54,525 bases of DNA from a virus. Numbering within the stretch: position 1 is the first letter of the stretch; the number at the start of each line of letters is the position of its first letter. The notes under the pieces are model-generated. The model was not told where the DNA came from. It saw only the letters and a program-made list of their open reading frames with translations, and searched no databases. A program made the translations under genes and the position numbers. Positions 1 to 54,525 of the stretch are shown piece after piece. The stretch lies in IMG/VR virus record IMGVR_UViG_3300009181_001959, positions 1-54,525 of that record. One strand, written 5' to 3'.

Positions 1-2
1 AT

Positions 3-248
3 GACAATCAAATTGCAGACGTTTGGCTATTGTTTAAAGAGTACATTGACAAAAAAGAAGTTGCCGCAATAGCGGAAAAATATGTTGATCTACTTGCAGA
101 CTATGGCGTTAAAGACAAAGTATTAGAAGGTGCTCGTGGTGTGGATGCCGATTTGGATCATGCTATTGAGTATTACCTTGAAAATGACGAAGAAGAAATT
201 GTTGAAGAATACGAAGACATAGACGACGAAGAAGAAGAAGATTATTAA
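3..248 (+). CDS. Conserved acidic-tailed protein, 5' end outside the window
   Basis: The frame is open to the left edge, so the true start probably lies outside; a TTG at 30 is the first internal alternative. The visible part is helical and ends in a very acidic tail rich in E and D (about residues 60-81 of the visible part). The stop overlaps the uvsY start as TAATG, so the two are translationally coupled. I do not recognise the family. The context, directly before a recombination mediator, suggests a role in recombination or replication, but that is inference. Confidence 0.7.
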   Translation, partial: DNQIADVWLLFKEYIDKKEVAAIAEKYVDLLADYGVKDKVLEGARGVDADLDHAIEYYLENDEEEIVEEYEDIDDEEEEDY

Positions 249-700
249 TGTGGTATAACAAGATTAGTAAGGATATAAGTCATATTCCTGACGCTGTGCT
301 ACACTACGAAGCCGAGCTACAGGCAGCAAAAAGCGATGTCCGTATAACGGGAAATATTGAAAAGGCAGCTGCCAATATGCCTGGTGTTGTGGAACATAGA
401 TTTAATCAACTTCAAGAGATTGAAGCTATTCTTGAATATTTAAACATTGAATTACGACGTCTTCGTAGTCAACACTTTCGTAAGTACTTGGAAAATTACC
501 AGAGAGCTCTTACCAGCCGCGATGTTGAAAAATACGTGGATGGTGAGAGCGATGTGGTTGATTTTGAAAAAATTATCAATGAATTTGCACTACTACGAAA
601 CAAGTGGCTGGGCATTACCAAAGCATTAGATATTAAACAATGGCAGTTAAGTAACGTAATTAAACTACGTACTGCTGGCATGGAAGATGCTTCTTTATAA
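248..700 (+). CDS. uvsY: UvsY-like recombination mediator
   Basis: In T4, UvsY loads the UvsX recombinase onto gp32-coated single-stranded DNA. This 150-aa protein is a little longer than T4 UvsY (137 aa). It has the helical N-terminus and the C-terminal signature of marine T4-like UvsY proteins: a LRNKWLGITKALD segment (about residues 117-129) followed by KQWQLSNVIKLRTAGM (131-146). It starts inside the upstream stop (TAATG) and ends the same way at the next gene, so it sits in a tightly coupled operon. uvsX is not in the window. The assignment rests on remembered family pattern, not on a search. Confidence 0.8.
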   Translation: MWYNKISKDISHIPDAVLHYEAELQAAKSDVRITGNIEKAAANMPGVVEHRFNQLQEIEAILEYLNIELRRLRSQHFRKYLENYQRALTSRDVEKYVDGESDVVDFEKIINEFALLRNKWLGITKALDIKQWQLSNVIKLRTAGMEDASL

Positions 701-1143
701 TGAACAATGAAGAACTGCTTGATCTTGCTAAAAAATTAACACCCCTCATTGCTTTTGAATTAACTAAAACACCAGTAATGTACGGGAATTACGGAAAAGT
801 TGAATGCGAGTCAAACGTAAAATTATCCAATACATTTTTTAATTTAAATTCTGGATCAGTATCAATTGGTGAATTTACTTTTTTTGGAAACAATGTTACA
901 GTAATAACTGGGTCGCATGATATTAGTAAAACTAAAAAAGAAAGATGGGCGTTTCCTAGAAAAGGTAACGATATTGTTATAGGGAAAGGCGTTTGGATTG
1001 CAAGTAATGCAATTATTCTAGGACCATGTACTATTGGCGATAATGCTGTAATTGCTTCAGGTTCTGTAGTGTTATCTGGAACTTATGAATCAAATACTTT
1101 GTATGCAGGCGTTCCAGCAAAATACAAAAGAAAAATAATTTAG
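700..1143 (+). CDS. Left-handed beta-helix (hexapeptide) acyltransferase
   Basis: A 147-aa protein with the hexapeptide repeat pattern of LbH acetyltransferases (maltose/galactoside/colanic-acid type). Repeats such as VWIASNAIILGPCTIGDNAVIASGS run from about residue 100 to 125, with GVPAKYKRK as the usual C-terminal closing segment. A likely catalytic His lies in GSHDISK (about residue 71). These enzymes move acetyl or other acyl groups onto sugars as trimers. It overlaps uvsY by TAATG and opens the glycan island, which fits modification of a sugar. The acceptor is unknown. Confidence 0.8.
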   Translation: MNNEELLDLAKKLTPLIAFELTKTPVMYGNYGKVECESNVKLSNTFFNLNSGSVSIGEFTFFGNNVTVITGSHDISKTKKERWAFPRKGNDIVIGKGVWIASNAIILGPCTIGDNAVIASGSVVLSGTYESNTLYAGVPAKYKRKII

Positions 1144-1159
1144 TAGAGTAATCTACGTA

Positions 1160-1167
1160 TATAAATA
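1160..1167 (+). promoter_or_regulatory. T4-like late promoter motif TATAAATA
   Basis: An exact TATAAATA octamer lies 5 nt before the ATG at 1173. By T4 geometry, transcription would begin at or next to that ATG, so the message would have no room for a Shine-Dalgarno site. Confidence 0.65.
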
Positions 1168-1172
1168 TCACT

Positions 1173-1928
1173 ATGAAAATAGTGATTGTTACAGGTGGGT
1201 TTGACCCCATACACTCTGGGCACATTGCCCTACTCAAAGAAGCTAAAAATTTAGGCCATGCTCTTGCAGTTGGCTTAAACTCTGACGAATGGCTGCGTCG
1301 AAAGAAAGGTCACGAGTTTATGCCGTGGTCTGAACGTTCTGCTATTATTGAAAATTTAAAAATGGTAGACATCGTATTTTCTTTTGATGACAGCGATGGA
1401 TCAGCCATTGATGCTATTAAACGTGTTAAAGAAGTTTATCCAGATGATGAATTAATCTTTGCCAACGGCGGCGATAGAACAAAAGACAACATACCAGAAA
1501 TGATTTTTGAAGATGTTGAATTTGTTTTTGGCGTTGGTGGTGAAGACAAAAAAAACTCAAGCAGTTGGATCCTTGAAGAATGGAAAAGTCCAAAAACCAC
1601 TAGACCATGGGGCTATTATAAAGTATTACATCAAGTAGGCGCAGAAGTAAAACTCAAAGAGTTAACTGTTGAACCAGGTAAAAGTCTAAGTATGCAAAAG
1701 CATAAACAGCGTTCAGAGTTTTGGTTTGTTAGTGAAGGTGAAGCAACTGTCTATACACTTAATAGAAAGACAGATTCTGAATTAGTTGGCAAATTTACAC
1801 AATTTGACCACACATGGATTGCCAATAACGAGTGGCATCAGTTAGTCAATGAAACATTGGAACCATTACGTATCATAGAAATACAATATGGATCAAACTG
1901 CTCTGAAGAGGACATAGAAAGAAAATGA
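1173..1928 (+). CDS. Cytidylyltransferase-like domain fused to mannose-6-phosphate-isomerase-type cupin
   Basis: 251 aa, two domains. Residues 1-130 are a nucleotidyltransferase of the GCYT/RfaE-C class: the VTGGFDPIHSGH motif near residue 7 corresponds to the HxGH nucleotide site (here HSGH). Residues 145-250 are a cupin resembling the C-terminus of mannose-1-P guanylyltransferase / mannose-6-P isomerase: RPWGYYKVL, then metal-site histidines in QKHKQRSEFWFV. Such enzymes activate sugar phosphates (heptose, glycerol or mannose types). The fusion suggests one protein making and handling an activated sugar. A TATAAATA motif lies just upstream. It overlaps the next gene by 4 nt. Confidence 0.8.
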   Translation: MKIVIVTGGFDPIHSGHIALLKEAKNLGHALAVGLNSDEWLRRKKGHEFMPWSERSAIIENLKMVDIVFSFDDSDGSAIDAIKRVKEVYPDDELIFANGGDRTKDNIPEMIFEDVEFVFGVGGEDKKNSSSWILEEWKSPKTTRPWGYYKVLHQVGAEVKLKELTVEPGKSLSMQKHKQRSEFWFVSEGEATVYTLNRKTDSELVGKFTQFDHTWIANNEWHQLVNETLEPLRIIEIQYGSNCSEEDIERK

Positions 1929-3577
1929 AAGTATTTGTAGGCTACGATGATCGAGAAGATATTGCATACAAGGTATGCGAATATTCTGTTAAACGTAATA
2001 ATAAAAAAGCACAAGTGTTTCCTTTAAAGCAGGAAGAACTTAAAGAGGCTAACCTATACTGGCGAGAAAAAGATCCGCTGAGTTCAACAGCATTTACATT
2101 TACACGCTTCCTAGTACCAGCACTAATGAACTATGAAGGCTGGGCAATATTTTGTGATTGTGACATCATATGGATGCTTGATCCGGCTGAAATTATGAAG
2201 TATGCTGATGAAAAATATGCAGTAATGGTTGTTAAACATGACTACACTCCACCTGAAGGTTTAAAGATGGACGGACAAAAACAGTTGCCGTATCCAAGAA
2301 AAAACTGGAGCTCAGTAATACTATGGAACTGTGGACACCCATCAAATAAAAAAGTTACGCCCGACCTAGTTAACACAGAAACTGGTCAATACCTACATAG
2401 ATTCAATTGGCTTAAAAACGAAGAGATTGGTGAGTTAACACACCATTGGAATTGGTTAGTTAATCACTATCATGAACCAAAAGACGGAACACCACATGTT
2501 ATACACTACACTGAAGGTGGGCCTTGGTTTGACAATTATAAGCATTGTGAGTACGGTTATCATTGGGAAATGATACGTAACGAGATGGTAATAGCAAATA
2601 CATCTCCACCGCCTCCTCACAAGTATGCAAACTTGCCAGAAGAGATTAATAATATTATTGATAAAATGGTTGAGTACCGTATGGACTCAAATAATGAATA
2701 TTATAAAACTACAAGAGATGACTTAATTAAAGAAATTGATACAAACTTATCACCTAAACGTGTATATGCTGTTGACAGTGAATTTAGATACGCTAGGAAA
2801 GGAAATGTGTACGACCCTATGTTAGAAAACTTTATGATTGGTTCAGGTGGCCAAATAACAACCTGGGATATGATTGAGGGCAATAACTCGCCAGTGGTCA
2901 TTAGAGGCATTGCAAAACGTAAGCAAATACATACTTGTTGGGAAACCAAGAGAGATTTTTACTATATAGATACTGGTTACTTTGGTAATGGCAAACGTAA
3001 ACTATATCATCGAATAACAAAAAATCATTTACAAAACATCTATCCAATTATTAATCGTCCACGAGATAGATTAATGGCAACTGGGTATCAGCCACATAAA
3101 TTTAGTCGAGGATCAAATATATTGATCTGTCCACCGTCAGCAAAAGTAATGAAATTTTATGATCTTGATTTGGATCAGTGGATGGAAGAAACATTGCTAG
3201 AACTTAAAAAACACACTGATAGAAACATTGTTATACGATTAAAACAAAGCAGAGAAGTGCGTATGCACACTGACACATTAGAAGATGCATTGTCAAAAGA
3301 TGTGCATTGTTTGATTACATTTAACAGTATTGCGGCAACGGAAGCGTTGTTATTGGGCAAACCAGCAATTACTTTAGGACCCAATGCCGCACACTTTTTA
3401 TGTAAACATTCTTTAGCTGATGTAGAAGATCTATATACCCCAACGCTTGATGAAGTTGAAGAGTGGGCCGCTAACTTGGCATATAGTCAATTTACTGAAT
3501 TAGAGATGCGCAACGGGTACGCATGGTCAATATTAAATGAAAATAGCAATTTACCTAACAGCGATTCCAAAGAATAA
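1925..3577 (+). CDS. Two-domain glycosyltransferase
   Basis: 550 aa. The N-terminal part (about 1-220) looks like a GT-A fold nucleotide-sugar transferase: it starts KVFVGYDDREDIAYKVCEYS and has a DCD metal motif in FCDCDIIWMLD near residue 80. The C-terminal part (about 350-550) resembles capsule-polysaccharide/Kdo-type GT-B regions, with FNSIAATEALLLGKPAIT near residue 462. That C-terminal part is related to the next gene and to the gene at 5908. The fusion could add two sugars in succession. The ATGA start couples it to the upstream nucleotidyltransferase gene. Confidence 0.7.
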   Translation: MKVFVGYDDREDIAYKVCEYSVKRNNKKAQVFPLKQEELKEANLYWREKDPLSSTAFTFTRFLVPALMNYEGWAIFCDCDIIWMLDPAEIMKYADEKYAVMVVKHDYTPPEGLKMDGQKQLPYPRKNWSSVILWNCGHPSNKKVTPDLVNTETGQYLHRFNWLKNEEIGELTHHWNWLVNHYHEPKDGTPHVIHYTEGGPWFDNYKHCEYGYHWEMIRNEMVIANTSPPPPHKYANLPEEINNIIDKMVEYRMDSNNEYYKTTRDDLIKEIDTNLSPKRVYAVDSEFRYARKGNVYDPMLENFMIGSGGQITTWDMIEGNNSPVVIRGIAKRKQIHTCWETKRDFYYIDTGYFGNGKRKLYHRITKNHLQNIYPIINRPRDRLMATGYQPHKFSRGSNILICPPSAKVMKFYDLDLDQWMEETLLELKKHTDRNIVIRLKQSREVRMHTDTLEDALSKDVHCLITFNSIAATEALLLGKPAITLGPNAAHFLCKHSLADVEDLYTPTLDEVEEWAANLAYSQFTELEMRNGYAWSILNENSNLPNSDSKE

Positions 3578-4451
3578 AAGTGAAACTAAGTTAGCTGTTC
3601 TTAAAAGATTTGGTGAAGGTATTTTAAAATCATCAGATCAAGTAGAATTTGTTAATGGGTTTAACTTAGTTGACTGCAATGTTGCGGTTATGCAAGGGTT
3701 TGTGCATAGTGATACAACACCCCCACACTTACAATTACGTAGGCGCATACTTGATAATCATGAAAATGTAATAGTTATTGACAGTAATTTATTTCAATTT
3801 GCCAGCCCAAGTTTAGCAAACTACTACTTGCGATACAGTCTTAATGGCATATTTCCAACAACTGGATTCTATTTTGACAATAAGATAGACACTACAAGAT
3901 GGGAATCTATTAGTGATACACTAAACATTAAATTAAAAGATTATAGAACAACTGGTGAACATATCCTAGTGTGCTTACAGCGTGTAGACGGTTGGAGTAT
4001 GTGCGGAACTAATGTTCAAGAATGGTTAGACAATACAATAAAAGAAATAAGAAAAAACACCAACAGACCAATAGTAGTTAGAAAGCATCCTGGAGATAGG
4101 CGTCAAGAGCATTTGAAATTTTCAAATGAGTACAGGGTTAGTTCAAACCCAAATTTGATTGACGACTTACAAAATTGTTGGGCAACTGTTACATACAACA
4201 GCAGTCCAGGAATCGCTAGTTTAATTCACGGAGTCCCAGTATTTGTGACTGACGCTATGCCTAGACAAAGTCAAACATGGCCAGTATGTAATACAGATTT
4301 AAAAAATATAGCAAATCCAATCATGCATGATAGGACTGAATGGATCAATAAAGTTAGCCAAAGCCACTGGAATGATGACGAGGTTTCAAATGGATCTGCT
4401 TGGAGATTTATTAGAGAACGCCTTTGTATTTTAACACCCAATCTTTATTAA
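3537..4451 (+). CDS. Capsule/Kdo-type glycosyltransferase-like protein
   Basis: 304 aa, similar in plan to the C-terminal domain of the preceding protein. Shared features are a WLDNTIKEIRKNTNRPIVVR segment (about 163-182), then YNSSPGIASLIHGVPVFV (about 220-237), the conserved substrate-binding loop of this class. It starts 41 nt inside the preceding gene in another frame, and its last 41 nt overlap the opposite-strand FkbM gene tail to tail. The product probably transfers a sugar to a surface or virion glycan; donor and acceptor are unknown. Confidence 0.6.
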   Translation: MKIAIYLTAIPKNKSETKLAVLKRFGEGILKSSDQVEFVNGFNLVDCNVAVMQGFVHSDTTPPHLQLRRRILDNHENVIVIDSNLFQFASPSLANYYLRYSLNGIFPTTGFYFDNKIDTTRWESISDTLNIKLKDYRTTGEHILVCLQRVDGWSMCGTNVQEWLDNTIKEIRKNTNRPIVVRKHPGDRRQEHLKFSNEYRVSSNPNLIDDLQNCWATVTYNSSPGIASLIHGVPVFVTDAMPRQSQTWPVCNTDLKNIANPIMHDRTEWINKVSQSHWNDDEVSNGSAWRFIRERLCILTPNLY

Positions 4452-5073
4452 ACTGTTCCACTACTTGGTAACCCCAGCCTTCTAATATTTTAATTGCTGG
4501 AGTTTCGTTCATATCATTTTGATACTCGTGTTTTTGTTGCTCAATTACTAGCACTGGTTTATTTTGTTCAATAGTTTTCATAGCACCGGCAAGTATCTCA
4601 CCTTCAAACCCTTCAACATCGATCTTAATCATGTCTACGTTTGTTAGATTAAAACTATCTAAAGTTTTTAAAGGAATGGTTCCTTTACCCATTGATGTTT
4701 GATCAATATGAGTGTGACCAGTGTTTCCCTGTACAATATTCATTTCTATAAAACTTTCAGTGCGCCCCAAAGCCATTTGATGAATAGTGTAATTAGTTTT
4801 AGAAACATTTTTCTTAAAACATTCAATAAACTCTGCTACAGGTTCAAACGCTATAATATGGTCAAATGACTTGACAAGATCACATGACCATAAACCTACG
4901 TTTGCTCCTATGTCAATGCATATTCTTTTTTGAATACACGCATCAACAGCCGCATCTCTTGCCCGCCATTGATATCTAGCAACGCCATCCTTTAATATAC
5001 TTTTATCAAGCATCCTTGGAAAGTGATCGTCATAGTCTGGAAACCAAAAATTATATGATTGTTTCATTGCCAA
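4411..5073 (-). CDS. FkbM-family methyltransferase
   Basis: 220 aa, SAM-dependent. Motif I is CIDIGANVGLWS (about residues 52-63), with an acidic post-motif FEP (about 76-78). The FkbM signature VDMIKIDVEGFEGEILAGA lies near residues 145-163. Family members O-methylate sugars or polyketides. It overlaps the next leftward gene by 10 nt and is antisense to the end of the 3537 gene. In this setting O-methylation of a glycan is the likely role. Confidence 0.85.
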   Translation of the reverse strand: MAMKQSYNFWFPDYDDHFPRMLDKSILKDGVARYQWRARDAAVDACIQKRICIDIGANVGLWSCDLVKSFDHIIAFEPVAEFIECFKKNVSKTNYTIHQMALGRTESFIEMNIVQGNTGHTHIDQTSMGKGTIPLKTLDSFNLTNVDMIKIDVEGFEGEILAGAMKTIEQNKPVLVIEQQKHEYQNDMNETPAIKILEGWGYQVVEQFNKDWVLKYKGVL

Positions 5074-5861
5074 TAACTCTCTTCTCTTTTTATTTTTAAA
5101 TCAGATGCAAGGCTTTTACCGTAATCTTTTCTTTTGCCTTTAAGATGATCTAAGTATTTTCCTAAATCAGTATTAATAAAAGGATGCCCCTCACCAGTAA
5201 TTAAATTAGAACTCCAATCAAGTTCATTTAGTTGCATGGGTTTTCTTACTGCATCAAATACATAACTATCATGCCATTCATCTAAAGTAAAGATACCATT
5301 ATCAGCATCATCATAAACTTCTTGAAACCGTTTTAAAAAATTCTGTGTGTTTTTAGATTTTAAATTTAGCGAATAAAATCCACATTCGCTAAATTTATCT
5401 TTACGTCCAAGAAAACAAACATCCTTATCTTCTGGAATAAACGTATCTAAAAACTCTATAGGCATTGCACTATGACAAATTGTATCAGCATCCATCCATA
5501 TTAGTACATCGGCATCAGTTCTTTTTGCGGCTGCGAATATAGCATACACTTTATGACTAAACCTAATTGCGTCCCATTTAAAACCTTTGCCTGCATCACG
5601 GCGTTTTGATCTAACGGGATCATTAGTAACATCACCGTTGGCTTTGGGCACATTAGCCCATTTGGTTTTAAATGCAACTAGTTCAGAACTTTCCTTTACT
5701 AAATCAAACCACTCTACATTATTAGTTGGTTCAGGAGTACAATCTTCGGCATAGGCCATAAGTTGTATAGGCATGTTAATAGCAAAACTATTAATGAATC
5801 GCCTAGCGTAAGCATCTAAACCGTTTTGATTAAATGTTGTGACTGCTGTAAATTTTCTCAA
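5064..5861 (-). CDS. GT-A-type glycosyltransferase-like protein
   Basis: 265 aa. It begins RKFTAVTTFNQNGLDAYARR, a pattern I associate with putative nucleotide-diphospho-sugar transferases. A DADT metal-binding motif lies in LIWMDADTICHS (about residues 120-131). The C-terminus carries GEGHPFINTDLGKYLDHLKG, typical of this group. It is divergent from the gene at 5908 with about 46 nt between starts. Probably a hexosyl or similar transferase of the glycan island. Confidence 0.65.
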   Translation of the reverse strand: MRKFTAVTTFNQNGLDAYARRFINSFAINMPIQLMAYAEDCTPEPTNNVEWFDLVKESSELVAFKTKWANVPKANGDVTNDPVRSKRRDAGKGFKWDAIRFSHKVYAIFAAAKRTDADVLIWMDADTICHSAMPIEFLDTFIPEDKDVCFLGRKDKFSECGFYSLNLKSKNTQNFLKRFQEVYDDADNGIFTLDEWHDSYVFDAVRKPMQLNELDWSSNLITGEGHPFINTDLGKYLDHLKGKRKDYGKSLASDLKIKREESYWQ

Positions 5862-5907
5862 GGCTTACCTCTGTACAGTTAAATATGTAGTTATTTATGG
5901 ACGACAA

Positions 5908-6771
5908 ATGATCTTTGGTTTATTTAAACAGCACGGTGCATTAAACTCTGTCCCAGTATTTTCAGCATTTGAACAAGGTGTACAGCATCTAGGACACACT
6001 GCTCATGACAATGATTTAAATGCCGATGTGGCTGTTATATGGAGTGTGCTTTGGTACGGAAGAATGTCTAAAAATAAAGCAGTATGGGATCATTTTACAA
6101 AACAAAGCAAGCCCATAATAGTATTAGAAGTTGGCGCATTAAAGAGAAATGTCACATGGAAAGTGGCTGTTGGTGGTATTAACAATGAGGCATACTTTGG
6201 ACACGCTACTAATAACGATAACGCTCGCCTAACAGCATTGGGTATTAATATACAGGACTGGAAAGATACAAAAGAAGATAACAGCATTATAATTTGTGGT
6301 CAACATCAAGCTAGTCATCAATGGAGAAATATGCCACCAGTTAGTGATTGGATTTCAAATACTATACAGGAAATAAGACAGTATACTGATAGACCTATAA
6401 AAGTTAGGAGTCATCCTCGCTACCCGTTTAATTTTAATAACAAAGAGTCAAACGTAGTAGAATCAATGCCTAAAAGAATTGACATAGTACAGGACTTTTA
6501 TGATTTTGGCACTGAACTTTCAACAGCCCACTGTGTAGTCAATTGGAGTTCTAACCCGGCCATTGAAGCAGTGCTGGACGGTGTACCAGTATTTACAGGG
6601 CCTGATAGTTTGGCACATGCTGTGGCAAACTATTCGTTTGATACAATTGAAACACCACTCAAACCCAACAGACAGCAATGGGCAAACGACCTCGCATATA
6701 CCGAATGGACAGTGGATGAAATTGCCAAGAGTACTCCACTTAATCGCATATTAAATAAAATAAACACTTGA
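5908..6771 (+). CDS. Capsule/Kdo-type glycosyltransferase-like protein
   Basis: About 287 aa and paralogous in plan to the protein at 3537. It has WISNTIQEIRQYTDRPIKVR followed by VVNWSSNPAIEAVLDGVPVF, the counterpart of the SSPGIASLIHGVPVF loop there. The open frame extends upstream to a GTG at 5839, but that start would lie inside the opposite gene. The ATG at 5908, after a weak GGA, fits better. It ends 32 nt before the gene at 6803, whose promoter overlaps its stop. Confidence 0.6.
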   Translation: MIFGLFKQHGALNSVPVFSAFEQGVQHLGHTAHDNDLNADVAVIWSVLWYGRMSKNKAVWDHFTKQSKPIIVLEVGALKRNVTWKVAVGGINNEAYFGHATNNDNARLTALGINIQDWKDTKEDNSIIICGQHQASHQWRNMPPVSDWISNTIQEIRQYTDRPIKVRSHPRYPFNFNNKESNVVESMPKRIDIVQDFYDFGTELSTAHCVVNWSSNPAIEAVLDGVPVFTGPDSLAHAVANYSFDTIETPLKPNRQQWANDLAYTEWTVDEIAKSTPLNRILNKINT

Positions 6772-6796
6772 CATTTAGTGTCAGATAGTATAAAAT
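6768..6796 (+). promoter_or_regulatory. Sigma-70 promoter TTGACA-17-TAAAAT, leaderless geometry
   Basis: TTGACA (6768-6773) and TAAAAT (6791-6796) are 17 nt apart. A start 7 nt past the -10 box falls on the A of the ATG at 6803. The -35 box overlaps the stop of the preceding gene. An alternative TATAAA at 6789 would give 15-nt spacing. Confidence 0.65.
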
Positions 6797-6802
6797 TGTA
6801 TC

Positions 6803-7993
6803 ATGCTGACAATAGATAATATCCTACTAACTATCGAACAACACGGTATTGATAAACTAAATTCATCAGTGCCAGTTAAAGATCGCAGAATTTTAAAGAA
6901 TTTGGTGCGCATGATTCAAATGCCTGCCTTTATTACAGAGTCTCAAGGAAGATTACTAATAAAAATTTTACAAGAAAATATGGAAGCACTGGACTTTATA
7001 GGTAGTGAACTTATACCCAGTCTTAAAAATCCCAGCTGGTCTAGAAGTTTTAAAACTGTAGAGATTGTTAAACAAATATCAATAATTAAAAATTCAGCTG
7101 GAGAGTCTTTTATAGATATTGAATGTTCGTTTAATAAGGAGATAAAAAAATCCTTAACAACTATTACTAGAAATATTGAAGGATCAGCGTCTACTGTTAC
7201 TTTAGGTAGGCGTACGAGTTTTTTACTCACTGAAAAGAATTTGTATAACATAGTAAAAGAATTTGATAAACACAACTTTGACAAGTCTGAACAAGTAATA
7301 AAATTATACAACGACGTCTGCAGTTTAGATTTATCAGGAACAAAGAACTCACTTGACATTCATAAAACAACAAATGTTAAATTAAAAAATAGATTAATTA
7401 AAAATATTGGAGTCATTGATTCAACCAATATGCTATTATTAGAAGACAGAAAAATTGAATTTCAATATAATGTTAACAGTAATTTAGACGATAGCACACT
7501 GGCAAACAAAATAGCAAAACGAACAAACACTAAAATTTTTATTAACTCATCTGAGTATACACTACTTGATGTTGCACAAGCAATTAGACAATTAAGAAAA
7601 ATGCCAGCACTATGTATTTTTGACGAGTATGATGCCGGTGCGTCAGTTAAAAATTTAAAAATAGTAAAAACAGTTGTTGATGCAGTTGATCCAACAATAA
7701 ACGTAGGTGTATATTTTAGATTCAATAATGCTGGCGACGGCGAGCAATTTAATAAACTAATCAGTGAATACAGTTTCAATAAACAATTGGACAACAATAA
7801 TAGAGTGTCAGTTATAGCAAATGGAAAAATACCTAAATTCTTTTTAAAGTCTGATTGGTATCCTAAAACAGTGATTAGTTTTTCAAATCAATTTAGAAAT
7901 AATAAAACAAGTGTGTATTGCAATAGTTGCGATTTGATAGTATACTATACTAGTTCAAAACCAATGATAGGAACCGTAGATGTCATCGTGTAA
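6803..7993 (+). CDS. Uncharacterised protein encoded next to uvsW
   Basis: 396 aa, not recognised. The first 120 residues are helical, from LLTIEQHGIDKL onward. The C-terminal third has a beta-alpha pattern with ALCIFDEYDAG near residue 270, which resembles a Walker-B/DExx strand without a visible Walker A. It ends in a small C-x2-C pair (YCNSCD). It overlaps uvsW by 14 nt, so a link to recombination or helicase work is reasonable but unproven. It has its own early-type promoter, probably giving a leaderless message. Codon use is AT-rich like the neighbouring glycan genes. Confidence 0.65.
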   Translation: MLTIDNILLTIEQHGIDKLNSSVPVKDRRILKNLVRMIQMPAFITESQGRLLIKILQENMEALDFIGSELIPSLKNPSWSRSFKTVEIVKQISIIKNSAGESFIDIECSFNKEIKKSLTTITRNIEGSASTVTLGRRTSFLLTEKNLYNIVKEFDKHNFDKSEQVIKLYNDVCSLDLSGTKNSLDIHKTTNVKLKNRLIKNIGVIDSTNMLLLEDRKIEFQYNVNSNLDDSTLANKIAKRTNTKIFINSSEYTLLDVAQAIRQLRKMPALCIFDEYDAGASVKNLKIVKTVVDAVDPTINVGVYFRFNNAGDGEQFNKLISEYSFNKQLDNNNRVSVIANGKIPKFFLKSDWYPKTVISFSNQFRNNKTSVYCNSCDLIVYYTSSKPMIGTVDVIV

Positions 7994-9449
7994 GTTAATT
8001 ATTAAAGACGAAGTTAACATCAAGCTAGAAGGTCTTGAGCTTGAGGCACGACGTAAACTGGCAAATACATTCAAATATGAAATACCCCATGCAAGGTACC
8101 ACCCAGCATTCAAGTTGGGACGTTGGGATGGCATGACCAGTTTGTTTGGTATTGGGGGCAATGGATACCTAAATCAACTAGAAAAGATTATTGAAATACT
8201 CACTAACATGGGTATTGAGATCGCTGACGTAGAAGATTTAAGACAACCTGTTAAATTAACATTTGATGAAGTAACTGAAACATATTGGGCTGATCAAGGT
8301 AAAGTATGGCCCAAAGGTCATCAACAAGAAGGTCAACCAATTATGTTGCGTGACTATCAAGTTGACGCTGTTAATATATTTTTAAAGAATCCTCAAGCGT
8401 TACAAGAGATTGCTACTGGTGCTGGTAAAACAATTACCACTGCAACACTGAGTCAACTGTGCGAACAATATGGTCGTACTATTACTATTGTGCCCAACAA
8501 AAGTCTAGTTGAACAAACAGAAGAAGATTTTATTAATGTTGGCTTAGACGTTGGTGTTTACTACGGTGATCGTAAAGATTTAAATAAAACTCACACTATA
8601 TGTACATGGCAAAGTTTAAACATACTTGAAAAGAAAAGTAAGAATCACGAGCATGATATTTTAACACTTGCAGAGTTTTTAGATGGTGTACGCACAGTTA
8701 TAGTTGACGAAGTACACATGGCTAAAGCTGAAGTGTTAAAGAACTTGCTAACTAAAAATCTCAGCAATGCATGTATTCGTTGGGGGCTTACTGGTACTGT
8801 ACCTAAAGAAGCATTTGAAAGTGAAAGCATTTTTGCAAGCATTGGACCGGTAGTGGGCGGTATTAAAGCACATGAACTACAGGAAAAGGGTGTACTAAGT
8901 AACTGTCACGTTAACGTTGTACAGATGATTGACTTACCTGAGTTTAGAGATTATCAATCAGAATTAAAATATCTTGTTACTAATGATGAACGTATGGCTT
9001 ATATTAGTAACTTGATTAAACAGATATCCAACAGTGGCAATACTCTTGTATTAGTAAACAGAATTGATTCTGGAAAATTCTTAATTAATGAATTACCAGA
9101 TGCAGTATTTGTCAGTGGTGAGGTAAAGACCAAAGATAGAAAAGACGAATATGATGAAATTAAAACAAGCACTAACAAGATTATTGTGGCGACTTACGGT
9201 GTGGCCGCTGTTGGTATTAATATCCCAAGGATTTTTAATCTGGTTCTTCTTGAGCCCGGAAAGAGCTTTGTCAGGGTTATACAAAGTATTGGGCGAGGCA
9301 TTAGACGAGCAGAGGACAAAGACTTTGTCCAAATATGGGACGTTACCAGTACGTGTAAGTTTGCCAAACGGCACCTTACAGCAAGGAAGAAATTTTACAA
9401 GGAAGCCAAATATCCATTTACATTAGATAAAGTGGATTGGCAAAAATAA
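7980..9449 (+). CDS. uvsW: UvsW-type SF2 DNA/RNA helicase
   Basis: 489 aa, close to T4 UvsW (503 aa). The N-terminal DNA-binding domain is followed by a Q-like LRDYQ (133-137). Walker A is ATGAGKT (145-151), a VDEVH box follows (about 241), then GLTGT motif III, and QSIGRGIRRAED motif VI near residue 440. T4 UvsW regresses forks, processes recombination intermediates and removes R-loops to switch off origin-dependent replication. It starts inside the preceding gene. The 9456 gene follows after 6 nt with a good Shine-Dalgarno (TAAGGA), so they share a transcript. Confidence 0.93.
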   Translation: MSSCKLIIKDEVNIKLEGLELEARRKLANTFKYEIPHARYHPAFKLGRWDGMTSLFGIGGNGYLNQLEKIIEILTNMGIEIADVEDLRQPVKLTFDEVTETYWADQGKVWPKGHQQEGQPIMLRDYQVDAVNIFLKNPQALQEIATGAGKTITTATLSQLCEQYGRTITIVPNKSLVEQTEEDFINVGLDVGVYYGDRKDLNKTHTICTWQSLNILEKKSKNHEHDILTLAEFLDGVRTVIVDEVHMAKAEVLKNLLTKNLSNACIRWGLTGTVPKEAFESESIFASIGPVVGGIKAHELQEKGVLSNCHVNVVQMIDLPEFRDYQSELKYLVTNDERMAYISNLIKQISNSGNTLVLVNRIDSGKFLINELPDAVFVSGEVKTKDRKDEYDEIKTSTNKIIVATYGVAAVGINIPRIFNLVLLEPGKSFVRVIQSIGRGIRRAEDKDFVQIWDVTSTCKFAKRHLTARKKFYKEAKYPFTLDKVDWQK

Positions 9450-9455
9450 GGAATT

Positions 9456-9962
9456 ATGCAGATATTAACATTAGAAAACAAACTTTTTTCATTAAATAAT
9501 TTACCTGATGAGGTAGATGAGAATACAAGATTCGCAGTTTTAGATAACAGTGATCCAAAAGAACCAGACTTCTTTTTTATGCCTCTAATATTTTTAGAGT
9601 CGTTCAATAGTCCAGCAATGGTTCTTAGAATTGGTAATCAAGAAATTGCCATGCCCATTGATTGGAGCATAGCAGTAGGAGATGCATCAAGTGGATGCGA
9701 TGTGGAAATATTACCATTGACCAGTTTAAATGATCGGGGGTTTGATGCATTAATCTTTAATCCATTGAGTAGTTTTAGAGTAGAGTTTAGAAAGATTGAA
9801 ATTGTAAACTTTTATAACGATGTCAAATGGTACTTTCCTAAAATGAAAAATAATCAACTATTAGCAACTCCGCTAAGTACTGATCACAAACCAGAATGTG
9901 CTTACTTTGTCAAAGAGATAAGTAGACAAAGTGAAATAATCGACGTTAGTAAGATTTTATAG
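9456..9962 (+). CDS. Conserved hypothetical protein after uvsW
   Basis: 168 aa with no motif I can assign. It is a soluble, mixed alpha/beta sequence starting QILTLENKLFSLNN. Its position right after uvsW, with TAAGGA 5 nt before the ATG, suggests co-expression with the helicase. Confidence 0.65.
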   Translation: MQILTLENKLFSLNNLPDEVDENTRFAVLDNSDPKEPDFFFMPLIFLESFNSPAMVLRIGNQEIAMPIDWSIAVGDASSGCDVEILPLTSLNDRGFDALIFNPLSSFRVEFRKIEIVNFYNDVKWYFPKMKNNQLLATPLSTDHKPECAYFVKEISRQSEIIDVSKIL

Positions 9963-9971
9963 GATAGTAGT

Positions 9972-10175
9972 ATGGCAGATATAATTGATGATGCTCAAGA
10001 ATTTGAAGAGCGTAGAATAGCAGAGGCTTTGGCCAAAAGAATGAAAGTTCCAGAAAAAACTGGACTTTGTTTGGCCTGTGACGAACCAATCACACAGGGT
10101 GTATTTTGTGATTCAGATTGCAGAGAGTTTCATGAAAGAGCTGATCGCATTAGAGCAATAAGGGGACAAAAATGA
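9972..10175 (+). CDS. Small zinc-finger protein
   Basis: 67 aa. It has a C-x2-C pair (CLAC, about 33-36) and a C-x3-C pair (CDSDC, about 48-52), then a basic helix; the layout recalls DksA/TraR or similar small Zn-binding proteins. The N-terminal half is a charged helix. It is coupled to the next gene by an ATGA overlap. It may bind DNA or RNA polymerase; this is inferred only from the Zn-finger form. Confidence 0.6.
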   Translation: MADIIDDAQEFEERRIAEALAKRMKVPEKTGLCLACDEPITQGVFCDSDCREFHERADRIRAIRGQK

Positions 10176-10516
10176 AAGCAGGTAAAGTGTGGGGAGTAAC
10201 TGAACTCCTTGAAGCAAACGGTGTGCTGGAGTTTCATCGTATTGAAGCCCAAGCAGGCGGAACGTGTAGTAAACACACGCACAAATATAAATGGAATGGC
10301 TTCTTTGTTGAGAAGGGCAAAATGATTATTCGTGTTTGGAAGAACAATTATGATCTAGTGGACGAAACTGTATTGACTGCTGGGCAGTATACAAAGGTAG
10401 CTCCTGGAGAATATCATCAGTTTGAAGCCATTGAAGATTGTGTTGCATTTGAATTGTACTGGGCAGAGTTTGACCACAACGATATTGAAAGGGAAACAGT
10501 AGGGTTTGCTAAATGA
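10172..10516 (+). CDS. Cupin-fold protein
   Basis: 114 aa single-domain cupin. HTHKYKWNGFFVEKGKM (about 35-51) carries two metal-ligand histidines and the conserved Gly. The second cupin motif is VAPGEYHQFEA (about 77-87) with another His. It is related in form to the cupin half of the 1173 protein. Possible role: sugar isomerase/epimerase or a regulatory metal-binding protein. It overlaps both neighbours by 4 nt. Confidence 0.75.
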   Translation: MKAGKVWGVTELLEANGVLEFHRIEAQAGGTCSKHTHKYKWNGFFVEKGKMIIRVWKNNYDLVDETVLTAGQYTKVAPGEYHQFEAIEDCVAFELYWAEFDHNDIERETVGFAK

Positions 10517-11079
10517 CTATCGTTTTTTCATTTGTAGGTAGAAAACGTCCTATTGATGAATGGGATTTTCTATTTAATGAGTTAGGTTGTACTAATGTGT
10601 CTTTTAAAGACGATGATAACACTTGGTATTTGGATCCTAAATTTAAAAATCAAATACAAGATAAATTAGATAAACACGGCCCGCCTGATATTTCTTTTGG
10701 ACAAAGTATGGGCGGCTGGGCCGCATTGTATTACCAACCCCAAATACAAGCAAATCAAATTATAGCATTTAACCCCCAAGCTACAACAATATCTAAAGAG
10801 GTTGAAGACATTGGTGGTGTAAAAGCAGACCAGTGGGCAATTGATCTTGAGAATATAAATGGATGCCGCTTGCCGTCACCAGATGGTAGAGCAACTATAT
10901 ATTTTGGAAATCATAAAGAGGATGGCCACGGTGATCACGGGCACAGACTTATTATTGAATCTGCTGGATATAAAACAACTATACTAAACACAATTAAACC
11001 ATGGTCTCATAATATTATTGGAATATTGCATCATGAAGGCCGATTATTGGATATAATGCATCAACATATTAAGACATAA
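10513..11079 (+). CDS. Alpha/beta-hydrolase-like protein
   Basis: 188 aa with a nucleophile elbow, SFGQSMGGWAALYY (about 56-69), where GQSMGG fits G-x-S-x-G-G of small alpha/beta hydrolases. A late HGHRLIIES and IIGILHH supply candidate catalytic histidines. It could be an esterase or deacylase acting on the glycan made by its neighbours. It is coupled to both flanking genes by 1-4 nt overlaps. Confidence 0.6.
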   Translation: MTIVFSFVGRKRPIDEWDFLFNELGCTNVSFKDDDNTWYLDPKFKNQIQDKLDKHGPPDISFGQSMGGWAALYYQPQIQANQIIAFNPQATTISKEVEDIGGVKADQWAIDLENINGCRLPSPDGRATIYFGNHKEDGHGDHGHRLIIESAGYKTTILNTIKPWSHNIIGILHHEGRLLDIMHQHIKT

Positions 11080-11825
11080 TGGAAAATGTGATTAAGAAAT
11101 TAGATGGATTTTCTGGAAGTAAGGTTTATTTGATTGAAAATTCAACTCATCTATTTGTTAGAAAAATTAATAATGTTGATAGAAATTATGAACGACTAAC
11201 TGTTTTAAAGGAACAAGGATTTAAAGTACCAACAATTTATAGTAAAATAGATTGTCAATTAGATATGGAATACATCCATGGTTTGGATTTAAAAACTTAT
11301 TTAAAATCTAGAACCCCAGAGCACTTGATTAATTTTATTAAAGAAACTGTTAATAGATTGTCTACAAATTCTGTTGAAAAAGATTATACTGATGTTTACT
11401 ATTCAAACTTAAAAAATATTAAACTTCACCCATTGATTCCATTTTCAATAGATGAGTTGATTGATAGATTGCCTAAAAAATTGCCACAATCAATGTATCA
11501 CGGCGATTTTACATTAGAGAATATTATATATTCAGATCTTGATGACTTTTATCTTATTGATTGTGTAACTACCACATACGATTCTTGGGTGTTTGATATT
11601 GCTAAGATGCGACAAGATTTAGAATGTAAATGGTTTGTAAGAAAAGAACATTTAAAATTAGATGTTAAATTGGAATATATACAAAATAAAATTTTAGATG
11701 AATTCCCATTAGCAAACAATGACTATTTGCTAATTTTAATGTTGCTACGTGTTTGGAACTACACTATTCCAAAAACTAAAGAACAAAGATTTATTTTAGA
11801 GAATATAATAAAATTATGGAAATAA
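11079..11825 (+). CDS. Aminoglycoside/choline-kinase-like phosphotransferase
   Basis: 248 aa. Kinase hallmarks are a Brenner-type catalytic motif YHGDFTLENIIY (about 139-150; HGDFTLEN matches HGDxxxxN) and a metal-binding LIDCVTTTYDSWVFDIAKM (about 157-175; D corresponds to DFD/DFG). A P-loop-like FSGSKVYLI sits at the N-terminus. The next gene encodes a nucleotidyltransferase and the start overlaps by 10 nt. A kinase followed by an NTP-transferase is the usual order for activating a small alcohol or sugar, as in choline- or sugar-nucleotide pathways. Confidence 0.7.
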   Translation: MENVIKKLDGFSGSKVYLIENSTHLFVRKINNVDRNYERLTVLKEQGFKVPTIYSKIDCQLDMEYIHGLDLKTYLKSRTPEHLINFIKETVNRLSTNSVEKDYTDVYYSNLKNIKLHPLIPFSIDELIDRLPKKLPQSMYHGDFTLENIIYSDLDDFYLIDCVTTTYDSWVFDIAKMRQDLECKWFVRKEHLKLDVKLEYIQNKILDEFPLANNDYLLILMLLRVWNYTIPKTKEQRFILENIIKLWK

Positions 11826-12838
11826 TTATACCCGCCGCAGGATTATCTACAAGATTTCCTAATATGCGTCCCAAATATACGTTAACTGACTATACGGGAA
11901 AAATGATGATTGAAAAAAGTATTGAACCATTTTTAAATAATTATAATATAACTATTGGTATTTTAAGAGAACACGAAACTGCTTACAATATAACTCGTTA
12001 TTTAAATAATGAGTTTCCTAATATAAATGTTGTTATTTTAGAAGAACGTACAAACGGTCCAGCTGAGACTGTATATAAAATTATTAAACAATCTAAAATA
12101 GATTTATCATCTGGTATTTTAATTAAAGATTGCGATAGTTATTTTAATCATGATATAAGTGATGGTAATTATGTATGTATTTCTACTATTGCTGAACATG
12201 AAGTATTAAAAAGATTATCATCAAAAAGTTTTATTATTTCCAACGATCAAGGAATTATTACCAACATTATTGAAAAAGAAGTAATATCAAATAAATTTTG
12301 TGTTGGCGGTTACAAATTTGAATCTGCAAAATTATTTTGCAATACTTTTGAAAATTTACAACATAGAGATGTAGGAGAAATATTTGTCAGTCATATAATT
12401 GAAGACTGTTTAAATAATCACAAAATATTTTTAGAAAAACACGTAACAGATTATATTGACGTAGGGACTGCTGAAGAATGGTTTTTGTTTAATGATAAGT
12501 CTTGCATTTTCTGTGATATTGACGGAACAATAATTAAAGCACAACCTAAAGGCAGTTATGGAGATGATCCATCTCCATTAACTGAAAATATAAAAAGAAT
12601 AAAAGCCCTCATAGACTCAGGATCTACAATCATATTTACAACAGCACGACCTAAAAAATATGATGACAGAACTAAAGAAATATTAATGTCTTTAGGATTT
12701 AAAGATTTTAATTTAATCAGCGGATTGCCAAATAGCAAACGAGTATTAATTAACGACTTTAATGAGGCCAATCCTTACCCAAGAGCTATTGCTGTTAACA
12801 TAAAAAGGAATTCAGATAATTTAAAGGATTATTTATGA
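11816..12838 (+). CDS. NTP-transferase fused to HAD phosphatase
   Basis: 340 aa. Residues 1-225 are a sugar-phosphate nucleotidyltransferase: IIIPAAGLSTRF (3-14), then MRPKYTL (17-23). Residues 230-340 are a HAD-superfamily phosphatase: the nucleophile motif FCDIDGT (232-238), then IIFTTARPKKYDDRT, typical of capsule-biosynthesis phosphatases. The fusion would combine activation of a sugar or alcohol phosphate with removal of a phosphate. It sits between the kinase and the first WavE-like protein with 4-10 nt overlaps. Confidence 0.78.
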   Translation: MEIIIPAAGLSTRFPNMRPKYTLTDYTGKMMIEKSIEPFLNNYNITIGILREHETAYNITRYLNNEFPNINVVILEERTNGPAETVYKIIKQSKIDLSSGILIKDCDSYFNHDISDGNYVCISTIAEHEVLKRLSSKSFIISNDQGIITNIIEKEVISNKFCVGGYKFESAKLFCNTFENLQHRDVGEIFVSHIIEDCLNNHKIFLEKHVTDYIDVGTAEEWFLFNDKSCIFCDIDGTIIKAQPKGSYGDDPSPLTENIKRIKALIDSGSTIIFTTARPKKYDDRTKEILMSLGFKDFNLISGLPNSKRVLINDFNEANPYPRAIAVNIKRNSDNLKDYL

Positions 12839-13605
12839 TTGCACTAATTTATAACGGCGATGTTAGGTTTAATCAAAATGTAGTTAAACAAAATCATCAA
12901 ATACTTATAGATAGATTAAAAGATTTTGGTGAGGTTACAACATATAATTTTACAAAAAATGACCCTAATAGACCAGTTTGCCCATATGATGAGGGTGGTT
13001 TAGATACAGCAGATCAAGGAACATATCGTCGAGCAGCCGGTGGCGCTGTACAAGTATGGGATTTTATTCAAAGTGTTGAAAGAACAGTAGAGCCTATTAT
13101 CATTAGAATGAGAACTGATTCGTGGTTTACTGATGACAGTATTGAAATTATTATAAAAGAAATGCAGGATATTGTAGATAAAAAAGCAGGAGTTTATTTC
13201 TTTGGGTCAGATTTAATTAATGACAATGCTGGTAGAAAATATAAAAAAACATACTTGTCACATGTTGATGAGAACAATATAATACCAAACACTGTACAGG
13301 ATTTTATTATTATAGGACGTAGAGAATGTATTATTAGTTTAGAAAAAATAAATGCAAAACTATCACAATTGAATGGAAATAAATTGCGAAGCGGTAATAA
13401 ATTATTTCGATGGGTTGTTGTTCAAAATAGTATTGCCGCAACAGTAATTTGCAATATATTTTTAATTAGAAAACATTTTAATTTATATCCTACAGATATA
13501 GAAATATATTGGGAATATATAAACAGTTATAATAACGGTAAAAAGCCAGATTTAATAGATCCAGCACTTGCGTATTATCATTCTTGGAAAGAGACTATCA
13601 AATGA
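12835..13605 (+). CDS. WavE-like glycan biosynthesis protein, copy 1
   Basis: 256 aa. It starts IALIYNGDVRFNQNVVKQNH and has an IIIRMRTDSWFTDDSIE segment (about 88-104). That arginine/aspartate block resembles the R-x-D signature of WavE-type LPS proteins. It is paralogous to the next gene (same MIA-IY start, same RTD-WFTDD block, same YNFTK element). Proteins of this type are found in surface-polysaccharide loci. The precise reaction is unknown; a glycosyltransferase is the usual guess. Confidence 0.6.
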   Translation: MIALIYNGDVRFNQNVVKQNHQILIDRLKDFGEVTTYNFTKNDPNRPVCPYDEGGLDTADQGTYRRAAGGAVQVWDFIQSVERTVEPIIIRMRTDSWFTDDSIEIIIKEMQDIVDKKAGVYFFGSDLINDNAGRKYKKTYLSHVDENNIIPNTVQDFIIIGRRECIISLEKINAKLSQLNGNKLRSGNKLFRWVVVQNSIAATVICNIFLIRKHFNLYPTDIEIYWEYINSYNNGKKPDLIDPALAYYHSWKETIK

Positions 13606-14312
13606 TTGCAATCATTTACACAGGGTTTGATCGTTTTAGAGATGTTGTGCAATCAACGCATGACCGATTGTTTGATAGTTTAAGAGCTATAGACGAAATA
13701 CAAATATATAATTTTACCAAACCTAATAAAGATAGGCCGTTTTGCAAATACGACAAGCACGATGCACGTGGCGCAATTCAGTTATTTGATTTGATATGGG
13801 CGATTGATTCTATACCTGAAACATTTTTTATAAAAATTAGAACTGATATTTGGTTCACTGACGACGCAATAAAAGCAATTGTTGACGAGTTTCATAAAGT
13901 TAAAATGGGTGAGCAAGATATGTCTTTATTGGGCTGGCATTTTCATAGCTGGGATTTTAACCAACCTTATGGAAAAATGTCTGCGGCAGAAGCAGGAAAG
14001 CACACGCAGGATTTTGTTGTAATTGCTAAAAAAGAAACAATAGATACAACAGAAAATATCTTTGAAAAAATGGATATCAGAGAAAAGAGTGGAATTAGCG
14101 GACTATACACTGGAAATAACGTTATTAGATATATCATAAAAAATCTTAACAATGCATATACTGTTAAAACTCATATGTATCTAATTAGGGACGGCATAAC
14201 TACTAACAGTAATATTGATGAAATTGTTGCCGCGTATATGGCATCATACGGTGGCAAAGGCAAAGCTCACCCGTATCGAGATTGGTATAAAGCAAAACGA
14301 GGAATAAAATGA
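13602..14312 (+). CDS. WavE-like glycan biosynthesis protein, copy 2
   Basis: About 236 aa from the ATG at 13602, which overlaps the preceding stop as ATGA; an in-frame ATG at 13584 is less likely. It shares FFIKIRTDIWFTDDAIKAI and YNFTKPNKDRPFCKYD with its neighbour at 12835, so the pair arose by tandem duplication. Probable role in glycan assembly. Confidence 0.6.
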   Translation: MIAIIYTGFDRFRDVVQSTHDRLFDSLRAIDEIQIYNFTKPNKDRPFCKYDKHDARGAIQLFDLIWAIDSIPETFFIKIRTDIWFTDDAIKAIVDEFHKVKMGEQDMSLLGWHFHSWDFNQPYGKMSAAEAGKHTQDFVVIAKKETIDTTENIFEKMDIREKSGISGLYTGNNVIRYIIKNLNNAYTVKTHMYLIRDGITTNSNIDEIVAAYMASYGGKGKAHPYRDWYKAKRGIK

Positions 14313-14869
14313 CAACACTAATTAATGATGAATATAAGAAACAACTTCAAGAAATGCATCAAAAACCTAAAATGTTTTATAGAGGAACAAAGGTAGCATC
14401 AAAACTTGAAGATTTTCTTAAAACATATAATCCATCAAGTCTAATAGACTTTGGATGCGGCAAGGGTGATTTGCACAAACTATTAGGTGAAACGATCCCT
14501 AAAGTAACAGGATATGACCCTGGTATGCCTGAGTTTGAAAATTTACCTAACGATACTTATGAAGTATTAGTATCAACAGACGTATTAGAACATATTGAAC
14601 CAGAAATGATAGATGAAACACTTAAAGCAATTAATAATCTTTTTACAAAATCTTGTTATCTTTTAATTGCCAGTTATCCTGCTAAAAAGCATTTGCCAGA
14701 CGGCCGAAACGCTCATTTAATAATTGAAAGTTTTGATTGGTGGAAAAATAAATTAGAAACGTTTGTCAACGGAAAAATTGTTTATACAGTCAACACTCCT
14801 GTAGTAAAGACACCTAAAAGAGGTCCGTCATTACATGGACATGAATATATCTTTGTTATAGAAAAATGA
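14309..14869 (+). CDS. Class I SAM-dependent methyltransferase
   Basis: 186 aa. Motif I is LIDFGCGKGDLHKLLG (about 44-59). The acidic residue after strand 2 is in GYDPG (about 68), and VLVSTDVLEHI (about 87-97) corresponds to motif IV of UbiE/small-molecule methyltransferases. The substrate is unknown. It overlaps both neighbours by 4 nt and is paired with a second methyltransferase. Confidence 0.8.
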   Translation: MTTLINDEYKKQLQEMHQKPKMFYRGTKVASKLEDFLKTYNPSSLIDFGCGKGDLHKLLGETIPKVTGYDPGMPEFENLPNDTYEVLVSTDVLEHIEPEMIDETLKAINNLFTKSCYLLIASYPAKKHLPDGRNAHLIIESFDWWKNKLETFVNGKIVYTVNTPVVKTPKRGPSLHGHEYIFVIEK

Positions 14870-15543
14870 AATCAAACTACTACGACAAATCCGTACAACT
14901 TGGTACAGAGTTTCAAAAAAATAATCCTAAGAATTGGGCAGGATATGATGTGGTCAAGTATCAAGATCAAATCAAAGATCTAGTACAAAGATACAACGCT
15001 AAGACTATACTAGACTACGGTTGTGGTAAAGGGTTGCAATACACTGAAAAATTACCTTGGGGCATGGTCAACGGTGTTGAACTGCCCGTAGATCAATGGA
15101 CTACCTTTGACGAATGGCTAGGTGTTGAGGTATACAAGTACGATCCCTGTGTTCCAGGATTAGATGTACCGCCACCTGACAATATGAAGTTTGATGGTGT
15201 TATATGTACACAAGTGCTACAAACTATTCCAGATGCTGATATACCATGGGTATCACAAAAACTATTATCACATACTAACAAGTTTTGTTTTGTCAGTTTA
15301 AATTTCCAAAATGTTGCAAAAAAGAAAAAGTTCTTTTATGATCCTGAATTATTTAAAGAGCCACGTACAAGAGAGTTTTTTAAACAGTATTTTGCAAATT
15401 GGCCAAAGGAAAAATTATTTTGGTGGTGGAAAGATCGTATGCATTACACAGGATGGATTGATGATCAACTAACTGGCACTTGGACTGACTTACCAAAAGA
15501 ATGGGTTGGCAAGTATGCATACGTTGAAAGTATATACGGATAA
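14866..15543 (+). CDS. Class I SAM-dependent methyltransferase
   Basis: 225 aa. Motif I is ILDYGCGKGLQY (about 46-57), followed by DGVICTQVLQTIPDADIPWV (about 109-128). The C-terminus is rich in aromatic and basic residues. It resembles the preceding methyltransferase only in motif I. Likely a small-molecule or sugar methyltransferase that closes the glycan island. Confidence 0.75.
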   Translation: MKSNYYDKSVQLGTEFQKNNPKNWAGYDVVKYQDQIKDLVQRYNAKTILDYGCGKGLQYTEKLPWGMVNGVELPVDQWTTFDEWLGVEVYKYDPCVPGLDVPPPDNMKFDGVICTQVLQTIPDADIPWVSQKLLSHTNKFCFVSLNFQNVAKKKKFFYDPELFKEPRTREFFKQYFANWPKEKLFWWWKDRMHYTGWIDDQLTGTWTDLPKEWVGKYAYVESIYG

Positions 15544-15546
15544 CAT

Positions 15547-15831
15547 ATGGGCGCACTTAAACCTGGAGCAACTTACATATACGAGCGAAATGGTGATGAG
15601 GTATATGCCCGCGAGTTTGGCGAAAAGGATCGTACATTGATTGGCTACAAATACGAGATGGAAAATAAACCAGACCCTCGCACCAATGACGGTAGGCCAC
15701 TACACGAACACATAATGGAAGACAAGATGTGGGGTGAGATTCGGAGAGAAGCACGAACCAATATCACTTTACAAAAGGCCCTGGATCGTGCTATAATGAT
15801 ATATAGGCTTAGCAAGGATAAACCATTATGA
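15547..15831 (+). CDS. Conserved small phage protein
   Basis: 94 aa, no domain recognised. It starts GALKPGATYIYERNGDEVYA and ends in a helical C-terminus. I have the impression that similar proteins recur in marine T4-like phages, but I cannot name a function. It overlaps the next gene by ATGA and opens the replication block. Confidence 0.65.
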   Translation: MGALKPGATYIYERNGDEVYAREFGEKDRTLIGYKYEMENKPDPRTNDGRPLHEHIMEDKMWGEIRREARTNITLQKALDRAIMIYRLSKDKPL

Positions 15832-16292
15832 GTAAGTTAGCACTAAAAGATATATTGGAAGCAGTGGATCAAGGCGGCAGAGATCTTTGGGATTTGTTTG
15901 ATGAAGAACAAAAGAAAGATGTGAAATTCTTCTTGCTTAATAGATATGTTAGTAGTGTAAGGACCAGCAACAGAGAAGTACAAGAACACTTTGTATTGGC
16001 CACAAATGAATATTTTAACAAGCATTGGAACTTGTTGTACAAACATCCAAAGCTGTTGTGGCAACTGCTGTGTTGCTGTGGTTATGAAAACAAACAGGCA
16101 TACTTTCATGAATGGATTGGCAATAAAAAGAAAGCTGGCGAAGGTAAAAAATTAAAACTACTACAAGAGATGTATCCCAGTAGAAAGATGGATGAATTAG
16201 AAATGCTAGCAGATATGATGACTACCAAAGAGCTAAAACATCTAGCAGAAGAACAATGTTGGGACGATAAAAAAATTGATAAGTTTTTCTAA
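15828..16292 (+). CDS. Possible clamp-loader small subunit (gp62-like)
   Basis: 154 aa, helical. The pattern VKFFLLNRYVSSVRT (about 29-43), then LATNEYFNKHWNLLYKHPKL (about 55-74) resembles, to my eye, gp62-type small clamp-loader subunits of T4-like phages, which act with gp44 to load the sliding clamp. A gp44 gene is not in the window, so this call is tentative. It is coupled to both neighbours and sits upstream of a polymerase-like gene, primase and helicase, which favours a replication role. Confidence 0.35.
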   Translation: MSKLALKDILEAVDQGGRDLWDLFDEEQKKDVKFFLLNRYVSSVRTSNREVQEHFVLATNEYFNKHWNLLYKHPKLLWQLLCCCGYENKQAYFHEWIGNKKKAGEGKKLKLLQEMYPSRKMDELEMLADMMTTKELKHLAEEQCWDDKKIDKFF

Positions 16293-16990
16293 TGTTACAG
16301 TTAAAAGTGATTGATCAACCATACATTTGTGAACACTGCAAAAGTAAATTCTCTAAAGAAAAAACTTTAGTTGTGCATATGTGTGAACAAAAGCGTAGGC
16401 ATCTTGCCAAAGGTGAGAAACATGTTCAAATTGGATATCAAGCATATGTTAGGTTTTATCAAATAGCACAAAAGCAAGATAAGATTAAAACATATGATGA
16501 ATTTGCACACAGCTCTTACTACAATGCATTTGTTAAGTTTGGTAGCTTTGTTAGTAATGTCAATCCCCTATACCCAGATCAATACATTGACTATGTTGTT
16601 AAAAGCGGAGTTAGATTGGATCATTGGTGCAGAGATGGATTGTATGAACAATATGTGTTGCATTTGATTAAAACAGAAAGTGTTGAGACTGCTCTACAAA
16701 GAAGCATTGGCCACATGATGGAATGGGCAGACAATAACAACAGCGTGTGGCATCACTATTTTAATTATGTAAGTGTCAATAGAGCAGTATTTGATGTTAA
16801 GGATGGAAAGGTAAGTCCTTGGTTGTTGTTAAACTGTAGCTCAGGAAAGAAATTGTTATCCAACTTCAGTGATGAACAATTGGCAGCGATAAGTACAATG
16901 ATTGATCCGCCATATTGGATCAAGCAGTTTAAGAAGTTAAGTGACGATGTAGACTTAGTTAGGCAAGTTGCCAAGGAGTCAAACCTATGA
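16292..16990 (+). CDS. Zn-finger protein of the replication block
   Basis: 232 aa. The N-terminus has a C2H2/C2HC-like finger: YICEHCKSKFSKEKTLVVHM followed by C (about 10-30). The rest is helical with many aromatic residues and no assignable motif. Its start abuts the preceding stop and its end overlaps the next start as ATGA. It is a candidate DNA-binding partner of the replication proteins. Confidence 0.65.
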   Translation: MLQLKVIDQPYICEHCKSKFSKEKTLVVHMCEQKRRHLAKGEKHVQIGYQAYVRFYQIAQKQDKIKTYDEFAHSSYYNAFVKFGSFVSNVNPLYPDQYIDYVVKSGVRLDHWCRDGLYEQYVLHLIKTESVETALQRSIGHMMEWADNNNSVWHHYFNYVSVNRAVFDVKDGKVSPWLLLNCSSGKKLLSNFSDEQLAAISTMIDPPYWIKQFKKLSDDVDLVRQVAKESNL

Positions 16991-17157
16991 GTCCAGAACC
17001 AGTTCCACTAAACATGGAAGTAATAGTAAGTGAAGAAGACCTAGCAGTATATGTAAAGTTTACAGGATTTGATGATGTAGATTTTGCCAAGCAATGGGCA
17101 GATAGAATGGTAGATGAGTTACCATTAAAACTTTTTGAGTCAGAGATAAAACACTAA
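16987..17157 (+). CDS. Small acidic protein between the Zn-finger and mini-DnaE genes
   Basis: 56 aa, read directly from the sequence: it starts MSPEPVPLNMEVIVSEEDL and ends LPLKLFESEIKH. The start overlaps the previous stop (ATGA) and the stop overlaps the next start (TAATG). This perfect coupling on both sides is the main evidence that it is real. It is probably translated in step with the mini-DnaE protein. Confidence 0.7.
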   Translation: MSPEPVPLNMEVIVSEEDLAVYVKFTGFDDVDFAKQWADRMVDELPLKLFESEIKH

Positions 17158-17735
17158 TGCCAGATATTGATATTGACTTTGCTGATAGAGATCTTGCTCT
17201 TAATAAACTAGAGCACGTTAAGGCCATGCGGCTTGCAGACTCGAGCCCAGTTGCACATGCCACAGGCATTTATGCACATCGTATTCCCTATGATCCCGTT
17301 AACAACATTGCGGGTATTGATTATAAAACAGCAGAAGATCGAGGTTATTTTAAAATAGACTTTTTAAATGTTGGTGTGTATGAACATGTACGAGATGAAG
17401 CGCATTTGATAAAACTTATGGAGACAGAACCATTATGGGATCTACTACAGGACGACAGTTTTACGAGTTTGTTGTTTCACATAAACGGGTATGGAGACTT
17501 GCTACGCAAGCAGAAGCCAACGAGTATCTTAGAACTGGCCGTGTGCCTAGCTTTGATCCGCCCAGGCAAGCGATACCTACAAGAGATGACGAAGATAGAT
17601 ATTATGGAACAGATATGGGAGAAACCAACGACTGGTGAGTACCATTTTAAGAAGAGTCATGCTGTGGCCTATGCCACAGCCATAGTGGTGCAGATGAATC
17701 AGATCTGTGAAAGCGTCAGTTACGGGTATAGTTAA
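17157..17735 (+). CDS. Minimal DnaE/PolC-like (family C) polymerase palm protein
   Basis: 192 aa, against about 1,160 aa for E. coli Pol III alpha. Collinear matches to the alpha catalytic core are visible. PDIDIDF (2-8) aligns with PDFDVDF, which holds the first two catalytic Asp. HATGIYAHRI (34-43) aligns with the HAGGVVI region and YFKIDFLNV (64-72) with the KFDFLGL strand holding the third Asp. FHINGYGDLL (107-116), LALIRPGKRY (131-140) and FKKSHAVAYA (164-173) follow in order. All three catalytic aspartates (D5, D7, D68) appear kept, while the PHP, thumb, fingers extensions, beta-binding and OB domains are missing. The start overlaps the previous stop. Function unknown; see findings. Confidence 0.8.
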   Translation: MPDIDIDFADRDLALNKLEHVKAMRLADSSPVAHATGIYAHRIPYDPVNNIAGIDYKTAEDRGYFKIDFLNVGVYEHVRDEAHLIKLMETEPLWDLLQDDSFTSLLFHINGYGDLLRKQKPTSILELAVCLALIRPGKRYLQEMTKIDIMEQIWEKPTTGEYHFKKSHAVAYATAIVVQMNQICESVSYGYS

Positions 17736-18103
17736 CGTTTGCGTACCAGTTGAACGCTTTTTCGTTTGATGCGTCTAACTGATAAGTTTAGTAAATTAAC
17801 AACTGGTCCCAGTAATATACGCACATCTTTACTGTTAAAAGTCTTAATACAGTATCGAAAAGGTTCTATTTCACGGCGAAGAAATATGTTTATTGGGATT
17901 TGTCTGTTACTTTCCCACCACCATGTTTCACCTATTTCTAAAAATATGGTCTTTTCATCAGGCGTTTTAATAGCATCAATGTCGTAAAAGCTGGTCACGT
18001 ATTGATCCTGATTTATAATGATACCGACGTACTCTAACTCCCCGTAGTTAATGACGCTAATAAAGGGTAATTGTTGTTCTGTGGTCTGTCTTAGTTTAAC
18101 CAT
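17732..18103 (-). CDS. Conserved T4-like phage protein
   Basis: About 123 aa using the ATG at 18103; the open frame continues upstream. It begins VKLRQTTEQQLPFISVINYG, has the conserved ETWWWESNRQIPINIFL block (about 64-80), and ends with a basic RRIKRKSVQLVRKR tail. I recognise the pattern from marine T4-like phages but not a function. Its start codon is overlapped by the TATAAATA motif of the divergent gene. It runs tail to tail into the mini-DnaE gene with a 4-nt overlap. Confidence 0.7.
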   Translation of the reverse strand: MVKLRQTTEQQLPFISVINYGELEYVGIIINQDQYVTSFYDIDAIKTPDEKTIFLEIGETWWWESNRQIPINIFLRREIEPFRYCIKTFNSKDVRILLGPVVNLLNLSVRRIKRKSVQLVRKR

Positions 18104-18110
18104 ATAAATA
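18103..18110 (+). promoter_or_regulatory. Late promoter motif TATAAATA
   Basis: An exact octamer that begins on the start codon of the opposite gene (17732-18103). It precedes a Shine-Dalgarno TTGAGG (18115-18120) and the ATG at 18127, so this late gene would have a short conventional leader. Confidence 0.65.
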
Positions 18111-18126
18111 TATGTTGAGGCTTCCA

Positions 18127-18960
18127 ATGCAAAAAATTTCAAGTTATTTATATTCAAATCGAATCCAACTCATGGCAGATGTGATAGTGTTGGACTCGGC
18201 CTACCCTGTGGAGTGGAAAATTGTGTACCAAAGACCAATAAAAATTTATAAAGGCGTGGACAACGTCATTGAACTAGATGTTAAGAACGCTGATCAAAAG
18301 CGCATAGACATTTACGGTAAGACAATCAAATTTGTAGTCATGGATCAAACTGATAAAGAAGTTAACACATACACTGCCACTGTGCTGGATGATGGCAGTA
18401 GTATAGGTGTTAAGGGGTTGGCCAAGGTAACGATCAGCGCCGCAGACACAACTGCATTGCAAGCACAGTATTTGAAGTTTAGTGTGTACATGCTCAACAG
18501 CAACTCAACCAAGACACTACTATATGGTGACTCAAGGTTTGGCGCACACGGCACACTTGAACTACTTGGTGGAGTGTTGCCAGTAACACGACCAATACAA
18601 CGTTACGATGACTTCCAACAAGAAACAAACTATCAGGGATTGGCCATATCAGATAGGATCATAACACACTACAGTAGCGCAATACCAGTTAAATATTATG
18701 AAGCAGTGCCAACTACCACTGTTGATGTATCTGTATCGGTAACTGGCTTTATTGGTTCCGTTACTATTCAAGCAACCAAAAATATTGTAACCGGACATGA
18801 AGCGTTCCTACATCCAATAACGATTCAAACTCAAACATTTACTACAGCTAGAAGTACTCCGGTGTTGTTTACCGACATTGATATAACTGACTACACTTAC
18901 ATACGAGTTAGTTACATCAAGACAACCGGAACTGTTGACTTTTTCACTGTAGCCAGTTAA
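18127..18960 (+). CDS. Probable virion structural protein
   Basis: About 277 aa. The ATG at 18127 follows TTGAGG by 6 nt; the ATG at 18112 is too close to the late promoter to be transcribed. An ATG at 18172 is another candidate start. The sequence is beta-rich, with IKIYKGVDNVIELDVKNADQ and KTIKFVVMDQTDKE typical of beta-sandwich tail or baseplate-type phage proteins (BppU-N-like layout). A late promoter supports a structural role. It lies between the mini-DnaE and primase genes. Confidence 0.6.
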   Translation: MQKISSYLYSNRIQLMADVIVLDSAYPVEWKIVYQRPIKIYKGVDNVIELDVKNADQKRIDIYGKTIKFVVMDQTDKEVNTYTATVLDDGSSIGVKGLAKVTISAADTTALQAQYLKFSVYMLNSNSTKTLLYGDSRFGAHGTLELLGGVLPVTRPIQRYDDFQQETNYQGLAISDRIITHYSSAIPVKYYEAVPTTTVDVSVSVTGFIGSVTIQATKNIVTGHEAFLHPITIQTQTFTTARSTPVLFTDIDITDYTYIRVSYIKTTGTVDFFTVAS

Positions 18961-18970
18961 AATAAGGCAT

Positions 18971-19966
18971 ATGAGCCTTATCGCTGACACACTACTAGCC
19001 TACTTACCTCCCAAGCGAAAATACACCCCTAGTGGGTGGATTAGTTTCAATGCGCCTTGTTGTGTACACAATGGCAATAACATTGACAAGCGTATGCGTG
19101 GTGGCTTTATTGTGAATGGTGGCGATGCTGTCAGTTATCATTGCTTTAACTGTGGATTCAAAAGCAGTTGGCAACCTGGAAGATTGGTTGGACCAAAACT
19201 TAAGAATCTAATGCGTTGGCTCAGTATCCCCGACGATCTCATTAACAAAATGGTATTTGATGCCATGCGTGTTAAAGAAGATTCTGAATTGGGAAGTAAA
19301 CTACAACTGGTACCCACATTCACTCCTAGAGCATTGCCCTTAAACAGTGAACCCATTGAACATTGGTTAGAAGGCAAAGTGAACAAACATCTAATGCCCG
19401 TGTTGGAATATATCAACAGTAGAGCATTATACTTGGAAGATTATCCATTTTATTGGAGCAATGATCTAGGATTTAGAAGTAGGCTCATAGTTCCGTTTTA
19501 TCATAACAAACAAATTGTGGGTTGGACTGCCCGTAGTGTTAATGGACAGACGCCCAAGTATCTAAGTGAGCAACAGCCTGGCTATGTGTTTAACCTAGAT
19601 AGACAGCACTGGGATCGCAAGTATGTTATAGTGTGTGAAGGACCGTTTGATGCTATCAGCATTGACGGAGTGGCCTTATTGGGCAGTGAGATCAAGCAGG
19701 GTCAACACTTGCTGATCAATCAACTACAGAGACAGATCATACTGGTTCCAGACAGGGATGCCGCTGGAGAGAAGACTGTGGAACAGGCAATTGAATTTGG
19801 GTGGAGCGTGAGTTTCCCACCGTGGCCCGAAGACGTTAAAGACGTTAATGATGCTGTCAGGATCTTAGGAAGACCAGCTACACTGTGGCTAATTATTAAC
19901 TCCGCAGTACAAACAGAACTTAAAATTAAATTACAATCAAGAAACTGGTTTAGGAAAGAACAATGA
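18971..19966 (+). CDS. gp61: DNA primase (gp61 type)
   Basis: 331 aa, close to T4 gp61 (342 aa). The N-terminal Zn-binding domain has C30/C31 and CFNCG (58-62). The TOPRIM core has VCEGPFDAISID (221-232, catalytic Glu 223) and VPDRDAAGEKT (259-269, the DxD pair). It lays down RNA primers for lagging-strand synthesis and works in a complex with the gp41 helicase, whose gene overlaps by ATGA. TAAGG upstream of the ATG serves as the ribosome site. Confidence 0.9.
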   Translation: MSLIADTLLAYLPPKRKYTPSGWISFNAPCCVHNGNNIDKRMRGGFIVNGGDAVSYHCFNCGFKSSWQPGRLVGPKLKNLMRWLSIPDDLINKMVFDAMRVKEDSELGSKLQLVPTFTPRALPLNSEPIEHWLEGKVNKHLMPVLEYINSRALYLEDYPFYWSNDLGFRSRLIVPFYHNKQIVGWTARSVNGQTPKYLSEQQPGYVFNLDRQHWDRKYVIVCEGPFDAISIDGVALLGSEIKQGQHLLINQLQRQIILVPDRDAAGEKTVEQAIEFGWSVSFPPWPEDVKDVNDAVRILGRPATLWLIINSAVQTELKIKLQSRNWFRKEQ

Positions 19967-21381
19967 AACAAAATGTAGATTACGGATATGATGTACAGCG
20001 TATATATTTGGAAATGATGTTGGCAGATGCACAGACCTATGTGCGTTGCCAAAGCATCTTTGACCCCACGCTGTTTGATAGAAAGCTACAAAAGTCTGCA
20101 GAGTTTCTGCAACACTATGTAAGCGAACACAATGTATTACCCACTCCAGATATTATTAACGCAACAACTGGCAGTGACTTTAAAACAATCACGGACATGC
20201 GTGAAGAACACTTTGATTGGCTCTTGGGAGACTTTGAAACTTTTATTAGACACAAGGGTCTTGAACGTGCCATTCTTGAAAGTGCAGACTTGTTGGAGAA
20301 GGGTGAGTATGGTCCAGTAGAAGAAAAGATCAAACAGGCAGTACAAATTGGCTTACAAAAAGACATGGGCACTGATTACTTTTTGGATCCGCGGGCACGT
20401 TTGATGAGGATCAAAGATAAGAATGGACAAGTGAGTACAGGTTGGAAAAGCGTTGACGACAAACTGTTTGGCGGAATGAACAGAGGCGAGCTTAACATCT
20501 TTGCAGGCGGATCGGGAGCAGGTAAGAGTTTGTTCCTGGCCAATCTAGGCTGTAACTGGGCGTTAGCCGGACTCAATGTGATATATCTAACATTGGAACT
20601 GAGTGAAGAACTTGTTAGTATGCGTGTGGACAGTATGCTTACTGGAATCCCCACTAGAGAGATTTTTAAAAGCATTGACGATGTTGAAATGAAAGTGCGG
20701 GTGATTGGCAAGAAGAGTGGACACTTCCAAGTCAAATACATGCCCAGTGGTAAGACTGCAAACGATGTACGTGCTTACTTGAAAGAATATGAAATCAAAA
20801 TGGGACACCGGGTAGATGTGCTGTTAGTGGACTACTTGGACTTGTTGATGCCAATCTCTAAGAAGATTAGTCCAGCAGACTTGTTTATCAAGGACAAGTA
20901 TGTAAGTGAAGAACTGCGTAACCTAGCAGTGGAAAAGAACTGTGTGTTTGTCACAGCGGCACAATTGAACCGTGGTGCTGTTGAAGAAGTAGAGTTTGAT
21001 CACAGCCACATATCGGGTGGACTCTCTAAGATCCAAACTGCGGACAATGTGTTTGGTATCTTTACATCGAGAGCCATGCGTGAGCGGGGACGTTATCAAA
21101 TACAACTAATGAAAACTCGTAGCAGTAGCGGTGTTGGTATGAAGATTGATTTGGAATTTGATTTGGACAGTTTGCGTATTAGAGACTTGGATGAAAGTGA
21201 AGATGTCAACGGCGCTGCCACTAGACCAGGTAGCAGTATGTTGGACACAATCAGACAACGACAGAGCACAGTGACTCCAGCGGCATTAGAAGACGGTGTC
21301 AATGCTCCAAAGATTACGGCACAGGTTGAAAGTACAAAACTTAGACAGTTACTCAACAACATGGGATCTGATGATATATAA
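19963..21381 (+). CDS. gp41: Replicative DNA helicase (gp41, DnaB family)
   Basis: 472 aa, equal in length class to T4 gp41 (475 aa). The N-terminal helical domain is followed by a RecA-like ATPase: GWKSVDDKLFGGMNRGEL (160-177), Walker A GGSGAGKS (182-189), YLTLELSEE, Walker B DVLLVDYLDLL (about 283-293), and AAQLNRG near residue 326. The C-terminal 60 residues form a low-complexity tail that may hold the primase or loader contact. It is a hexameric 5'-3' helicase of the phage fork. Confidence 0.93.
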   Translation: MKQNVDYGYDVQRIYLEMMLADAQTYVRCQSIFDPTLFDRKLQKSAEFLQHYVSEHNVLPTPDIINATTGSDFKTITDMREEHFDWLLGDFETFIRHKGLERAILESADLLEKGEYGPVEEKIKQAVQIGLQKDMGTDYFLDPRARLMRIKDKNGQVSTGWKSVDDKLFGGMNRGELNIFAGGSGAGKSLFLANLGCNWALAGLNVIYLTLELSEELVSMRVDSMLTGIPTREIFKSIDDVEMKVRVIGKKSGHFQVKYMPSGKTANDVRAYLKEYEIKMGHRVDVLLVDYLDLLMPISKKISPADLFIKDKYVSEELRNLAVEKNCVFVTAAQLNRGAVEEVEFDHSHISGGLSKIQTADNVFGIFTSRAMRERGRYQIQLMKTRSSSGVGMKIDLEFDLDSLRIRDLDESEDVNGAATRPGSSMLDTIRQRQSTVTPAALEDGVNAPKITAQVESTKLRQLLNNMGSDDI

Positions 21382-21391
21382 AGTGCTATTT

Positions 21392-21399
21392 TATAAATA
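21392..21399 (+). promoter_or_regulatory. Late promoter motif TATAAATA
   Basis: An exact octamer in the 57-nt gap between the helicase gene and the next rightward gene. The leader contains AAGGAA (21423-21428). Confidence 0.65.
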
Positions 21400-21438
21400 C
21401 AAGCATTAAGTTTACACAAAATAAGGAAATGCATTAAA

Positions 21439-21909
21439 ATGCTTGAATGTATCACACGCTTAGACGATCCACGCACTGAGATAATCCGAGATGATCCAGT
21501 ACGTCCAAACATAGCCCTAACAGATAGAATCAACGAGCGGGCCAAGATTTATCTATGGTGTGAAGAAGATAAAATACGTAGTGCAGTCTGCGTGGCACTT
21601 TGCGATGCTATCCCCGATAGTGAAAACACATTATTGAGTACCCCAGTGGGCGAGCTTACTGTGGCAGTGGCCTATACCATTTGGAGTTATAGTGCGGGCG
21701 CGGCACAAAAGTTGATCTTTGCGCTACGTGACCAGTTGCCTGAAAGTGTTGTCAAGATGGTGACACTGAGCCCACAAACAGAAATGGCCCGCAAGTTCCA
21801 TGAACGTAACGGCGCCAAATTGGTGCGTGAAAATGCGGATACTTGGAATTTTGAGTATGCCATTGTGAAGGATGTTGTTGAATTAACGCAACAACAGGCC
21901 CAACATTAA
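21439..21909 (+). CDS. GNAT-like protein
   Basis: 156 aa. The C-terminal segment MVTLSPQTEMARKFHERNGAK (about 109-129) resembles the closing part of the GNAT acetyltransferase fold (helix 4 with an A-x-x-F-x-x-x-N-G-A pattern). The canonical acetyl-CoA loop is not obvious, so the activity is uncertain. A TATAAATA motif lies 39 nt upstream, which points to late expression. It overlaps the opposite-strand gene tail to tail by 4 nt. Confidence 0.55.
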   Translation: MLECITRLDDPRTEIIRDDPVRPNIALTDRINERAKIYLWCEEDKIRSAVCVALCDAIPDSENTLLSTPVGELTVAVAYTIWSYSAGAAQKLIFALRDQLPESVVKMVTLSPQTEMARKFHERNGAKLVRENADTWNFEYAIVKDVVELTQQQAQH

Positions 21910-22130
21910 TTCATTCTTTGATTGACCAGTTCCAATCTAGTTTCCAATTCACGCACACGGTTGGCCAATCTATTATAGTTACGCTGTAGCAGTTCTAACT
22001 GTGCGTATACTCTCTGTATATCAGGTGTAAGGTCTCGGGCGTTATTAACTGGGCCAGTTGATCCCACGGGACTGCTGGTAGCTCCGGCATCGTCTGGGCT
22101 AGAGTATTGTGTGCTGATACTTGGGTTCAT
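21906..22130 (-). CDS. Small coiled-coil protein
   Basis: 74 aa. The first 35 residues are Ser/Pro/Gly-rich. The rest is a clear heptad coiled coil: VYAQLELLQRNYNRLANRV then a second LETRLELVNQR. It is likely an oligomeric structural or whisker-like component. It overlaps the next upstream gene by ATGA, so both share the late promoter near 22351. Confidence 0.65.
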   Translation of the reverse strand: MNPSISTQYSSPDDAGATSSPVGSTGPVNNARDLTPDIQRVYAQLELLQRNYNRLANRVRELETRLELVNQRMN

Positions 22131-22345
22131 ATAGTAGTTATCCGTAAGTTGCTGGAGGGATAAAATAATATCAGCTTGGTTAGATCTCTATCTGCTATCA
22201 CAATATCAGTGTCGTTTATTCTTGTATACTCAATGCCCAAATGCCCTAGATCCACTAGCCAACATTCTCTATTCAGCTCTCCAACTATGTAGCCCAAGGG
22301 TCCGAGAGTATTGTCAATGCCAAAGTCAATATGTACATGGGCCAT
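22127..22345 (-). CDS. Small hypothetical protein
   Basis: 72 aa, not recognised; beta-rich, starting AHVHIDFGIDNTLGPLGY. The late motif GTTAAATA ends 5 nt before its ATG and no Shine-Dalgarno is visible. It is translationally coupled to the coiled-coil protein gene. Confidence 0.6.
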   Translation of the reverse strand: MAHVHIDFGIDNTLGPLGYIVGELNRECWLVDLGHLGIEYTRINDTDIVIADRDLTKLILFYPSSNLRITTI

Positions 22346-22350
22346 GACAA

Positions 22351-22358
22351 TATTTAAC
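22351..22358 (-). promoter_or_regulatory. Late-promoter-like GTTAAATA
   Basis: On the minus strand this reads GTTAAATA followed by TTGTC and the ATG at 22345, another short-spaced late motif. Confidence 0.45.
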
Positions 22359-22384
22359 TAAGTATGTGACTAAAAGGAAAACGC

Positions 22385-22615
22385 ATGTTTATTACACTAA
22401 CCAATATTGCACCGGCACACAAGGAAAAGAAAGTTGTGCTGAACAGTGACATCATTGTGAGCATGTTCACTGCCACAGTGACCAGAGAAGCAGTTGAAGA
22501 AGAACCCGCTGTGGTTGAAGACGTTACATTTATCCATTGCCCACCACATGGCACATGGGAAGTGAAGGAAAGCATGAGCTATATCACTAGGCTACTAAAC
22601 GGAGATGTGGCTTGA
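22385..22615 (+). CDS. Conserved small phage protein
   Basis: 76 aa, starting FITLTNIAPAHKEKKVVLNS. A beta-rich first half is followed by a helical C-terminus EVKESMSYITRLLNGD. I have the impression this pattern (FxxLTNxxPAHKG...) recurs in T4-like phages; function unknown. AAAAGGAAA upstream serves as the ribosome site. Its last 29 nt overlap the opposite-strand gene at 22587. Confidence 0.65.
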   Translation: MFITLTNIAPAHKEKKVVLNSDIIVSMFTATVTREAVEEEPAVVEDVTFIHCPPHGTWEVKESMSYITRLLNGDVA

Positions 22616-22754
22616 TCTCTTGTGGCGGAGGAGTAGTGTACTCATCTTCCACACTGTGTAGTGTGCCACCCCACATGGTTCTATAAGTTTCTGCGCAGGC
22701 CAATACATAAAACTTATACTCATTACCATTCTTAGTGGTGAGGACATAGTGCAT
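22587..22754 (-). CDS. Small protein with its own early promoter
   Basis: 55 aa, read directly from the sequence: it starts MHYVLTTKNGNEYKFYVLAC and ends in a proline-rich stretch. AAGGAG sits 6 nt before the ATG at 22754. Upstream are a near-consensus sigma-70 promoter and an AATAAATA late-type motif in the leader. It is convergent with the 22385 gene, overlapping by 29 nt. Function unknown. Confidence 0.7.
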   Translation of the reverse strand: MHYVLTTKNGNEYKFYVLACAETYRTMWGGTLHSVEDEYTTPPPQEIKPHLRLVA

Positions 22755-22775
22755 GGCATTCTCCTTGTGGTGTAA

Positions 22776-22783
22776 TATTTATT
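22776..22783 (-). promoter_or_regulatory. Late-promoter-like AATAAATA
   Basis: On the minus strand AATAAATA lies inside the leader of the 22587-22754 gene, downstream of its sigma-70 promoter. The gene may be read both early and late. Confidence 0.45.
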
Positions 22784-22796
22784 ACATTATGATTAC

Positions 22797-22825
22797 ATTA
22801 TAGCAGATATAGACTAAAATGTAAA
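22797..22825 (-). promoter_or_regulatory. Sigma-70 promoter TTTACA-17-TATAAT
   Basis: Minus-strand TTTACA (22820-22825), exactly 17 nt, and TATAAT (22797-22802), upstream of the 22587-22754 gene. Confidence 0.75.
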
Positions 22826-22832
22826 TACTAGT

Positions 22833-23279
22833 ATGCTGAATCAGGCCTACTTTGACGCAATCAATACTTTGGTACATGAATGCCAGTCAGTGATGGGTCT
22901 TGATCTACCTAAACCCATCACTGTGTACTGCACGGCCATATTGGCGGACAAGTTGGACAAGCCGCAGTGGGAGCCACAACCCACTTGGGCTGAACGTTAT
23001 CTAACCATGAGATCAGCCCAAGACGCCAAGGACTTGGGAGACACAGCATTGTGGGCAGTGGGCATATGTCCCATGTACTTGACACGCAGAGGCATGAGCC
23101 GCAGTTACTATGTGCAAATAGGACAGGGTGCTTACTCAAAGGCCGCTGATGAACTTAATCAAGAGTTGTATATGCTGTTGAGCACACATTTCTTGTACAT
23201 AAGTGAATTTTTAAAACAGTGTGTGAGCATACAGAACGACTACGTGCCCGTGATGAGATCCACCGTTTCATCCACGTAA
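22833..23279 (+). CDS. Hypothetical protein
   Basis: 148 aa, not recognised; it starts LNQAYFDAINTLVHECQSVM. The middle is aromatic and rich in Ala, the C-terminus helical (LYMLLSTHFLYISEFLKQC). No clear Shine-Dalgarno; GTAAATAC a few nt upstream resembles a weak late motif. Its last 40 nt overlap the opposite-strand gene at 23240. Confidence 0.6.
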   Translation: MLNQAYFDAINTLVHECQSVMGLDLPKPITVYCTAILADKLDKPQWEPQPTWAERYLTMRSAQDAKDLGDTALWAVGICPMYLTRRGMSRSYYVQIGQGAYSKAADELNQELYMLLSTHFLYISEFLKQCVSIQNDYVPVMRSTVSST

Positions 23280-23446
23280 TGACAACAATCCCCAAAACGT
23301 ATTACCAGCTCAGTAAGCACTGATCCTTCTGGTACCCAAAAGCGAGTGCGGTTTAGGTGTACTTCAAAACGTAGCCTATGATAATCAATAAAGTTGAATA
23401 CTTCACCACGACGTGGATCAGCTGTTAGTATGTAGTAGTGTCTCAT
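23240..23446 (-). CDS. Small hypothetical protein
   Basis: 68 aa, beta-rich, starting RHYYILTADPRRGEVFNF. ATTAAATA ends 4 nt before the ATG and there is no Shine-Dalgarno, the same geometry as other late genes here. It is convergent with the 22833 gene. Function unknown. Confidence 0.6.
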   Translation of the reverse strand: MRHYYILTADPRRGEVFNFIDYHRLRFEVHLNRTRFWVPEGSVLTELVIRFGDCCHYVDETVDLITGT

Positions 23447-23450
23447 AGTG

Positions 23451-23458
23451 TATTTAAT
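23451..23458 (-). promoter_or_regulatory. Late-promoter-like ATTAAATA
   Basis: Minus-strand ATTAAATA followed by CACT and the ATG at 23446. Confidence 0.45.
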
Positions 23459-23561
23459 AGATAGAGAAGAGCCTAGGGAGGATGTTGGTCGAGACTCTAC
23501 ACGCGAAGCGTCAGCGCAAAAAATTTTGCTACTATGCGCCTCGTGGGTGTAACTGTGATTT

Positions 23562-23604
23562 ACTGTGCGTACTGTGCGTACTGTGCGTACTGTGCGTACT
23601 GTGC
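23562..23604. repeat. Tandem 9-bp repeat, 4.8 copies
   Basis: The unit ACTGTGCGT is repeated perfectly four times and then partially (ACTGTGC). It lies in the 176-nt gap between two leftward genes. It is likely a replication-slippage tract; a binding-site array is possible. Confidence 0.9.
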
Positions 23605-23622
23605 AACAGCTCTAGAACAACT

Positions 23623-23928
23623 TCAACCAACTATTTTTCTAAGCATGGTTACGGCCATTTGTAACACTTGCGCTGATTGAGGATTGTTCTGTTGTTGCTC
23701 TATGAACTTGATAACATCTGCCACTTGAGGGATTTCAAGTTCAATCTTTTTAAGATTTCTAATCATGGCATAAAGATCTTGACGAGCTTCGTTGGGAGGC
23801 AATCGATCTAAAGGACGCATGTTGCCAAGAATTGCTCTAAGTTTATATGTGTCAACAGACTTTGCAACAGCGGCGGCACCTTTGACTAGTGTGCTGGCTA
23901 GATTTTCGGTAAGTTCATGTATTCGCAT
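23623..23928 (-). CDS. Candidate internal virion protein with capsid-targeting-like N-terminus
   Basis: 101 aa from the ATG at 23928; the longer open frame to 23997 would run through the promoter. It starts MRIHELTEN, which resembles the T4 capsid-targeting peptide (MKTYQEFI-type) with an L-T-E site of the kind cut by the gp21 prohead protease. The rest is helical: AAAVAKSVDTYKLRAILGNM, then a Q-rich linker and a last helix. An exact TATAAATA lies 7 nt upstream. It is probably a late virion-associated protein. Confidence 0.65.
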   Translation of the reverse strand: MRIHELTENLASTLVKGAAAVAKSVDTYKLRAILGNMRPLDRLPPNEARQDLYAMIRNLKKIELEIPQVADVIKFIEQQQNNPQSAQVLQMAVTMLRKIVG

Positions 23929-23935
23929 AGTAGTG

Positions 23936-23943
23936 TATTTATA
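23936..23943 (-). promoter_or_regulatory. Late promoter motif TATAAATA
   Basis: An exact octamer on the minus strand, then CACTACT and the ATG at 23928. Confidence 0.65.
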
Positions 23944-24153
23944 TGCCGAAAGGGTCCTGCAGGGTAAAAAATATTGTACGCAAAAAATAGTGTACAAGTA
24001 CTTAGAGATCGGGTGGGGGGTTTTAGCACATATGGGACGTTTTTAGCGGGGGATTTTAAGACGTTTGCGCTGTTGTTTTTTCGCAACAGTTTTGTTTGTA
24101 TAGCCCCCGACCCCTATAATCTTTTCTTAATTATATTCTCCACCACCAAAAAG

Positions 24154-24176
24154 AATCCGGCCATTGAGACCGGATT
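24154..24176 (-). terminator. Rho-independent terminator closing the 24-36 kb leftward array
   Basis: Inverted repeat AATCCGG / CCGGATT with a 9-nt loop. On the minus strand the stem is followed by CTTTTTGG. It sits 20 nt past the stop of the last leftward gene of the array. The surrounding 23944-24195 holds no gene I can support. Confidence 0.7.
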
Positions 24177-24195
24177 GTTCTTTATCGTTCAGCTG

Positions 24196-24516
24196 TTAGT
24201 CTAGTCGACTGCAACCATATGCCTTCAGGCCTAATGCTGTGAGGTATGTGGCGTAGGCATCTGCGCCAGCTTCCTTTACGCTAATGCTCTGCGTGGGCAC
24301 GCCAGCTGGATCCCACATGGTCAAGCACTTGGGCTTGTAGTCCTTGCGGAAGCCTGCGGCAATCAGCTCTTTAGCCTGAGCACTGTTAGTGCGGTCCACG
24401 TAGACCTCTACCCAACCAAAGCCGCAAGCATCGCGCTCGCCTATGCGTTGATACATGGCCAAGCCTGCTTGCTCTGCAATGGCCTTACCGCTACGGATCT
24501 GTTCTGCTGTAATCAT
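24196..24516 (-). CDS. Conserved small early protein
   Basis: 106 aa, starting ITAEQIRSGKAIAEQAGLAM. It contains EVYVDRTNSAQAKELIAAGF, then RKDYKPKCLTMWDPAG. I recall this kind of pattern in phage early regions but no function. GGAGCGATAG precedes the ATG, and its own sigma-70 promoter lies at 24547-24575. Confidence 0.75.
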   Translation of the reverse strand: MITAEQIRSGKAIAEQAGLAMYQRIGERDACGFGWVEVYVDRTNSAQAKELIAAGFRKDYKPKCLTMWDPAGVPTQSISVKEAGADAYATYLTALGLKAYGCSRLD

Positions 24517-24546
24517 CTATCGCTCCTTTTGTTTAACTTAGCCTAT

Positions 24547-24575
24547 AGTATAGCACCGTCTTGCCAATATGTCAA
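24547..24575 (-). promoter_or_regulatory. Early promoter TTGACA-17-TATACT
   Basis: Member of the repeated leftward promoter family: -35 at 24570-24575, -10 at 24547-24552, followed by the common leader (AGGCTAAGTTAAACAAAAGGAG) that supplies the Shine-Dalgarno of the 24196 gene. The -35 overlaps the stop of the next upstream gene. Confidence 0.85.
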
Positions 24576-24826
24576 CTCAATACCACTACACGGCGTAGGG
24601 TTTCATCAACAACTTCGTTGCCCTCATCATCGAACTCTGTGTCGCCATCATCCTCTAGCATCTTGTCCATACGGTGATACTCACTGTAGACCACCGCGCC
24701 GTTATCCACACGGCTCAACTTGGGAGCCACTTCTGTGCGCCAGTGGTCGCCATAGTTATAGGCAAAGTGTACGTCTGACTCAGGGTTCATGTCCTGCAAC
24801 ATTTCTATCAGTTCTTTAACTTGCAT
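24572..24826 (-). CDS. Conserved small protein
   Basis: 84 aa. It starts QVKELIEMLQDMNPESDVHF, followed by AYNYGDHWRTEVAP and YHRMDKMLED. I recall similar small proteins from phages and bacteria; function unknown. The C-terminal part is acidic and then basic. Its stop lies inside the promoter of the following gene. Confidence 0.75.
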   Translation of the reverse strand: MQVKELIEMLQDMNPESDVHFAYNYGDHWRTEVAPKLSRVDNGAVVYSEYHRMDKMLEDDGDTEFDDEGNEVVDETLRRVVVLS

Positions 24827-24856
24827 CGCTCTCTCCTTTTGTTTAACTTAACTTAC

Positions 24857-24885
24857 AGTATAACATCACTCAACCAATTTGTCAA
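24857..24885 (-). promoter_or_regulatory. Early promoter TTGACA-17-TATACT
   Basis: -35 at 24880-24885 and -10 at 24857-24862, serving the 24572 gene. It overlaps the end of the 24882 gene. Confidence 0.85.
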
Positions 24886-25076
24886 CTGACATCTACTACC
24901 CATTGTAGGCAATTGTTGTAAAGATTGTACTCGGCTCTGAGGCTATCGCCGGGGAAGAACGGGTTGCTTACTATAGCATATGGAGCATCATCTGCATCCA
25001 TCTTGAAGCTGTGAACATCCACTTCCCACATGCCTAGGTCCTGTGCTATACCGCTGTCGATAAAGTGTACGTTCAT
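24882..25076 (-). CDS. Small hypothetical protein
   Basis: 64 aa, starting NVHFIDSGIAQDLGMWEVDV. It is acidic with NPFFPGDSLRAEYNLYNNC near the end. Coupled to the upstream gene by ATGA. Its stop TGA is part of the -35 box TTGACA of the next gene. Confidence 0.7.
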   Translation of the reverse strand: MNVHFIDSGIAQDLGMWEVDVHSFKMDADDAPYAIVSNPFFPGDSLRAEYNLYNNCLQWVVDVS

Positions 25077-25447
25077 ACCCAGCTCTCCACCACGGTAACA
25101 GGCTTCTTCAAGACTCGTTTCACAAAGTCTTCGGGCTCGTCATCACAGCGTACCAGCACGAATCCCATGCTCTCTACCAAGTCCACCTCGCAGACCTGTA
25201 GGTCAATGCCACCAGCTTCAAACGCCACATTCATCTTGCTCAGTGCATACTTGACGCCTGCTTGGAAGGCCTCGTACTCGTTTGCACCCGTTTCATCAAA
25301 GTCGAACTCTGTTTGCATAATGTGCGCAAACTCTTGTCCATCTGCTACAATGAACTTGTTGATCTTTTTCCAGTTGGATTGCTTCTCGCTGTCAAAGTGG
25401 TCACAGCATTCGTTGATATCAAATGAGGCAAAGTTATCGTAGTTCAT
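25073..25447 (-). CDS. Hypothetical early protein
   Basis: 124 aa, acidic. It starts NYDNFASFDINECCDHFDSE, with a middle helix EYEAFQAGVKYALSKMNVAF. Function unknown. It has no promoter of its own and is read from the one at 25763, after the 25457 gene. GGAGCAATT precedes the ATG. Confidence 0.7.
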   Translation of the reverse strand: MNYDNFASFDINECCDHFDSEKQSNWKKINKFIVADGQEFAHIMQTEFDFDETGANEYEAFQAGVKYALSKMNVAFEAGGIDLQVCEVDLVESMGFVLVRCDDEPEDFVKRVLKKPVTVVESWV

Positions 25448-25456
25448 AATTGCTCC

Positions 25457-25732
25457 TTAAGCGGCTTCTAACATGTTAGCGGGCACACGCCACATACCTG
25501 CTGGGGTACGCACCGTCACATACTTAATGGCAATCTTAGTGACATCGCCAACCATTGTCTGACCAGTCTTGCTGGATGTGAACTTGACCATTTGACCTGG
25601 CTTGATCGAGTTCTTTACGTCTTTAGTCAGTTGGGCTCTGTTCCACTTGACCGCATCAATCATGCTGGACAGCTCTACGTTGGTCCATGTGCCAAACATG
25701 ATTGCACTATTAACTTCTTGGATTGTTTTCAT
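25457..25732 (-). CDS. Small protein with SH3/KOW-like C-terminus
   Basis: 91 aa. The N-terminal half is a helix, NVELSSMIDAVKWNRAQLTK. The C-terminal half, IKPGQMVKFTSSKTGQTMVG then TPAGMWRVP, has the alternating pattern of a small beta-barrel. It may bind nucleic acid. First gene of a three-gene transcript from the 25763 promoter. Confidence 0.7.
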   Translation of the reverse strand: MKTIQEVNSAIMFGTWTNVELSSMIDAVKWNRAQLTKDVKNSIKPGQMVKFTSSKTGQTMVGDVTKIAIKYVTVRTPAGMWRVPANMLEAA

Positions 25733-25762
25733 CGCTCGCTCCTTTTGTTTAACTTAACCTAT

Positions 25763-25791
25763 AGTATAGCACCACTTGACCAAAATGTCAA
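25763..25791 (-). promoter_or_regulatory. Early promoter TTGACA-17-TATACT
   Basis: -35 at 25786-25791 and -10 at 25763-25768, then the common leader. Drives 25457, 25073 and 24882. Confidence 0.85.
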
Positions 25792-25797
25792 CCGATA

Positions 25798-26010
25798 TCA
25801 GCAGTCTGCGTCAAAGCTCTCCCACTCCTGAGCTTCGTCGGGTTGTCCATCATCCTCGTCAAGATCCTCGTCTTCGAGGATGTCGTTGCACTGCATCATG
25901 TCTGCCACTTCATCTTCGCTCATGTAGCTCAGTGCCATCTCTGCAACGGCTTGGGCACTGATGACACCATCCGCTATCATGTCCAACAGTCTAGTAGTTT
26001 GGGTTCGCAT
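25798..26010 (-). CDS. Small acidic protein
   Basis: 70 aa. The first half is a helix (TRLLDMIADGVISAQAVAEM). The second half is very acidic with ILEDEDLDEDDGQPDEAQEW, suggesting a DNA-mimic or chaperone-like partner protein. Own promoter at 26043. Confidence 0.7.
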   Translation of the reverse strand: MRTQTTRLLDMIADGVISAQAVAEMALSYMSEDEVADMMQCNDILEDEDLDEDDGQPDEAQEWESFDADC

Positions 26011-26042
26011 AAGGTTCGCTCCTTTTGTTTAACTTAACCTAT

Positions 26043-26071
26043 AGTATAGCGTCACTTCGTGGTATTGTCAA
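26043..26071 (-). promoter_or_regulatory. Early promoter TTGACA-17-TATACT
   Basis: -35 at 26066-26071 and -10 at 26043-26048, serving the 25798 gene. Confidence 0.85.
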
Positions 26072-26219
26072 CCGATTTCATTGCTTGAACACCCCACCAC
26101 ATGATGAGCAAGCCAAAGAACGCATACCATAAGATGGCGCTAATGGGAGCGGCATCATCGGCGCCCATGGCACTGGCAACTAAGAGGAATCCCAGTAACA
26201 GTCTCAACGACCCTTTCAT
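26052..26219 (-). CDS. Small two-helix membrane protein
   Basis: 55 aa from the ATG at 26219, which overlaps the stop of the 26216 gene as ATGA. The longer frame upstream is a shadow. Two hydrophobic segments are visible: LRLLLGFLLVASAMG (about 5-19) and ISAILWYAFFGLLIMWWGV (about 26-44). It is probably an inner-membrane protein. Its end overlaps the promoter of the next gene. Confidence 0.7.
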   Translation of the reverse strand: MKGSLRLLLGFLLVASAMGADDAAPISAILWYAFFGLLIMWWGVQAMKSVDNTTK

Positions 26220-26596
26220 ACAGTCTCCTTCACAACAAAGTAACGGTAGGGCAGGCCCAGGGTATAGCAAAGGTACTCGTCGTCCCCGTTGGTTTCTTCT
26301 GCTTCGTGGATCCAACGCATGGCCATCTCACGGTCCGTAGCACCCGAACGGAACAGGTCCTGCATACGCATCTCGAACTCATGCATGGCCACTTCTTCAG
26401 CGGCTTCGCGGTCCTTGTTCTCCCGATCAATGATCTTGGCAAGGTAGACGAACTCAGCTTCAAACCCTGCTTCAGTCCAGTCTGTGGTGTCGATACCGCG
26501 TGGGCGAACGCCGTAGGCATCCTTATACATATCCCAGAACTGGCAAGCATACTGCTCCAGGGTGCTCATCTCTTCCCAGCTTTTGAACTCTTCCAT
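26216..26596 (-). CDS. Conserved helical early protein
   Basis: 126 aa, almost entirely helical and acidic. It starts EEFKSWEEMSTLEQYACQFW and ends LGLPYRYFVVKETV. I recall similar phage proteins without known function. Own promoter at 26629; the membrane-protein gene follows in the same transcript. Confidence 0.72.
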   Translation of the reverse strand: MEEFKSWEEMSTLEQYACQFWDMYKDAYGVRPRGIDTTDWTEAGFEAEFVYLAKIIDRENKDREAAEEVAMHEFEMRMQDLFRSGATDREMAMRWIHEAEETNGDDEYLCYTLGLPYRYFVVKETV

Positions 26597-26628
26597 GTTG
26601 CGCTCCTTGTTTGCTAGTGTAAGTGTAT

Positions 26629-26657
26629 ATTATACAACCAAAACGCCAAACTGTCAA
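26629..26657 (-). promoter_or_regulatory. Early promoter TTGACA-17-TATAAT
   Basis: -35 at 26652-26657 and -10 at 26629-26634, upstream of the 26216 gene. The -35 overlaps the stop of the 26654 gene. Confidence 0.85.
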
Positions 26658-27103
26658 CCAATCATTTTGGCACGTAGCAGGTCGCCTAGGCGTGGCTGAT
26701 GCTCTCCTGGAACAACCACACCCTCCACGAACAGGTCCACTCGCTCGCTGTAGTAGCCGTTGCTCTCACCCAACCAACGCACATCCACATATCCCTTGCG
26801 GGTAGCGAACTTGTAGAAGGTGTAAGTGTAGCTTTCGTAGTGCTCTTCGTCTGGCTCAGTAGCACCCGACACTTCTTCAGCGATCAGGAGTGGCTCACCT
26901 ACCAAGTCCTCGAGGACACCTGTGATGTCGTTGATGCGTACAGTCTCACAGCAGTCTTGCATGTGAGCAAAGAGGAATCGCTCGCCTTGTGCTGTTTCGA
27001 ACAGCATCTCGTCGCTATCAACGGAACCTGTCACTTGCACAAAGGTCTTGCCCAGCATCTGTGCCATGCCCCGTTGTGTGTCTACTGTGTTTTCGTAATC
27101 CAT
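26654..27103 (-). CDS. Conserved hypothetical protein (DUF7448-like pattern)
   Basis: 149 aa from the ATG at 27103, preceded by CAGGAGCACACA. An in-frame ATG further up (27130) is almost at the transcription start. It contains LGKTFVQVTGSVDSDEMLF, then FLFAHMQDCCETVRINDITG and VDVRWLGESNGYYSERVDL. The WLGESNGYYSExV segment is characteristic of a small phage family I recall as a DUF; function unknown. Confidence 0.75.
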   Translation of the reverse strand: MDYENTVDTQRGMAQMLGKTFVQVTGSVDSDEMLFETAQGERFLFAHMQDCCETVRINDITGVLEDLVGEPLLIAEEVSGATEPDEEHYESYTYTFYKFATRKGYVDVRWLGESNGYYSERVDLFVEGVVVPGEHQPRLGDLLRAKMIG

Positions 27104-27136
27104 TGTGTGCTCCTGTGTGTTTGTGTCCATGTGTGT

Positions 27137-27165
27137 ATTATAGCAAGGTTCAACCAATTTGTCAA
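27137..27165 (-). promoter_or_regulatory. Early promoter TTGACA-17-TATAAT
   Basis: -35 at 27160-27165 and -10 at 27137-27142, for the 26654 gene. Confidence 0.85.
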
Positions 27166-27171
27166 CCAAAA

Positions 27172-27576
27172 TTAAATGTCCGCGCACTCAGCGTGAACAG
27201 CTTCAACATGCGCAGGGTCCAAACGCTCAAGCCCTGCAATAAATGGCGCACCCACATCCAAGCTCACATAGTTGTCTGTTTGCATGCCTTGTTCGCTGTA
27301 GCTTACATCCATAGCTTCTGCTTCAGAGAAGCCGATCGTTTGCAAGTATGCACGGAGCTCCTGCAGGAACAATTTGTCTGTGTAAATGAGACCGTCAACT
27401 TCAGTTTCCCAGCAATTGCATCCCAGCTCGTCCGTTGCAAAGTACACGCACAGCTCGCCAAAGTCTTTGTCTATGTTGCAGTACTGCAAGTCCATTTTGG
27501 TAACGTCTACTGCTGTAGCTGTGCGGCTCCAAAAGCCACGGCCGTTTGTGTTTAGTGTTGTTGATACTTTGATCAT
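27172..27576 (-). CDS. Hypothetical early protein
   Basis: 134 aa, acidic. It starts IKVSTTLNTNGRGFWSRTAT and has LYCNIDKDF-like and CNCWETEVDGLIYTDKLFL segments. Three cysteines in the middle could bind metal. Function unknown. Own promoter at 27606. Confidence 0.68.
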   Translation of the reverse strand: MIKVSTTLNTNGRGFWSRTATAVDVTKMDLQYCNIDKDFGELCVYFATDELGCNCWETEVDGLIYTDKLFLQELRAYLQTIGFSEAEAMDVSYSEQGMQTDNYVSLDVGAPFIAGLERLDPAHVEAVHAECADI

Positions 27577-27605
27577 TGTTCGCTCTTTGTACTGTTTAAA
27601 AACTT

Positions 27606-27634
27606 ATTATAGCACGGGTCAACCAAAATGTCAA
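27606..27634 (-). promoter_or_regulatory. Early promoter TTGACA-17-TATAAT
   Basis: -35 at 27629-27634 and -10 at 27606-27611, for the 27172 gene. Confidence 0.85.
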
Positions 27635-27870
27635 CCAAATGCTTTGTATAACCCTACTAGCCCTATGGCTAATGATATGATGTTGACCACTGCCTGTGGC
27701 TTGTTCTTGACCCTAAAGGCCCATGTGAGGAACAGGATTGTGCCCACAGCAAAGGTTATGATGTTGTAGGGATATACAGCTGGGCCTATGGCATTGAGCA
27801 CGTGGCCCGCTACAATGAAGCCTGCTCCGGACCACTGTAGGGATTCGTCTGTTTGGGATTGTGTTAACAT
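27631..27870 (-). CDS. Small membrane protein
   Basis: 79 aa with three hydrophobic stretches: AGFIVAGHVLNAIGPAV (about 16-32), NIITFAVGTILFLTWAF (about 36-52) and VVNIISLAIGLVGLYKA (about 61-77). The N-terminus is polar. Likely an inner-membrane protein expressed early. Function unknown. Confidence 0.7.
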   Translation of the reverse strand: MLTQSQTDESLQWSGAGFIVAGHVLNAIGPAVYPYNIITFAVGTILFLTWAFRVKNKPQAVVNIISLAIGLVGLYKAFG

Positions 27871-27895
27871 GTCTATTCGCTTTCTTAGTGTTTAC

Positions 27896-27924
27896 AGTAT
27901 AGCACCACTTGCTCGAAATGTCAA
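27896..27924 (-). promoter_or_regulatory. Early promoter TTGACA-17-TATACT
   Basis: -35 at 27919-27924 and -10 at 27896-27901, for the membrane-protein gene; it lies 30 nt past the tRNA. Confidence 0.85.
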
Positions 27925-27953
27925 CCAAAAAAGTGTTGCGTTTTCACAACAGT

Positions 27954-28031
27954 TGGTGGGCCCCCCGTGAGTCGAACACGGCACCAATGGATTATGAGTC
28001 CACTGCTCTAACCAACATGAGCTAGGGGCCC
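27954..28031 (-). tRNA. tRNA with CAT anticodon (elongator Met or Ile2)
   Basis: Cloverleaf read from the minus strand: acceptor GGGCCCC pairs perfectly with GGGGCCC, anticodon loop CTCATAA on a GTGGA/TCCAT stem, T-arm CCGTG-TTCGACT-CACGG, and an encoded ACCA end. The CAT anticodon could read Met, or AUA if modified to lysidine; the anticodon stem lacks the three G-C pairs of an initiator. It lies in the early array after the 28039 gene. Confidence 0.9.
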
Positions 28032-28038
28032 ATTGAGT

Positions 28039-28230
28039 TTAACTGAACTCTTTAATCAACTCGTATTCACCGTCTACGGTTTCTTCGTACACTGTGACGA
28101 TTGCACTCGTTTCCTTGTGCTCTTTCTCAGCTATGGCCAGTGCTTCTTTGCGACTAGCGGTAGTGAGGACTAGTTCTTGATGTCCTGCTCCGTCCTCAGA
28201 CCAGACTTCATATTGAACCCAATTACTCAT
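28039..28230 (-). CDS. Small hypothetical protein
   Basis: 63 aa. SNWVQYEVWSEDGAGHQELV starts a beta-strand pair, followed by a helix SRKEALAIAEKEHKE and a last strand. This beta-beta-alpha-beta plan is like the small phage proteins that add post-translational tags, but no function can be claimed. It is read through from 28715, with the tRNA gene downstream. Confidence 0.7.
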   Translation of the reverse strand: MSNWVQYEVWSEDGAGHQELVLTTASRKEALAIAEKEHKETSAIVTVYEETVDGEYELIKEFS

Positions 28231-28247
28231 TTCTGTTCTCGTAGTAT

Positions 28248-28266
28248 TGGGGGCATTGCGCCCCCA
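28248..28266. other. GC-rich intergenic hairpin
   Basis: TGGGGGC / GCCCCCA with a 5-nt loop in the 53-nt gap between the 28284 and 28039 genes. There is no U-tract after it on the minus strand, so it is more likely an RNA-stability or processing element than a terminator. Confidence 0.7.
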
Positions 28267-28283
28267 TGGTTGTCACGCCAGGA

Positions 28284-28655
28284 TTAGAACGGAGTGTCGT
28301 CATCCTCAGTAACTTTGGCCTTAGCCTTAACTGGCGCCTTAGCCTTGACTGGAGCCTTGGCAACTGCTTTCTTAGTTGCTGTGGGAGTTGACACTGGGTT
28401 AGTGCGGGGAGTATTGCGCTCCACGTACTCCACGATGGTGGCCTGTGCCGCAACGTCTTGGAACTCTTCTAGTGCCTTAAGGGCAATAGCTGCCTCCATC
28501 TTGCTTACGGGCTCGTCCAGCTCTGCCAAACGGATGTCTGTGTGTCCACCCTTTGTAAGTACTTTGATACGCATGATATCATTTGCAAAGCGAACCTTGT
28601 ACTCGCCCATGTGTTTAGAAATACCAACTACCTTGAAAAGTTTATCTGTAGCCAT
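28284..28655 (-). CDS. Protein with SSB-like acidic C-terminal tip
   Basis: 123 aa. Residues 1-85 form a compact domain (KLFKVVGISKHMGEYKVRFA near the start, then IMRIKVLTKGGHTDIRLAEL). A low-complexity linker rich in Lys, Ala, Pro and Val follows (about 90-115, with KAPVKAK repeats). The last six residues are DDDTPF, almost the bacterial SSB tip DDDIPF. Globular domain, flexible linker and acidic aromatic tip is the SSB layout. No OB fold can be proven by eye. Promoter at 28715. Confidence 0.72.
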   Translation of the reverse strand: MATDKLFKVVGISKHMGEYKVRFANDIMRIKVLTKGGHTDIRLAELDEPVSKMEAAIALKALEEFQDVAAQATIVEYVERNTPRTNPVSTPTATKKAVAKAPVKAKAPVKAKAKVTEDDDTPF

Positions 28656-28714
28656 TGTGTGTGCCTCTTTCTGTGTTTAAAAATAACGTTAGGAACATCC
28701 CAACGTATGCATTA

Positions 28715-28743
28715 ATTATACTACCGTTTTGGTTTGATGTCAA
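28715..28743 (-). promoter_or_regulatory. Early promoter TTGACA-17-TATAAT
   Basis: -35 at 28738-28743 and -10 at 28715-28720. Drives the 28284 and 28039 genes and probably the CAT tRNA. Confidence 0.85.
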
Positions 28744-28984
28744 CCGTTTTCTTACCTTTTTGAGCAACCTTCTTGGGCCGCTCAAACTCGCTTTGGACAT
28801 AATGAGCGATCAAACTTCGCTGGATCATTGTGACCAAATCGCCGTGATCTTCAGGGACCACAAACCTTACAGGGCATTCACCCCATGAGCTTGTCTTAAC
28901 GAATTGGTAATACCAACGACGATGCGCCTTGTTTGCCGGATTGAATATCGTCCAGGGCCTACCAAAAAGTTCCAAGCGACTCAT
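28721..28984 (-). CDS. Conserved small basic protein
   Basis: 87 aa, starting SRLELFGRPWTIFNPANKAH. It has a WYYQFVKTSSWGECPVRFVV core, then a C-terminal tail with about one-third Lys/Arg. Possible nucleic-acid binder. Coupled to the upstream gene by ATGA. Its end overlaps the 28715 promoter. Confidence 0.7.
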   Translation of the reverse strand: MSRLELFGRPWTIFNPANKAHRRWYYQFVKTSSWGECPVRFVVPEDHGDLVTMIQRSLIAHYVQSEFERPKKVAQKGKKTVDIKPKR

Positions 28985-29112
28985 TTCCTATTCAGGACCC
29001 ACTGTCTGATCACAGCCTCCAATGGTTGCCAGACATACTCGGGACCTTTGGGCCGCACTCGTTCCTTCTGTTTGGTATCGAACTCTTGATTCTTTTGTTT
29101 ATTTGTTTTCAT
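28981..29112 (-). CDS. Very small basic protein
   Basis: 43 aa from the ATG at 29112, which overlaps the end of the 29099 gene by 14 nt. It starts MKTNKQKNQEFDTKQKERVR and ends VWQPLEAVIRQWVLNRK. The ATGA coupling to the next gene supports it. Function unknown. Confidence 0.6.
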   Translation of the reverse strand: MKTNKQKNQEFDTKQKERVRPKGPEYVWQPLEAVIRQWVLNRK

Positions 29113-29686
29113 CTTCTTCTTCCGCCTCTTCGGCTTCATATTCGGCCATCGTTTCCGATATGCCAAACATCTCATCAAGTTCAGAAGGAATTTCTTCTGC
29201 TACTTGTTCAGATGTCATGTTACCGAGTTCGTAATAGGCATCATGCCCATCTTCGTATATGCCAGCAAAGGCCATACCTGGCTCGTAGTAATAAAGGCGC
29301 ACTGAGAAACCCAATGCTTCAAACTTGTCCATGGCCGTAGTAGGCGGAGCCCACGCACTGTCAAAACTCATCGTGATCTTGTTGGGTGTCTCCTGATGGG
29401 GTTCGTTATAGTCATCACCACCCACATCCCACTTGGTACCCCACTCGTTCACACAATAGTCATACCAGTTGCCATAGCCGTGGATTTCAATGTTACGGGC
29501 AGTGTCCTCTTCCAACTTCCTCTGCTCGTCACCGTCACCAACCCTGCCTGCCACAATATGCAGGCTCTCTGGCACTGGAGCAAACTCATTCAACAGTTTA
29601 CCATCTGCAAAGGCTTTCCTAGCCCGCTCAATCATTGCTGGGTCTTCGTGATGAAGTTCCAATGTGTTATTGCACCAATTAGGCAT
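29099..29686 (-). CDS. DUF1281 (Api92/YubB-like ferredoxin-fold) protein
   Basis: 195 aa. The opening MPNWCNNTLELHHEDP and the NWYDYCVNEWGTKWDV segment (about 83-98) are diagnostic of the DUF1281 family, found on plasmids and phages. An SFDSAWAPP segment follows and the last 20 residues are strongly acidic. Function unknown. It follows the 29696 gene by 9 nt and is read from the promoter at 29989. Confidence 0.85.
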   Translation of the reverse strand: MPNWCNNTLELHHEDPAMIERARKAFADGKLLNEFAPVPESLHIVAGRVGDGDEQRKLEEDTARNIEIHGYGNWYDYCVNEWGTKWDVGGDDYNEPHQETPNKITMSFDSAWAPPTTAMDKFEALGFSVRLYYYEPGMAFAGIYEDGHDAYYELGNMTSEQVAEEIPSELDEMFGISETMAEYEAEEAEEEDENK

Positions 29687-29695
29687 AAGGGCTCC

Positions 29696-29959
29696 TTAGT
29701 TGAATTCGTAAAAGGTTACTGAAGAATCAATGCTCTGCAACTCCTGTGCCGCACGGGTCAGCATCTTGTAGCGAGCTTGAACTTGACTGCGTGGCAGCTC
29801 ACCATCGCATGTGAGGTTCTCTGGGCTAAGGTCACTGTCAATGCTGTCTGCAATCTTTTGACGATCCGTTGCACTCAACAGGCTCAGTGGCTTATTCCCA
29901 AACAGTTTGCCCCAACTGTTCTTTTTTTCTACATACTGCTCTATTGTGCTTATGTTCAT
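29696..29959 (-). CDS. Small hypothetical protein
   Basis: 87 aa, helical, starting NISTIEQYVEKKNSWGKLFG. It has a polar middle with LLSATDRQKIADSIDSDLS. Function unknown. First gene after the 29989 promoter. Confidence 0.68.
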   Translation of the reverse strand: MNISTIEQYVEKKNSWGKLFGNKPLSLLSATDRQKIADSIDSDLSPENLTCDGELPRSQVQARYKMLTRAAQELQSIDSSVTFYEFN

Positions 29960-29988
29960 CTCTGCTCCTTTTGTTTAACTTAACCTAT

Positions 29989-30017
29989 AGTATAGCGTCA
30001 CTCAACCAAAATGTCAA
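29989..30017 (-). promoter_or_regulatory. Early promoter TTGACA-17-TATACT
   Basis: -35 at 30012-30017 and -10 at 29989-29994. Drives 29696, 29099, 28981 and 28721. Confidence 0.85.
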
Positions 30018-30020
30018 CCG

Positions 30021-30245
30021 TTATGCGTAGAAGTCTGTTGTAAATTTGCAACGGTCATAGATCACTTCGCGCACTGCGGTGTCGTTGATCTCACCATATT
30101 GATCTCGCTTTTGATCACCGATGAATCGCATAATGCTCATGGTCTGTTTCCAGTTGAGGCCTGCGGCTTGGGCCAGTGCCACTACCTTCTCGGCTACCAC
30201 TTCACCTTGGTCGGTGAACATGCCAAAGTCGTTTACATCGTTCAT
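30021..30245 (-). CDS. Small hypothetical protein
   Basis: 74 aa, starting NDVNDFGMFTDQGEVVAEKV and continuing with a helical LAQAAGLNWKQTMSIMRFIG. Function unknown. Overlaps the upstream gene by ATGA. Confidence 0.68.
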   Translation of the reverse strand: MNDVNDFGMFTDQGEVVAEKVVALAQAAGLNWKQTMSIMRFIGDQKRDQYGEINDTAVREVIYDRCKFTTDFYA

Positions 30246-30505
30246 GCTTGCTCCTTAAAGTAAATTGCCTTAGTGCGACCACCTTCTTCAACGTATGCAA
30301 TATTGTCTTGCCATTTTACGTTGGGGTGTGCAAGGATCTTCTTAGCAATGATCCTAACACTGCGCTCGTTGACAGCATCCGTTACATCATAGCCTGGACC
30401 GTGATTCGTAGCCCCGTCAGCAGTGTATGAATACTTACCTAAGCACCCGCACATACAACCGCGCTTGCCACTGTAAGTCTTTACAATTTTAGTGATGTCT
30501 AACAT
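30242..30505 (-). CDS. Small Cys-containing conserved protein
   Basis: 87 aa. CMCGCLGKYSYTADGA (about 17-32) carries three cysteines close together. A helix and a beta pair, DNIAYVEEGGRTKAIYF, close the protein. I recall the pattern from marine phages; function unknown. Promoter at 30535. Confidence 0.7.
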   Translation of the reverse strand: MLDITKIVKTYSGKRGCMCGCLGKYSYTADGATNHGPGYDVTDAVNERSVRIIAKKILAHPNVKWQDNIAYVEEGGRTKAIYFKEQA

Positions 30506-30534
30506 GTCTGCTCCTTTTGTTTAACTTAGCCTAT

Positions 30535-30563
30535 AGTATAGCACCACTCAACCAAACTGTCAA
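30535..30563 (-). promoter_or_regulatory. Early promoter TTGACA-17-TATACT
   Basis: -35 at 30558-30563 and -10 at 30535-30540, driving 30242 and 30021. Confidence 0.85.
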
Positions 30564-30757
30564 CCTTCAATCCAACAATCCCTGGCTGACTGTGTGGTTA
30601 TTTCTTGCCCGCCTATGTAGTCACCATCAAACCCGTTGATGTTCTCCAGGGTCAGCCGATCCCCATCAATGCGGACAATCTTGCCTGATTGCTCAATGTC
30701 AGACTTGAAGCTGACCCAGTCCCCAACCTGCACTCGCTTGCCTTCTACTGTTGCCAT
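30560..30757 (-). CDS. Small beta-barrel (KOW/SH3-like) protein
   Basis: 65 aa. KRVQVGDWVSFKSDIEQSGK then IVRIDGDRLTLENI has the strand pattern of a KOW or SH3-like barrel. It could bind RNA or protein. Promoter at 30787. Confidence 0.7.
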   Translation of the reverse strand: MATVEGKRVQVGDWVSFKSDIEQSGKIVRIDGDRLTLENINGFDGDYIGGQEITTQSARDCWIEG

Positions 30758-30786
30758 CGCTCTCTCCGTTTGTTAACTTAGCCTAT

Positions 30787-30815
30787 AGTATAGCACCAGT
30801 CCTTCGATGTGTCAA
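30787..30815 (-). promoter_or_regulatory. Early promoter TTGACA-17-TATACT
   Basis: -35 at 30810-30815 and -10 at 30787-30792, for the 30560 gene. It lies directly past the terminator of the AAA+ gene. Confidence 0.85.
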
Positions 30816-30817
30816 CC

Positions 30818-30846
30818 AAAAAAAAGCCCGGGGAGCGAATCCGGGC
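30818..30846 (-). terminator. Strong intrinsic terminator after the AAA+ gene
   Basis: GCCCGG / CCGGGC stem with a 9-nt loop, followed on the minus strand by eight T residues. Together with the next hairpin it forms a double terminator. Confidence 0.88.
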
Positions 30847-30849
30847 CCC

Positions 30850-30870
30850 AAAAACCCTACTAGGGTTTTT
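30850..30870. terminator. Second hairpin of the double terminator
   Basis: AAAAACCC / GGGTTTTT stem with a 5-nt loop, symmetric, so it could stop transcription in both directions. An 11-bp direct repeat GGGAGCGAATC flanks this region (30831 and 30892). Confidence 0.8.
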
Positions 30871-30904
30871 AGACTTGAGGTCTAGTCTTCTGGGAGCGAA
30901 TCAG

Positions 30905-31795
30905 TTAACCACGACGCATACAAGTCATCTCTGCAATGCCAGTCCAGCGGTCAGGGAACCCTGCTTTAAGATCCGCTAGCTTGAGCACCATACGTAGGCT
31001 GAGTTCTCTCAGCTTCTTCTTGTTTTGATCGATGAAGTCCAGGATCTCTTCTTTTGCACCCGGCTCAAACTCATACTTGTCTAGCATGCCGTCTTCAACG
31101 ATCTGTTTAATGCGCAACACCTTCTCACGCTCTGTGTCAATGGTAAGGTCAAGATAGTGACAGCGTGACTCCAATGCCTCAAGGTGATCACGAAGCTTCT
31201 TGCTTCTAACGTTTTCAAATTTGATGTTGGTGATAAAGATAGCACCACCCTTGAACTCAAAGCTGTCAGGCACACCTTCGCGACGCAACATGTGTGAGTC
31301 TGTGTTCCAATGAATCATACGCTTTGACCCGCTGTCCAATGCTGCCTTGAGAATGTTAAGGCTGAGGTCATCCAACAGCACACTGTCACAGTCATCAAAC
31401 ACTAGAATGTTTTTCTTGTCACTGAAGTTGTAGAGCTTGCAATACAGGCCCAACGCACTCATTGCACCCTTGACCACTTCATACTTCTTCAGCTTGTCAT
31501 TGCCAGCGATGTCTGCCATCATGTCATGCTTGCCCAAGACCTTCTCTACACCAAAGCTCTTGCCCACACCCGGGGGGCCGGATACGATCATGGCACGTAC
31601 AGCACCCTTTTTCACAGCACGGGTCATGTCGTCCAGTATGTTGAAACGTTCACGCAAGCGACCCATGATCTGGTCATCACTCTCGTTGAGCACCTTATCA
31701 ACCTTGTCCATCTCTAGACTTTTGACTTCGCCCTTAGAGGCTCTCTTTGCTGTAGTCATCTCTGCCATCATCTCCATAGTTACAACTCTCGCCAT
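30905..31795 (-). CDS. AAA+ ATPase
   Basis: 296 aa. Walker A is SGPPGVGKS (72-80) and Walker B is NILVFDDCDSV (129-139); a sensor-1-like GAIFITNIKF lies near residue 185 and ESRCHYLDL follows. The N-terminal 60 residues are helical, and a C-terminal helical lid is visible (LRELSLRMVLKLADLKAG). It resembles small single-domain AAA+ proteins of marine phages. Possible jobs are remodelling of a replication or host complex. It is the only large enzyme of the early array, with its own promoter (31824) and a double terminator, so it is expressed as a separate unit. Confidence 0.85.
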   Translation of the reverse strand: MARVVTMEMMAEMTTAKRASKGEVKSLEMDKVDKVLNESDDQIMGRLRERFNILDDMTRAVKKGAVRAMIVSGPPGVGKSFGVEKVLGKHDMMADIAGNDKLKKYEVVKGAMSALGLYCKLYNFSDKKNILVFDDCDSVLLDDLSLNILKAALDSGSKRMIHWNTDSHMLRREGVPDSFEFKGGAIFITNIKFENVRSKKLRDHLEALESRCHYLDLTIDTEREKVLRIKQIVEDGMLDKYEFEPGAKEEILDFIDQNKKKLRELSLRMVLKLADLKAGFPDRWTGIAEMTCMRRG

Positions 31796-31823
31796 TTGTC
31801 GCTCCTAACTTGTTTAAAAATTA

Positions 31824-31852
31824 ATTATACAGCCTTTTCGCTGTTTTGTCAA
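31824..31852 (-). promoter_or_regulatory. Early promoter TTGACA-17-TATAAT
   Basis: -35 at 31847-31852 and -10 at 31824-31829, for the AAA+ gene. The -35 contains the stop codon of the 31849 gene. Confidence 0.85.
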
Positions 31853-31992
31853 TAGTTTTCCATCAAGCTTCGAATGTTTTCTTTACCATATTGAGCGGCC
31901 ACTTGGCACTCGGCAAAGTACTTATTCTCAGCTTGAACAGTCACGCTCAGTAGAGTGCCATTGACTTCAACGACTGCTCTCCATGTTTGCAT
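31849..31992 (-). CDS. Very small conserved protein
   Basis: 47 aa, read directly from the sequence: it starts MQTWRAVVEVNGTLLSVTVQ and ends KENIRSLMENY. The beta-beta-alpha plan with a final IRSL helix resembles a family of about 50-aa phage proteins that I recall. It is coupled to the upstream gene by TAATG, and its stop TGA is embedded in the TTGACA of the AAA+ promoter. Confidence 0.7.
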   Translation of the reverse strand: MQTWRAVVEVNGTLLSVTVQAENKYFAECQVAAQYGKENIRSLMENY

Positions 31993-32465
31993 TATGCCGT
32001 TTCCTTAACTGTGGCAAGGGCTTCTGTCAATGGTACCAGCTTTTGATAGAACTGCTCGTCCGTCTTGTGGCAGTTGCCCACGTACCATACACCGTCCCGC
32101 ATGATGTAGTACCACTCGCCCCACGAGCCTTCAACCTCTGCAAAGAAGTCTACGAAGTTGGTATGTGTCTTCCACTCTGTACCCTTCTCGCCACGGTCAC
32201 GTCCGTAGAAGGTGCACATGTTGCCAAATTGTGTTTCGTAGTCCTCTGCGGATATCTCTGTGCCGTGATAGCCAAAGGCATGCTGGATGCCAATCTCGGG
32301 CTTCAAGCTGGACAAGTCGCCCAGTGCCACCAGTTGATTTGCTTTGACGCTGTCATAGTGCTCCTGGAGGATTGCTCCGTTGTGCTCTAGATAGCCGTCC
32401 CAGTGACAATATACGCTCTTGACATTGTCTCCGTGCATTACGCCAATTCTGCTTCGTGTTCCCAT
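31992..32465 (-). CDS. Conserved phage protein
   Basis: 157 aa. It starts GTRSRIGVMHGDNVKSVYCH and contains WDGYLEHNGAILQEHY (about 22-37), a highly characteristic block I recall from many large phages (GxRSxIxVxxxxxVxxIYCHWDGY). Function unknown. The C-terminal half has SWGEWYYIMRDGVWYV. Promoter at 32496. Confidence 0.78.
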   Translation of the reverse strand: MGTRSRIGVMHGDNVKSVYCHWDGYLEHNGAILQEHYDSVKANQLVALGDLSSLKPEIGIQHAFGYHGTEISAEDYETQFGNMCTFYGRDRGEKGTEWKTHTNFVDFFAEVEGSWGEWYYIMRDGVWYVGNCHKTDEQFYQKLVPLTEALATVKETA

Positions 32466-32495
32466 ATCGCGCTCCTTTTGTTTAACTTAACCTAT

Positions 32496-32524
32496 AGTAT
32501 ACGTTCACTTCGTGATTTTGTCAA
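32496..32524 (-). promoter_or_regulatory. Early promoter TTGACA-17-TATACT
   Basis: -35 at 32519-32524 and -10 at 32496-32501, driving 31992 and 31849; it lies just past the tRNA-Asp. Confidence 0.85.
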
Positions 32525-32533
32525 CCACTAACT

Positions 32534-32608
32534 TGGCGCCAAGGACGGGGATCGAACCCGCCTAGGTCGGATAGACAATCCGTTGCCCTCCCAGAGGACT
32601 ACCTTGGC
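32534..32608 (-). tRNA. tRNA-Asp (GTC)
   Basis: Minus-strand cloverleaf: acceptor GCCAAGG/CCTTGGC, D-arm GTCC...GGGC, anticodon loop TTGTCTA, T-arm with TTCGATC, discriminator G and encoded CCA. The G discriminator agrees with Asp. Two oddities are an A-A mismatch at the top of the anticodon stem and a pyrimidine 3' of the anticodon. Confidence 0.85.
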
Positions 32609-32947
32609 ATTATAAAATGGGCTCAGTCACAGACTGATTTAATACTCCCTGCTCAGCGTTTTGACATGCATCCCTTGCGGGCTGACCTTCAAGGTCCATT
32701 TAATGCGTCCTGCTTTGCGTTCTGGAGTAACCCTAACTCAAATGGCCCAACACCATAGAAAAACACACTAACAACATGGGCAATTGGATCTCCCTGTCTA
32801 ACCGAACCAACTTCGGCAGTGTGTTTATCTATGTTGTCGCGGAGGCCGAGTCTCCAAACTCGCTTCGTATCCCTTGGTTACAACCCTTTTTGCATTTCTG
32901 CTGGGTTCTTACATTTGAGGATCGCCTTTATCTTTTAACTTGTTCTT
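32609..32947 (-). ncRNA. Structured noncoding leader of the tRNA-Asp transcript
   Basis: About 340 nt with no supportable gene between a consensus promoter (32948-32976) and tRNA-Asp. Visible structure: AAACACACT (32761-32769) pairs with AGTGTGTTT (32818-32826), extended by CATAG (32754-32758) with CTATG (32829-32833). Inside is a CCGAA/TTCGG hairpin. There is also a hairpin which on the transcribed strand has a GCAA tetraloop (32672-32681), and a palindrome GACCTTCAAGGTC (32684-32696). A 27-nt imperfect direct repeat lies at about 32638 and 32698, each next to a hairpin. I do not recognise an RNA family. Confidence 0.5.
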
Positions 32948-32976
32948 ATTGTAGCTTCACTTCTTGAACTTGTCAA
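32948..32976 (-). promoter_or_regulatory. Early promoter TTGACA-17-TACAAT
   Basis: -35 at 32971-32976 and -10 at 32948-32953. It reads into the structured RNA and tRNA-Asp. Confidence 0.8.
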
Positions 32977-33211
32977 GCACGGATTTAATAACCTTGTTCG
33001 CTTCCTGGGTATTTTCAATCTCCATGCCCTTACGATACTGCTCCACCAACTCCATCTTCATCATCTCCACGATGCTTTCACACTCGGCCCGCTCTCGCTT
33101 GGGCAGGGTTGCAATGAACCGCTCCACGTCGGTCCATTCCTCGATACTCCACATGATGTCGGCCAGCACCCGCTGACGATCATTCAAACCTTCTAGTACA
33201 ATCTCTTCCAT
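32957..33211 (-). CDS. Small helical protein
   Basis: 84 aa, all-helical and acidic/basic mixed, starting EEIVLEGLNDRQRVLADIMW. It contains ATLPKRERAECESIVEMMKM. Function unknown. It follows the 33222 gene by 10 nt in the same transcript and overlaps the tRNA-Asp promoter. Confidence 0.7.
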   Translation of the reverse strand: MEEIVLEGLNDRQRVLADIMWSIEEWTDVERFIATLPKRERAECESIVEMMKMELVEQYRKGMEIENTQEANKVIKSVLDKFKK

Positions 33212-33221
33212 GCTCTACTCC

Positions 33222-33419
33222 TTATTGTGCAAAGATTTCTTTACTGAGAATCTCGTCTTCAACCACTTGATGGCATGCGTTGAGTGTGAGCATGACAAAG
33301 TGAGTGGCCAGTGCTCGCTCCGCACCCGATAGGCATCCCAACATCTTCTGCAGAGACTCCAAATTAGGTGTTGCCCACATACCACTACGGGGGATTGGGT
33401 TTTTAACTGTATCATACAT
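33222..33419 (-). CDS. Small hypothetical protein
   Basis: 65 aa from the ATG at 33419, with AGGAG 8 nt upstream. It starts YDTVKNPIPRSGMWATPNLE and continues with a helix, LQKMLGCLSGAERALATHFV. An overlapping frame starting at 33415 looks less protein-like. Function unknown. Confidence 0.66.
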   Translation of the reverse strand: MYDTVKNPIPRSGMWATPNLESLQKMLGCLSGAERALATHFVMLTLNACHQVVEDEILSKEIFAQ

Positions 33420-33451
33420 AAGTGTCGCTCCTTTTGTTTAACTTAACCTAT

Positions 33452-33480
33452 AGTATAGCACCACTCAACCAAAATGTCAA
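33452..33480 (-). promoter_or_regulatory. Early promoter TTGACA-17-TATACT
   Basis: -35 at 33475-33480 and -10 at 33452-33457, driving 33222 and 32957. The -35 contains the stop of the 33477 gene. Confidence 0.85.
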
Positions 33481-33644
33481 GCACCGTTGTAGGGGCTGAA
33501 CTCTTCCTGTTGTGTTTCTGCAACACCCTGTTCGGTCAGCCAATCATAGACGAACGACACTGGGCAAGCCAGTTGGGTTGCAATCTCCCGGGGGCTCAGC
33601 CCGTCAATGTAGAGCTGTTCGATATCATATGCTAGTTCACTCAT
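33477..33644 (-). CDS. Small helix-turn-helix protein
   Basis: 55 aa, read directly from the sequence: it starts MSELAYDIEQLYIDGLSPRE. LSPREIATQLACPVSFVYDW (16-35) is a clear helix-turn-helix of the resolvase/LuxR kind. A short acidic tail follows. The start overlaps the end of the 33637 gene, and the stop lies inside the next TTGACA. A DNA-binding regulator is likely. Confidence 0.72.
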   Translation of the reverse strand: MSELAYDIEQLYIDGLSPREIATQLACPVSFVYDWLTEQGVAETQQEEFSPYNGA

Positions 33645-33909
33645 CAAAGGCCTCCTCGCCCATTTCGGTTACTGTTTCGGTTGTAATGCCCAAGTCAATG
33701 ATTCGAGCTGTTTGATCTTCGTTACTGACACCGTGGAAAGCGCCACGGAACGACTGATGCTCTGCTAGGAAGTCGTATACATCGTATCGATCCCAGCTGT
33801 CCGGCACTTCAAGTTCTTGATATAGCTCTGTTCGTACAATAACCTTCTTCATACCCAGCTCCTTTAGTTTATCAACCGCACTCGTTTTCTTACTACGAAA
33901 TCCTGTCAT
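33637..33909 (-). CDS. Hypothetical early protein
   Basis: 90 aa from the ATG at 33909, coupled as ATGA to the upstream gene and preceded by GGAGG. An in-frame ATG at 33852 with AAAGGAG gives a 71-aa alternative. The core is KKVIVRTELYQELEVPDSWD. The C-terminus is acidic. Function unknown. Confidence 0.68.
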   Translation of the reverse strand: MTGFRSKKTSAVDKLKELGMKKVIVRTELYQELEVPDSWDRYDVYDFLAEHQSFRGAFHGVSNEDQTARIIDLGITTETVTEMGEEAFDE

Positions 33910-34607
33910 GCCGCCTCCGCCACACGGATTACGAACCCGCTATAATCTTTCTTAGCACGACCCTTGGCCTTAAGTCCAAGCATAATGCCTTTAGGATCTA
34001 AGAAGCGCAAGTCATCCAAGTCCGCACTGGGCACACCCGCTGGGATCTTGTCGTAGACTGCAACCACGCTCATGCCTTGCAAGAGTGCTTCTGCAACATC
34101 CGAATCGTTGCCGTCAGCTTTGCTGAAGGTCAAATGGTAGTTTTCGATATGCTTGACTTTGCGTCCCAAGACCTTGGTGTAGTCGTAGAACTGAATGCCT
34201 GCGAACACGTCAAACACATTCTTGCCTTCAGTCATAGTGTACTTCTCCCACGACAAGTCGCTGGTACCATTCAAACGGAACACTGGCTCCAAGCCCAGCT
34301 TGTTGGCAAGTCGTATGCCCTTCTTGATGTCTTGCATCAAATCAAACATGAAGCCTGCACGGTCATTGTAGAAATAATTAGTCTTGCGGATGCGTGCCTT
34401 CTGTATGACATTGGTAGTCTCGCCACGTTTGAACATGCCACCACGCCCTGCGGTGTTAAGGCAAGCGGCCGTGCAACCCTTTGTGGCCTTGGGGCAAGTA
34501 TTGTGCCCGCTAAGGGTGGATGGGGCAAGGTGTAAGATGAATGATAAGTATCCACGCTCTGTACCCTTTTGGATCTTGGGGTTCGCTGTTGAAAGTAATT
34601 TAAACAA
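33906..34607 (-). CDS. Conserved phage protein (DUF7227-like)
   Basis: 233 aa. The N-terminal block LLSTANPKIQKGTERGYLSF, then LHLAPSTLSGHNTCPKATKG and CTAACLNTAGRGGMFKRGET, is strikingly conserved in a phage family I recall, with a C-x6-C-x3-C cysteine cluster (about residues 38-49). The middle has FRLNGTSDLSWEKY. Biochemical function is unknown; the cysteines could bind metal or an iron-sulfur cluster. Promoter at 34636. Confidence 0.82.
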   Translation of the reverse strand: MFKLLSTANPKIQKGTERGYLSFILHLAPSTLSGHNTCPKATKGCTAACLNTAGRGGMFKRGETTNVIQKARIRKTNYFYNDRAGFMFDLMQDIKKGIRLANKLGLEPVFRLNGTSDLSWEKYTMTEGKNVFDVFAGIQFYDYTKVLGRKVKHIENYHLTFSKADGNDSDVAEALLQGMSVVAVYDKIPAGVPSADLDDLRFLDPKGIMLGLKAKGRAKKDYSGFVIRVAEAA

Positions 34608-34635
34608 GGTTCGCTCCTTTTGTTAACTTAACCAT

Positions 34636-34664
34636 AGTATAGCACCAGTTCACCAAGCTGTCAA
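34636..34664 (-). promoter_or_regulatory. Early promoter TTGACA-17-TATACT
   Basis: -35 at 34659-34664 and -10 at 34636-34641, driving 33906, 33637 and 33477. Confidence 0.85.
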
Positions 34665-34700
34665 GCACTCGTTGAAGAAGCCTGACAGTTTGGAAGGGTA

Positions 34701-34964
34701 TTACATACTCCAGTAGGATTCACAGCTGGGCGAGCAATAGTTGGGAGTATCATATCGTTCCGTGTACTTGCCGCCACCCATCATGTTGGTTCGCTCCACC
34801 ATTGTCTCGTGGATCTCATAGCGGAAGCCTTGGCTTGGACGCCACGTATGCTTGACGGTATGCTCCAGCATACTCTTATTGTCTGTATCGTAGTCCGTCT
34901 TGCTGACAAGGCGCTCGCCTGTCTTAGTACGAGCATCCTTTTTATAAATTTCAACTGTATACAT
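34701..34964 (-). CDS. Small hypothetical protein
   Basis: 87 aa, basic in the first half (YTVEIYKKDARTKTGERLVS), ending in a Cys-containing YCSPSCESYWSM. Function unknown. Promoter at 34993. Confidence 0.7.
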   Translation of the reverse strand: MYTVEIYKKDARTKTGERLVSKTDYDTDNKSMLEHTVKHTWRPSQGFRYEIHETMVERTNMMGGGKYTERYDTPNYCSPSCESYWSM

Positions 34965-34992
34965 ATCGCGCTCCTTTAGTGTTTAAGTGTAT

Positions 34993-35021
34993 AGTATAAC
35001 ACCATCCGACCGTTTTGTCAA
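34993..35021 (-). promoter_or_regulatory. Early promoter TTGACA-17-TATACT
   Basis: -35 at 35016-35021 and -10 at 34993-34998, for the 34701 gene. The -35 overlaps the stop of the 35018 gene. Confidence 0.85.
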
Positions 35022-35248
35022 TCCCAGCTTTTCTTCCCGCCGTATTGCTCGTTCCAATTGTAGCCTGCCGTATAGGCCACGATCTCATCCACAGTCATGT
35101 TGGCCAGTTCAACACGGCTACCGCTGTCCCCACCCACTCCGCCGTAGTGGGGATTGAATGGCCGGCTGTACCAACTGTCCGCTGAGCCACGATCAAATGG
35201 TGTACCGTGTTTGGTATCGAATCGCTCTCGTATGTCTTCTGCTATCAT
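35018..35248 (-). CDS. Small hypothetical protein
   Basis: 76 aa, starting IAEDIRERFDTKHGTPFDRG. It has a Gly/Ser-rich middle (HYGGVGGDSGSRVEL) and a YNWNEQYGGKKSWD end. Function unknown. It follows the GIY-YIG-like gene by 9 nt. Confidence 0.68.
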   Translation of the reverse strand: MIAEDIRERFDTKHGTPFDRGSADSWYSRPFNPHYGGVGGDSGSRVELANMTVDEIVAYTAGYNWNEQYGGKKSWD

Positions 35249-35257
35249 ATGCGCTCC

Positions 35258-35593
35258 TTAAAGGTATTGGTCATTGAGTTGGGGTCTAACAGTCTTAACG
35301 ATCTCGCGCTCACGAGCATAAGCTTCTGCCCTACCCCTAACTATCTCTATTATACGATGAGTCCATGACATTGTCAATCCGCCAGTCTTCAAGTATACAT
35401 ATAAGGCCCACTTACGATCTTCGTTACGGGCTCTGCTGGTATGCTTGCGCCAACGCTCCTTAACTGCCTTGTCCGCAGTCAACGAGCCCTTGCGTGTCAA
35501 GCCAATGTATGAGTCTCCAGCTTCGCTGACTACTTCATATATGATATATGAGCAGTCCTTGCGTGGGGTTCTACGTGTCTTTGTTTCCATCAT
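35258..35593 (-). CDS. GIY-YIG-like nuclease-fold protein
   Basis: 111 aa. The core YIIYEVVSEAGDSYIGLTRK (about 16-35) matches the GIY...YIG pair with IIY for GIY. AVKERWRKHTSRA (about 43-55) supplies the basic helix where the catalytic Arg normally sits. A helix AYAREREIVKTVRPQLNDQY near the end fits the E-x-x-x-I pattern. It could be a small nuclease, or a DNA-binding relative without activity. The promoter places transcription start on its ATG, so the message is probably leaderless. Confidence 0.6.
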   Translation of the reverse strand: MMETKTRRTPRKDCSYIIYEVVSEAGDSYIGLTRKGSLTADKAVKERWRKHTSRARNEDRKWALYVYLKTGGLTMSWTHRIIEIVRGRAEAYAREREIVKTVRPQLNDQYL

Positions 35594-35599
35594 ATCATA

Positions 35600-35628
35600 A
35601 TTATAGTGTCACTTGCGGATCTTGTCAA
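35600..35628 (-). promoter_or_regulatory. Early promoter TTGACA-17-TATAAT, leaderless geometry
   Basis: -35 at 35623-35628 and -10 at 35600-35605. Seven nt after the -10 is the A of the ATG at 35593; the common leader with Shine-Dalgarno is absent here. Confidence 0.8.
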
Positions 35629-35651
35629 CCAAAATCCGCACTCGTTTGTTG

Positions 35652-35792
35652 TTAATTTACAACATCGTCTAGTACAATAGCGAGGTCGTTAAATGCTGTC
35701 TGTATAGCGTCGTGCTCGTCTAAGCCCGCTTGGTCCAACAAGTCTTGTAACTGTAGCATTAAGCTGTCGATTCTGCGCTTGACTTCTGTCAT
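35652..35792 (-). CDS. Very small helical protein
   Basis: 46 aa, read directly from the sequence: it starts MTEVKRRIDSLMLQLQDLLD and ends FNDLAIVLDDVVN. An acidic helical protein, first gene of the leftward array, with AAAGGAAAC upstream and promoter at 35819. Function unknown. Confidence 0.7.
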   Translation of the reverse strand: MTEVKRRIDSLMLQLQDLLDQAGLDEHDAIQTAFNDLAIVLDDVVN

Positions 35793-35818
35793 GTGTTTCC
35801 TTTAGTGTTTAAGTGTAT

Positions 35819-35847
35819 AGTATAGCATGACTCAACCAAAATGTCAA
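35819..35847 (-). promoter_or_regulatory. Early promoter TTGACA-17-TATACT
   Basis: -35 at 35842-35847 and -10 at 35819-35824. First promoter of the leftward array. Confidence 0.85.
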
Positions 35848-35859
35848 CAGCAAAATAAT

Positions 35860-35880
35860 ACCCATGATGCCGTCATGGGT
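35860..35880. other. Hairpin between divergent early promoters
   Basis: ACCCATGA / TCATGGGT with a 5-nt loop, placed between the leftward promoter at 35819 and the rightward one at 35893. It could be a terminator (minus strand followed by ATTATTTTG) or an operator. Confidence 0.7.
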
Positions 35881-35892
35881 TCATCAAGGGGG

Positions 35893-35921
35893 TTGACAAA
35901 CTGGCTGAGTGACACTATAAT
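35893..35921 (+). promoter_or_regulatory. Rightward sigma-70 promoter TTGACA-17-TATAAT
   Basis: TTGACA (35893-35898), 17 nt, TATAAT (35916-35921). The only consensus rightward promoter of the hub; it reads into noncoding DNA. Confidence 0.85.
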
Positions 35922-35927
35922 TAAGAC

Positions 35928-36035
35928 ATAATAAGAAAACGGGTAGACCGCAATAGTGTTCGAACTACTTAAGGGGATGGACGGCGAGGCTGGGCGAACG
36001 GTTCTTGGTTAGTTGGCGCTAACTAACCGTTTTGG
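35928..36035 (+). ncRNA. Candidate small RNA of about 105 nt
   Basis: It begins 7 nt past the rightward -10 and ends at a strong stem, GGTTAGTT (36007-36014) / AACTAACC (36021-36028), followed by GTTTTGG. An outer CGAAC/GTTCG pairing can extend the stem. An 11-codon reading frame with AAGGGG before its ATG (MDGEAGRTVLG) ends in the stem, so a leader peptide is an alternative. No family recognised. Confidence 0.45.
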
Positions 36036-36878
36036 TTCGGAAATTGGTTTGGAAAATACAACACCTTCACCAAAAATCGGTTGACAATTCGGCGGACCGT
36101 TATCTACCTTTCTCCACTTTGGTAACCGCCTAATGACCTCCCAAGACCTTTGTGTCTAAATTCGCCTTGATAACCTCCGAATGGATTACTAGTTAGTGCA
36201 GACAATCATAATGATAATGAACACACAAGTCAATAAGTCTAGTATACTATACACTAGTGGGTCACCGTATAGTATATCATACACTGTATAGGCCATGTTG
36301 ACTGTATATACTGTATAGCTAGACGGCTCAAACTAACCTTATGACTCTGTATATAAGAGTCTATACAGTCTCTAGGTTGCGGTGCCCCGCCTCTCGTGTA
36401 TATACACTGTAGAGCAGAGTGTAGACTGAGTGTAGAACCACACTAGAACACCGTTAAAAGGCGGTAGAAAAGTGTGAAAGAGTGTGATAAAGTGCAACAG
36501 ATTCGCGATTTCGCACCGTTTGAAAGGCCTAGGATGCAGAATAATGCACGTAAATTTTTTGGAGGCTCATGGTGACGAGAGGCTATGTTCAAATACTCTC
36601 TCAATGCTCATCTACGCAAGCCAAATACTCTCCCTACGCATCGCTACGCACACGCCATTCTCCTATAGTCCTCCCGTGTATATACAGTAACGTAAGGTGC
36701 CGCATCCATTTAGCCCTAGGATCAAAACCTTAACAAGAACTCTAATCAATATTGTCTACCTTGTGTACACGCTACACCCAAGACACCACAGCTAGCTCTT
36801 TGCTACGCAGTTCATACGCAGTGTGTACGTGCAAGACCCCACAGCTAGACCATTAGTATATACAGGACTATATACACT
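36036..36878. other. Noncoding hub rich in GTATATAC palindromes
   Basis: About 840 nt with no gene I can support on either strand. It contains repeated TGTATATAC/GTATATACA motifs (near 36303, 36402, 36673 and 36854), related TGTATATAAG and CTATATACAC, AGTATACT palindromes near 36241, and many GTGTAGA/TGTAGA words near 36400-36440. Possible roles are replication origin, operator array or promoter reservoir. Confidence 0.6.
36838..36859. repeat. 22-bp direct repeat, copy 1
   Basis: CCCACAGCTAGACCATTAGT followed by AT occurs here and at 37092-37113, 254 nt apart and identical. A shorter CCACAGCTAG is at 36786. Confidence 0.9.
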
Positions 36879-37076
36879 ATGCGCCTATACTGTTATAAAT
36901 GTACTTGCCATTGGACCACTCGTGAGTTGTTATGGAATCTTGTACGGGATAAAAATGGTTTTATCAGTGATCAGATCAGTCACATGTTGTTTTGGTTTCC
37001 AGAGTCTTGTAGGGACTTTGCATTGTTAATTGATCCCACGCTGGAACCCGTACCACGGGAAGATTATATTGTATAG
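36879..37076 (+). CDS. Possible small Cys-rich protein
   Basis: 65 aa: RLYCYKCTCHWTTRELLWNL, then a helical ISDQISHMLFWFPESCRDFA and a Pro-rich end. A C-x2-C-x-C cluster suggests metal binding. The protein looks natural, but no Shine-Dalgarno is visible. The start is near a CTATATACACTATG element that may be promoter-related. Confidence 0.4.
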   Translation: MRLYCYKCTCHWTTRELLWNLVRDKNGFISDQISHMLFWFPESCRDFALLIDPTLEPVPREDYIV

Positions 37077-37091
37077 TGCTATACACGCATA

Positions 37092-37113
37092 CCCACAGCT
37101 AGACCATTAGTAT
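37092..37113. repeat. 22-bp direct repeat, copy 2
   Basis: Identical to 36838-36859; this copy contains the stop codon of the small minus-strand membrane ORF. Confidence 0.9.
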
Positions 37114-37218
37114 CAGTGTGCCCAATAACAAGCCCACGCCAAATGCTTGTACGCACATGAACATTAACGCTACACAATAGTATAGTTCATTGTCCAGTAT
37201 GGTGTATACGAAGTTCAT
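37099..37218 (-). CDS. Possible 39-aa membrane protein
   Basis: Read directly from the minus strand: it starts MNFVYTILDNELYYCVALMF and ends VGLLLGTLILMV. The last 25 residues form a clear transmembrane segment. No good Shine-Dalgarno, so support is the protein character only. Confidence 0.4.
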   Translation of the reverse strand: MNFVYTILDNELYYCVALMFMCVQAFGVGLLLGTLILMV

Positions 37219-37226
37219 GATAGTTG

Positions 37227-37255
37227 TTGACTGCATGTGATATTTACTATATAAT
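37227..37255 (+). promoter_or_regulatory. Sigma-70 promoter TTGACT-17-TATAAT
   Basis: TTGACT (37227-37232), 17 nt, TATAAT (37250-37255). Start would be at about 37262, on the ATG of a 19-codon frame at 37261. Confidence 0.65.
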
Positions 37256-37260
37256 ATACT

Positions 37261-37320
37261 ATGAATTACATCATTTTATTTGTTATTTGGATCGCTATCT
37301 ATGTCATACTCATTGCTTGA
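37261..37320 (+). CDS. Possible 19-aa hydrophobic micropeptide
   Basis: MNYIILFVIWIAIYVILIA: one uninterrupted membrane helix, starting at the predicted transcription start of a good promoter. Too short to claim on composition alone; if real it would be a leaderless membrane micropeptide. The rest of the transcript leads to the 37423 gene. Confidence 0.3.
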   Translation: MNYIILFVIWIAIYVILIA

Positions 37321-37384
37321 CATGTATTATACTTTAGCACGACTAGGACTTGGTCTTAGCGGAATTGTTTATGACATACAAATA

Positions 37385-37410
37385 CCGCGGACGCGGTGCG
37401 CTTCGCGCAG
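37385..37410. other. Paired GC-rich hairpins upstream of the 37423 gene
   Basis: CCGCG-GA-CGCGG followed by TGCGC-TTC-GCGCA. They stand out in an AT-rich leader just before GAGGG and the ATG, and may control access to the ribosome site. Confidence 0.6.
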
Positions 37411-37422
37411 TGAGGGCATAGC

Positions 37423-37956
37423 ATGAACTTGATCAACTATAATCTCAGCTGGCATCGTAAGGTAGTGCTCATACACGATTACTTTCCCCAAAATGTACTA
37501 GAGGATCTTGATCTTATGACGGCCACTAGTGCTTGGGGTTCTTATGCACAGGCACATAGAAGTGTCATGTCTGGTCATACGGGTGTCACTGACACCTATC
37601 TCAATACTATCGCAAGATCTCATGTGAGTGCTTGGGCAGGTAGGGCTTTGGTGTTAACCTCATGGCAGTTGTGGCGGGACACTGAGGGGTTAACTTATAG
37701 ATGGCACACGGATGCCAGGAAGTTCAAACCCGCTGAATATCACATGCAGATCTATTTGGGCCATGGAGATGCAAGTATGGGCACACGTTTTCATCACAGC
37801 ATATTCTCACCCAAGCCCACTATAGAACTGAGTTACACACGCAACGCCGGCTACTTCATGAGCAGACCACAGAACATATTACACAGCGTGGCGCCGGTGC
37901 CACCAAATCAATGCCGTGTCAGTGTGATAGCAAGGTACACACATGAGCCACAATAA
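37423..37956 (+). CDS. 2-oxoglutarate/Fe(II) oxygenase-like protein
   Basis: 177 aa. WHTDARKFKPAEYHMQIYLG (about 91-110) supplies the HxD metal pair, ILHSVAPV (about 151-158) the distal His, and CRVSVIARY (about 163-171) the 2OG-binding Arg. It is the usual size of small phage 2OG oxygenases that hydroxylate proteins or other substrates. GAGGG precedes the ATG by 6 nt. It is followed closely by a methyltransferase and a glycosyltransferase-like gene. Confidence 0.75.
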   Translation: MNLINYNLSWHRKVVLIHDYFPQNVLEDLDLMTATSAWGSYAQAHRSVMSGHTGVTDTYLNTIARSHVSAWAGRALVLTSWQLWRDTEGLTYRWHTDARKFKPAEYHMQIYLGHGDASMGTRFHHSIFSPKPTIELSYTRNAGYFMSRPQNILHSVAPVPPNQCRVSVIARYTHEPQ

Positions 37957-37976
37957 CTTTACATTAGGATAAAAAT

Positions 37977-38558
37977 ATGGGAATGAATATCAAACAAGCA
38001 TTGGACGATCATCTAACTAGAATAGACTCTGAGGCTTGGCTGGAAATAGGCACTGACAATGGATCAGAACAGACTGCACTACTCAGTGATCTGTGCCCCA
38101 CTCGTTTGTACAGCGTGGACATAGATCCTCAACGCATAGATAGAAACATCCACTACTATAGAGATAGAACCAATATAGAGTTTGTTTGTCAAGATGGCAG
38201 TGAGTTTGTTCAGCAACATCAGGGTCAGTTCAGCCTAGTGTTCTTGGACAACTTTGATTGGGACAACTGTAATTCAAAACCCTTTGAAGATAAAAGAACA
38301 CACATACAACAACAAATTGTTCGATACAAACAGTTAAACATGCACATGAACAATCTGCAGAGTCAAACTGTGCATTTGATCCAGTTGATGGCTGTACTGC
38401 CCTTGATGACTGAGCGTAGTGTGATCATAATTGATGACACTTATCTAACCCATGATGGAGTGTATGCAGGCAAGGGTGGGGCATGTGTACCCTTGCTGTT
38501 GTCACGGGGTTGGCAGTTCAAGGATTATGCAAACGGAGTGGCATGTTGGAAACTGTAA
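37977..38558 (+). CDS. Class I methyltransferase-like protein
   Basis: 193 aa. Motif I is WLEIGTDNGSEQTALL (about 21-36), with acidic SVDID (about 46-50) after strand 2 and FSLVFLDNFDWDN (about 80-92) as the DxFD-like motif IV. It may act on a sugar or peptide. An ATG at 37983 is an alternative start. It overlaps the next gene by 16 nt. Confidence 0.65.
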   Translation: MGMNIKQALDDHLTRIDSEAWLEIGTDNGSEQTALLSDLCPTRLYSVDIDPQRIDRNIHYYRDRTNIEFVCQDGSEFVQQHQGQFSLVFLDNFDWDNCNSKPFEDKRTHIQQQIVRYKQLNMHMNNLQSQTVHLIQLMAVLPLMTERSVIIIDDTYLTHDGVYAGKGGACVPLLLSRGWQFKDYANGVACWKL

Positions 38559-39769
38559 AATTAACTCACTGGTGGTTTAAACATGCAGTGGGCACACACT
38601 ACAGTAATATTACAGATCTTAAGGAAGAAGACCTAGGACGCTTCAGCAAGCAACGACAACTATTAATGGTCAATAGTGAGATACACATGACCAGGCCCAA
38701 GTGTCAGTACATCTATGAGATATACCTGCCCTTTAACAGTCTAAGTGAAGCGTTGGATCTGTTACTCGAGAGTAGGGATGCATTGACATTAAACAACGTT
38801 TGTGACGAGGTTGTGGAAGATGTTCGTGCTGGCAGTTGCTTTCTCTTTTTGAACAACTGTTGTGAAGCTTGGTTTGACTCACTGTTTATAGGTCAAATAG
38901 TTGAATACTTCACCAGCAAGCAGATACCATTACAGCAGATCATATATTTCAGCAATGCTGCCAATCATGCCAGTTTGCCCAGCGGCGGCATGCAGACTTG
39001 TCATGCGCCTGTGTTTTTAAGAGATCATAGAAGATTTTACAAGATGCTGCCTTCTAACACGGAATTGGATCACGTGCAGAATCGGCAGTTGAACGCACAT
39101 AGTTTTCTCTGTTACAACTACAATCATCATGCACAGCGTGTGCTGTTACTGGCTCTTCTAGCTCGAGAAGGCATATTGGGTCAGGGGCTGGTCAGTATGC
39201 CCGCCAAAAGCTACAGAGGAACATATCTAGAGGCCTATGAAGAATATAGGGATAAAATAGACACTGTGGAGTTGGGGTTGGATGCGCATTGGGGTCAAGT
39301 GGTCAATAGTCAGTTGCCCTTAGAGCTCATAGCCAATTTCAATAGAAGCATCCAGGATCGTGCTGACAATGCCATTGAACAGTATCTAAACACCATGTTT
39401 AGCCTAGTCACTGAAACATTTTTCTTTAGAGATGAAGTTCACCTAACTGAAAAAATATACAAGCCCATTAGCTTCAAGCATCCATTTGTATTGGTCAGTA
39501 CACCAGGATCATTGGCCTGGTTAAAAAGTCAAGGATTTAAAACTTTCCATGACTACTGGGACGAAAGTTATGATCTTGAAACTAACCATGCCAAGAGGTT
39601 GACCCAAATAGTCAACTTGGTCAAAACAATCACAGCTTGGGATTTGAGCCAACGCCAAGATTTTATATATAGTGTTTGGCCCATCTTGGAGCACAACTAC
39701 CAGCGTCTAAGAGAACTAGAAATGTCTGATAGTTGGGGTCAAGAGTTTATTGAACGTTACGGTGTCTAG
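38543..39769 (+). CDS. Glycosyltransferase-like protein with GT10-type C-terminus
   Basis: About 408 aa from the ATG at 38543; the open frame extends to 38483 inside the preceding gene. The C-terminal block HLTEKIYKPISFKHPFVLVS (about residues 305-324), followed by a STPGSLAWLKSQGFKTF segment and DESYD, resembles fucosyltransferase-like GT10 catalytic regions (xTEKxxxxxxxxxxPI). The N-terminal part is not recognised. Its end overlaps the opposite-strand dehydrogenase gene by 23 nt. Confidence 0.55.
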   Translation: MLETVKLTHWWFKHAVGTHYSNITDLKEEDLGRFSKQRQLLMVNSEIHMTRPKCQYIYEIYLPFNSLSEALDLLLESRDALTLNNVCDEVVEDVRAGSCFLFLNNCCEAWFDSLFIGQIVEYFTSKQIPLQQIIYFSNAANHASLPSGGMQTCHAPVFLRDHRRFYKMLPSNTELDHVQNRQLNAHSFLCYNYNHHAQRVLLLALLAREGILGQGLVSMPAKSYRGTYLEAYEEYRDKIDTVELGLDAHWGQVVNSQLPLELIANFNRSIQDRADNAIEQYLNTMFSLVTETFFFRDEVHLTEKIYKPISFKHPFVLVSTPGSLAWLKSQGFKTFHDYWDESYDLETNHAKRLTQIVNLVKTITAWDLSQRQDFIYSVWPILEHNYQRLRELEMSDSWGQEFIERYGV

Positions 39770-40979
39770 TGTTGCCCCAGTGTACTACCTGTAAGGTAGT
39801 GTTGGCATATTTGCGCCAAGGGTCAACCACCACGCTGCCTGTCTCTATAGCACAGTACAATTGGTCTTCCACAGTCTCGGCGTATTTGTAGGTCGTGCTG
39901 GCGCTGTGTGCCAATAAAACAATGCCTTTGATGCTAATGGGTGTGTGGGGTTCAGTTAGTGGATCAATGTAGGTGACTGGATACCCCATGTGCTCACAGT
40001 AGTGGCCCACCAGCAGACTATAACTACCTGTGACATATTCCACACGGGGCTTGTAGGCCTTGCCATGAATGAATATGGGTAGTTCATGCTCATGTGCCAA
40101 ACGAACCAATTCTTTGGCCAGATTCTCTGCTTGAATCTCTCTGGCATGCATGATGCTGTCAAATAGGTCATAGCCCAAATCTAACCGTTGTGCCATGTAG
40201 CGTAGGGCTATGTTGTCTCTGGGGTGGCAAGCACCACCATCTCCCATGCCCGCTGTCATGTACTGTGGTCCCATGATGCGCATGGTACTCTTGGCCAGGG
40301 CACTAGTAACCACATCCACATTGATGTTGCCCTGCTTTTGAGCCACATCCAATATCATGTTGACCAAACCAATCTTGGCTGATATAAAGGTGTTGTAAAA
40401 CACTTTGATACATTCACATTCATCCCATGTGCCAATTTCATAGCGAGGATCGTTTTGCATTATGCTCTTGTAAAAGTCCACCAATTGTTCAGCATCACCG
40501 GTCAGGCTTCCATCTTCAGTACCAATCATAACCATTTCTGGGTTCACCATGTCCCATGCCACACTGCCCATAGCAATCAAATAGGGATTGTAAACAAACC
40601 TAGCATTGGTAATGCAGGGTATAAACTGTTGTCTTACTGTGCCAGGCAGTACTGTTGATATAAGAACCAATAGTTGATTCTTATTCATATATTGGTTTGC
40701 CTGTTTTAAAACATCAACCACAATGTCATAGGCAAAGTCTTTGGGATCCAATAGCGCAGTTGGGCCACTGCCATCATACTGTGGGTCATGTGGAGTTGGA
40801 ACTGCAACAAACACAATGTCTCTATCCTTGACACACTCTTGTATGTTAGACACTACACAAACATGTTCACTGGTTCGTAACTCAACATCATAACCAATTA
40901 CTTCATGTCCACCCATGGCCATTTGTTCTGCACAGGGCATGCCTAACTTGCCCAAACCAATAAATCCAACCTTAGTCAA
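39747..40979 (-). CDS. UDP-glucose/nucleotide-sugar dehydrogenase
   Basis: 410 aa. The N-terminal Rossmann motif is VGFIGLGKLGMPCAEQMAMG (4-23). A STVLPGT strand follows (about 110). The catalytic region KVFYNTFISAKIGLVNMI precedes GDGGACHPRDN (about 253), where the Cys is the thioester-forming nucleophile (family GGxCFPKD). The length is normal. It oxidises a UDP-hexose to the uronic acid with two NAD+. It is the last gene of a three-gene leftward set. Confidence 0.88.
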   Translation of the reverse strand: MTKVGFIGLGKLGMPCAEQMAMGGHEVIGYDVELRTSEHVCVVSNIQECVKDRDIVFVAVPTPHDPQYDGSGPTALLDPKDFAYDIVVDVLKQANQYMNKNQLLVLISTVLPGTVRQQFIPCITNARFVYNPYLIAMGSVAWDMVNPEMVMIGTEDGSLTGDAEQLVDFYKSIMQNDPRYEIGTWDECECIKVFYNTFISAKIGLVNMILDVAQKQGNINVDVVTSALAKSTMRIMGPQYMTAGMGDGGACHPRDNIALRYMAQRLDLGYDLFDSIMHAREIQAENLAKELVRLAHEHELPIFIHGKAYKPRVEYVTGSYSLLVGHYCEHMGYPVTYIDPLTEPHTPISIKGIVLLAHSASTTYKYAETVEDQLYCAIETGSVVVDPWRKYANTTLQVVHWGNTRHRNVQ

Positions 40980-41275
40980 TTAAATGTCTCCAATAACAAA
41001 CGAACATAACCGCTGAGGTCAATGATGGTCATGCAAATGCTCAATACCACAATGCCCATGCTGCCGCGGCTGATGCCACAGAATATCATTAGGATTGTGC
41101 CACTGAGCCAGATGGGGTAAGTCCATAAGAATGGCACATTGGGTGCTGTTAGTGCAAAGATAATGGCTGCTGTCAGTGTGGCTATGCAGTTCCAAGTCTC
41201 ACCGGCCAGTCTCCATGGGTTGGAGTGCCAGTCGTTTTTAATCCATTGTATGGTTGTTTGTAATGCTAATTTCAT
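40976..41275 (-). CDS. Small integral membrane protein
   Basis: 99 aa with three hydrophobic stretches: CIATLTAAIIFALTA (about 28-42), PIWLSGTILMIFCGI (about 53-67) and IVVLSICMTIIDLSGYV (about 73-89). The N-terminus is amphipathic with Trp and Asn. It overlaps both neighbours by 4 nt. Function unknown. Confidence 0.75.
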   Translation of the reverse strand: MKLALQTTIQWIKNDWHSNPWRLAGETWNCIATLTAAIIFALTAPNVPFLWTYPIWLSGTILMIFCGISRGSMGIVVLSICMTIIDLSGYVRLLLETFN

Positions 41276-41772
41276 TGTGTCCTTAGTTGATCAATGTATT
41301 CAATAATTATGCCTGCGGCCTTCATGTTGCCATAAAAATCGATACGATTGTCACTGGACTCATAGTCAGGATAGCTGACTCTATATACTCTAGTTAGTTT
41401 GAGATAGTTCATTATTTCTTGATCTACCAACCCCCAAGTAAAACCAATATTAGTTTCTTCAGGATCAATAAAATGAACTGTGGGAATTTGTCTATCTCTC
41501 AATAATGTTTCAATATCCAATTGTGTTTTGAGATATTGTTCTTGTTCTAAAGCACCTTCAGTATGGTGTGCATGGAATACCAATGCTATGTCAATCTCAG
41601 GTACTGTTTGAATACGATCCAAAATGCCCTGCTCACTGATGCCATTGGGAACACCTTTGGCCACCAATGTGGCAGTTGCTCCGTAATGAGTCAGTATGAG
41701 ATCCACAAAGGTACTAACGGGTTTGCTGTTGCGTCTGCCACAAATGACATCGCCAAAAAATGCTAGGTTCAT
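41272..41772 (-). CDS. SGNH-hydrolase-like protein
   Basis: 166 aa from the ATG at 41772; an in-frame upstream start at 41787 is possible. The N-terminus NLAFFGDVICGRRNSKPVST has GD in the place of the GDS nucleophile block. VAKGVPNGISEQGI is like block II, and IALVFHAHH sits where GxND is expected. Key residues depart from the canonical SGNH set, so activity is uncertain. It probably acts on glycan together with the dehydrogenase gene of the same operon. Confidence 0.5.
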   Translation of the reverse strand: MNLAFFGDVICGRRNSKPVSTFVDLILTHYGATATLVAKGVPNGISEQGILDRIQTVPEIDIALVFHAHHTEGALEQEQYLKTQLDIETLLRDRQIPTVHFIDPEETNIGFTWGLVDQEIMNYLKLTRVYRVSYPDYESSDNRIDFYGNMKAAGIIIEYIDQLRTQ

Positions 41773-41792
41773 ACAATACTTAGTCAAATAAA

Positions 41793-41810
41793 AAGCACCC
41801 TAAGGTGCTT
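41793..41810 (-). terminator. Intrinsic terminator after the 41830 gene
   Basis: AAGCACC / GGTGCTT stem with a 4-nt loop, followed on the minus strand by TTTATTTG. It separates the 41830 gene from the SGNH operon. Confidence 0.85.
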
Positions 41811-41829
41811 TCTACATGCTAACGTCTAA

Positions 41830-42111
41830 TTAAAGACTGTTAACAGTCAAGCCCATTGACTTGGCTTTGTAGCCAAGAGCAACGATTTCACGGCTAGGAC
41901 GGCCCATTGCATACTCAGTTACTTGAACACCGTTACCAGCTTTGCGGCCGTTGGTGTAAACCGCATAGCCCATGTGGCGAATGCGACTTGCTTCAGCGGC
42001 AAGGTTTTTAATGCCAAAACGCTTTTCAGCTTGGCTAGCAGTAACAGTTTCGCCTTTGTAAAGTGCCGAGAACAGTTTGAACGTCTTTGTTTCTGGATTG
42101 AATAATTTCAT
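41830..42111 (-). CDS. Winged-helix-like small protein
   Basis: 93 aa. It starts KLFNPETKTFKLFSALYKGE. VTASQAEKRFGIKNLAAEAS (about 23-42) and RIRHMGYAVYTN (43-54) form a helix-turn-helix with wing. I recall homologues in marine T4-like phages, where their role is unknown. Own promoter at 42161 and own terminator, so it is a separate early unit; a transcription regulator is likely. Confidence 0.78.
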   Translation of the reverse strand: MKLFNPETKTFKLFSALYKGETVTASQAEKRFGIKNLAAEASRIRHMGYAVYTNGRKAGNGVQVTEYAMGRPSREIVALGYKAKSMGLTVNSL

Positions 42112-42160
42112 TTTTTGTTTCCTCTTTGTGTGTATTGGTGCTACTCACCAACGTAAGACT

Positions 42161-42189
42161 AGTATAACATTACTAAGCCTGCAGGTCAA
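42161..42189 (-). promoter_or_regulatory. Early promoter TTGACC-17-TATACT
   Basis: -35 at 42184-42189 and -10 at 42161-42166, for the winged-helix gene. The -35 overlaps the stop of the 42186 gene. Confidence 0.8.
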
Positions 42190-42560
42190 GCAATTTGGTT
42201 ATCTTGCTTGAGTTCAGGATGCCAAAAACGCTGGCCAGGAAACCTTTCGGAGACCGCTACCATGACATGATGTAAATTGTGTGCTTGTGCCAAAAATTCG
42301 CCAGTGGCCTTGTTGTAGGCAAATACAGCATCATTCACCTGTTCAATTACTACTTCAATGGCATCCTCGGGCAAGTTATTTTCTTCTATTATTTTCAAAC
42401 GGGCCAACTCAGTTTTCAGCTGGGTCAACAAATCAATCATGCTGTCTGGATCTTTGCTGACTTTGGTGATAAACTTGTGTGCTTGTCTAAACTCGCCAAC
42501 AACTATGCCCGCAATAAAACAAACAATGCTGACAATAATCAATGTGGTATCAATATCCAT
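42186..42560 (-). CDS. Membrane-anchored coiled-coil protein
   Basis: 124 aa from the ATG at 42560 (AGGA upstream). An N-terminal membrane helix, TLIIVSIVCFIAGIVVGEF (5-23), is followed by a helical segment with LLTQLKTELARLKIIEENN and a small C-terminal domain ending in HPELKQDNQIA. Single-pass inner-membrane topology is probable. Function unknown. Confidence 0.65.
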   Translation of the reverse strand: MDIDTTLIIVSIVCFIAGIVVGEFRQAHKFITKVSKDPDSMIDLLTQLKTELARLKIIEENNLPEDAIEVVIEQVNDAVFAYNKATGEFLAQAHNLHHVMVAVSERFPGQRFWHPELKQDNQIA

Positions 42561-42561
42561 T

Positions 42562-42735
42562 TTAAGTTTCCTGAAATGTAAAGCGTGATAAAAATGCACC
42601 AACCAAACAGTTGTAATGTTTGTCTGTGCCCTTCAAAGTGTAATAGATAATAGTGCCAGCGTCAGTTGTCGTTACCGATGTAACGACAAACAATCGTCTT
42701 TCACTGCTGGTCCAACATGAACCCGTCTTAACCAT
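42562..42735 (-). CDS. Very small hypothetical protein
   Basis: 57 aa from the ATG at 42735, inside the end of the 42728 gene (8-nt overlap). It starts MVKTGSCWTSSERRLFVVTS and ends CLVGAFLSRFTFQET. The beta-rich pattern ending in an aromatic FLxRF motif suggests a genuine small phage protein. The longer upstream frame is a shadow of the 42728 gene. Confidence 0.6.
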   Translation of the reverse strand: MVKTGSCWTSSERRLFVVTSVTTTDAGTIIYYTLKGTDKHYNCLVGAFLSRFTFQET

Positions 42736-43027
42736 GTATGCGTCCCAAATGTTTAATGTATTTAAACAAGTTCTTGTTATCTTTGGGTTGCCAAAACTTA
42801 CCCTCTTCTCCGCAACGGTCATCAAGTTTGGGATGGCCAATACGTGCAACACCACAGGTTTCATATCTAGATTCAACTTTGATTTCGCCCAATACAGGAT
42901 CCTGTTCAAAGTGTTCAGGAGTAAATGCCTTACGACAAGTAAAGGCGTGCCTATTGGATCCGTGTGCCATCCAATTGGCGAATGTTCTAAAACTGTGTTT
43001 ACAATCTTTACAAAGTACCTGTTCCAT
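42728..43027 (-). CDS. Zinc-finger protein
   Basis: 99 aa. EQVLCKDCKHSFRTFANWMA (1-20) with later H and C residues forms a C2HC-like finger, and a second C..C set follows (ETCGVARIG, DRCGEEG). The C-terminus has a basic helix and LGRIHG. Nucleic-acid binding is plausible. It overlaps the upstream gene by 20 nt. Confidence 0.65.
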   Translation of the reverse strand: MEQVLCKDCKHSFRTFANWMAHGSNRHAFTCRKAFTPEHFEQDPVLGEIKVESRYETCGVARIGHPKLDDRCGEEGKFWQPKDNKNLFKYIKHLGRIHG

Positions 43028-43478
43028 TGTGCTCTTTCGTTAGTTGTGCAATTAAAATAAAACGTTCGTAGGCCTTACGAACACTGGGATTGGTCATGAG
43101 TTTTTCAGCTTCCGCCATCATAGCGTTAATACCAGCTTCCGCATGATCTCTGGCACTACCATAGGTCAACGGACATAATTCATCACCAAGCTCTTTGGCT
43201 AGCTTACTCCAGGCCTTCTTCTGTCCAGGGGTAACAGGAGTACGAGAAGGCCTCATTTCGCTGGCTTTACTAATAGCCTGGCAAATAGCATCTTCAGCTA
43301 CACGGCCTGCGGCAATCATGGGAGCATAGGCAGGATCAATATTGTATCTACGACTAGAACCACCAGGGTATACTTGTACCAAGTGATTACCTTTAGTAAA
43401 ACTGTCCATAAAGTCGCTGTCATGTTCGGCAACAGGCACATACTTGCGTCCAACTTTTTCGTAGTAAATCTTTTTCAT
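43008..43478 (-). CDS. Conserved hypothetical protein
   Basis: 156 aa. It starts KKIYYEKVGRKYVPVAEHDS and has DSFTKGNHLVQVYPGGSSRR. Helices follow with QKKAWSKLAKELGDELCPLT and a final AYERFILIAQLTKEH. The AYxxFxxLxxL end recurs in the 45742 gene product, so the two may share a C-terminal module. Read from the 43583 promoter through tRNA-Arg. Confidence 0.7.
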   Translation of the reverse strand: MKKIYYEKVGRKYVPVAEHDSDFMDSFTKGNHLVQVYPGGSSRRYNIDPAYAPMIAAGRVAEDAICQAISKASEMRPSRTPVTPGQKKAWSKLAKELGDELCPLTYGSARDHAEAGINAMMAEAEKLMTNPSVRKAYERFILIAQLTKEHNGTGTL

Positions 43479-43497
43479 ATAATCCTGTCTGTGTTAA

Positions 43498-43572
43498 TGG
43501 TCCGCCCACCAAGAATCGAACTTGGAAATCAGACTTAGAAGGTCTGTGTTATATCCATTTAACTATGGGCAG
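43498..43572 (-). tRNA. tRNA-Arg (TCT)
   Basis: Minus-strand cloverleaf: acceptor CTGCCCA/TGGGCGG, anticodon stem CAGAC/GTCTG with loop CTTCTAA, T-arm CCAAG-TTCGATT-CTTGG, discriminator A and encoded CCA. It reads AGA, a codon used often in the AT-rich genes of this window. Confidence 0.92.
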
Positions 43573-43582
43573 ATGTTAGTTA

Positions 43583-43611
43583 ATTATACTGTCACTTGAT
43601 GAGACTGTCAA
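43583..43611 (-). promoter_or_regulatory. Early promoter TTGACA-17-TATAAT
   Basis: -35 at 43606-43611 and -10 at 43583-43588, directly before tRNA-Arg. The -35 overlaps the end of the 43592 gene. Confidence 0.85.
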
Positions 43612-44005
43612 CGTATTTCTGGCCCCATTTGAGTTGCCAAAATGTATGATCGGAGCCTTTGAGCCATGCTTGAACAACATAGTCTGTGTGATAACTTGAT
43701 GGATTTTGATATCGGTGCCACATGGGAACTTCCACACTCTTTTCCATTATCCATTTTCCAACTTCACTGTTTTGCCATTCATATAATGGTTGTGCGGCAT
43801 ACAGGTCTGGATCTTCCACATCACCCATTCTAAAACGGTGTACTATAATTTTGTGTATTTGGTGTACCTTGTCATCTATTATCATATAATCATTTATCCT
43901 GATACCTTTTGATTTACCAAAATGTCCAGACTTGTAATAATGATTCTTGAGATATGACGCAGTGGTAAAGTCTCCGTTTGGCAGTTTAATAACGGGTTCA
44001 TTCAA
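43592..44005 (-). CDS. Hypothetical early protein
   Basis: 137 aa, basic and aromatic, starting NEPVIKLPNGDFTTASYLKN. YMIIDDKVHQIHKIIVHRFR suggests a beta-rich core. Function unknown. Last gene of the long ATGA-coupled polycistron. Confidence 0.68.
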   Translation of the reverse strand: MNEPVIKLPNGDFTTASYLKNHYYKSGHFGKSKGIRINDYMIIDDKVHQIHKIIVHRFRMGDVEDPDLYAAQPLYEWQNSEVGKWIMEKSVEVPMWHRYQNPSSYHTDYVVQAWLKGSDHTFWQLKWGQKYVDSLIK

Positions 44006-44360
44006 TTGCTTCTCCGGTTACTATGCGTTGCAGTAACTCAAAGTTGTCTTCTGCTTTCTTTAATTTTTCCAATGCTTTCATCAGTGCGGGATTGTTCTGT
44101 GCAATGGTCATTCTATTCAAAGCCATTTGCCGTTGTGCCCTGGCCCACATGAGCAAGTCCTGTGTTTCTTGATCCAAACTCACAGTGGCATAGCTGGTAG
44201 TCATGTTCATCCAAGCACTGCCATCAAACACCTGCATGTCGTTGCCCCAAATACGAATCATGCCTTGCATGGGGGTTGAGTGATTTTGATTAACATAGGG
44301 TACGCTGGTATTGCCATTACCAACCACAATACCTTTCTCACCCATTAGGCCTTTGATCAT
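43998..44360 (-). CDS. Conserved phage protein
   Basis: 120 aa. The first 60 residues are beta-rich with GMIRIWGNDMQVFDGSAWMN. A helical part then has RQMALNRMTIAQNNPALMKA. The GxIRYxxxxxxxEVYDGxxW-type motif is common in phage structural or tail-fibre-associated proteins, so a late function cannot be excluded despite the early operon. AGGAA precedes the ATG. Confidence 0.7.
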   Translation of the reverse strand: MIKGLMGEKGIVVGNGNTSVPYVNQNHSTPMQGMIRIWGNDMQVFDGSAWMNMTTSYATVSLDQETQDLLMWARAQRQMALNRMTIAQNNPALMKALEKLKKAEDNFELLQRIVTGEAIE

Positions 44361-44554
44361 TTCCTAAACCTCGGCATGACATTGTGTCCTGTATATTGAA
44401 AAGAATCCAGCATGGGTAATAGTCCAGCTAAATCGTCACTAGGATGTCGTCCGATTATAGGGAAAGCATCCCCGTCTCGGAGCATAAAGTACAGCTTCTC
44501 TGTGCCTTCTTCAATTTGATATTCAAAGATATATTGCAAGTCTTCGAGTGTCAT
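44357..44554 (-). CDS. Small hypothetical protein
   Basis: 65 aa from the ATG at 44554, which overlaps the upstream stop as ATGA; an upstream GTG at 44563 is less likely. It starts TLEDLQYIFEYQIEEGTEKL and contains FPIIGRHPSDDLAGLLPML. Function unknown. Confidence 0.68.
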   Translation of the reverse strand: MTLEDLQYIFEYQIEEGTEKLYFMLRDGDAFPIIGRHPSDDLAGLLPMLDSFQYTGHNVMPRFRK

Positions 44555-44658
44555 CCTTGGCACCTAACAACGTGTGAGAACATGGTCCTGCCGTTTTTCT
44601 GAGTATAGGTAAACCGCAAAAAGCATCGTGGACATGTGACCCGTATTGTATGTGTCAT
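44551..44658 (-). CDS. Very small Zn-finger protein
   Basis: 35 aa, read directly from the sequence: it starts MTHTIRVTCPRCFLRFTYTQ and ends SHVVRCQG. C-x2-C early with H and C late gives a C2HC finger. Its start and stop both form ATGA overlaps with neighbours, strong evidence that this gene is real. Confidence 0.7.
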   Translation of the reverse strand: MTHTIRVTCPRCFLRFTYTQKNGRTMFSHVVRCQG

Positions 44659-44840
44659 AGTTCAACTTTATCTTTGGGAATCTGGTTATAGGGCATATTG
44701 TGTTTGAAGCTTTGTTCCATAATATGAGCCAAATCTTCTTCAAATTTGGTATATCCGGGATTGGCTCGTAGTCGTAGCCAAAATGGACTATTGGTGTCAT
44801 TGCTGAACACTTCTTTGATACTGGTTTTATATGCTGTCAT
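44655..44840 (-). CDS. Small hypothetical protein
   Basis: 61 aa, starting TAYKTSIKEVFSNDTNSPFW. It has a helical core with EEDLAHIMEQSFKHNM. ATGA-coupled at both ends; the alternative frame at 44564-44800 is not. Function unknown. Confidence 0.66.
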   Translation of the reverse strand: MTAYKTSIKEVFSNDTNSPFWLRLRANPGYTKFEEDLAHIMEQSFKHNMPYNQIPKDKVEL

Positions 44841-45037
44841 TCTTCAACTCCAAAATGTTGTTTAATTCGATATCCAGCCATCCAACTTCCTTGTTCTGCA
44901 CATTTGTCTGCTTCAGCAGCACACTCCTTGACAATCAGTTCGGCGAACTTTTCCATTTCTTCATTAATGCCCATCGACTCAATAACGAAATCGTATAGCC
45001 CAGCCTGCTCCATAAGTTCTCGAATTCGTTTGTTCAT
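44837..45037 (-). CDS. FAELIV-family protein, copy 1
   Basis: 66 aa from the ATG at 45037. It starts NKRIRELMEQAGL and has FAELIVKECA in the middle and IKQHFGVEE at the end. The same N-terminus, centre and C-terminus recur in the genes at 47417, 47695 and 47928. The family is small, helical and of unknown function. I recall similar proteins in several large phages. Confidence 0.75.
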   Translation of the reverse strand: MNKRIRELMEQAGLYDFVIESMGINEEMEKFAELIVKECAAEADKCAEQGSWMAGYRIKQHFGVEE

Positions 45038-45255
45038 AGTTTCTCTCCACAATGCGGACACTTCTTAGCTGACGCATTACGCATTTCTTTCAATGTGCGG
45101 TTTAGTTTACGTGCATCAGCAATAGATCTGCGTATGCTTTTACGATCTCTGTCGTGTTTAGCCTTGCCCAATTCTTCTTTAAGGTGTAGCTTCATTTTGG
45201 TCAGTCTACCCTCAAAGATTTCAATGAATCCTGTTATACCAGTGTTACTGCTCAT
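45034..45255 (-). CDS. Basic coiled-coil protein with C-terminal zinc ribbon half
   Basis: 73 aa. A long basic helix (LTKMKLHLKEELGKAKHDRD and onward) ends with CPHCGEKL, a C-x2-C knuckle typical of half a zinc ribbon. It could dimerise to bind one metal. ATGA-coupled to both neighbours. Confidence 0.68.
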   Translation of the reverse strand: MSSNTGITGFIEIFEGRLTKMKLHLKEELGKAKHDRDRKSIRRSIADARKLNRTLKEMRNASAKKCPHCGEKL

Positions 45256-45473
45256 ATGATACGTCCAAGTCCTAGATAGATCAGAGCTTCCAGTTCAGTT
45301 TGATAGTCCTGACCCAATCTACGCTTTTCATAGATAGCCATTAAGACATCTTTACCATCACCATAGTCTGTGGCACCTGCCCCACGGCTTTCCAATTCTT
45401 CAATGAGATCATCAGTGTCAAACTCCGAAAGCTCAACATCTACTTCAACTTCTGTGTAAATTGTTTTGTACAT
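45252..45473 (-). CDS. Small acidic protein
   Basis: 73 aa from the ATG at 45473; the longer frame overlaps the upstream gene. YKTIYTEVEVDVELSEFDTD is followed by a helix DLIEELESRGAG, typical of a small phage protein family that I recall without function. Confidence 0.66.
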   Translation of the reverse strand: MYKTIYTEVEVDVELSEFDTDDLIEELESRGAGATDYGDGKDVLMAIYEKRRLGQDYQTELEALIYLGLGRII

Positions 45474-45481
45474 ATATTTCC

Positions 45482-45745
45482 TTATACAGTTCCCCAACGC
45501 AACACAAACCAATTTGCATCACGTTCATTTTCAAATATAAAATCTCTGCCATTGCGTTCAAAAGAATTTTTACAATTCAATGCTAGCCAGTGTGTAATAT
45601 CCACAGCATGATTATTGTCTATTAAACGCGGTAGCATAACACGACACCATCCTATACCTTGTAACATTCCCCAAAGTATTTCTCGATCAATATCATTGGC
45701 CATTTGTTTTCCGGCCTTATTGATTAGTTCTTCTTGTATATTCAT
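45482..45745 (-). CDS. Small protein with WF-LRW C-terminal motif
   Basis: 87 aa, helical, starting NIQEELINKAGKQMANDIDR. It ends with FENERDANWFVLRWGTV. This last block (aromatic then F-x-L-R-W) is shared with the products of the 46357 and 46647 genes. Function unknown. Confidence 0.68.
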   Translation of the reverse strand: MNIQEELINKAGKQMANDIDREILWGMLQGIGWCRVMLPRLIDNNHAVDITHWLALNCKNSFERNGRDFIFENERDANWFVLRWGTV

Positions 45746-46125
45746 TTACGGGCTAACTCCAACAGTATCACATATTTTTGATATGCTTTTTCCACTGCGG
45801 GATTCTTGTCTCGTACCATCTGGTCTCTGCTTGCGTCAGCCCATATCTTCTTGCTATACTCACGATCATCACTGAGCCGTTGCATGTGTTCCTGTTCTCC
45901 CACTAACCTTGCTAAGTTGTCCCGAGTCAAATGTATGGCTTTCATGGGCACAATCTCAGTTTCTATTTTGGAACGGTCAGTGTCATAGAAGTCTCGATAG
46001 TAAGATTGTGCCTGCTTCACGTACTGATTGTACTCTCGACTGTCTTCAACACGGCATTCAAACTTGGAAATAAAATACTCTAGTTCTCCAGCAGTGTCTC
46101 TGTGTTTGACGTAGTTATGTTTCAT
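45742..46125 (-). CDS. Helical hypothetical protein
   Basis: 127 aa from the ATG at 46125 (AGGTGG 6 nt upstream). Helical and strongly charged, starting KHNYVKHRDTAGELEYFISK. It ends NPAVEKAYQKYVILLELARK, similar to the end of the 43008 protein (NPSVRKAYERFILIAQL), so a C-terminal module is shared. Function unknown. Confidence 0.68.
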   Translation of the reverse strand: MKHNYVKHRDTAGELEYFISKFECRVEDSREYNQYVKQAQSYYRDFYDTDRSKIETEIVPMKAIHLTRDNLARLVGEQEHMQRLSDDREYSKKIWADASRDQMVRDKNPAVEKAYQKYVILLELARK

Positions 46126-46138
46126 GAGCTCCACCTAA

Positions 46139-46360
46139 TCAAAAATACTCATCTGGTTCTGCAAAGTAATCCCAGCCCTTGCCGCCTAACTCGGCCCACA
46201 TAATCCATTTGGCTTCTTCTTGTTTACACGACTCGGGCATGGCGTCACTGCTTACTACGCATTCGCATTGAGCGCAGAAGTAGTTCATGCCATTAGTTGG
46301 CTCATCATAATAGGCAACACCGCCACAGGGCATGACCATGTAGTCTGTATAATCAATCAC
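46139..46360 (-). CDS. Small Cys-rich protein
   Basis: 73 aa from the GTG at 46360, with AGGTGG in the same place as in the 45742 gene. FCAQCECVVSSDAM (about 28-41) and a later C form a likely Zn site. Function unknown. Confidence 0.62.
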   Translation of the reverse strand: MIDYTDYMVMPCGGVAYYDEPTNGMNYFCAQCECVVSSDAMPESCKQEEAKWIMWAELGGKGWDYFAEPDEYF

Positions 46361-46635
46361 GATGACCACCTAATCAAAAACATAGTCATATGCTTGCGAC
46401 TTTTAAACTGCCAAATATTAAAACTAATACGTTTGCCACAATTGGATTGTTCACACCATGCTTGTACAGGATCCATATCATCTTCACGGAGCCCACGTTC
46501 AAAGCCTCTTGGTTGTATGTCATCCACATAGGCTTGCAGTTTAAGCCCTGGAAGCTCTTGCCATTTGATCTTGGGCATAGGAGTCATGTTGGCATAGAAA
46601 TGTTTAATCAGATCGTTGACTTGTGACTTTCCCAT
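46357..46635 (-). CDS. Small protein with F-LRW C-terminal motif
   Basis: 92 aa from the ATG at 46635 (AGGTAGG upstream). GKSQVNDLIKHFYANMTPMP is followed by LKLQAYVDDIQPRGFERGLR. The end, KSRKHMTMFLIRWSS, belongs to the F-x-x-RW group with the 45482 and 46647 genes. Two cysteines lie mid-protein. Confidence 0.66.
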   Translation of the reverse strand: MGKSQVNDLIKHFYANMTPMPKIKWQELPGLKLQAYVDDIQPRGFERGLREDDMDPVQAWCEQSNCGKRISFNIWQFKSRKHMTMFLIRWSS

Positions 46636-46646
46636 ACGCCTACCTG

Positions 46647-46847
46647 TTAAGACCACCGCAGGATAAACCATTCTCTTTGTGCCTCAGTTCGAAAACTCCA
46701 AAGCACATCAGTCATGCGGGTTCCAACTGCTTGTTCACTGGCCAGCCAAGCATCCAACTCCTCAATCTTTTCTGGAGTCATTTCTTCTTTATCCAAAATA
46801 AGCCCTGGCAGTTTGAACAGGCCAACTTCGCACTGTTGCATCTTCAT
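46647..46847 (-). CDS. Small protein with WF-LRW C-terminal motif
   Basis: 66 aa from the ATG at 46847, which forms ATGA with the stop of the 46844 gene. It starts KMQQCEVGLFKLPGLILDKE and ends RTEAQREWFILRWS. Related at the C-terminus to 45482 and 46357. Function unknown. Confidence 0.68.
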   Translation of the reverse strand: MKMQQCEVGLFKLPGLILDKEEMTPEKIEELDAWLASEQAVGTRMTDVLWSFRTEAQREWFILRWS

Positions 46848-47014
46848 AATTGCATTATTCTTTCTATAACTGTTCGTGCTTCCGGACAATCATTACGTTC
46901 CACTTGTGCTTCAATGGCCCGCTCTAATGCTTCGTGTAATTGTCTAAGGTACGGCCGCTCTTTGTAATTTGAATATGGTTGCGTCCAACGGATAGTGTAT
47001 AAATGTTTGTTCAT
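46844..47014 (-). CDS. Small helical protein
   Basis: 56 aa, read directly from the sequence: it starts MNKHLYTIRWTQPYSNYKER and ends VIERIMQL. A charged helix, LRQLHEALERAIEAQVERND, fills the middle. ATGA coupling on both sides supports it. Function unknown. Confidence 0.68.
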   Translation of the reverse strand: MNKHLYTIRWTQPYSNYKERPYLRQLHEALERAIEAQVERNDCPEARTVIERIMQL

Positions 47015-47223
47015 TGTTCAACTCCTAATGTTGTTGGCGCATGATCTAATACTGAGTTAAGATAAAAATACGCATCTTCATCACATATTGTAACACACAA
47101 GTCACTATGTTGCAAATCATAATCTACAAAATTGTGTTCAACATCGTACACACGGAACATGTATTTTCCAGTTTGCGTGTAGATCAAGTGTCCTTGTACA
47201 CCGTTGGCTGACTTTGGTTTCAT
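47011..47223 (-). CDS. Small hypothetical protein
   Basis: 70 aa from the ATG at 47223, ATGA-coupled to the upstream gene. Beta-rich: GHLIYTQTGKYMFRVYDVEH, then an acidic end with Thr and Gly. It shares a last GVEQ with the FAELIV proteins (GVEE/GVKE), perhaps only by chance. Function unknown. Confidence 0.65.
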   Translation of the reverse strand: MKPKSANGVQGHLIYTQTGKYMFRVYDVEHNFVDYDLQHSDLCVTICDEDAYFYLNSVLDHAPTTLGVEQ

Positions 47224-47420
47224 TTGGTTGTGCTTTGTGGGTAATAGTAATAACAATAAGAACGGTTGGTGTTCCAATCTCCTGCTATGCCATCCAAATC
47301 TTGTAGACTTGACACAGCACGATCTGTCATGCTGGCATGCTGATGCACAATCCATGGTGTGGCACGCCTTGCCCGCAAGTATTGCATAAGATAGGCCTTG
47401 CTTTGCTCAAGTCGATTCAT
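47220..47420 (-). CDS. Small hypothetical protein
   Basis: 66 aa, starting NRLEQSKAYLMQYLRARRAT. It ends in a Tyr-rich SYCYYYYPQSTTK. The Tyr run comes from a TAT/TAC-rich tract. Coupled by ATGA to its neighbours. Function unknown. Confidence 0.64.
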   Translation of the reverse strand: MNRLEQSKAYLMQYLRARRATPWIVHQHASMTDRAVSSLQDLDGIAGDWNTNRSYCYYYYPQSTTK

Positions 47421-47698
47421 TCTTCAACTCCGAAATGTTCTTTAATCTTGTCCACAATATGTTGGCTTTGCTGGATTCTTGCTTTATTCCAGACTTCATC
47501 ATGCGGATTATATACTTTCATATCCTCTACCCACTTTTTTTGTTCTAGGGCAATCTCAGCACATTTCCGAACAATCAACTCGGCGAACTTTTGTTCGAAC
47601 AAGTCCGAATTTACAGACAATATGATATTTGATACAGGGTGCCGTGTAGTAGCATATTCTCTAGCCTGTTCAGCAAGTTGTCGAATTCGTTCGTTCAT
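47417..47698 (-). CDS. FAELIV-family protein, copy 2
   Basis: 93 aa: NERIRQLAEQAREY at the start, KFAELIVRKCAEIALEQ in the middle, IKEHFGVEE at the end. The spacer between the last two elements is longer than in copy 1. ATGA-coupled. Confidence 0.76.
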   Translation of the reverse strand: MNERIRQLAEQAREYATTRHPVSNIILSVNSDLFEQKFAELIVRKCAEIALEQKKWVEDMKVYNPHDEVWNKARIQQSQHIVDKIKEHFGVEE

Positions 47699-47931
47699 TC
47701 TTTAACTCCGAAATGTTCTGCTATCCGATCAATAGCCTGTTCAACATAATACACACTATCTTCTGGTGTGCCCATATAATTTGGACTGGCAACTTCCATA
47801 CAATCTCGCACAATCAACTCAGCAAACCGTTCAGCAAACTTCTGCAAGTCTTGCATGTCCATTGTGGACCAAGTACCGGAGAATTTCTCATCCAGCGTCT
47901 GGCCCATCAGTGCTTTAATTTGTTCGTTCAT
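47695..47931 (-). CDS. FAELIV-family protein, copy 3
   Basis: 78 aa: NEQIKALMGQTLDEKFSGTW, then RFAELIVRDCMEVASP and a final IAEHFGVKE. Directly in tandem with copies 2 and 4. Confidence 0.76.
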   Translation of the reverse strand: MNEQIKALMGQTLDEKFSGTWSTMDMQDLQKFAERFAELIVRDCMEVASPNYMGTPEDSVYYVEQAIDRIAEHFGVKE

Positions 47932-48287
47932 TCTTTAACTCCAAATGCTTTCTTTGCGGCCTCAATGGTAAACAATTTGCTAGATGTAATACCAGATAAT
48001 AGTGCTTCCTCATCGGCTGACAAAATTGGAATAGCACGGTCTTCTACTCCGAAATGTTCTTTTAGCATATCACCTTGCGTCTTACCGCCTTCAGCAAGTA
48101 TCCAATCAACTTGTTTGGCACATTCCCGCACAATCAACTCGGCGAACTTTTCGTTAAACTGTGTATGCCAATCTACGTGTCCATCTTCCCAAATCTTGCC
48201 AGGAGTTTTACTTCTAACAGGTGGAGTATATACTTCATTCACATAGTCACCAGCCTCTAGGGCAAGTTCTCGAATTCGTTCGTTCAT
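47928..48287 (-). CDS. FAELIV-family protein, copy 4, with C-terminal extension
   Basis: 119 aa. The family core NERIRELALEAGDY ... KFAELIVRECAKQVD ... LKEHFGVED is followed by a second unit of about 30 residues that again ends in AAKKAFGVKE, so the terminal motif is duplicated. Function unknown. Confidence 0.76.
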   Translation of the reverse strand: MNERIRELALEAGDYVNEVYTPPVRSKTPGKIWEDGHVDWHTQFNEKFAELIVRECAKQVDWILAEGGKTQGDMLKEHFGVEDRAIPILSADEEALLSGITSSKLFTIEAAKKAFGVKE

Positions 48288-48667
48288 TCTTCAACTCCAT
48301 TTAGTTTGTCTTCCTCTACGGGTTGATCAGGAATGTTGTTGGAGTCACCATTGTCAGCAACCACAAATCCCATGCCCAACATTGTGTCCATTTCTGGAGG
48401 TGTGCAGTGTGGCCGGAATATAAACAGTCGACGAGTAAGATTATCTTTGGAATAGTATGTTCTGTAGCTGACACGCACCACAGCTAACCGTTGTTCAAGT
48501 TCGGCTATTGTGACACCTTGTGACCATTCGTCAGCAACTGATTCTCTGGTCTGCTCAAAGTAAAAATCCCGCATGGTTTGAACGCTATTTCCTGTCTTCC
48601 AAAATGCGTTTTGCTCACACCATGCCATTTTACGGTCCAACATTTCTGCTGTGATTTCATTGTTCAT
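48284..48667 (-). CDS. Hypothetical early protein
   Basis: 127 aa. It starts NNEITAEMLDRKMAWCEQNA, has a VRVSYRTYYSKDNLTRRLFI core, and ends KLNGVEE, recalling the GVEE end of the FAELIV genes. Function unknown. Confidence 0.68.
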   Translation of the reverse strand: MNNEITAEMLDRKMAWCEQNAFWKTGNSVQTMRDFYFEQTRESVADEWSQGVTIAELEQRLAVVRVSYRTYYSKDNLTRRLFIFRPHCTPPEMDTMLGMGFVVADNGDSNNIPDQPVEEDKLNGVEE

Positions 48668-49020
48668 TCTACTGCACCTTCTACCCGTTTGCTTTCTTTA
48701 ATAGTACGCATTAATTGCCTATTGCGTTCTTTTTGCTCTGCGGCAGTACGTTTTTCATCTGTGCTAATTCGGCACATCATATCGTAATCACGTGCCCACT
48801 TTACACCAGCTAGCCAATCCTCTAGTCGTTCTATGCTACCCACAAACAATTCCGCATCGCGGGAATAAATTGGCAATGCATCTGCATCTTTTGGTATTAG
48901 GCTTAGGGCTCCGTGATCTTCTGTCCAATCACTATGCTTGCTCTTGCTGAACTTAAAGCCAATCTCGTCAACTAATTGTTCAACACGTTTGATTCTTTGT
49001 ATTGTGTTCCATCCGCTCAT
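48664..49020 (-). CDS. Hypothetical early protein
   Basis: 118 aa, starting SGWNTIQRIKRVEQLVDEIG. The middle has ALSLIPKDADALPIYSRDAE followed by LFVGSIERLEDWLAGVKWAR, a pattern I recall from other phages. It ends in a charged helix. Function unknown. Confidence 0.7.
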   Translation of the reverse strand: MSGWNTIQRIKRVEQLVDEIGFKFSKSKHSDWTEDHGALSLIPKDADALPIYSRDAELFVGSIERLEDWLAGVKWARDYDMMCRISTDEKRTAAEQKERNRQLMRTIKESKRVEGAVE

Positions 49021-49367
49021 ACTGTCTCCAATGTGTGTTTACATGATTTTCTAAATTGAAAGCCTGGGCAAGTGCAATGCGGTGTAGCACCCAGTGTTAC
49101 CACATACTCATCACCCTTACTGCCTTTGACAATTTTGGTTTTTGGTTTGCCGCCTTCAAAACTAAACAGCATGTCATCAATCTTAACAATGTTCTTTCTT
49201 TCAATCACACGGAATGAAAATTCTGGATTGCCAGTGGACAGGGCCAATTGATTGGGGGTAACCCATTTGACTTTTACTTCATCGCCTTCATATTCATTGA
49301 ACTCATGCACTTGAAAAAAGTAAGAGCTACGACGTTCCCACATGGTGTTCTTAACTATTACTTTCAT
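49017..49367 (-). CDS. SWIM-type Zn-finger protein
   Basis: 116 aa from the ATG at 49367, ATGA-coupled to the lipoprotein gene. A beta-rich body is followed by CTCPGFQFRKSCKH (about 99-112), the C-x-C-xn-C-x-H signature of SWIM zinc fingers, which bind DNA or protein. It could mark host targets or regulate recombination. Confidence 0.78.
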   Translation of the reverse strand: MKVIVKNTMWERRSSYFFQVHEFNEYEGDEVKVKWVTPNQLALSTGNPEFSFRVIERKNIVKIDDMLFSFEGGKPKTKIVKGSKGDEYVVTLGATPHCTCPGFQFRKSCKHTLETV

Positions 49368-49579
49368 GGCTGACCCCATATGCAATTGATGTTGGGTTGT
49401 ATGCCAGCGTTGCACTTTTGTTCACGTTGCAATGCTTCATAGGGAAAGTTGCTGAGTCGTTGGAATTGCTCTCCACGACACACTTGCGGATCATAATATC
49501 TTGAGCCAGGACAAAGAGGAGCAGGCAATGAGCCACAGCCAGTAAGTACAATTACTGATAGTGCTAAAAGTGTTTTCAT
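49364..49579 (-). CDS. Small lipoprotein
   Basis: 71 aa. The signal peptide MKTLLALSVIVLTGCGSLPA has a clear lipobox LTGC (12-15), so the mature protein would be lipid-anchored at Cys15. The rest is short and Cys- and Pro-containing. An outer-membrane role such as a spanin subunit or receptor blocker is possible, but a Pro-rich Rz1 type is not obvious. First gene of the long polycistron. Confidence 0.75.
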   Translation of the reverse strand: MKTLLALSVIVLTGCGSLPAPLCPGSRYYDPQVCRGEQFQRLSNFPYEALQREQKCNAGIQPNINCIWGQP

Positions 49580-49610
49580 CTAACTCTTTCTGTGTGGTTG
49601 CTATGTTGTT

Positions 49611-49639
49611 ATTATAGCACTGAAAGTGAACTATGTCAA
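49611..49639 (-). promoter_or_regulatory. Early promoter TTGACA-17-TATAAT
   Basis: -35 at 49634-49639 and -10 at 49611-49616. It appears to be the only consensus promoter for all genes from 49579 down to 43592. Confidence 0.82.
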
Positions 49640-50038
49640 GTATGGAATTGTCAAATTGGACGCCAAGAATGTATCAAAATGGATAACTTCCGCTTGAGTA
49701 TGCTGTTGGAGATAGCGCACTTGCTCAATATCGCTTTCAACAAATATGGTAATGCCATTTTGGTTAATGATATTTGATTTATAAACTTGTGGCAGTTCCT
49801 CCAAACACTCGTGCCAAACTTGTATGGGCTTATTGGTAAAGTGCCTGTTGATCCAATCTATTGTTGTTGCTCTATAACGAGCAGGTCTGCCAGTTATAAT
49901 GTGCCATTCAAAGTCTGGTTTGAATACAGGCTTCATGTACACAGTCATGATTAGGAAGTCACCCAGGCCGCCCACATTGGGAATGGGATCACAGTCTGGA
50001 ATGAACACTCCATCCAAATCAAATGCTATCTTATTCAT
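49631..50038 (-). CDS. HAD-like phosphatase
   Basis: 135 aa from the ATG at 50038, which overlaps the PRTase stop by 8 nt; longer in-frame starts lie inside that gene. NKIAFDLDGVFIPDCDPIPN has the DxDG nucleophile motif (7-10). WHIITGRPARYR (about 48-59) is motif II. It resembles small phage HAD proteins acting on nucleotides or sugars. It is paired with the PRTase. Confidence 0.72.
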   Translation of the reverse strand: MNKIAFDLDGVFIPDCDPIPNVGGLGDFLIMTVYMKPVFKPDFEWHIITGRPARYRATTIDWINRHFTNKPIQVWHECLEELPQVYKSNIINQNGITIFVESDIEQVRYLQQHTQAEVIHFDTFLASNLTIPYLT

Positions 50039-50507
50039 CTCTATATCTAATGCCATAATCTTTGCTAACTTTTCTGCTACCCCACATTGGCTCTTCAGCA
50101 AAATAAGGTAATCGAACTCCTTGTATAATTCCATTTTGGATCTCCTTGGGAGTGTGCCAGTCACTAAACAGTACTGCCCACTTCCATTCAACATTGGGCC
50201 AATATGTTTCCATATACTGTTTGGTAGCCAAGTAAGTGGTACCTTGTAGTATATTGTCATCAACAAAGACAATGCGTTCTGGATCTCTAGTATTGAACAT
50301 ATCGGATAAGTTTGGCCAATATGCACCTAAAGGTAGTTTGAGTATTTGAGCAGTCCACATGGCGTAACTAAATCCGCTACGTGCCACAGCCACAATCTCT
50401 GTAGGTTTGAACTCATCAATCTTAGCGACCATATTATTAAAATACAGTTCACCCTCAGCTGAGGTCATTTGTCTTGGTTGTTCAGGGAAGTCTTTATATT
50501 TGTCCAT
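50031..50507 (-). CDS. Phosphoribosyltransferase
   Basis: 158 aa from the ATG at 50507. The PRPP-binding loop is RIVFVDDNILQGTTY (about 77-91), with the two acidic residues followed by a T/G-rich turn. An upstream VAVARSGFSYAMW (about 43-55) matches the PPi loop region. Type I PRTases attach phosphoribose to a base. The promoter at 50514 places the start of transcription on the ATG. Coupled with the HAD gene. Confidence 0.8.
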   Translation of the reverse strand: MDKYKDFPEQPRQMTSAEGELYFNNMVAKIDEFKPTEIVAVARSGFSYAMWTAQILKLPLGAYWPNLSDMFNTRDPERIVFVDDNILQGTTYLATKQYMETYWPNVEWKWAVLFSDWHTPKEIQNGIIQGVRLPYFAEEPMWGSRKVSKDYGIRYRDE

Positions 50508-50513
50508 ACGTCT

Positions 50514-50542
50514 ATTATATGTTATTATTTTACGCTTGTCAA
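50514..50542 (-). promoter_or_regulatory. Sigma-70 promoter TTGACA-17-TATAAT, leaderless geometry
   Basis: -35 at 50537-50542 and -10 at 50514-50519. Position +7 after the -10 is the A of the ATG at 50507. Confidence 0.8.
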
Positions 50543-50550
50543 CCACTGCC

Positions 50551-50558
50551 AATAAATA
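50551..50558 (+). promoter_or_regulatory. Late-promoter-like AATAAATA
   Basis: AATAAATA on the plus strand, then AAAAGG and the ATG at 50574. Confidence 0.5.
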
Positions 50559-50573
50559 TTGAAAAGGTCAATT

Positions 50574-51401
50574 ATGAAGATACTAGTAACGGGACACGAG
50601 GGATTTATTGGTCGTAACATGGCAGCTTTTTTGAGCAAGCAAGAAGGTTTTCAAATCGACGGATATGAATGGGATCCACAGGAACGTCCAAATGTCAAAG
50701 CCTATGATTGGGTAATACATCTAGGAGCAATAGCTGATAACAGTTCAACTGATGTTGAATCAATTATGCAACAGAACTTTGACTTTAGTTGCTGGTTGTT
50801 TAATGAATGTCAAACACATGGCACATATCTACAGTATGCCAGTTCCAGTACTGTCTATGGGAACACACGGAACTTTGAAGAAACTGCGGCCTGTAGTCCA
50901 CAGACTCCCTATGCTTGGAGCAAATACTTATTTGATCGTTGGGTGTTTAATCAGCACCCCACAATCTTTGTACAAGGATTTAGATACTTCAATGTGTATG
51001 GCAAGTGGATGCACATACGTGGCAAGAGAGCCAACGCTATCTATAAATGGCGACAGCAAGCACGTAAGGAAGGCAAGATCACTGTGTGGGAAAACGCTGA
51101 ACTGGTCAAGCGAGACTGGACTTGGGTTGGGGACATTTGCCAACTACAACTGGAGTTTATCAATACAGTTAAAGGTAGTGGCATTTGGAATGTGGGTTCT
51201 GGATTACCGCACAGTTTCTTAGACATTGCTGAATACATTGCAGAACAAGAAGGGGTGCCTATAGAGTATGAACCAGTGTCAAAACAAGAACTAACGCGGT
51301 TTCGTAACAAAACTTGTGCGGATCTAAAGCATCTAAAGGAAACAGTGGGAACCCGTAAATGGCTCAATGTTTACGAGTGGTTAGACTACGAAAAAAGTTA
51401 A
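50574..51401 (+). CDS. NAD-dependent epimerase, RfaD/heptose-epimerase-like
   Basis: 275 aa from the ATG at 50574 (AAAAGG upstream). The Rossmann motif is VTGHEGFIGRNM (5-16). IHLGAIADNSSTDV and YASSSTVYG follow, with the catalytic YAWSK (about 123-127) and RYFNVYG. The pattern matches ADP-L-glycero-D-manno-heptose 6-epimerase and related short-chain epimerases. With the RfaE-like domain at 1173 it could handle heptose. Preceded by a late-type motif. Confidence 0.82.
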   Translation: MKILVTGHEGFIGRNMAAFLSKQEGFQIDGYEWDPQERPNVKAYDWVIHLGAIADNSSTDVESIMQQNFDFSCWLFNECQTHGTYLQYASSSTVYGNTRNFEETAACSPQTPYAWSKYLFDRWVFNQHPTIFVQGFRYFNVYGKWMHIRGKRANAIYKWRQQARKEGKITVWENAELVKRDWTWVGDICQLQLEFINTVKGSGIWNVGSGLPHSFLDIAEYIAEQEGVPIEYEPVSKQELTRFRNKTCADLKHLKETVGTRKWLNVYEWLDYEKS

Positions 51402-51404
51402 ATA
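51397..51404 (+). promoter_or_regulatory. Late-promoter-like GTTAAATA
   Basis: GTTAAATA overlaps the stop of the epimerase gene and is followed by C and ATGATG; the second ATG (51409) is 5 nt past the motif. Confidence 0.45.
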
Positions 51405-51408
51405 CATG

Positions 51409-51762
51409 ATGAGAGCAAAAGACTTTATTACAGAACATAAGAAAGGTGTACGGGCCAAGAAGTACAACAAGAAGCCTGTGGCACCTATCAAACCCAGCGA
51501 TCAGTTTGAAAAAGAAAAAGCCAAGATCAATACTCCAGTTGGAGAACAAGGCAAAGCTACCCGCAAACTATGCAAGAGTACCAAGCCTGACAGTGAGTTG
51601 GGAGCAAGTCAACTAAGTAGTTGTATCAGTCAAGGCTTCCGTGCAAGAGACACTGAAAAGAAGTTTACCATTAATCGTAAACGTCAAAAGGTCAAAGGCA
51701 AAAAGGTCAAAGGCGGCAACTATGGAGGCCCACTTCCAGTATGGAAGGGCAATGCAGAATGA
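51409..51762 (+). CDS. Very basic candidate internal (DNA-packaged) protein
   Basis: 117 aa from the second of two adjacent ATG codons. It starts MRAKDFITEHKKG, similar to the capsid-targeting peptide of T4 internal proteins (F-I-T-E followed by the mature chain). The rest is strongly basic and low in hydrophobics (RAKKYNKKPVAPIKPSDQFE ... RKRQKVKGKKVKGGNYGG). These are properties of DNA-binding internal head proteins. Two Cys are present. A late-like motif adjoins the start. Confidence 0.65.
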   Translation: MRAKDFITEHKKGVRAKKYNKKPVAPIKPSDQFEKEKAKINTPVGEQGKATRKLCKSTKPDSELGASQLSSCISQGFRARDTEKKFTINRKRQKVKGKKVKGGNYGGPLPVWKGNAE

Positions 51763-52445
51763 GATTTGTTGAATTTATCATAAACGAAGATGTCAATACA
51801 GATATAAAGAAACTGCAAATTGAGTTAAAGGCAGCTGGCGCAGATTTAGGTCGATTTGGACCCAACGGCAATGGTATAGATGGAAAGATGGGGCCTTTAA
51901 CACAACAAGCAATGTTGAAGTTCCCAAAGATTGCTGACAAATATAAACAATCTATTGCTGTTGCTACCACTGATCCTAGCAAAGTAAAGATTGGTCAGAA
52001 TACAAATATTGATAATGCTACTAGAGATAGAGCACGAGCTTCTGTACAGCATCTTAATAAAAAAGACAGTGGCAGTGTCCTACCAGTTGACGGTCGTGTA
52101 TCAAGTCCATTTGGGCATAGAACACTTGGCGGCAATTCGCGGGACCATAACGGAACAGATTTTGCAGTACCAGTAGGCACTCCCATAGTTGCTCCTGCAG
52201 CCGGCACAGTATCCCGTACAGGAAATAACGGCGGGCCAGAAGGCACGTTTGTTGTATTAGATGCAAGCGGGGTTGTTCATAAGTTTTTTCATCTTTCTAA
52301 GATTATGGTAGAAAAAGGTGAGTTGGTAGAAAAAGGACAAACTATAGGTCTTAGTGGAAATACAGGACGTAGTACCGGCGCACATTTGCATTGGGAAAAA
52401 CATGTGGCTGGCCTGCCAGTTGACCCAATGACAAACAAAGGTTAA
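51759..52445 (+). CDS. M23 peptidase with peptidoglycan-binding domain and CTS-like N-terminus
   Basis: 228 aa from the ATG at 51759 (ATGA overlap). It starts MRFVEFIINEDV, a capsid-targeting-like peptide. Residues 17-57 form a PG_binding_1 domain (LQIELKAAGAD ... DGKMGPLTQQAMLKF). Residues 110-220 are the M23 metallopeptidase: HNGTD (H130, D134) and GAHLHW (H209, H211) supply the Zn ligands and catalytic His. It cleaves peptide cross-bridges. No signal peptide. Confidence 0.85.
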   Translation: MRFVEFIINEDVNTDIKKLQIELKAAGADLGRFGPNGNGIDGKMGPLTQQAMLKFPKIADKYKQSIAVATTDPSKVKIGQNTNIDNATRDRARASVQHLNKKDSGSVLPVDGRVSSPFGHRTLGGNSRDHNGTDFAVPVGTPIVAPAAGTVSRTGNNGGPEGTFVVLDASGVVHKFFHLSKIMVEKGELVEKGQTIGLSGNTGRSTGAHLHWEKHVAGLPVDPMTNKG

Positions 52446-52447
52446 TT

Positions 52448-53788
52448 ATGAGATTTGTTGAATTTAAAGAAACAGCTACAGCCACAAAAATATATGCCAT
52501 TGGTGACAGTCATGCCGTGGCCGTTGCCGGCACAGGTAAATTTATCAGTCTAGCAACAAATGGTAGAAGTGCAATGAATGGAGCCAATGATGATGCTGTT
52601 GGAAAAGTAACTCCAGGCAGTACTGTGGTGTTAAGTGCTGGTGCCAACGACATGGCAAATCCCAACAAGCAACAAGTCGTGAGTCGTATCTCTAGCCTAA
52701 TCAGTGCATTACAACAAAAAGATTGTAAGGTGTTTTATATTCTATTTGCTGAAACAGATAATCCCAAATTTGCACAAGACCGAAACCAATTGAGACAACT
52801 GGTAAAAGCAAGTTTACCAGCTGGTGTTGAAGTTATTGACATGGGCAAACTAAGTGTGGCCAGCGGAGACGGCATCCATGCTCCAATGGGTTGGTACGCA
52901 AGTGCATCGGCAAAAGTGACAGCCGGAGCAAAGCCAGGACAAGCACCAACACCAGATTCAAAAGCAACAAAGCGAGGGTTATTTGATCCCCCAGCTAATT
53001 ATATTCAAGTACCAACTGGTCCTAAAATGGGCAGTAGAGGAGTTGAAGTTATCAACTTGCAACGTGCATTGATGGCATTGGGCTATGATATTGGACGAAC
53101 AAAGGACGACGGTATTCTTGGCAAGTATACGAGTGCGGCTATTTCAAAGTTCCAAGCAGATAACAAATTACAAGCAACCGGCATTGCAACACCTGAAACT
53201 GTTGAAGCAGTAAACAAGGCAGTTGCCGCTAACCCAAACAAAACTAAATTAGAAAAAGCCAAGCCAGAAGAGTTCAAAGGTAAGATTGAAGTCAGTGCAT
53301 TGGGCGATAAAGAATCAAGAGCAGTCTTGAGTAAAGAAGCAGGAAGTCAAGGCATTAAGGGCAAAGAGCTTGCGGCCTTCCTGGCACAATGTAGTCATGA
53401 AAGCGGCGGCTTTAGATACCTAAGTGAAATATGGGGACCAACAGCCGCACAGCAAGGTTACGAAGGTCGTAGAGATTTAGGTAATACACAAAAGGGTGAC
53501 GGCTATCGTTATAGGGGTCGAGGATACATTCAGCTAACTGGTAAACATAATTACGCACAAGCTGGCCAAGCACTGGGTTTAGATTTACTTAAAAATCCAG
53601 ATCAAGCCTCAACACCAGCTATTGGTGCAAAAACTTCCGTTTGGTTTTGGAAGACCAATGTACAATCCAGGGTCAGTAACTGGGATGACGTCACGGCTAT
53701 AACTAAAATAGTAAACGGAGGATATAACGGATTAGACGATCGCAAGATGCGTTATGCCGCCTTTACACAAGCGATGAATGTGGCCTAA
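52448..53788 (+). CDS. SGNH - peptidoglycan-binding - GH19 lysin with CTS-like N-terminus
   Basis: 446 aa. It starts MRFVEFKETA. SGNH hydrolase domain 14-160: GDSH (19-22, Ser21), GAND (65-68), and DGIH (141-144) as the D-x-x-H dyad. PG_binding_1 domain about 190-255 (VINLQRALMALGYDIG ... LGKYTSAAISKFQ). GH19 glycosidase 285-446: HESGG (317-321, catalytic Glu318) and RYRGRGYIQLTG (354-365). The enzyme could remove O-acetyl groups and then cut glycan strands. It follows the M23 gene by 2 nt. Confidence 0.88.
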   Translation: MRFVEFKETATATKIYAIGDSHAVAVAGTGKFISLATNGRSAMNGANDDAVGKVTPGSTVVLSAGANDMANPNKQQVVSRISSLISALQQKDCKVFYILFAETDNPKFAQDRNQLRQLVKASLPAGVEVIDMGKLSVASGDGIHAPMGWYASASAKVTAGAKPGQAPTPDSKATKRGLFDPPANYIQVPTGPKMGSRGVEVINLQRALMALGYDIGRTKDDGILGKYTSAAISKFQADNKLQATGIATPETVEAVNKAVAANPNKTKLEKAKPEEFKGKIEVSALGDKESRAVLSKEAGSQGIKGKELAAFLAQCSHESGGFRYLSEIWGPTAAQQGYEGRRDLGNTQKGDGYRYRGRGYIQLTGKHNYAQAGQALGLDLLKNPDQASTPAIGAKTSVWFWKTNVQSRVSNWDDVTAITKIVNGGYNGLDDRKMRYAAFTQAMNVA

Positions 53789-53789
53789 T

Positions 53790-54338
53790 ATGAGTCTAGC
53801 TGGAACACTACTAATAGCACCGCCCAAGTTAAAAAATAACTTTTGGTATAAGAGTGTGATATTTTTAACAGAGCACCATAAGAATGGTAGCATGGGCCTT
53901 ATACTGAACAAACGTAGCCAAATGAGTGTTAGTGAGTTCAGTGAACAAGTGGGCATTCGTTTGAACATTCCTGGATTTATCTACTTGGGCGGACCAGTTA
54001 ACATCAAAGCTCTAAGTATGCTACACAGCAGTGAATGGACTTGCACAAATACCATGCAAATCAACAAGCAATTTGCAATCAGTAGTGCAGAAGATTTGTT
54101 AGTTAGATTGGGTGACGGAGATTCTCCCAAACACTTTAGATTGTTTTTGGGCCTTTGTGGTTGGGCACCAAAACAACTAATGGAAGAACTCAAAGGTACT
54201 CCGCCTAGAGATCATAGTTTTAGTTGGCTCACAGCAAGTGCGGACCACGAAAGCGTTTTTGAAAATGATCTTAAAGATCAATGGAACTCCGCCGTGGAAC
54301 GTAGCGGCAACGAGTTTGTTCAATCAATCTTGGCTTAA
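53790..54338 (+). CDS. YqgE/AlgH family (UPF0301) protein
   Basis: 182 aa from the ATG at 53790; the frame continues upstream to 53778. SLAGTLLIAPPKLKNNFWYK at the start, IFLTEHHKNGSMGLILNK (about 24-41), YLGGPVN (about 68-74) and LFLGLCGWAPKQLMEEL (about 118-134) are the family landmarks. Bacterial homologues are about 187 aa; AlgH is linked to alginate regulation in Pseudomonas, but the molecular function is unknown. Two nt separate it from the lysin gene. Confidence 0.85.
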   Translation: MSLAGTLLIAPPKLKNNFWYKSVIFLTEHHKNGSMGLILNKRSQMSVSEFSEQVGIRLNIPGFIYLGGPVNIKALSMLHSSEWTCTNTMQINKQFAISSAEDLLVRLGDGDSPKHFRLFLGLCGWAPKQLMEELKGTPPRDHSFSWLTASADHESVFENDLKDQWNSAVERSGNEFVQSILA

Positions 54339-54358
54339 ATACAGTTCTGTAGTATAAT
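54334..54358 (+). promoter_or_regulatory. Overlapping CTTAAATA and TATAAT elements
   Basis: CTTAAATA (54334-54341) is late-like; TATAAT (54353-54358), with a weak TTGGCT 18 nt upstream, is early-like. Both lie before the HNH gene. Confidence 0.4.
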
Positions 54359-54389
54359 CAACTGTTAAAAGCAGTTTTAAGGAATCAAA

Positions 54390-54525
54390 GTGGACACGCT
54401 AGTACTAAATGCTGACGGAGCCCCCGTCAACTTTTTACCCCTGAGTACGATAAATTGGCAAGAAGCCATACGCTATATGGTGCTGGACAAAGCACACGTG
54501 GTCGCATGGCATGACGATTGGATCG
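54390..54525 (+). CDS. HNH endonuclease, 3' end outside the window
   Basis: The start is the GTG at 54390, with TTAAGGA 6 nt upstream. The 45 visible codons begin VDTLVLNADGAPVNFLPLST and continue with INWQEAIRYMVLDKAHVVAW. This is the typical N-terminus of the VLNxxxxPLxxxxWxxAxxLxxxxKAxVV group of HNH nucleases. The HNH motif itself would lie beyond the right edge. Confidence 0.75.
   Translation, partial: MDTLVLNADGAPVNFLPLSTINWQEAIRYMVLDKAHVVAWHDDWI

What the first reader, a model, noticed from the sequence alone, without database searches (positions are those of the whole stretch)
17157..17735. A 192-residue mini-DnaE that keeps all three catalytic aspartates
The protein matches Pol III alpha in order over six palm motifs, with D5 and D7 (PDIDIDF) and D68 (KIDFLNV) retained, yet it is about one-sixth of the normal length. 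The thumb, PHP, beta-clip and OB parts are gone. T4-type phages normally rely on a family B polymerase (gp43). A stand-alone family C palm, translationally coupled to a Zn-finger gene and a 56-aa gene and close to primase and helicase, could be a minimal nucleotidyltransferase, a decoy for the host replisome, or a fragment used as a clamp-loader partner.
Basis: partly seen in the sequence, partly recalled or inferred. Interest (0 to 1): 0.9.

Follow-up and report, generated by a model that had tools for sequence, protein, structure and literature searches.

The report
Catalytic half of split phage polymerase
The small gene is real and encodes the metal-binding half of a stripped-down bacterial-type DNA polymerase that large T4-related phages carry as two separate proteins next to their ordinary polymerase; this family was described in 2021, but I found no report of what it does.

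Summary
The three catalytic aspartates are kept, but they are D3, D5 and D68 (E. coli D401, D403, D555), not D5, D7 and D68. The interpretation needs a major correction: this is not a self-sufficient palm. It lacks the first part of the palm, with the GRGS nucleotide-binding motif. In relatives that part is a second protein (phrog_11127, about 168 aa) ending at E. coli alpha residue 393; this protein starts at 399. All seven isolate phages tested carry both halves on the same strand, 11-224 kb apart, plus a family B polymerase, and no PHP domain. No fused form was seen. Partner and family B polymerase are not in this 54.5-kb fragment. Iyer et al. 2021 (PMC7824862) already described this split minimal Pol III in group 2.2 jumbo phages. 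Best reading: the catalytic subunit of a thumb-less two-chain family C nucleotidyltransferase, probably an accessory or gap-filling polymerase. Assembly and activity are untested.

The parts
17157..17735 (+). C-terminal (Mg2+- and template-binding) half of the split minimal Pol III alpha, 192 aa, phrog_11778
17157..17180 (+). MPDIDIDF motif: D3, D5 = E. coli alpha D401, D403 (catalytic), D7 = D405
17352..17366 (+). KIDFL motif (residues 66-70): K66, D68 = E. coli alpha K553, D555 (D555 catalytic)
17475..17570 (+). fingers segment from LFHINGYGDLL to LALIRPGK (about residues 107-138, = E. coli about 608-642)
17640..17675 (+). fingers segment YHFKKSHAVAYA (residues 162-173, = E. coli about 754-765)
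16292..16990 (+). gene with a C2H2-like zinc-finger motif (232 aa, phrog_11058) just upstream; found upstream in 115 of 124 related loci; candidate partner, function unknown
16987..17157 (+). 56-aa gene between the Zn-finger gene and the mini-DnaE, overlapping both at start/stop; recognisable in 42 of 127 loci
17732..18157 (-). convergent gene (141 aa, phrog_11637) overlapping the 3' end of the mini-DnaE by 4 nt; found in 97 of 120 related loci; function unknown
18971..19966 (+). DNA primase (phrog_47), conserved downstream neighbour (97 of 98 loci)
19963..21381 (+). DnaB-like replicative helicase (phrog_19), conserved downstream neighbour (41 of 41 loci)
7980..9449 (+). UvsW-type helicase (phrog_16), conserved upstream neighbour (41 of 44 loci)

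Best explanation
The protein is the catalytic (metal- and template-binding) subunit of a two-chain, thumb-less family C nucleotidyltransferase of T4-related large phages. SHOWN by computation: it corresponds to E. coli alpha from M399 to about 421, about 510-642 and about 752-775, with the thumb (about 90 residues) and the middle of the fingers (about 110 residues) deleted. A second protein found in relatives (phrog_11127) corresponds to alpha 274-393 and supplies the GRGS motif; the cut lies just upstream of the first catalytic aspartate. INFERRED: the two chains associate without a covalent link and rebuild the palm; the C-half binds two metal ions through D3, D5 and D68 and holds the template with its finger helices, while the N-half's GRGS loop binds the incoming triphosphate. 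Lying beside primase, helicase and UvsW in genomes that have a family B replicase, and lacking PHP and thumb, it most likely works as a low-processivity accessory polymerase (gap filling, lagging strand, or recombination-linked synthesis) rather than the main replicase.
For: Family: phrog_11778 and phrog_405; only Pol III alpha among significant fold matches of the C-half (best E 2.9e-4, probability 1.00; first unrelated fold at E 1.6); Pol III alpha also fills the top 12 for the N-half, with weaker E-values from 0.003. Partner: PF07733 matched over its cut-off at positions 11-98 in all six isolate phages and four large contigs, while the C-half of one contig matches 86-115 of the same model (weak, E 0.005). 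N-half ends at E. coli 392/393, C-half begins at 399. Columns of the GRGSS motif are invariant in the 52-row N-half alignment. Co-occurrence: 7 of 7 isolate genomes and 7 large contigs carry both halves, same strand in all 14; family B polymerase in all isolates; no PHP domain in 16 of 16 records. No fused ORF among 167 C-half and 167 N-half loci. Purifying selection, dN/dS 0.02-0.18. Conserved replication neighbourhood. Published independently by Iyer et al. 2021.
Against: No complex was modelled and no activity is known. The thumb that grips primer-template DNA in Pol III is missing, so processive synthesis is unlikely. The window holds neither the N-half nor a family B polymerase; as a 54.5-kb fragment this is uninformative, but the partner was not seen in this virus. 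Pairwise sequence similarity to cellular DnaE is weak. Co-occurrence and shared strand among related phages are not independent evidence of interaction.
Confidence: 0.72

Rival explanations
1. The two halves rebuild a nucleotidyltransferase that does something other than template-directed DNA synthesis, for example end-tailing, priming, or nucleotidylation of DNA, RNA or protein.
For: Catalytic residues are conserved while the thumb and much of the fingers are gone; the genomes already have a family B replicase.
Against: Finger segments corresponding to the RPG and FNKSH regions of Pol III are retained and conserved; the gene lies in the replication core.
Confidence: 0.15
2. The C-half is a non-catalytic module: a decoy that engages host replisome parts, or a structural partner of the phage clamp loader or helicase.
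For: It lacks the GRGS part of the active site, which is encoded apart from it.
Against: The catalytic aspartates and K66 are invariant over homologues down to about 41% identity; the parts of alpha that bind clamp, tau and epsilon (C-terminal region, PHP; established knowledge) are exactly those missing; the partner half is present in every isolate tested.
Confidence: 0.08
3. The protein is a decaying remnant of a full-length phage DnaE.
For: About one-sixth the length of DnaE.
Against: Near-constant length (179-213 aa apart from one short ORF) and start point over 167 loci, dN/dS 0.02-0.18, hundreds of contigs and 91 phage records.
Confidence: 0.01
4. Chance similarity: an unrelated phage protein with a PDIDIDF stretch.
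For: Single-sequence matches to cellular DnaE are marginal.
Against: phrog_405 E 1.5e-9; fold searches return only Pol III alpha above noise.
Confidence: 0.01

Closest known systems
Split minimal DNA polymerase III alpha of group 2.2 jumbo phages (Iyer et al. 2021, PMC7824862); PHROG 11778 (C-half) and PHROG 11127 (N-half)
   Same: Same protein family, same split into an N-terminal NTP-binding and a C-terminal Mg2+/template-binding chain, distant genes, family B polymerase in the same genomes.
   Different: Nothing found that sets the window's gene apart. It is an uncultivated member whose own N-half lies outside the fragment or was not seen.
Cellular DnaE (Pol III alpha, family C), E. coli
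   Same: D401, D403, D555, K553 and the HAGG, RPG and FNKSH regions all have counterparts; same fold in the model.
   Different: No PHP, thumb, middle fingers, clamp-binding, OB or tau-binding parts; palm broken into two proteins between residues 393 and 399.
Pectobacterium phage CBB_328 and Agrobacterium phage Atu_ph07 gp316 ('DNA polymerase III alpha subunit', PMC5259590, PMC6102473)
   Same: Annotated pieces of the same enzyme in the same phage group; CBB_328 was noted in 2017 as truncated (172 aa).
   Different: By size and position these appear to be the N-half; the C-halves of these phages were deposited as hypothetical or membrane proteins.
Palm-plus-fingers minimal family X polymerase of a giant virus (discussed in PMC11646218)
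   Same: Precedent for a thumb-less nucleotidyltransferase-fold polymerase.
   Different: Different family (X), one chain; functional analogy only.

Membership tests
Split minimal Pol III alpha of group 2.2 jumbo phages (PHROG 11778 + 11127) | C-half protein of about 190 aa starting at the PDIDIDF motif | tested here: met
   phrog_11778 E 5.4e-61 over residues 3-186; starts MPDIDIDF, 192 aa
Split minimal Pol III alpha of group 2.2 jumbo phages (PHROG 11778 + 11127) | N-half with GRGS motif encoded elsewhere in the same genome | tested here: inconclusive
   Not in the 54.5-kb fragment; present in 7 of 7 isolate genomes and in large contigs with close C-half relatives
Split minimal Pol III alpha of group 2.2 jumbo phages (PHROG 11778 + 11127) | Family B polymerase in the same genome | tested here: inconclusive
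   Not in the fragment; present in all isolates and all large relatives tested
Split minimal Pol III alpha of group 2.2 jumbo phages (PHROG 11778 + 11127) | Replication neighbourhood UvsW - Zn finger - mini-DnaE - convergent gene - primase - DnaB | tested here: met
Family C DNA polymerase (DnaE/PolC) | Three catalytic aspartates (E. coli D401, D403, D555) | tested here: met
   D3, D5, D68; invariant in homologues
Family C DNA polymerase (DnaE/PolC) | Pol III alpha palm fold | tested here: met
   AlphaFold2 pLDDT 91, Foldseek top 14 all Pol III alpha; the palm is incomplete in this chain
Family C DNA polymerase (DnaE/PolC) | GRGS nucleotide-binding motif in the same chain | tested here: not met
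   Absent here; in the separate N-half of relatives
Family C DNA polymerase (DnaE/PolC) | PHP domain | tested here: not met
   Not in this protein; no PF02811 match in 16 related genomes or contigs, 14 of 14 control genomes positive
Family C DNA polymerase (DnaE/PolC) | Thumb domain between D403 and D555 | tested here: not met
   63 positions from D5 to D68 against 152 in E. coli
Family C DNA polymerase (DnaE/PolC) | DNA polymerase activity | not testable with these tools
   No biochemical report found in the papers searched

The most novel reading that the evidence does not exclude
The two proteins form an active DNA polymerase of about 360 residues in all, the smallest family C enzyme, whose palm is assembled from two separately encoded chains, and the thumb-less two-chain form is not a reduction of cellular DnaE but close to its ancestor (a view raised by Iyer et al. 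2021). My data neither support nor exclude the ancestral part.
Probability: 0.08. Interest if true: 0.85.

Novelty: new member of a known kind. Interest (0 to 1): 0.4.

Why it matters
If the pair is active, it shows how little of a bacterial replicase is needed for catalysis and that its active site can be shared between two unlinked proteins. It would also mean that a broad group of phages runs family B and family C enzymes side by side. Practically, one half is often annotated 'DNA polymerase III alpha' and the other 'hypothetical' or 'membrane protein', so the pair is overlooked in many phage records.

Tried and rejected
Intein or trans-splicing at the split: the N-half stops at EFLR (or FLK/FLN) and the C-half starts at MPD with no extra sequence, so joining by splicing is not supported. 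Fused versions: none among 334 loci. Partner inside the window: none. Conserved C-terminal tail (ICE..SYG[FY]S) as a clamp-binding peptide: the family B polymerases of related contigs end in a different motif (TF..LF), so no support. Full-length DnaE elsewhere in the same genomes: no PHP and no finger domain above cut-off. Remnant or pseudogene: rejected by conservation and dN/dS. Global hhalign of the C-half against a single E. coli DnaE gave a meaningless alignment; only the local stretches were used, and their probabilities are low by themselves. I did not attempt a tree with cellular DnaE: so few and so divergent alignable residues would not tell ancestral from derived.

Full report
OBSERVATION. 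The ORF at 17157-17735 (+) encodes 192 residues beginning MPDIDIDF. Pfam and PDB sequence searches are marginal (E 0.013 and 0.018). An AlphaFold2 model from 49 homologues has mean pLDDT 91. Its 14 best PDB matches are all Pol III alpha (best E 2.9e-4, probability 1.00), with the first unrelated fold at E 1.6; the best viral fold matches include several DnaE-type polymerases.

RESIDUES. Against E. coli alpha (sequence from the K-12 genome), the window protein's M1 is M399, D3/D5/D7 are D401/D403/D405, K66/D68 are K553/D555, HATG matches the HAGG region at 511, and FKKSH matches FNKSH at 756-760. That D401, D403 and D555 are the catalytic aspartates of alpha, and the domain names used here, are established knowledge from memory. 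From D5 to D68 there are 63 positions against 152 in E. coli, so the thumb is gone; about 110 residues of the fingers (about 642-752) are gone too. D3, D5 and D7 are present in all 48 aligned homologues that contain that stretch (one row starts later), and K66, D68, H34, G37, R135, P136, K138, F164, H168 and Y172 in all 49.

THE MISSING HALF. The palm before M399, including the GRGS motif, is absent. Searching related genomes with PF07733 found a second small protein matching model positions 11-98, over the curated cut-off, in all six isolate phages then tested and in four large contigs. It is phrog_11127, about 168 aa. Its GRGSS columns are invariant in the 52-row alignment, though the more distant Atu_ph07 protein reads GRGSC. 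Its model has pLDDT 93.9 and its best PDB fold matches are again Pol III alpha, with weaker E-values from 0.003. It aligns to E. coli alpha 274-393 and ends there, in most members with EFLR. The cut is thus between residues 393 and 399, five residues lost, just before the first catalytic aspartate. None of 167 C-half or 167 N-half loci shows a fused gene.

CO-OCCURRENCE. With profiles of both halves, 7 of 7 isolate genomes (Atu_ph07, Paride, 121Q, Phosso, SCTP-2, Vibrio phage 2.275.O and Slicko01; the Vibrio record is partial) and 7 large contigs have both. All 14 have them on the same strand. Record distances in the isolates run from 11 kb (Slicko01) to 224 kb (Phosso). A family B polymerase is present in all seven isolates and in every contig over 180 kb that was tested and that holds both halves. 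The PHP domain is in none of 16 records, with 14 of 14 controls positive. Fragments may hold one half only: a 212-kb contig has the N-half and no C-half, a 199-kb contig the C-half and no N-half; both are unclosed records, so this does not test the rule. The window (54.5 kb) holds neither the N-half nor a family B polymerase.

CONTEXT AND SELECTION. Among non-redundant related loci with enough flank, the Zn-finger gene lies upstream in 115 of 124, the convergent gene downstream in 97 of 120, primase in 97 of 98, DnaB helicase in 41 of 41 and UvsW in 41 of 44; isolate phages show the same general order. The 56-aa gene is recognisable in 42 of 127. dN/dS is 0.18 between the window and its 96%-identical relative and 0.02-0.14 among other pairs; several of the latter have near-saturated synonymous sites, so they are rough. 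Hundreds of IMG/VR contigs and 91 phage records carry the family.

WHAT IS KNOWN. Iyer et al. [quoted passage not shown] They suggested that the two chains rebuild an enzyme, perhaps for one strand or repair, and that it may resemble an ancestral state. Earlier genome papers noted a truncated Pol III alpha, by size the N-half (PMC5259590, PMC6102473). I found no biochemical study in the papers searched, which cover only part of the literature. What this work adds: the exact split site, the residue map, structural models of each half, tested co-occurrence with strand and distance, the absence of PHP and of fused forms, a selection estimate, and a 141-kb complete phage (Slicko01) that carries the pair although it is not jumbo-sized.

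MECHANISM. Best supported: a non-covalent two-chain palm, with metal-binding aspartates and template fingers in this protein and the triphosphate-binding loop in the partner, working as a low-processivity accessory polymerase next to the family B replicase. Shown: homology, residue conservation, split site, co-occurrence, purifying selection. Inferred: association of the chains, catalysis, and role. A thumb-less palm-plus-fingers polymerase of another family has been described (PMC11646218), so the architecture has a precedent.

VERDICT.

Noticed in passing
window 24515-35855: About 15 copies of a 40-63-nt intergenic cassette which on the minus strand reads TTGACA-17 bp-TATACT followed by an AAAGGAG-like ribosome site, before successive small minus-strand genes: it looks like an array of strong sigma-70-type early promoters.
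   Followed up: partly
window 9972-15543: Between UvsW and the mini-DnaE the window carries about 5 kb of extra genes (cupin-like, kinase-like, nucleotidyltransferase-like and methyltransferase-like ORFs); in relatives UvsW lies a median of 2.8 kb from the mini-DnaE.
   Followed up: no
L343 (Alishewanella phage Slicko01, 141 kb, complete): Both polymerase halves and a family B polymerase in a complete genome well under 200 kb, with the halves only 11 kb apart: the system is not confined to jumbo phages.
   Followed up: partly
window 17732-18157: A convergent minus-strand gene (phrog_11637) overlaps the 3' end of the mini-DnaE by 4 nt, and a convergent relative is kept in 97 of 120 related loci; function unknown.
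   Followed up: partly
phrog_13169 (463 aa) and phrog_7513 (461 aa), matched by the N-half: The N-half matches these families close to their C-terminal ends (409 of 463, 442 of 461), which suggests that other phages may have family C polymerases broken near the same place while keeping upstream domains.
   Followed up: no
window 24000-36000: G+C rises from about 31-38% in the first 18 kb to 47-49%, with GC and AT skew reversed in line with the switch to minus-strand genes.
   Followed up: no

Follow-up and report, generated by a model that had tools for sequence, protein, structure and literature searches.

The window, a phage record of 54.5 kb (54,525 nucleotides), encodes a 123-amino-acid protein that carries a conserved C-terminal tail like that of bacterial single-stranded DNA-binding proteins (SSB-Ct) on an unrelated domain. 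We propose that it is an early host-takeover protein whose tail may dock in the SSB-tail pockets of host enzymes, and give this reading, which is drawn from sequence comparison, a probability of about 0.45. The initial annotation had offered two possibilities, a phage SSB or a mimic that captures the partners of host SSB; for the tail, the mimic appears to be the best reading. The features concerned are collected in the table.

Table. Positions in the window of the tail protein gene, its parts, its upstream elements and selected replication and recombination genes
Feature	Position	Strand	Basis
UvsY-like gene	248-700		
DNA helicase	7980-9449		
Primase and DnaB-like helicase	18971-21381		
Whole ORF, 123 aa, ATG start, TAA stop	28284..28655	-	open frame; relatives at 66 viral loci
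Residues 1-84, conserved folded domain, b-b-a-b-a-a	28404..28655	-	AF2 model and invariant columns
Residues 85-116, Lys/Ala/Pro/Val/Thr linker, predicted disordered, net charge +8	28308..28403	-	hypervariable sequence and length
Residues 117-123, EDDDTPF, SSB-Ct-like tail	28287..28307	-	C-terminal conservation in relatives
Predicted hairpin at the mRNA 5' end, ACGTTGGGATGTTCCTAACGT	28686..28706	-	folding; pairing kept despite sequence change
Sigma-70 promoter, TTGACA-17-TATAAT, 12 of 12	28715..28743	-	promoter scan

The translation of the open reading frame is MATDKLFKVVGISKHMGEYKVRFANDIMRIKVLTKGGHTDIRLAELDEPVSKMEAAIALKALEEFQDVAAQATIVEYVERNTPRTNPVSTPTATKKAVAKAPVKAKAPVKAKAKVTEDDDTPF with the C-terminal end KVTEDDDTPF, and thus contains both the Lys/Ala/Pro linker and the DDDTPF end that had been described. 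Structure prediction of the domain alone with AF2 and 54 sequences yielded a pLDDT of 94 on residues 1-84 and a pTM of 0.81, in agreement with the globular domain of about 85 residues proposed earlier. The model elements are E7-15, E18-24, H29-35, E39-50, H52-61 and H68-81; this confident b-b-a-b-a-a arrangement has a different topology from the OB fold for which the prediction had been suggested as a check. In the full-length model residues 1-84 are confident and residues 85-121 have a pLDDT below 50. Alignment columns show K20, R22, F23, A24, R29, K31, K35, G37, H38 and K52 to be invariant, and seven of these positions are K, R or H. The linker is rich in A, K, V, T and P with a mean net charge of +6.7 over the 48 tailed members, and the tail has a charge of about -3. 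The succession of domain, linker and acidic-x-Pro-Phe tail known from SSB holds, but the OB fold and an SSB-like composition of the linker are absent.

A Foldseek search against the PDB with the domain model gave no match with E below 0.6 and no SSB among the matches listed, and DdrB was absent both there and among the profile matches listed. Structure searches in BFVD gave significant E-values only for uncharacterised proteins of uncultured phages. Pfam and PHROGs searches with one member and with 55 members returned weak or scattered matches, none of them convincing, and a PDB profile search with the family returned no match. The Pfam search found no PF00436 match for the protein, gp32 (PF08804) did not match either, and PADLOC assigned no defence family. 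The domain is small and conserved, has many invariant basic residues and matches no SSB family. An identity as GIY-YIG/T5orf172/MUG113 was considered after weak Foldseek matches and inspection by eye. The likeness to GIY-YIG / UPF0213 proteins consists of the order of strands and helices and these few matches, but TM-scores are at most 0.37 at E about 1, and the candidate was rejected by search and profile-profile comparison: hhalign of the family against bacterial GIY-YIG gave a probability of 0.3% (positive control 29%), and neither a phage GIY-YIG cluster nor 72 other neighbouring clusters had profile similarity to the tail protein family.

IMG/VR scans detected relatives at 27 and then at 66 viral loci, corresponding to 56 distinct proteins of 106 to 138 amino acids. 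No relative was found in INPHARED records of isolated phages by tblastn with two members, or in GTDB genomes scanned with alignment-derived patterns. The comparison of C-terminal ends, proposed earlier as a check on the tail, bore out its conservation: an acidic residue, an acidic residue or Asn, any residue and Pro-Phe terminate 46 of the 56 proteins, and two more (L049 and L050, Pro to Ser) end in -SF. All 48 have E or D at position -5 and D, N or E at -4, the commonest tail being EDAPF, and in all of them the terminal Phe has a free carboxylate. Residue counts in the tail are F 48/48, P 46/48, A 42/48, D 43/48 and E 47/48. The remaining eight comprise six tail-free sequences, L052/L057 with two residues added after PF (DENTPFTA) and L059 with twelve added after DEDTPF, so that the Phe is buried by added residues in 2 of 50 tail-clade proteins. 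When the 48 distinct sequences are anchored at the C-terminus, each of positions -1 to -5 carries 3.6-4.3 bits and most linker positions about 2 bits. The codons for E, A and P in the tail differ synonymously among relatives. The conserved clusters of these loci comprise 1691 other ORFs, none of which ends in [DE][DEN]x[PS]F, a pattern picked after the data were seen, although the contrast is too large to hinge on this choice. When five large tail-clade records were scanned with a looser pattern, four had an EDxPF tail, only on this protein; the fifth is the record of L052, where the same protein has the tail plus two extra residues. Conservation of the tail is not due to chance, and the substitution pattern indicates that the C-terminal E-[DEN]-x-P-F is under purifying selection.

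When the tail-free members served as queries, 183 relatives were found; 80 were kept (54 distinct), and none of the 54 has the tail. In a tree of 105 rows and 84 columns, which is unrooted and short on columns, the tail falls on one branch (support 97/69, 95% of bootstrap trees). The tail-free loci belong to the same neighbourhood, with homologues of the window gene 29099-29686 in 69 of 80, and the gp32 of tail-free phages is 68-71% identical to that of a tailed phage. Because the phages of this clade closely resemble the tailed ones in background and gp32, the tail is not essential to this lifestyle. Several genes common to the tail clade were absent from two tail-free genomes, and none of these clade-specific genes was recognisable as an SSB interactor.

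Docking of SSB-Ct depends on the alpha-carboxyl group and side chain of the terminal Phe and on the acidic residues, and in E. coli SSB loss of the Phe is lethal and the change of Pro to Ser temperature-sensitive lethal (PMC3594151; PMC5872125). Like the bacterial DDDIPF end, the phage tail has a terminal Phe with free carboxylate, a preceding Pro, upstream acidic residues and a disordered linker in front. All known docking elements being present, it is reasonable to infer that the tail docks on host enzymes. The tail differs from SSB-Ct in its unrelated non-OB domain, in the usual Ala at -3 and Glu at -5, and in the linker, which is Lys-rich and positive in the phage protein and Gly/Ala/Pro-rich and near neutral in SSB. 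In the proposed mechanism the terminal Phe and the acidic residues would occupy a pocket common to host genome-maintenance enzymes, with RecQ, PriA, exonuclease I, RecO, DnaG and the chi subunit as candidate partners. The protein might block access of these enzymes to host SSB, or it might bring them to the target of its folded domain and Lys-rich linker, most likely nucleic acid. Our guess is competition with host SSB, since these phages own a T4-like primase, helicase, polymerase and gp32-type SSB and would depend less on the host. A small molecule mimicking Pro-Phe blocks binding of exonuclease I, RecQ and PriA and is antibacterial (PMC3594151), and a decoy of the tail might therefore, in principle, be harmful to the host. 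It is tentatively conceivable, a little less so than docking itself, that one lineage alone of this new phage protein family imitates the host SSB tail on a domain unrelated to SSB and uses the imitation as an early decoy diverting or disabling host SSB-dependent enzymes.

Several observations count against docking by tail mimicry. Four distinct tail-clade members (L049, L050, L052/L057 and L059) have changes expected to weaken or abolish it, position -3 is mostly Ala where likely host SSBs have Ile, the sister clade lacks the tail, and DdrB provides an unfavourable precedent. Like the phage protein, DdrB is not an SSB by fold but bears an SSB-like motif in a disordered C-terminus; in DdrB this motif is dispensable for radioresistance (PMC3834827). 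DdrB differs in being bacterial and irradiation-induced, and no match to the phage protein was found in sequence or fold.

The designation of the protein as early in the initial annotation is supported by the perfect sigma-70 promoter upstream, which is kept at 11-12 of 12 matches in 64 of the 66 relatives' loci. The promoter scan also brought up an element that had not been sought, a hairpin predicted to begin the transcript directly after the -10 box. Leaders reaching -3.5 kcal/mol or lower in the first 36 nt make up 92% of the first set and 91% of the tail-free set, compared with 33% and 22% of the respective mononucleotide shuffles, which preserve single-base but not dinucleotide content; for 1080 other strong promoters of these loci the figure is 15%. 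This threshold was set after the data were seen and the exact fractions depend on it. The stem shows compensatory pair changes, with 41 distinct arm pairs among the relatives (L001-L170). Most other early leaders lack the hairpin, and it matches no Rfam family; as a guess, it stabilises the mRNA or serves autoregulation. Based on the perfect promoter and the covarying hairpin at the 5' end, the tail protein is probably made early and abundantly. The gene lies in an early-looking region of small minus-strand genes that starts at about 22 kb. Between 22797 and 36233 (mostly -) there are more than 20 TTGACA-17-TATAAT/TATACT promoters with 11-12 of 12 matches, many with a common leader like ATAGGTTAAGTTAAACAAAAGGAGCG.

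The phages with relatives form a family of large freshwater phages. We take the phage in the window to be T4-like and the helicase at 7980-9449 to be UvsW. A gp32-like protein is present in five of six large tail-clade records, encoded by a separate gene and ending in AQDILAMIRNRQK without an SSB-type tail; PHROGs names that of the relative G001 single-strand DNA binding protein. No bacterial-type SSB (PF00436) was found in 6 tail-clade or 10 tail-free records. The linkers of the gp32-like proteins L068-L072 hold internal acidic-Pro stretches (such as EEDAPV and DDIPAP) that look like the tail but lack its terminal Phe. A phage-borne DnaK (L087, 13497-15425 of G001) matches Burkholderiales at about 70-73%, the closest among the matches listed, and this one gene of one relative weakly suggests Burkholderiales as the host of the window's phage. 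The SSBs in those Burkholderiales genomes end in DDDIPF, or EDDIPF in a Methylotenera. Compared with these likely host SSBs, which have Ile at -3, the phage tail has Ala there in 42 of 48 proteins; three likely host SSB linkers have a net charge of 0 to +3.

The tail could also serve the phage's own machinery, the protein being an accessory that docks on a phage-encoded replication, recombination or transcription partner. The T4-like set of UvsX, gp32-like SSB, polymerase, primase, helicase, UvsW-like helicase and UvsY-like genes offers potential partners of this kind, and so might the genes of the tail clade that two tail-free genomes lack. However, no recognisable SSB-tail binder is among the latter, the downstream 63-amino-acid gene occurs at only 25 of 53 loci, and the sister clade without the tail, whose gp32 is about 70% identical, should also possess any core replication partner; we regard this explanation as rather unlikely. 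In some ssDNA-binding proteins acidic tails act as intramolecular caps, and here the tail might likewise compete with DNA or RNA for a basic patch and the Lys-rich linker. The seven invariant K/R/H of the domain and the charges of linker (about +7) and tail (about -3) fit such a cap, but charge would be enough for it and an invariant C-terminal Pro-Phe would not be needed, which makes it a clearly unlikely account of a tail with F in 48 and P in 46 of 48 proteins.

That the protein is itself the phage ssDNA-binding protein, with a non-OB domain as in DdrB, agrees with its domain-linker-tail layout, its invariant basic residues and the DdrB precedent. With no OB fold, no SSB-family match of weight, no SSB, DdrB included, among the structural or profile matches listed, a wider sister clade without the tail and a separate gp32-like SSB already present in the relatives, this first suggestion of the initial annotation has become improbable. 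The clamp-binding motifs of T4-like phages (T4/RB69) are short, C-terminal and acidic with Phe at the end, and the tail resembles them; it might thus bind the sliding clamp like the C-termini of T4-type polymerase and late transcription factors. But the DNA polymerase of G001 (phrog_262, E 3e-198) ends in NTFNSFFEF with several aromatic residues and the tail of the family just one hydrophobic anchor plus Pro, so that a clamp motif is very improbable.

Bacteria recruit their DNA repair and restart enzymes mainly through the hub that SSB-tail docking provides. In the literature searched, we found no description of a phage protein that employs an SSB-type tail. If docking on host enzymes is correct, the protein would be a natural competitor of this hub, a new route of host takeover and a ready-made reagent. 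Close phages whose copies of this gene differ in the presence of the tail constitute a natural experiment.

Several neighbours of the tail protein gene were noted. Directly downstream lies the gene for the 63-amino-acid protein, which is acidic (28039-28230, -), with homologues at 25 of 53 first-set loci but at no locus of the tail-free set; elsewhere, its place is taken by a different small gene. A 195-amino-acid protein (29099-29686, -; phrog_20518) is encoded near the tail protein gene in 63 of 67 sources, and an AAA-type ATPase (30905-31795, -; phrog_1250) with weak clamp-loader similarity is conserved in 61 of 67. A tRNA-Met gene (27954-28031, -) lies just downstream of the tail protein gene and its 63-amino-acid neighbour, and genes for tRNA-Asp and tRNA-Arg are located at 32534-32608 (-) and 43498-43572 (-), respectively.
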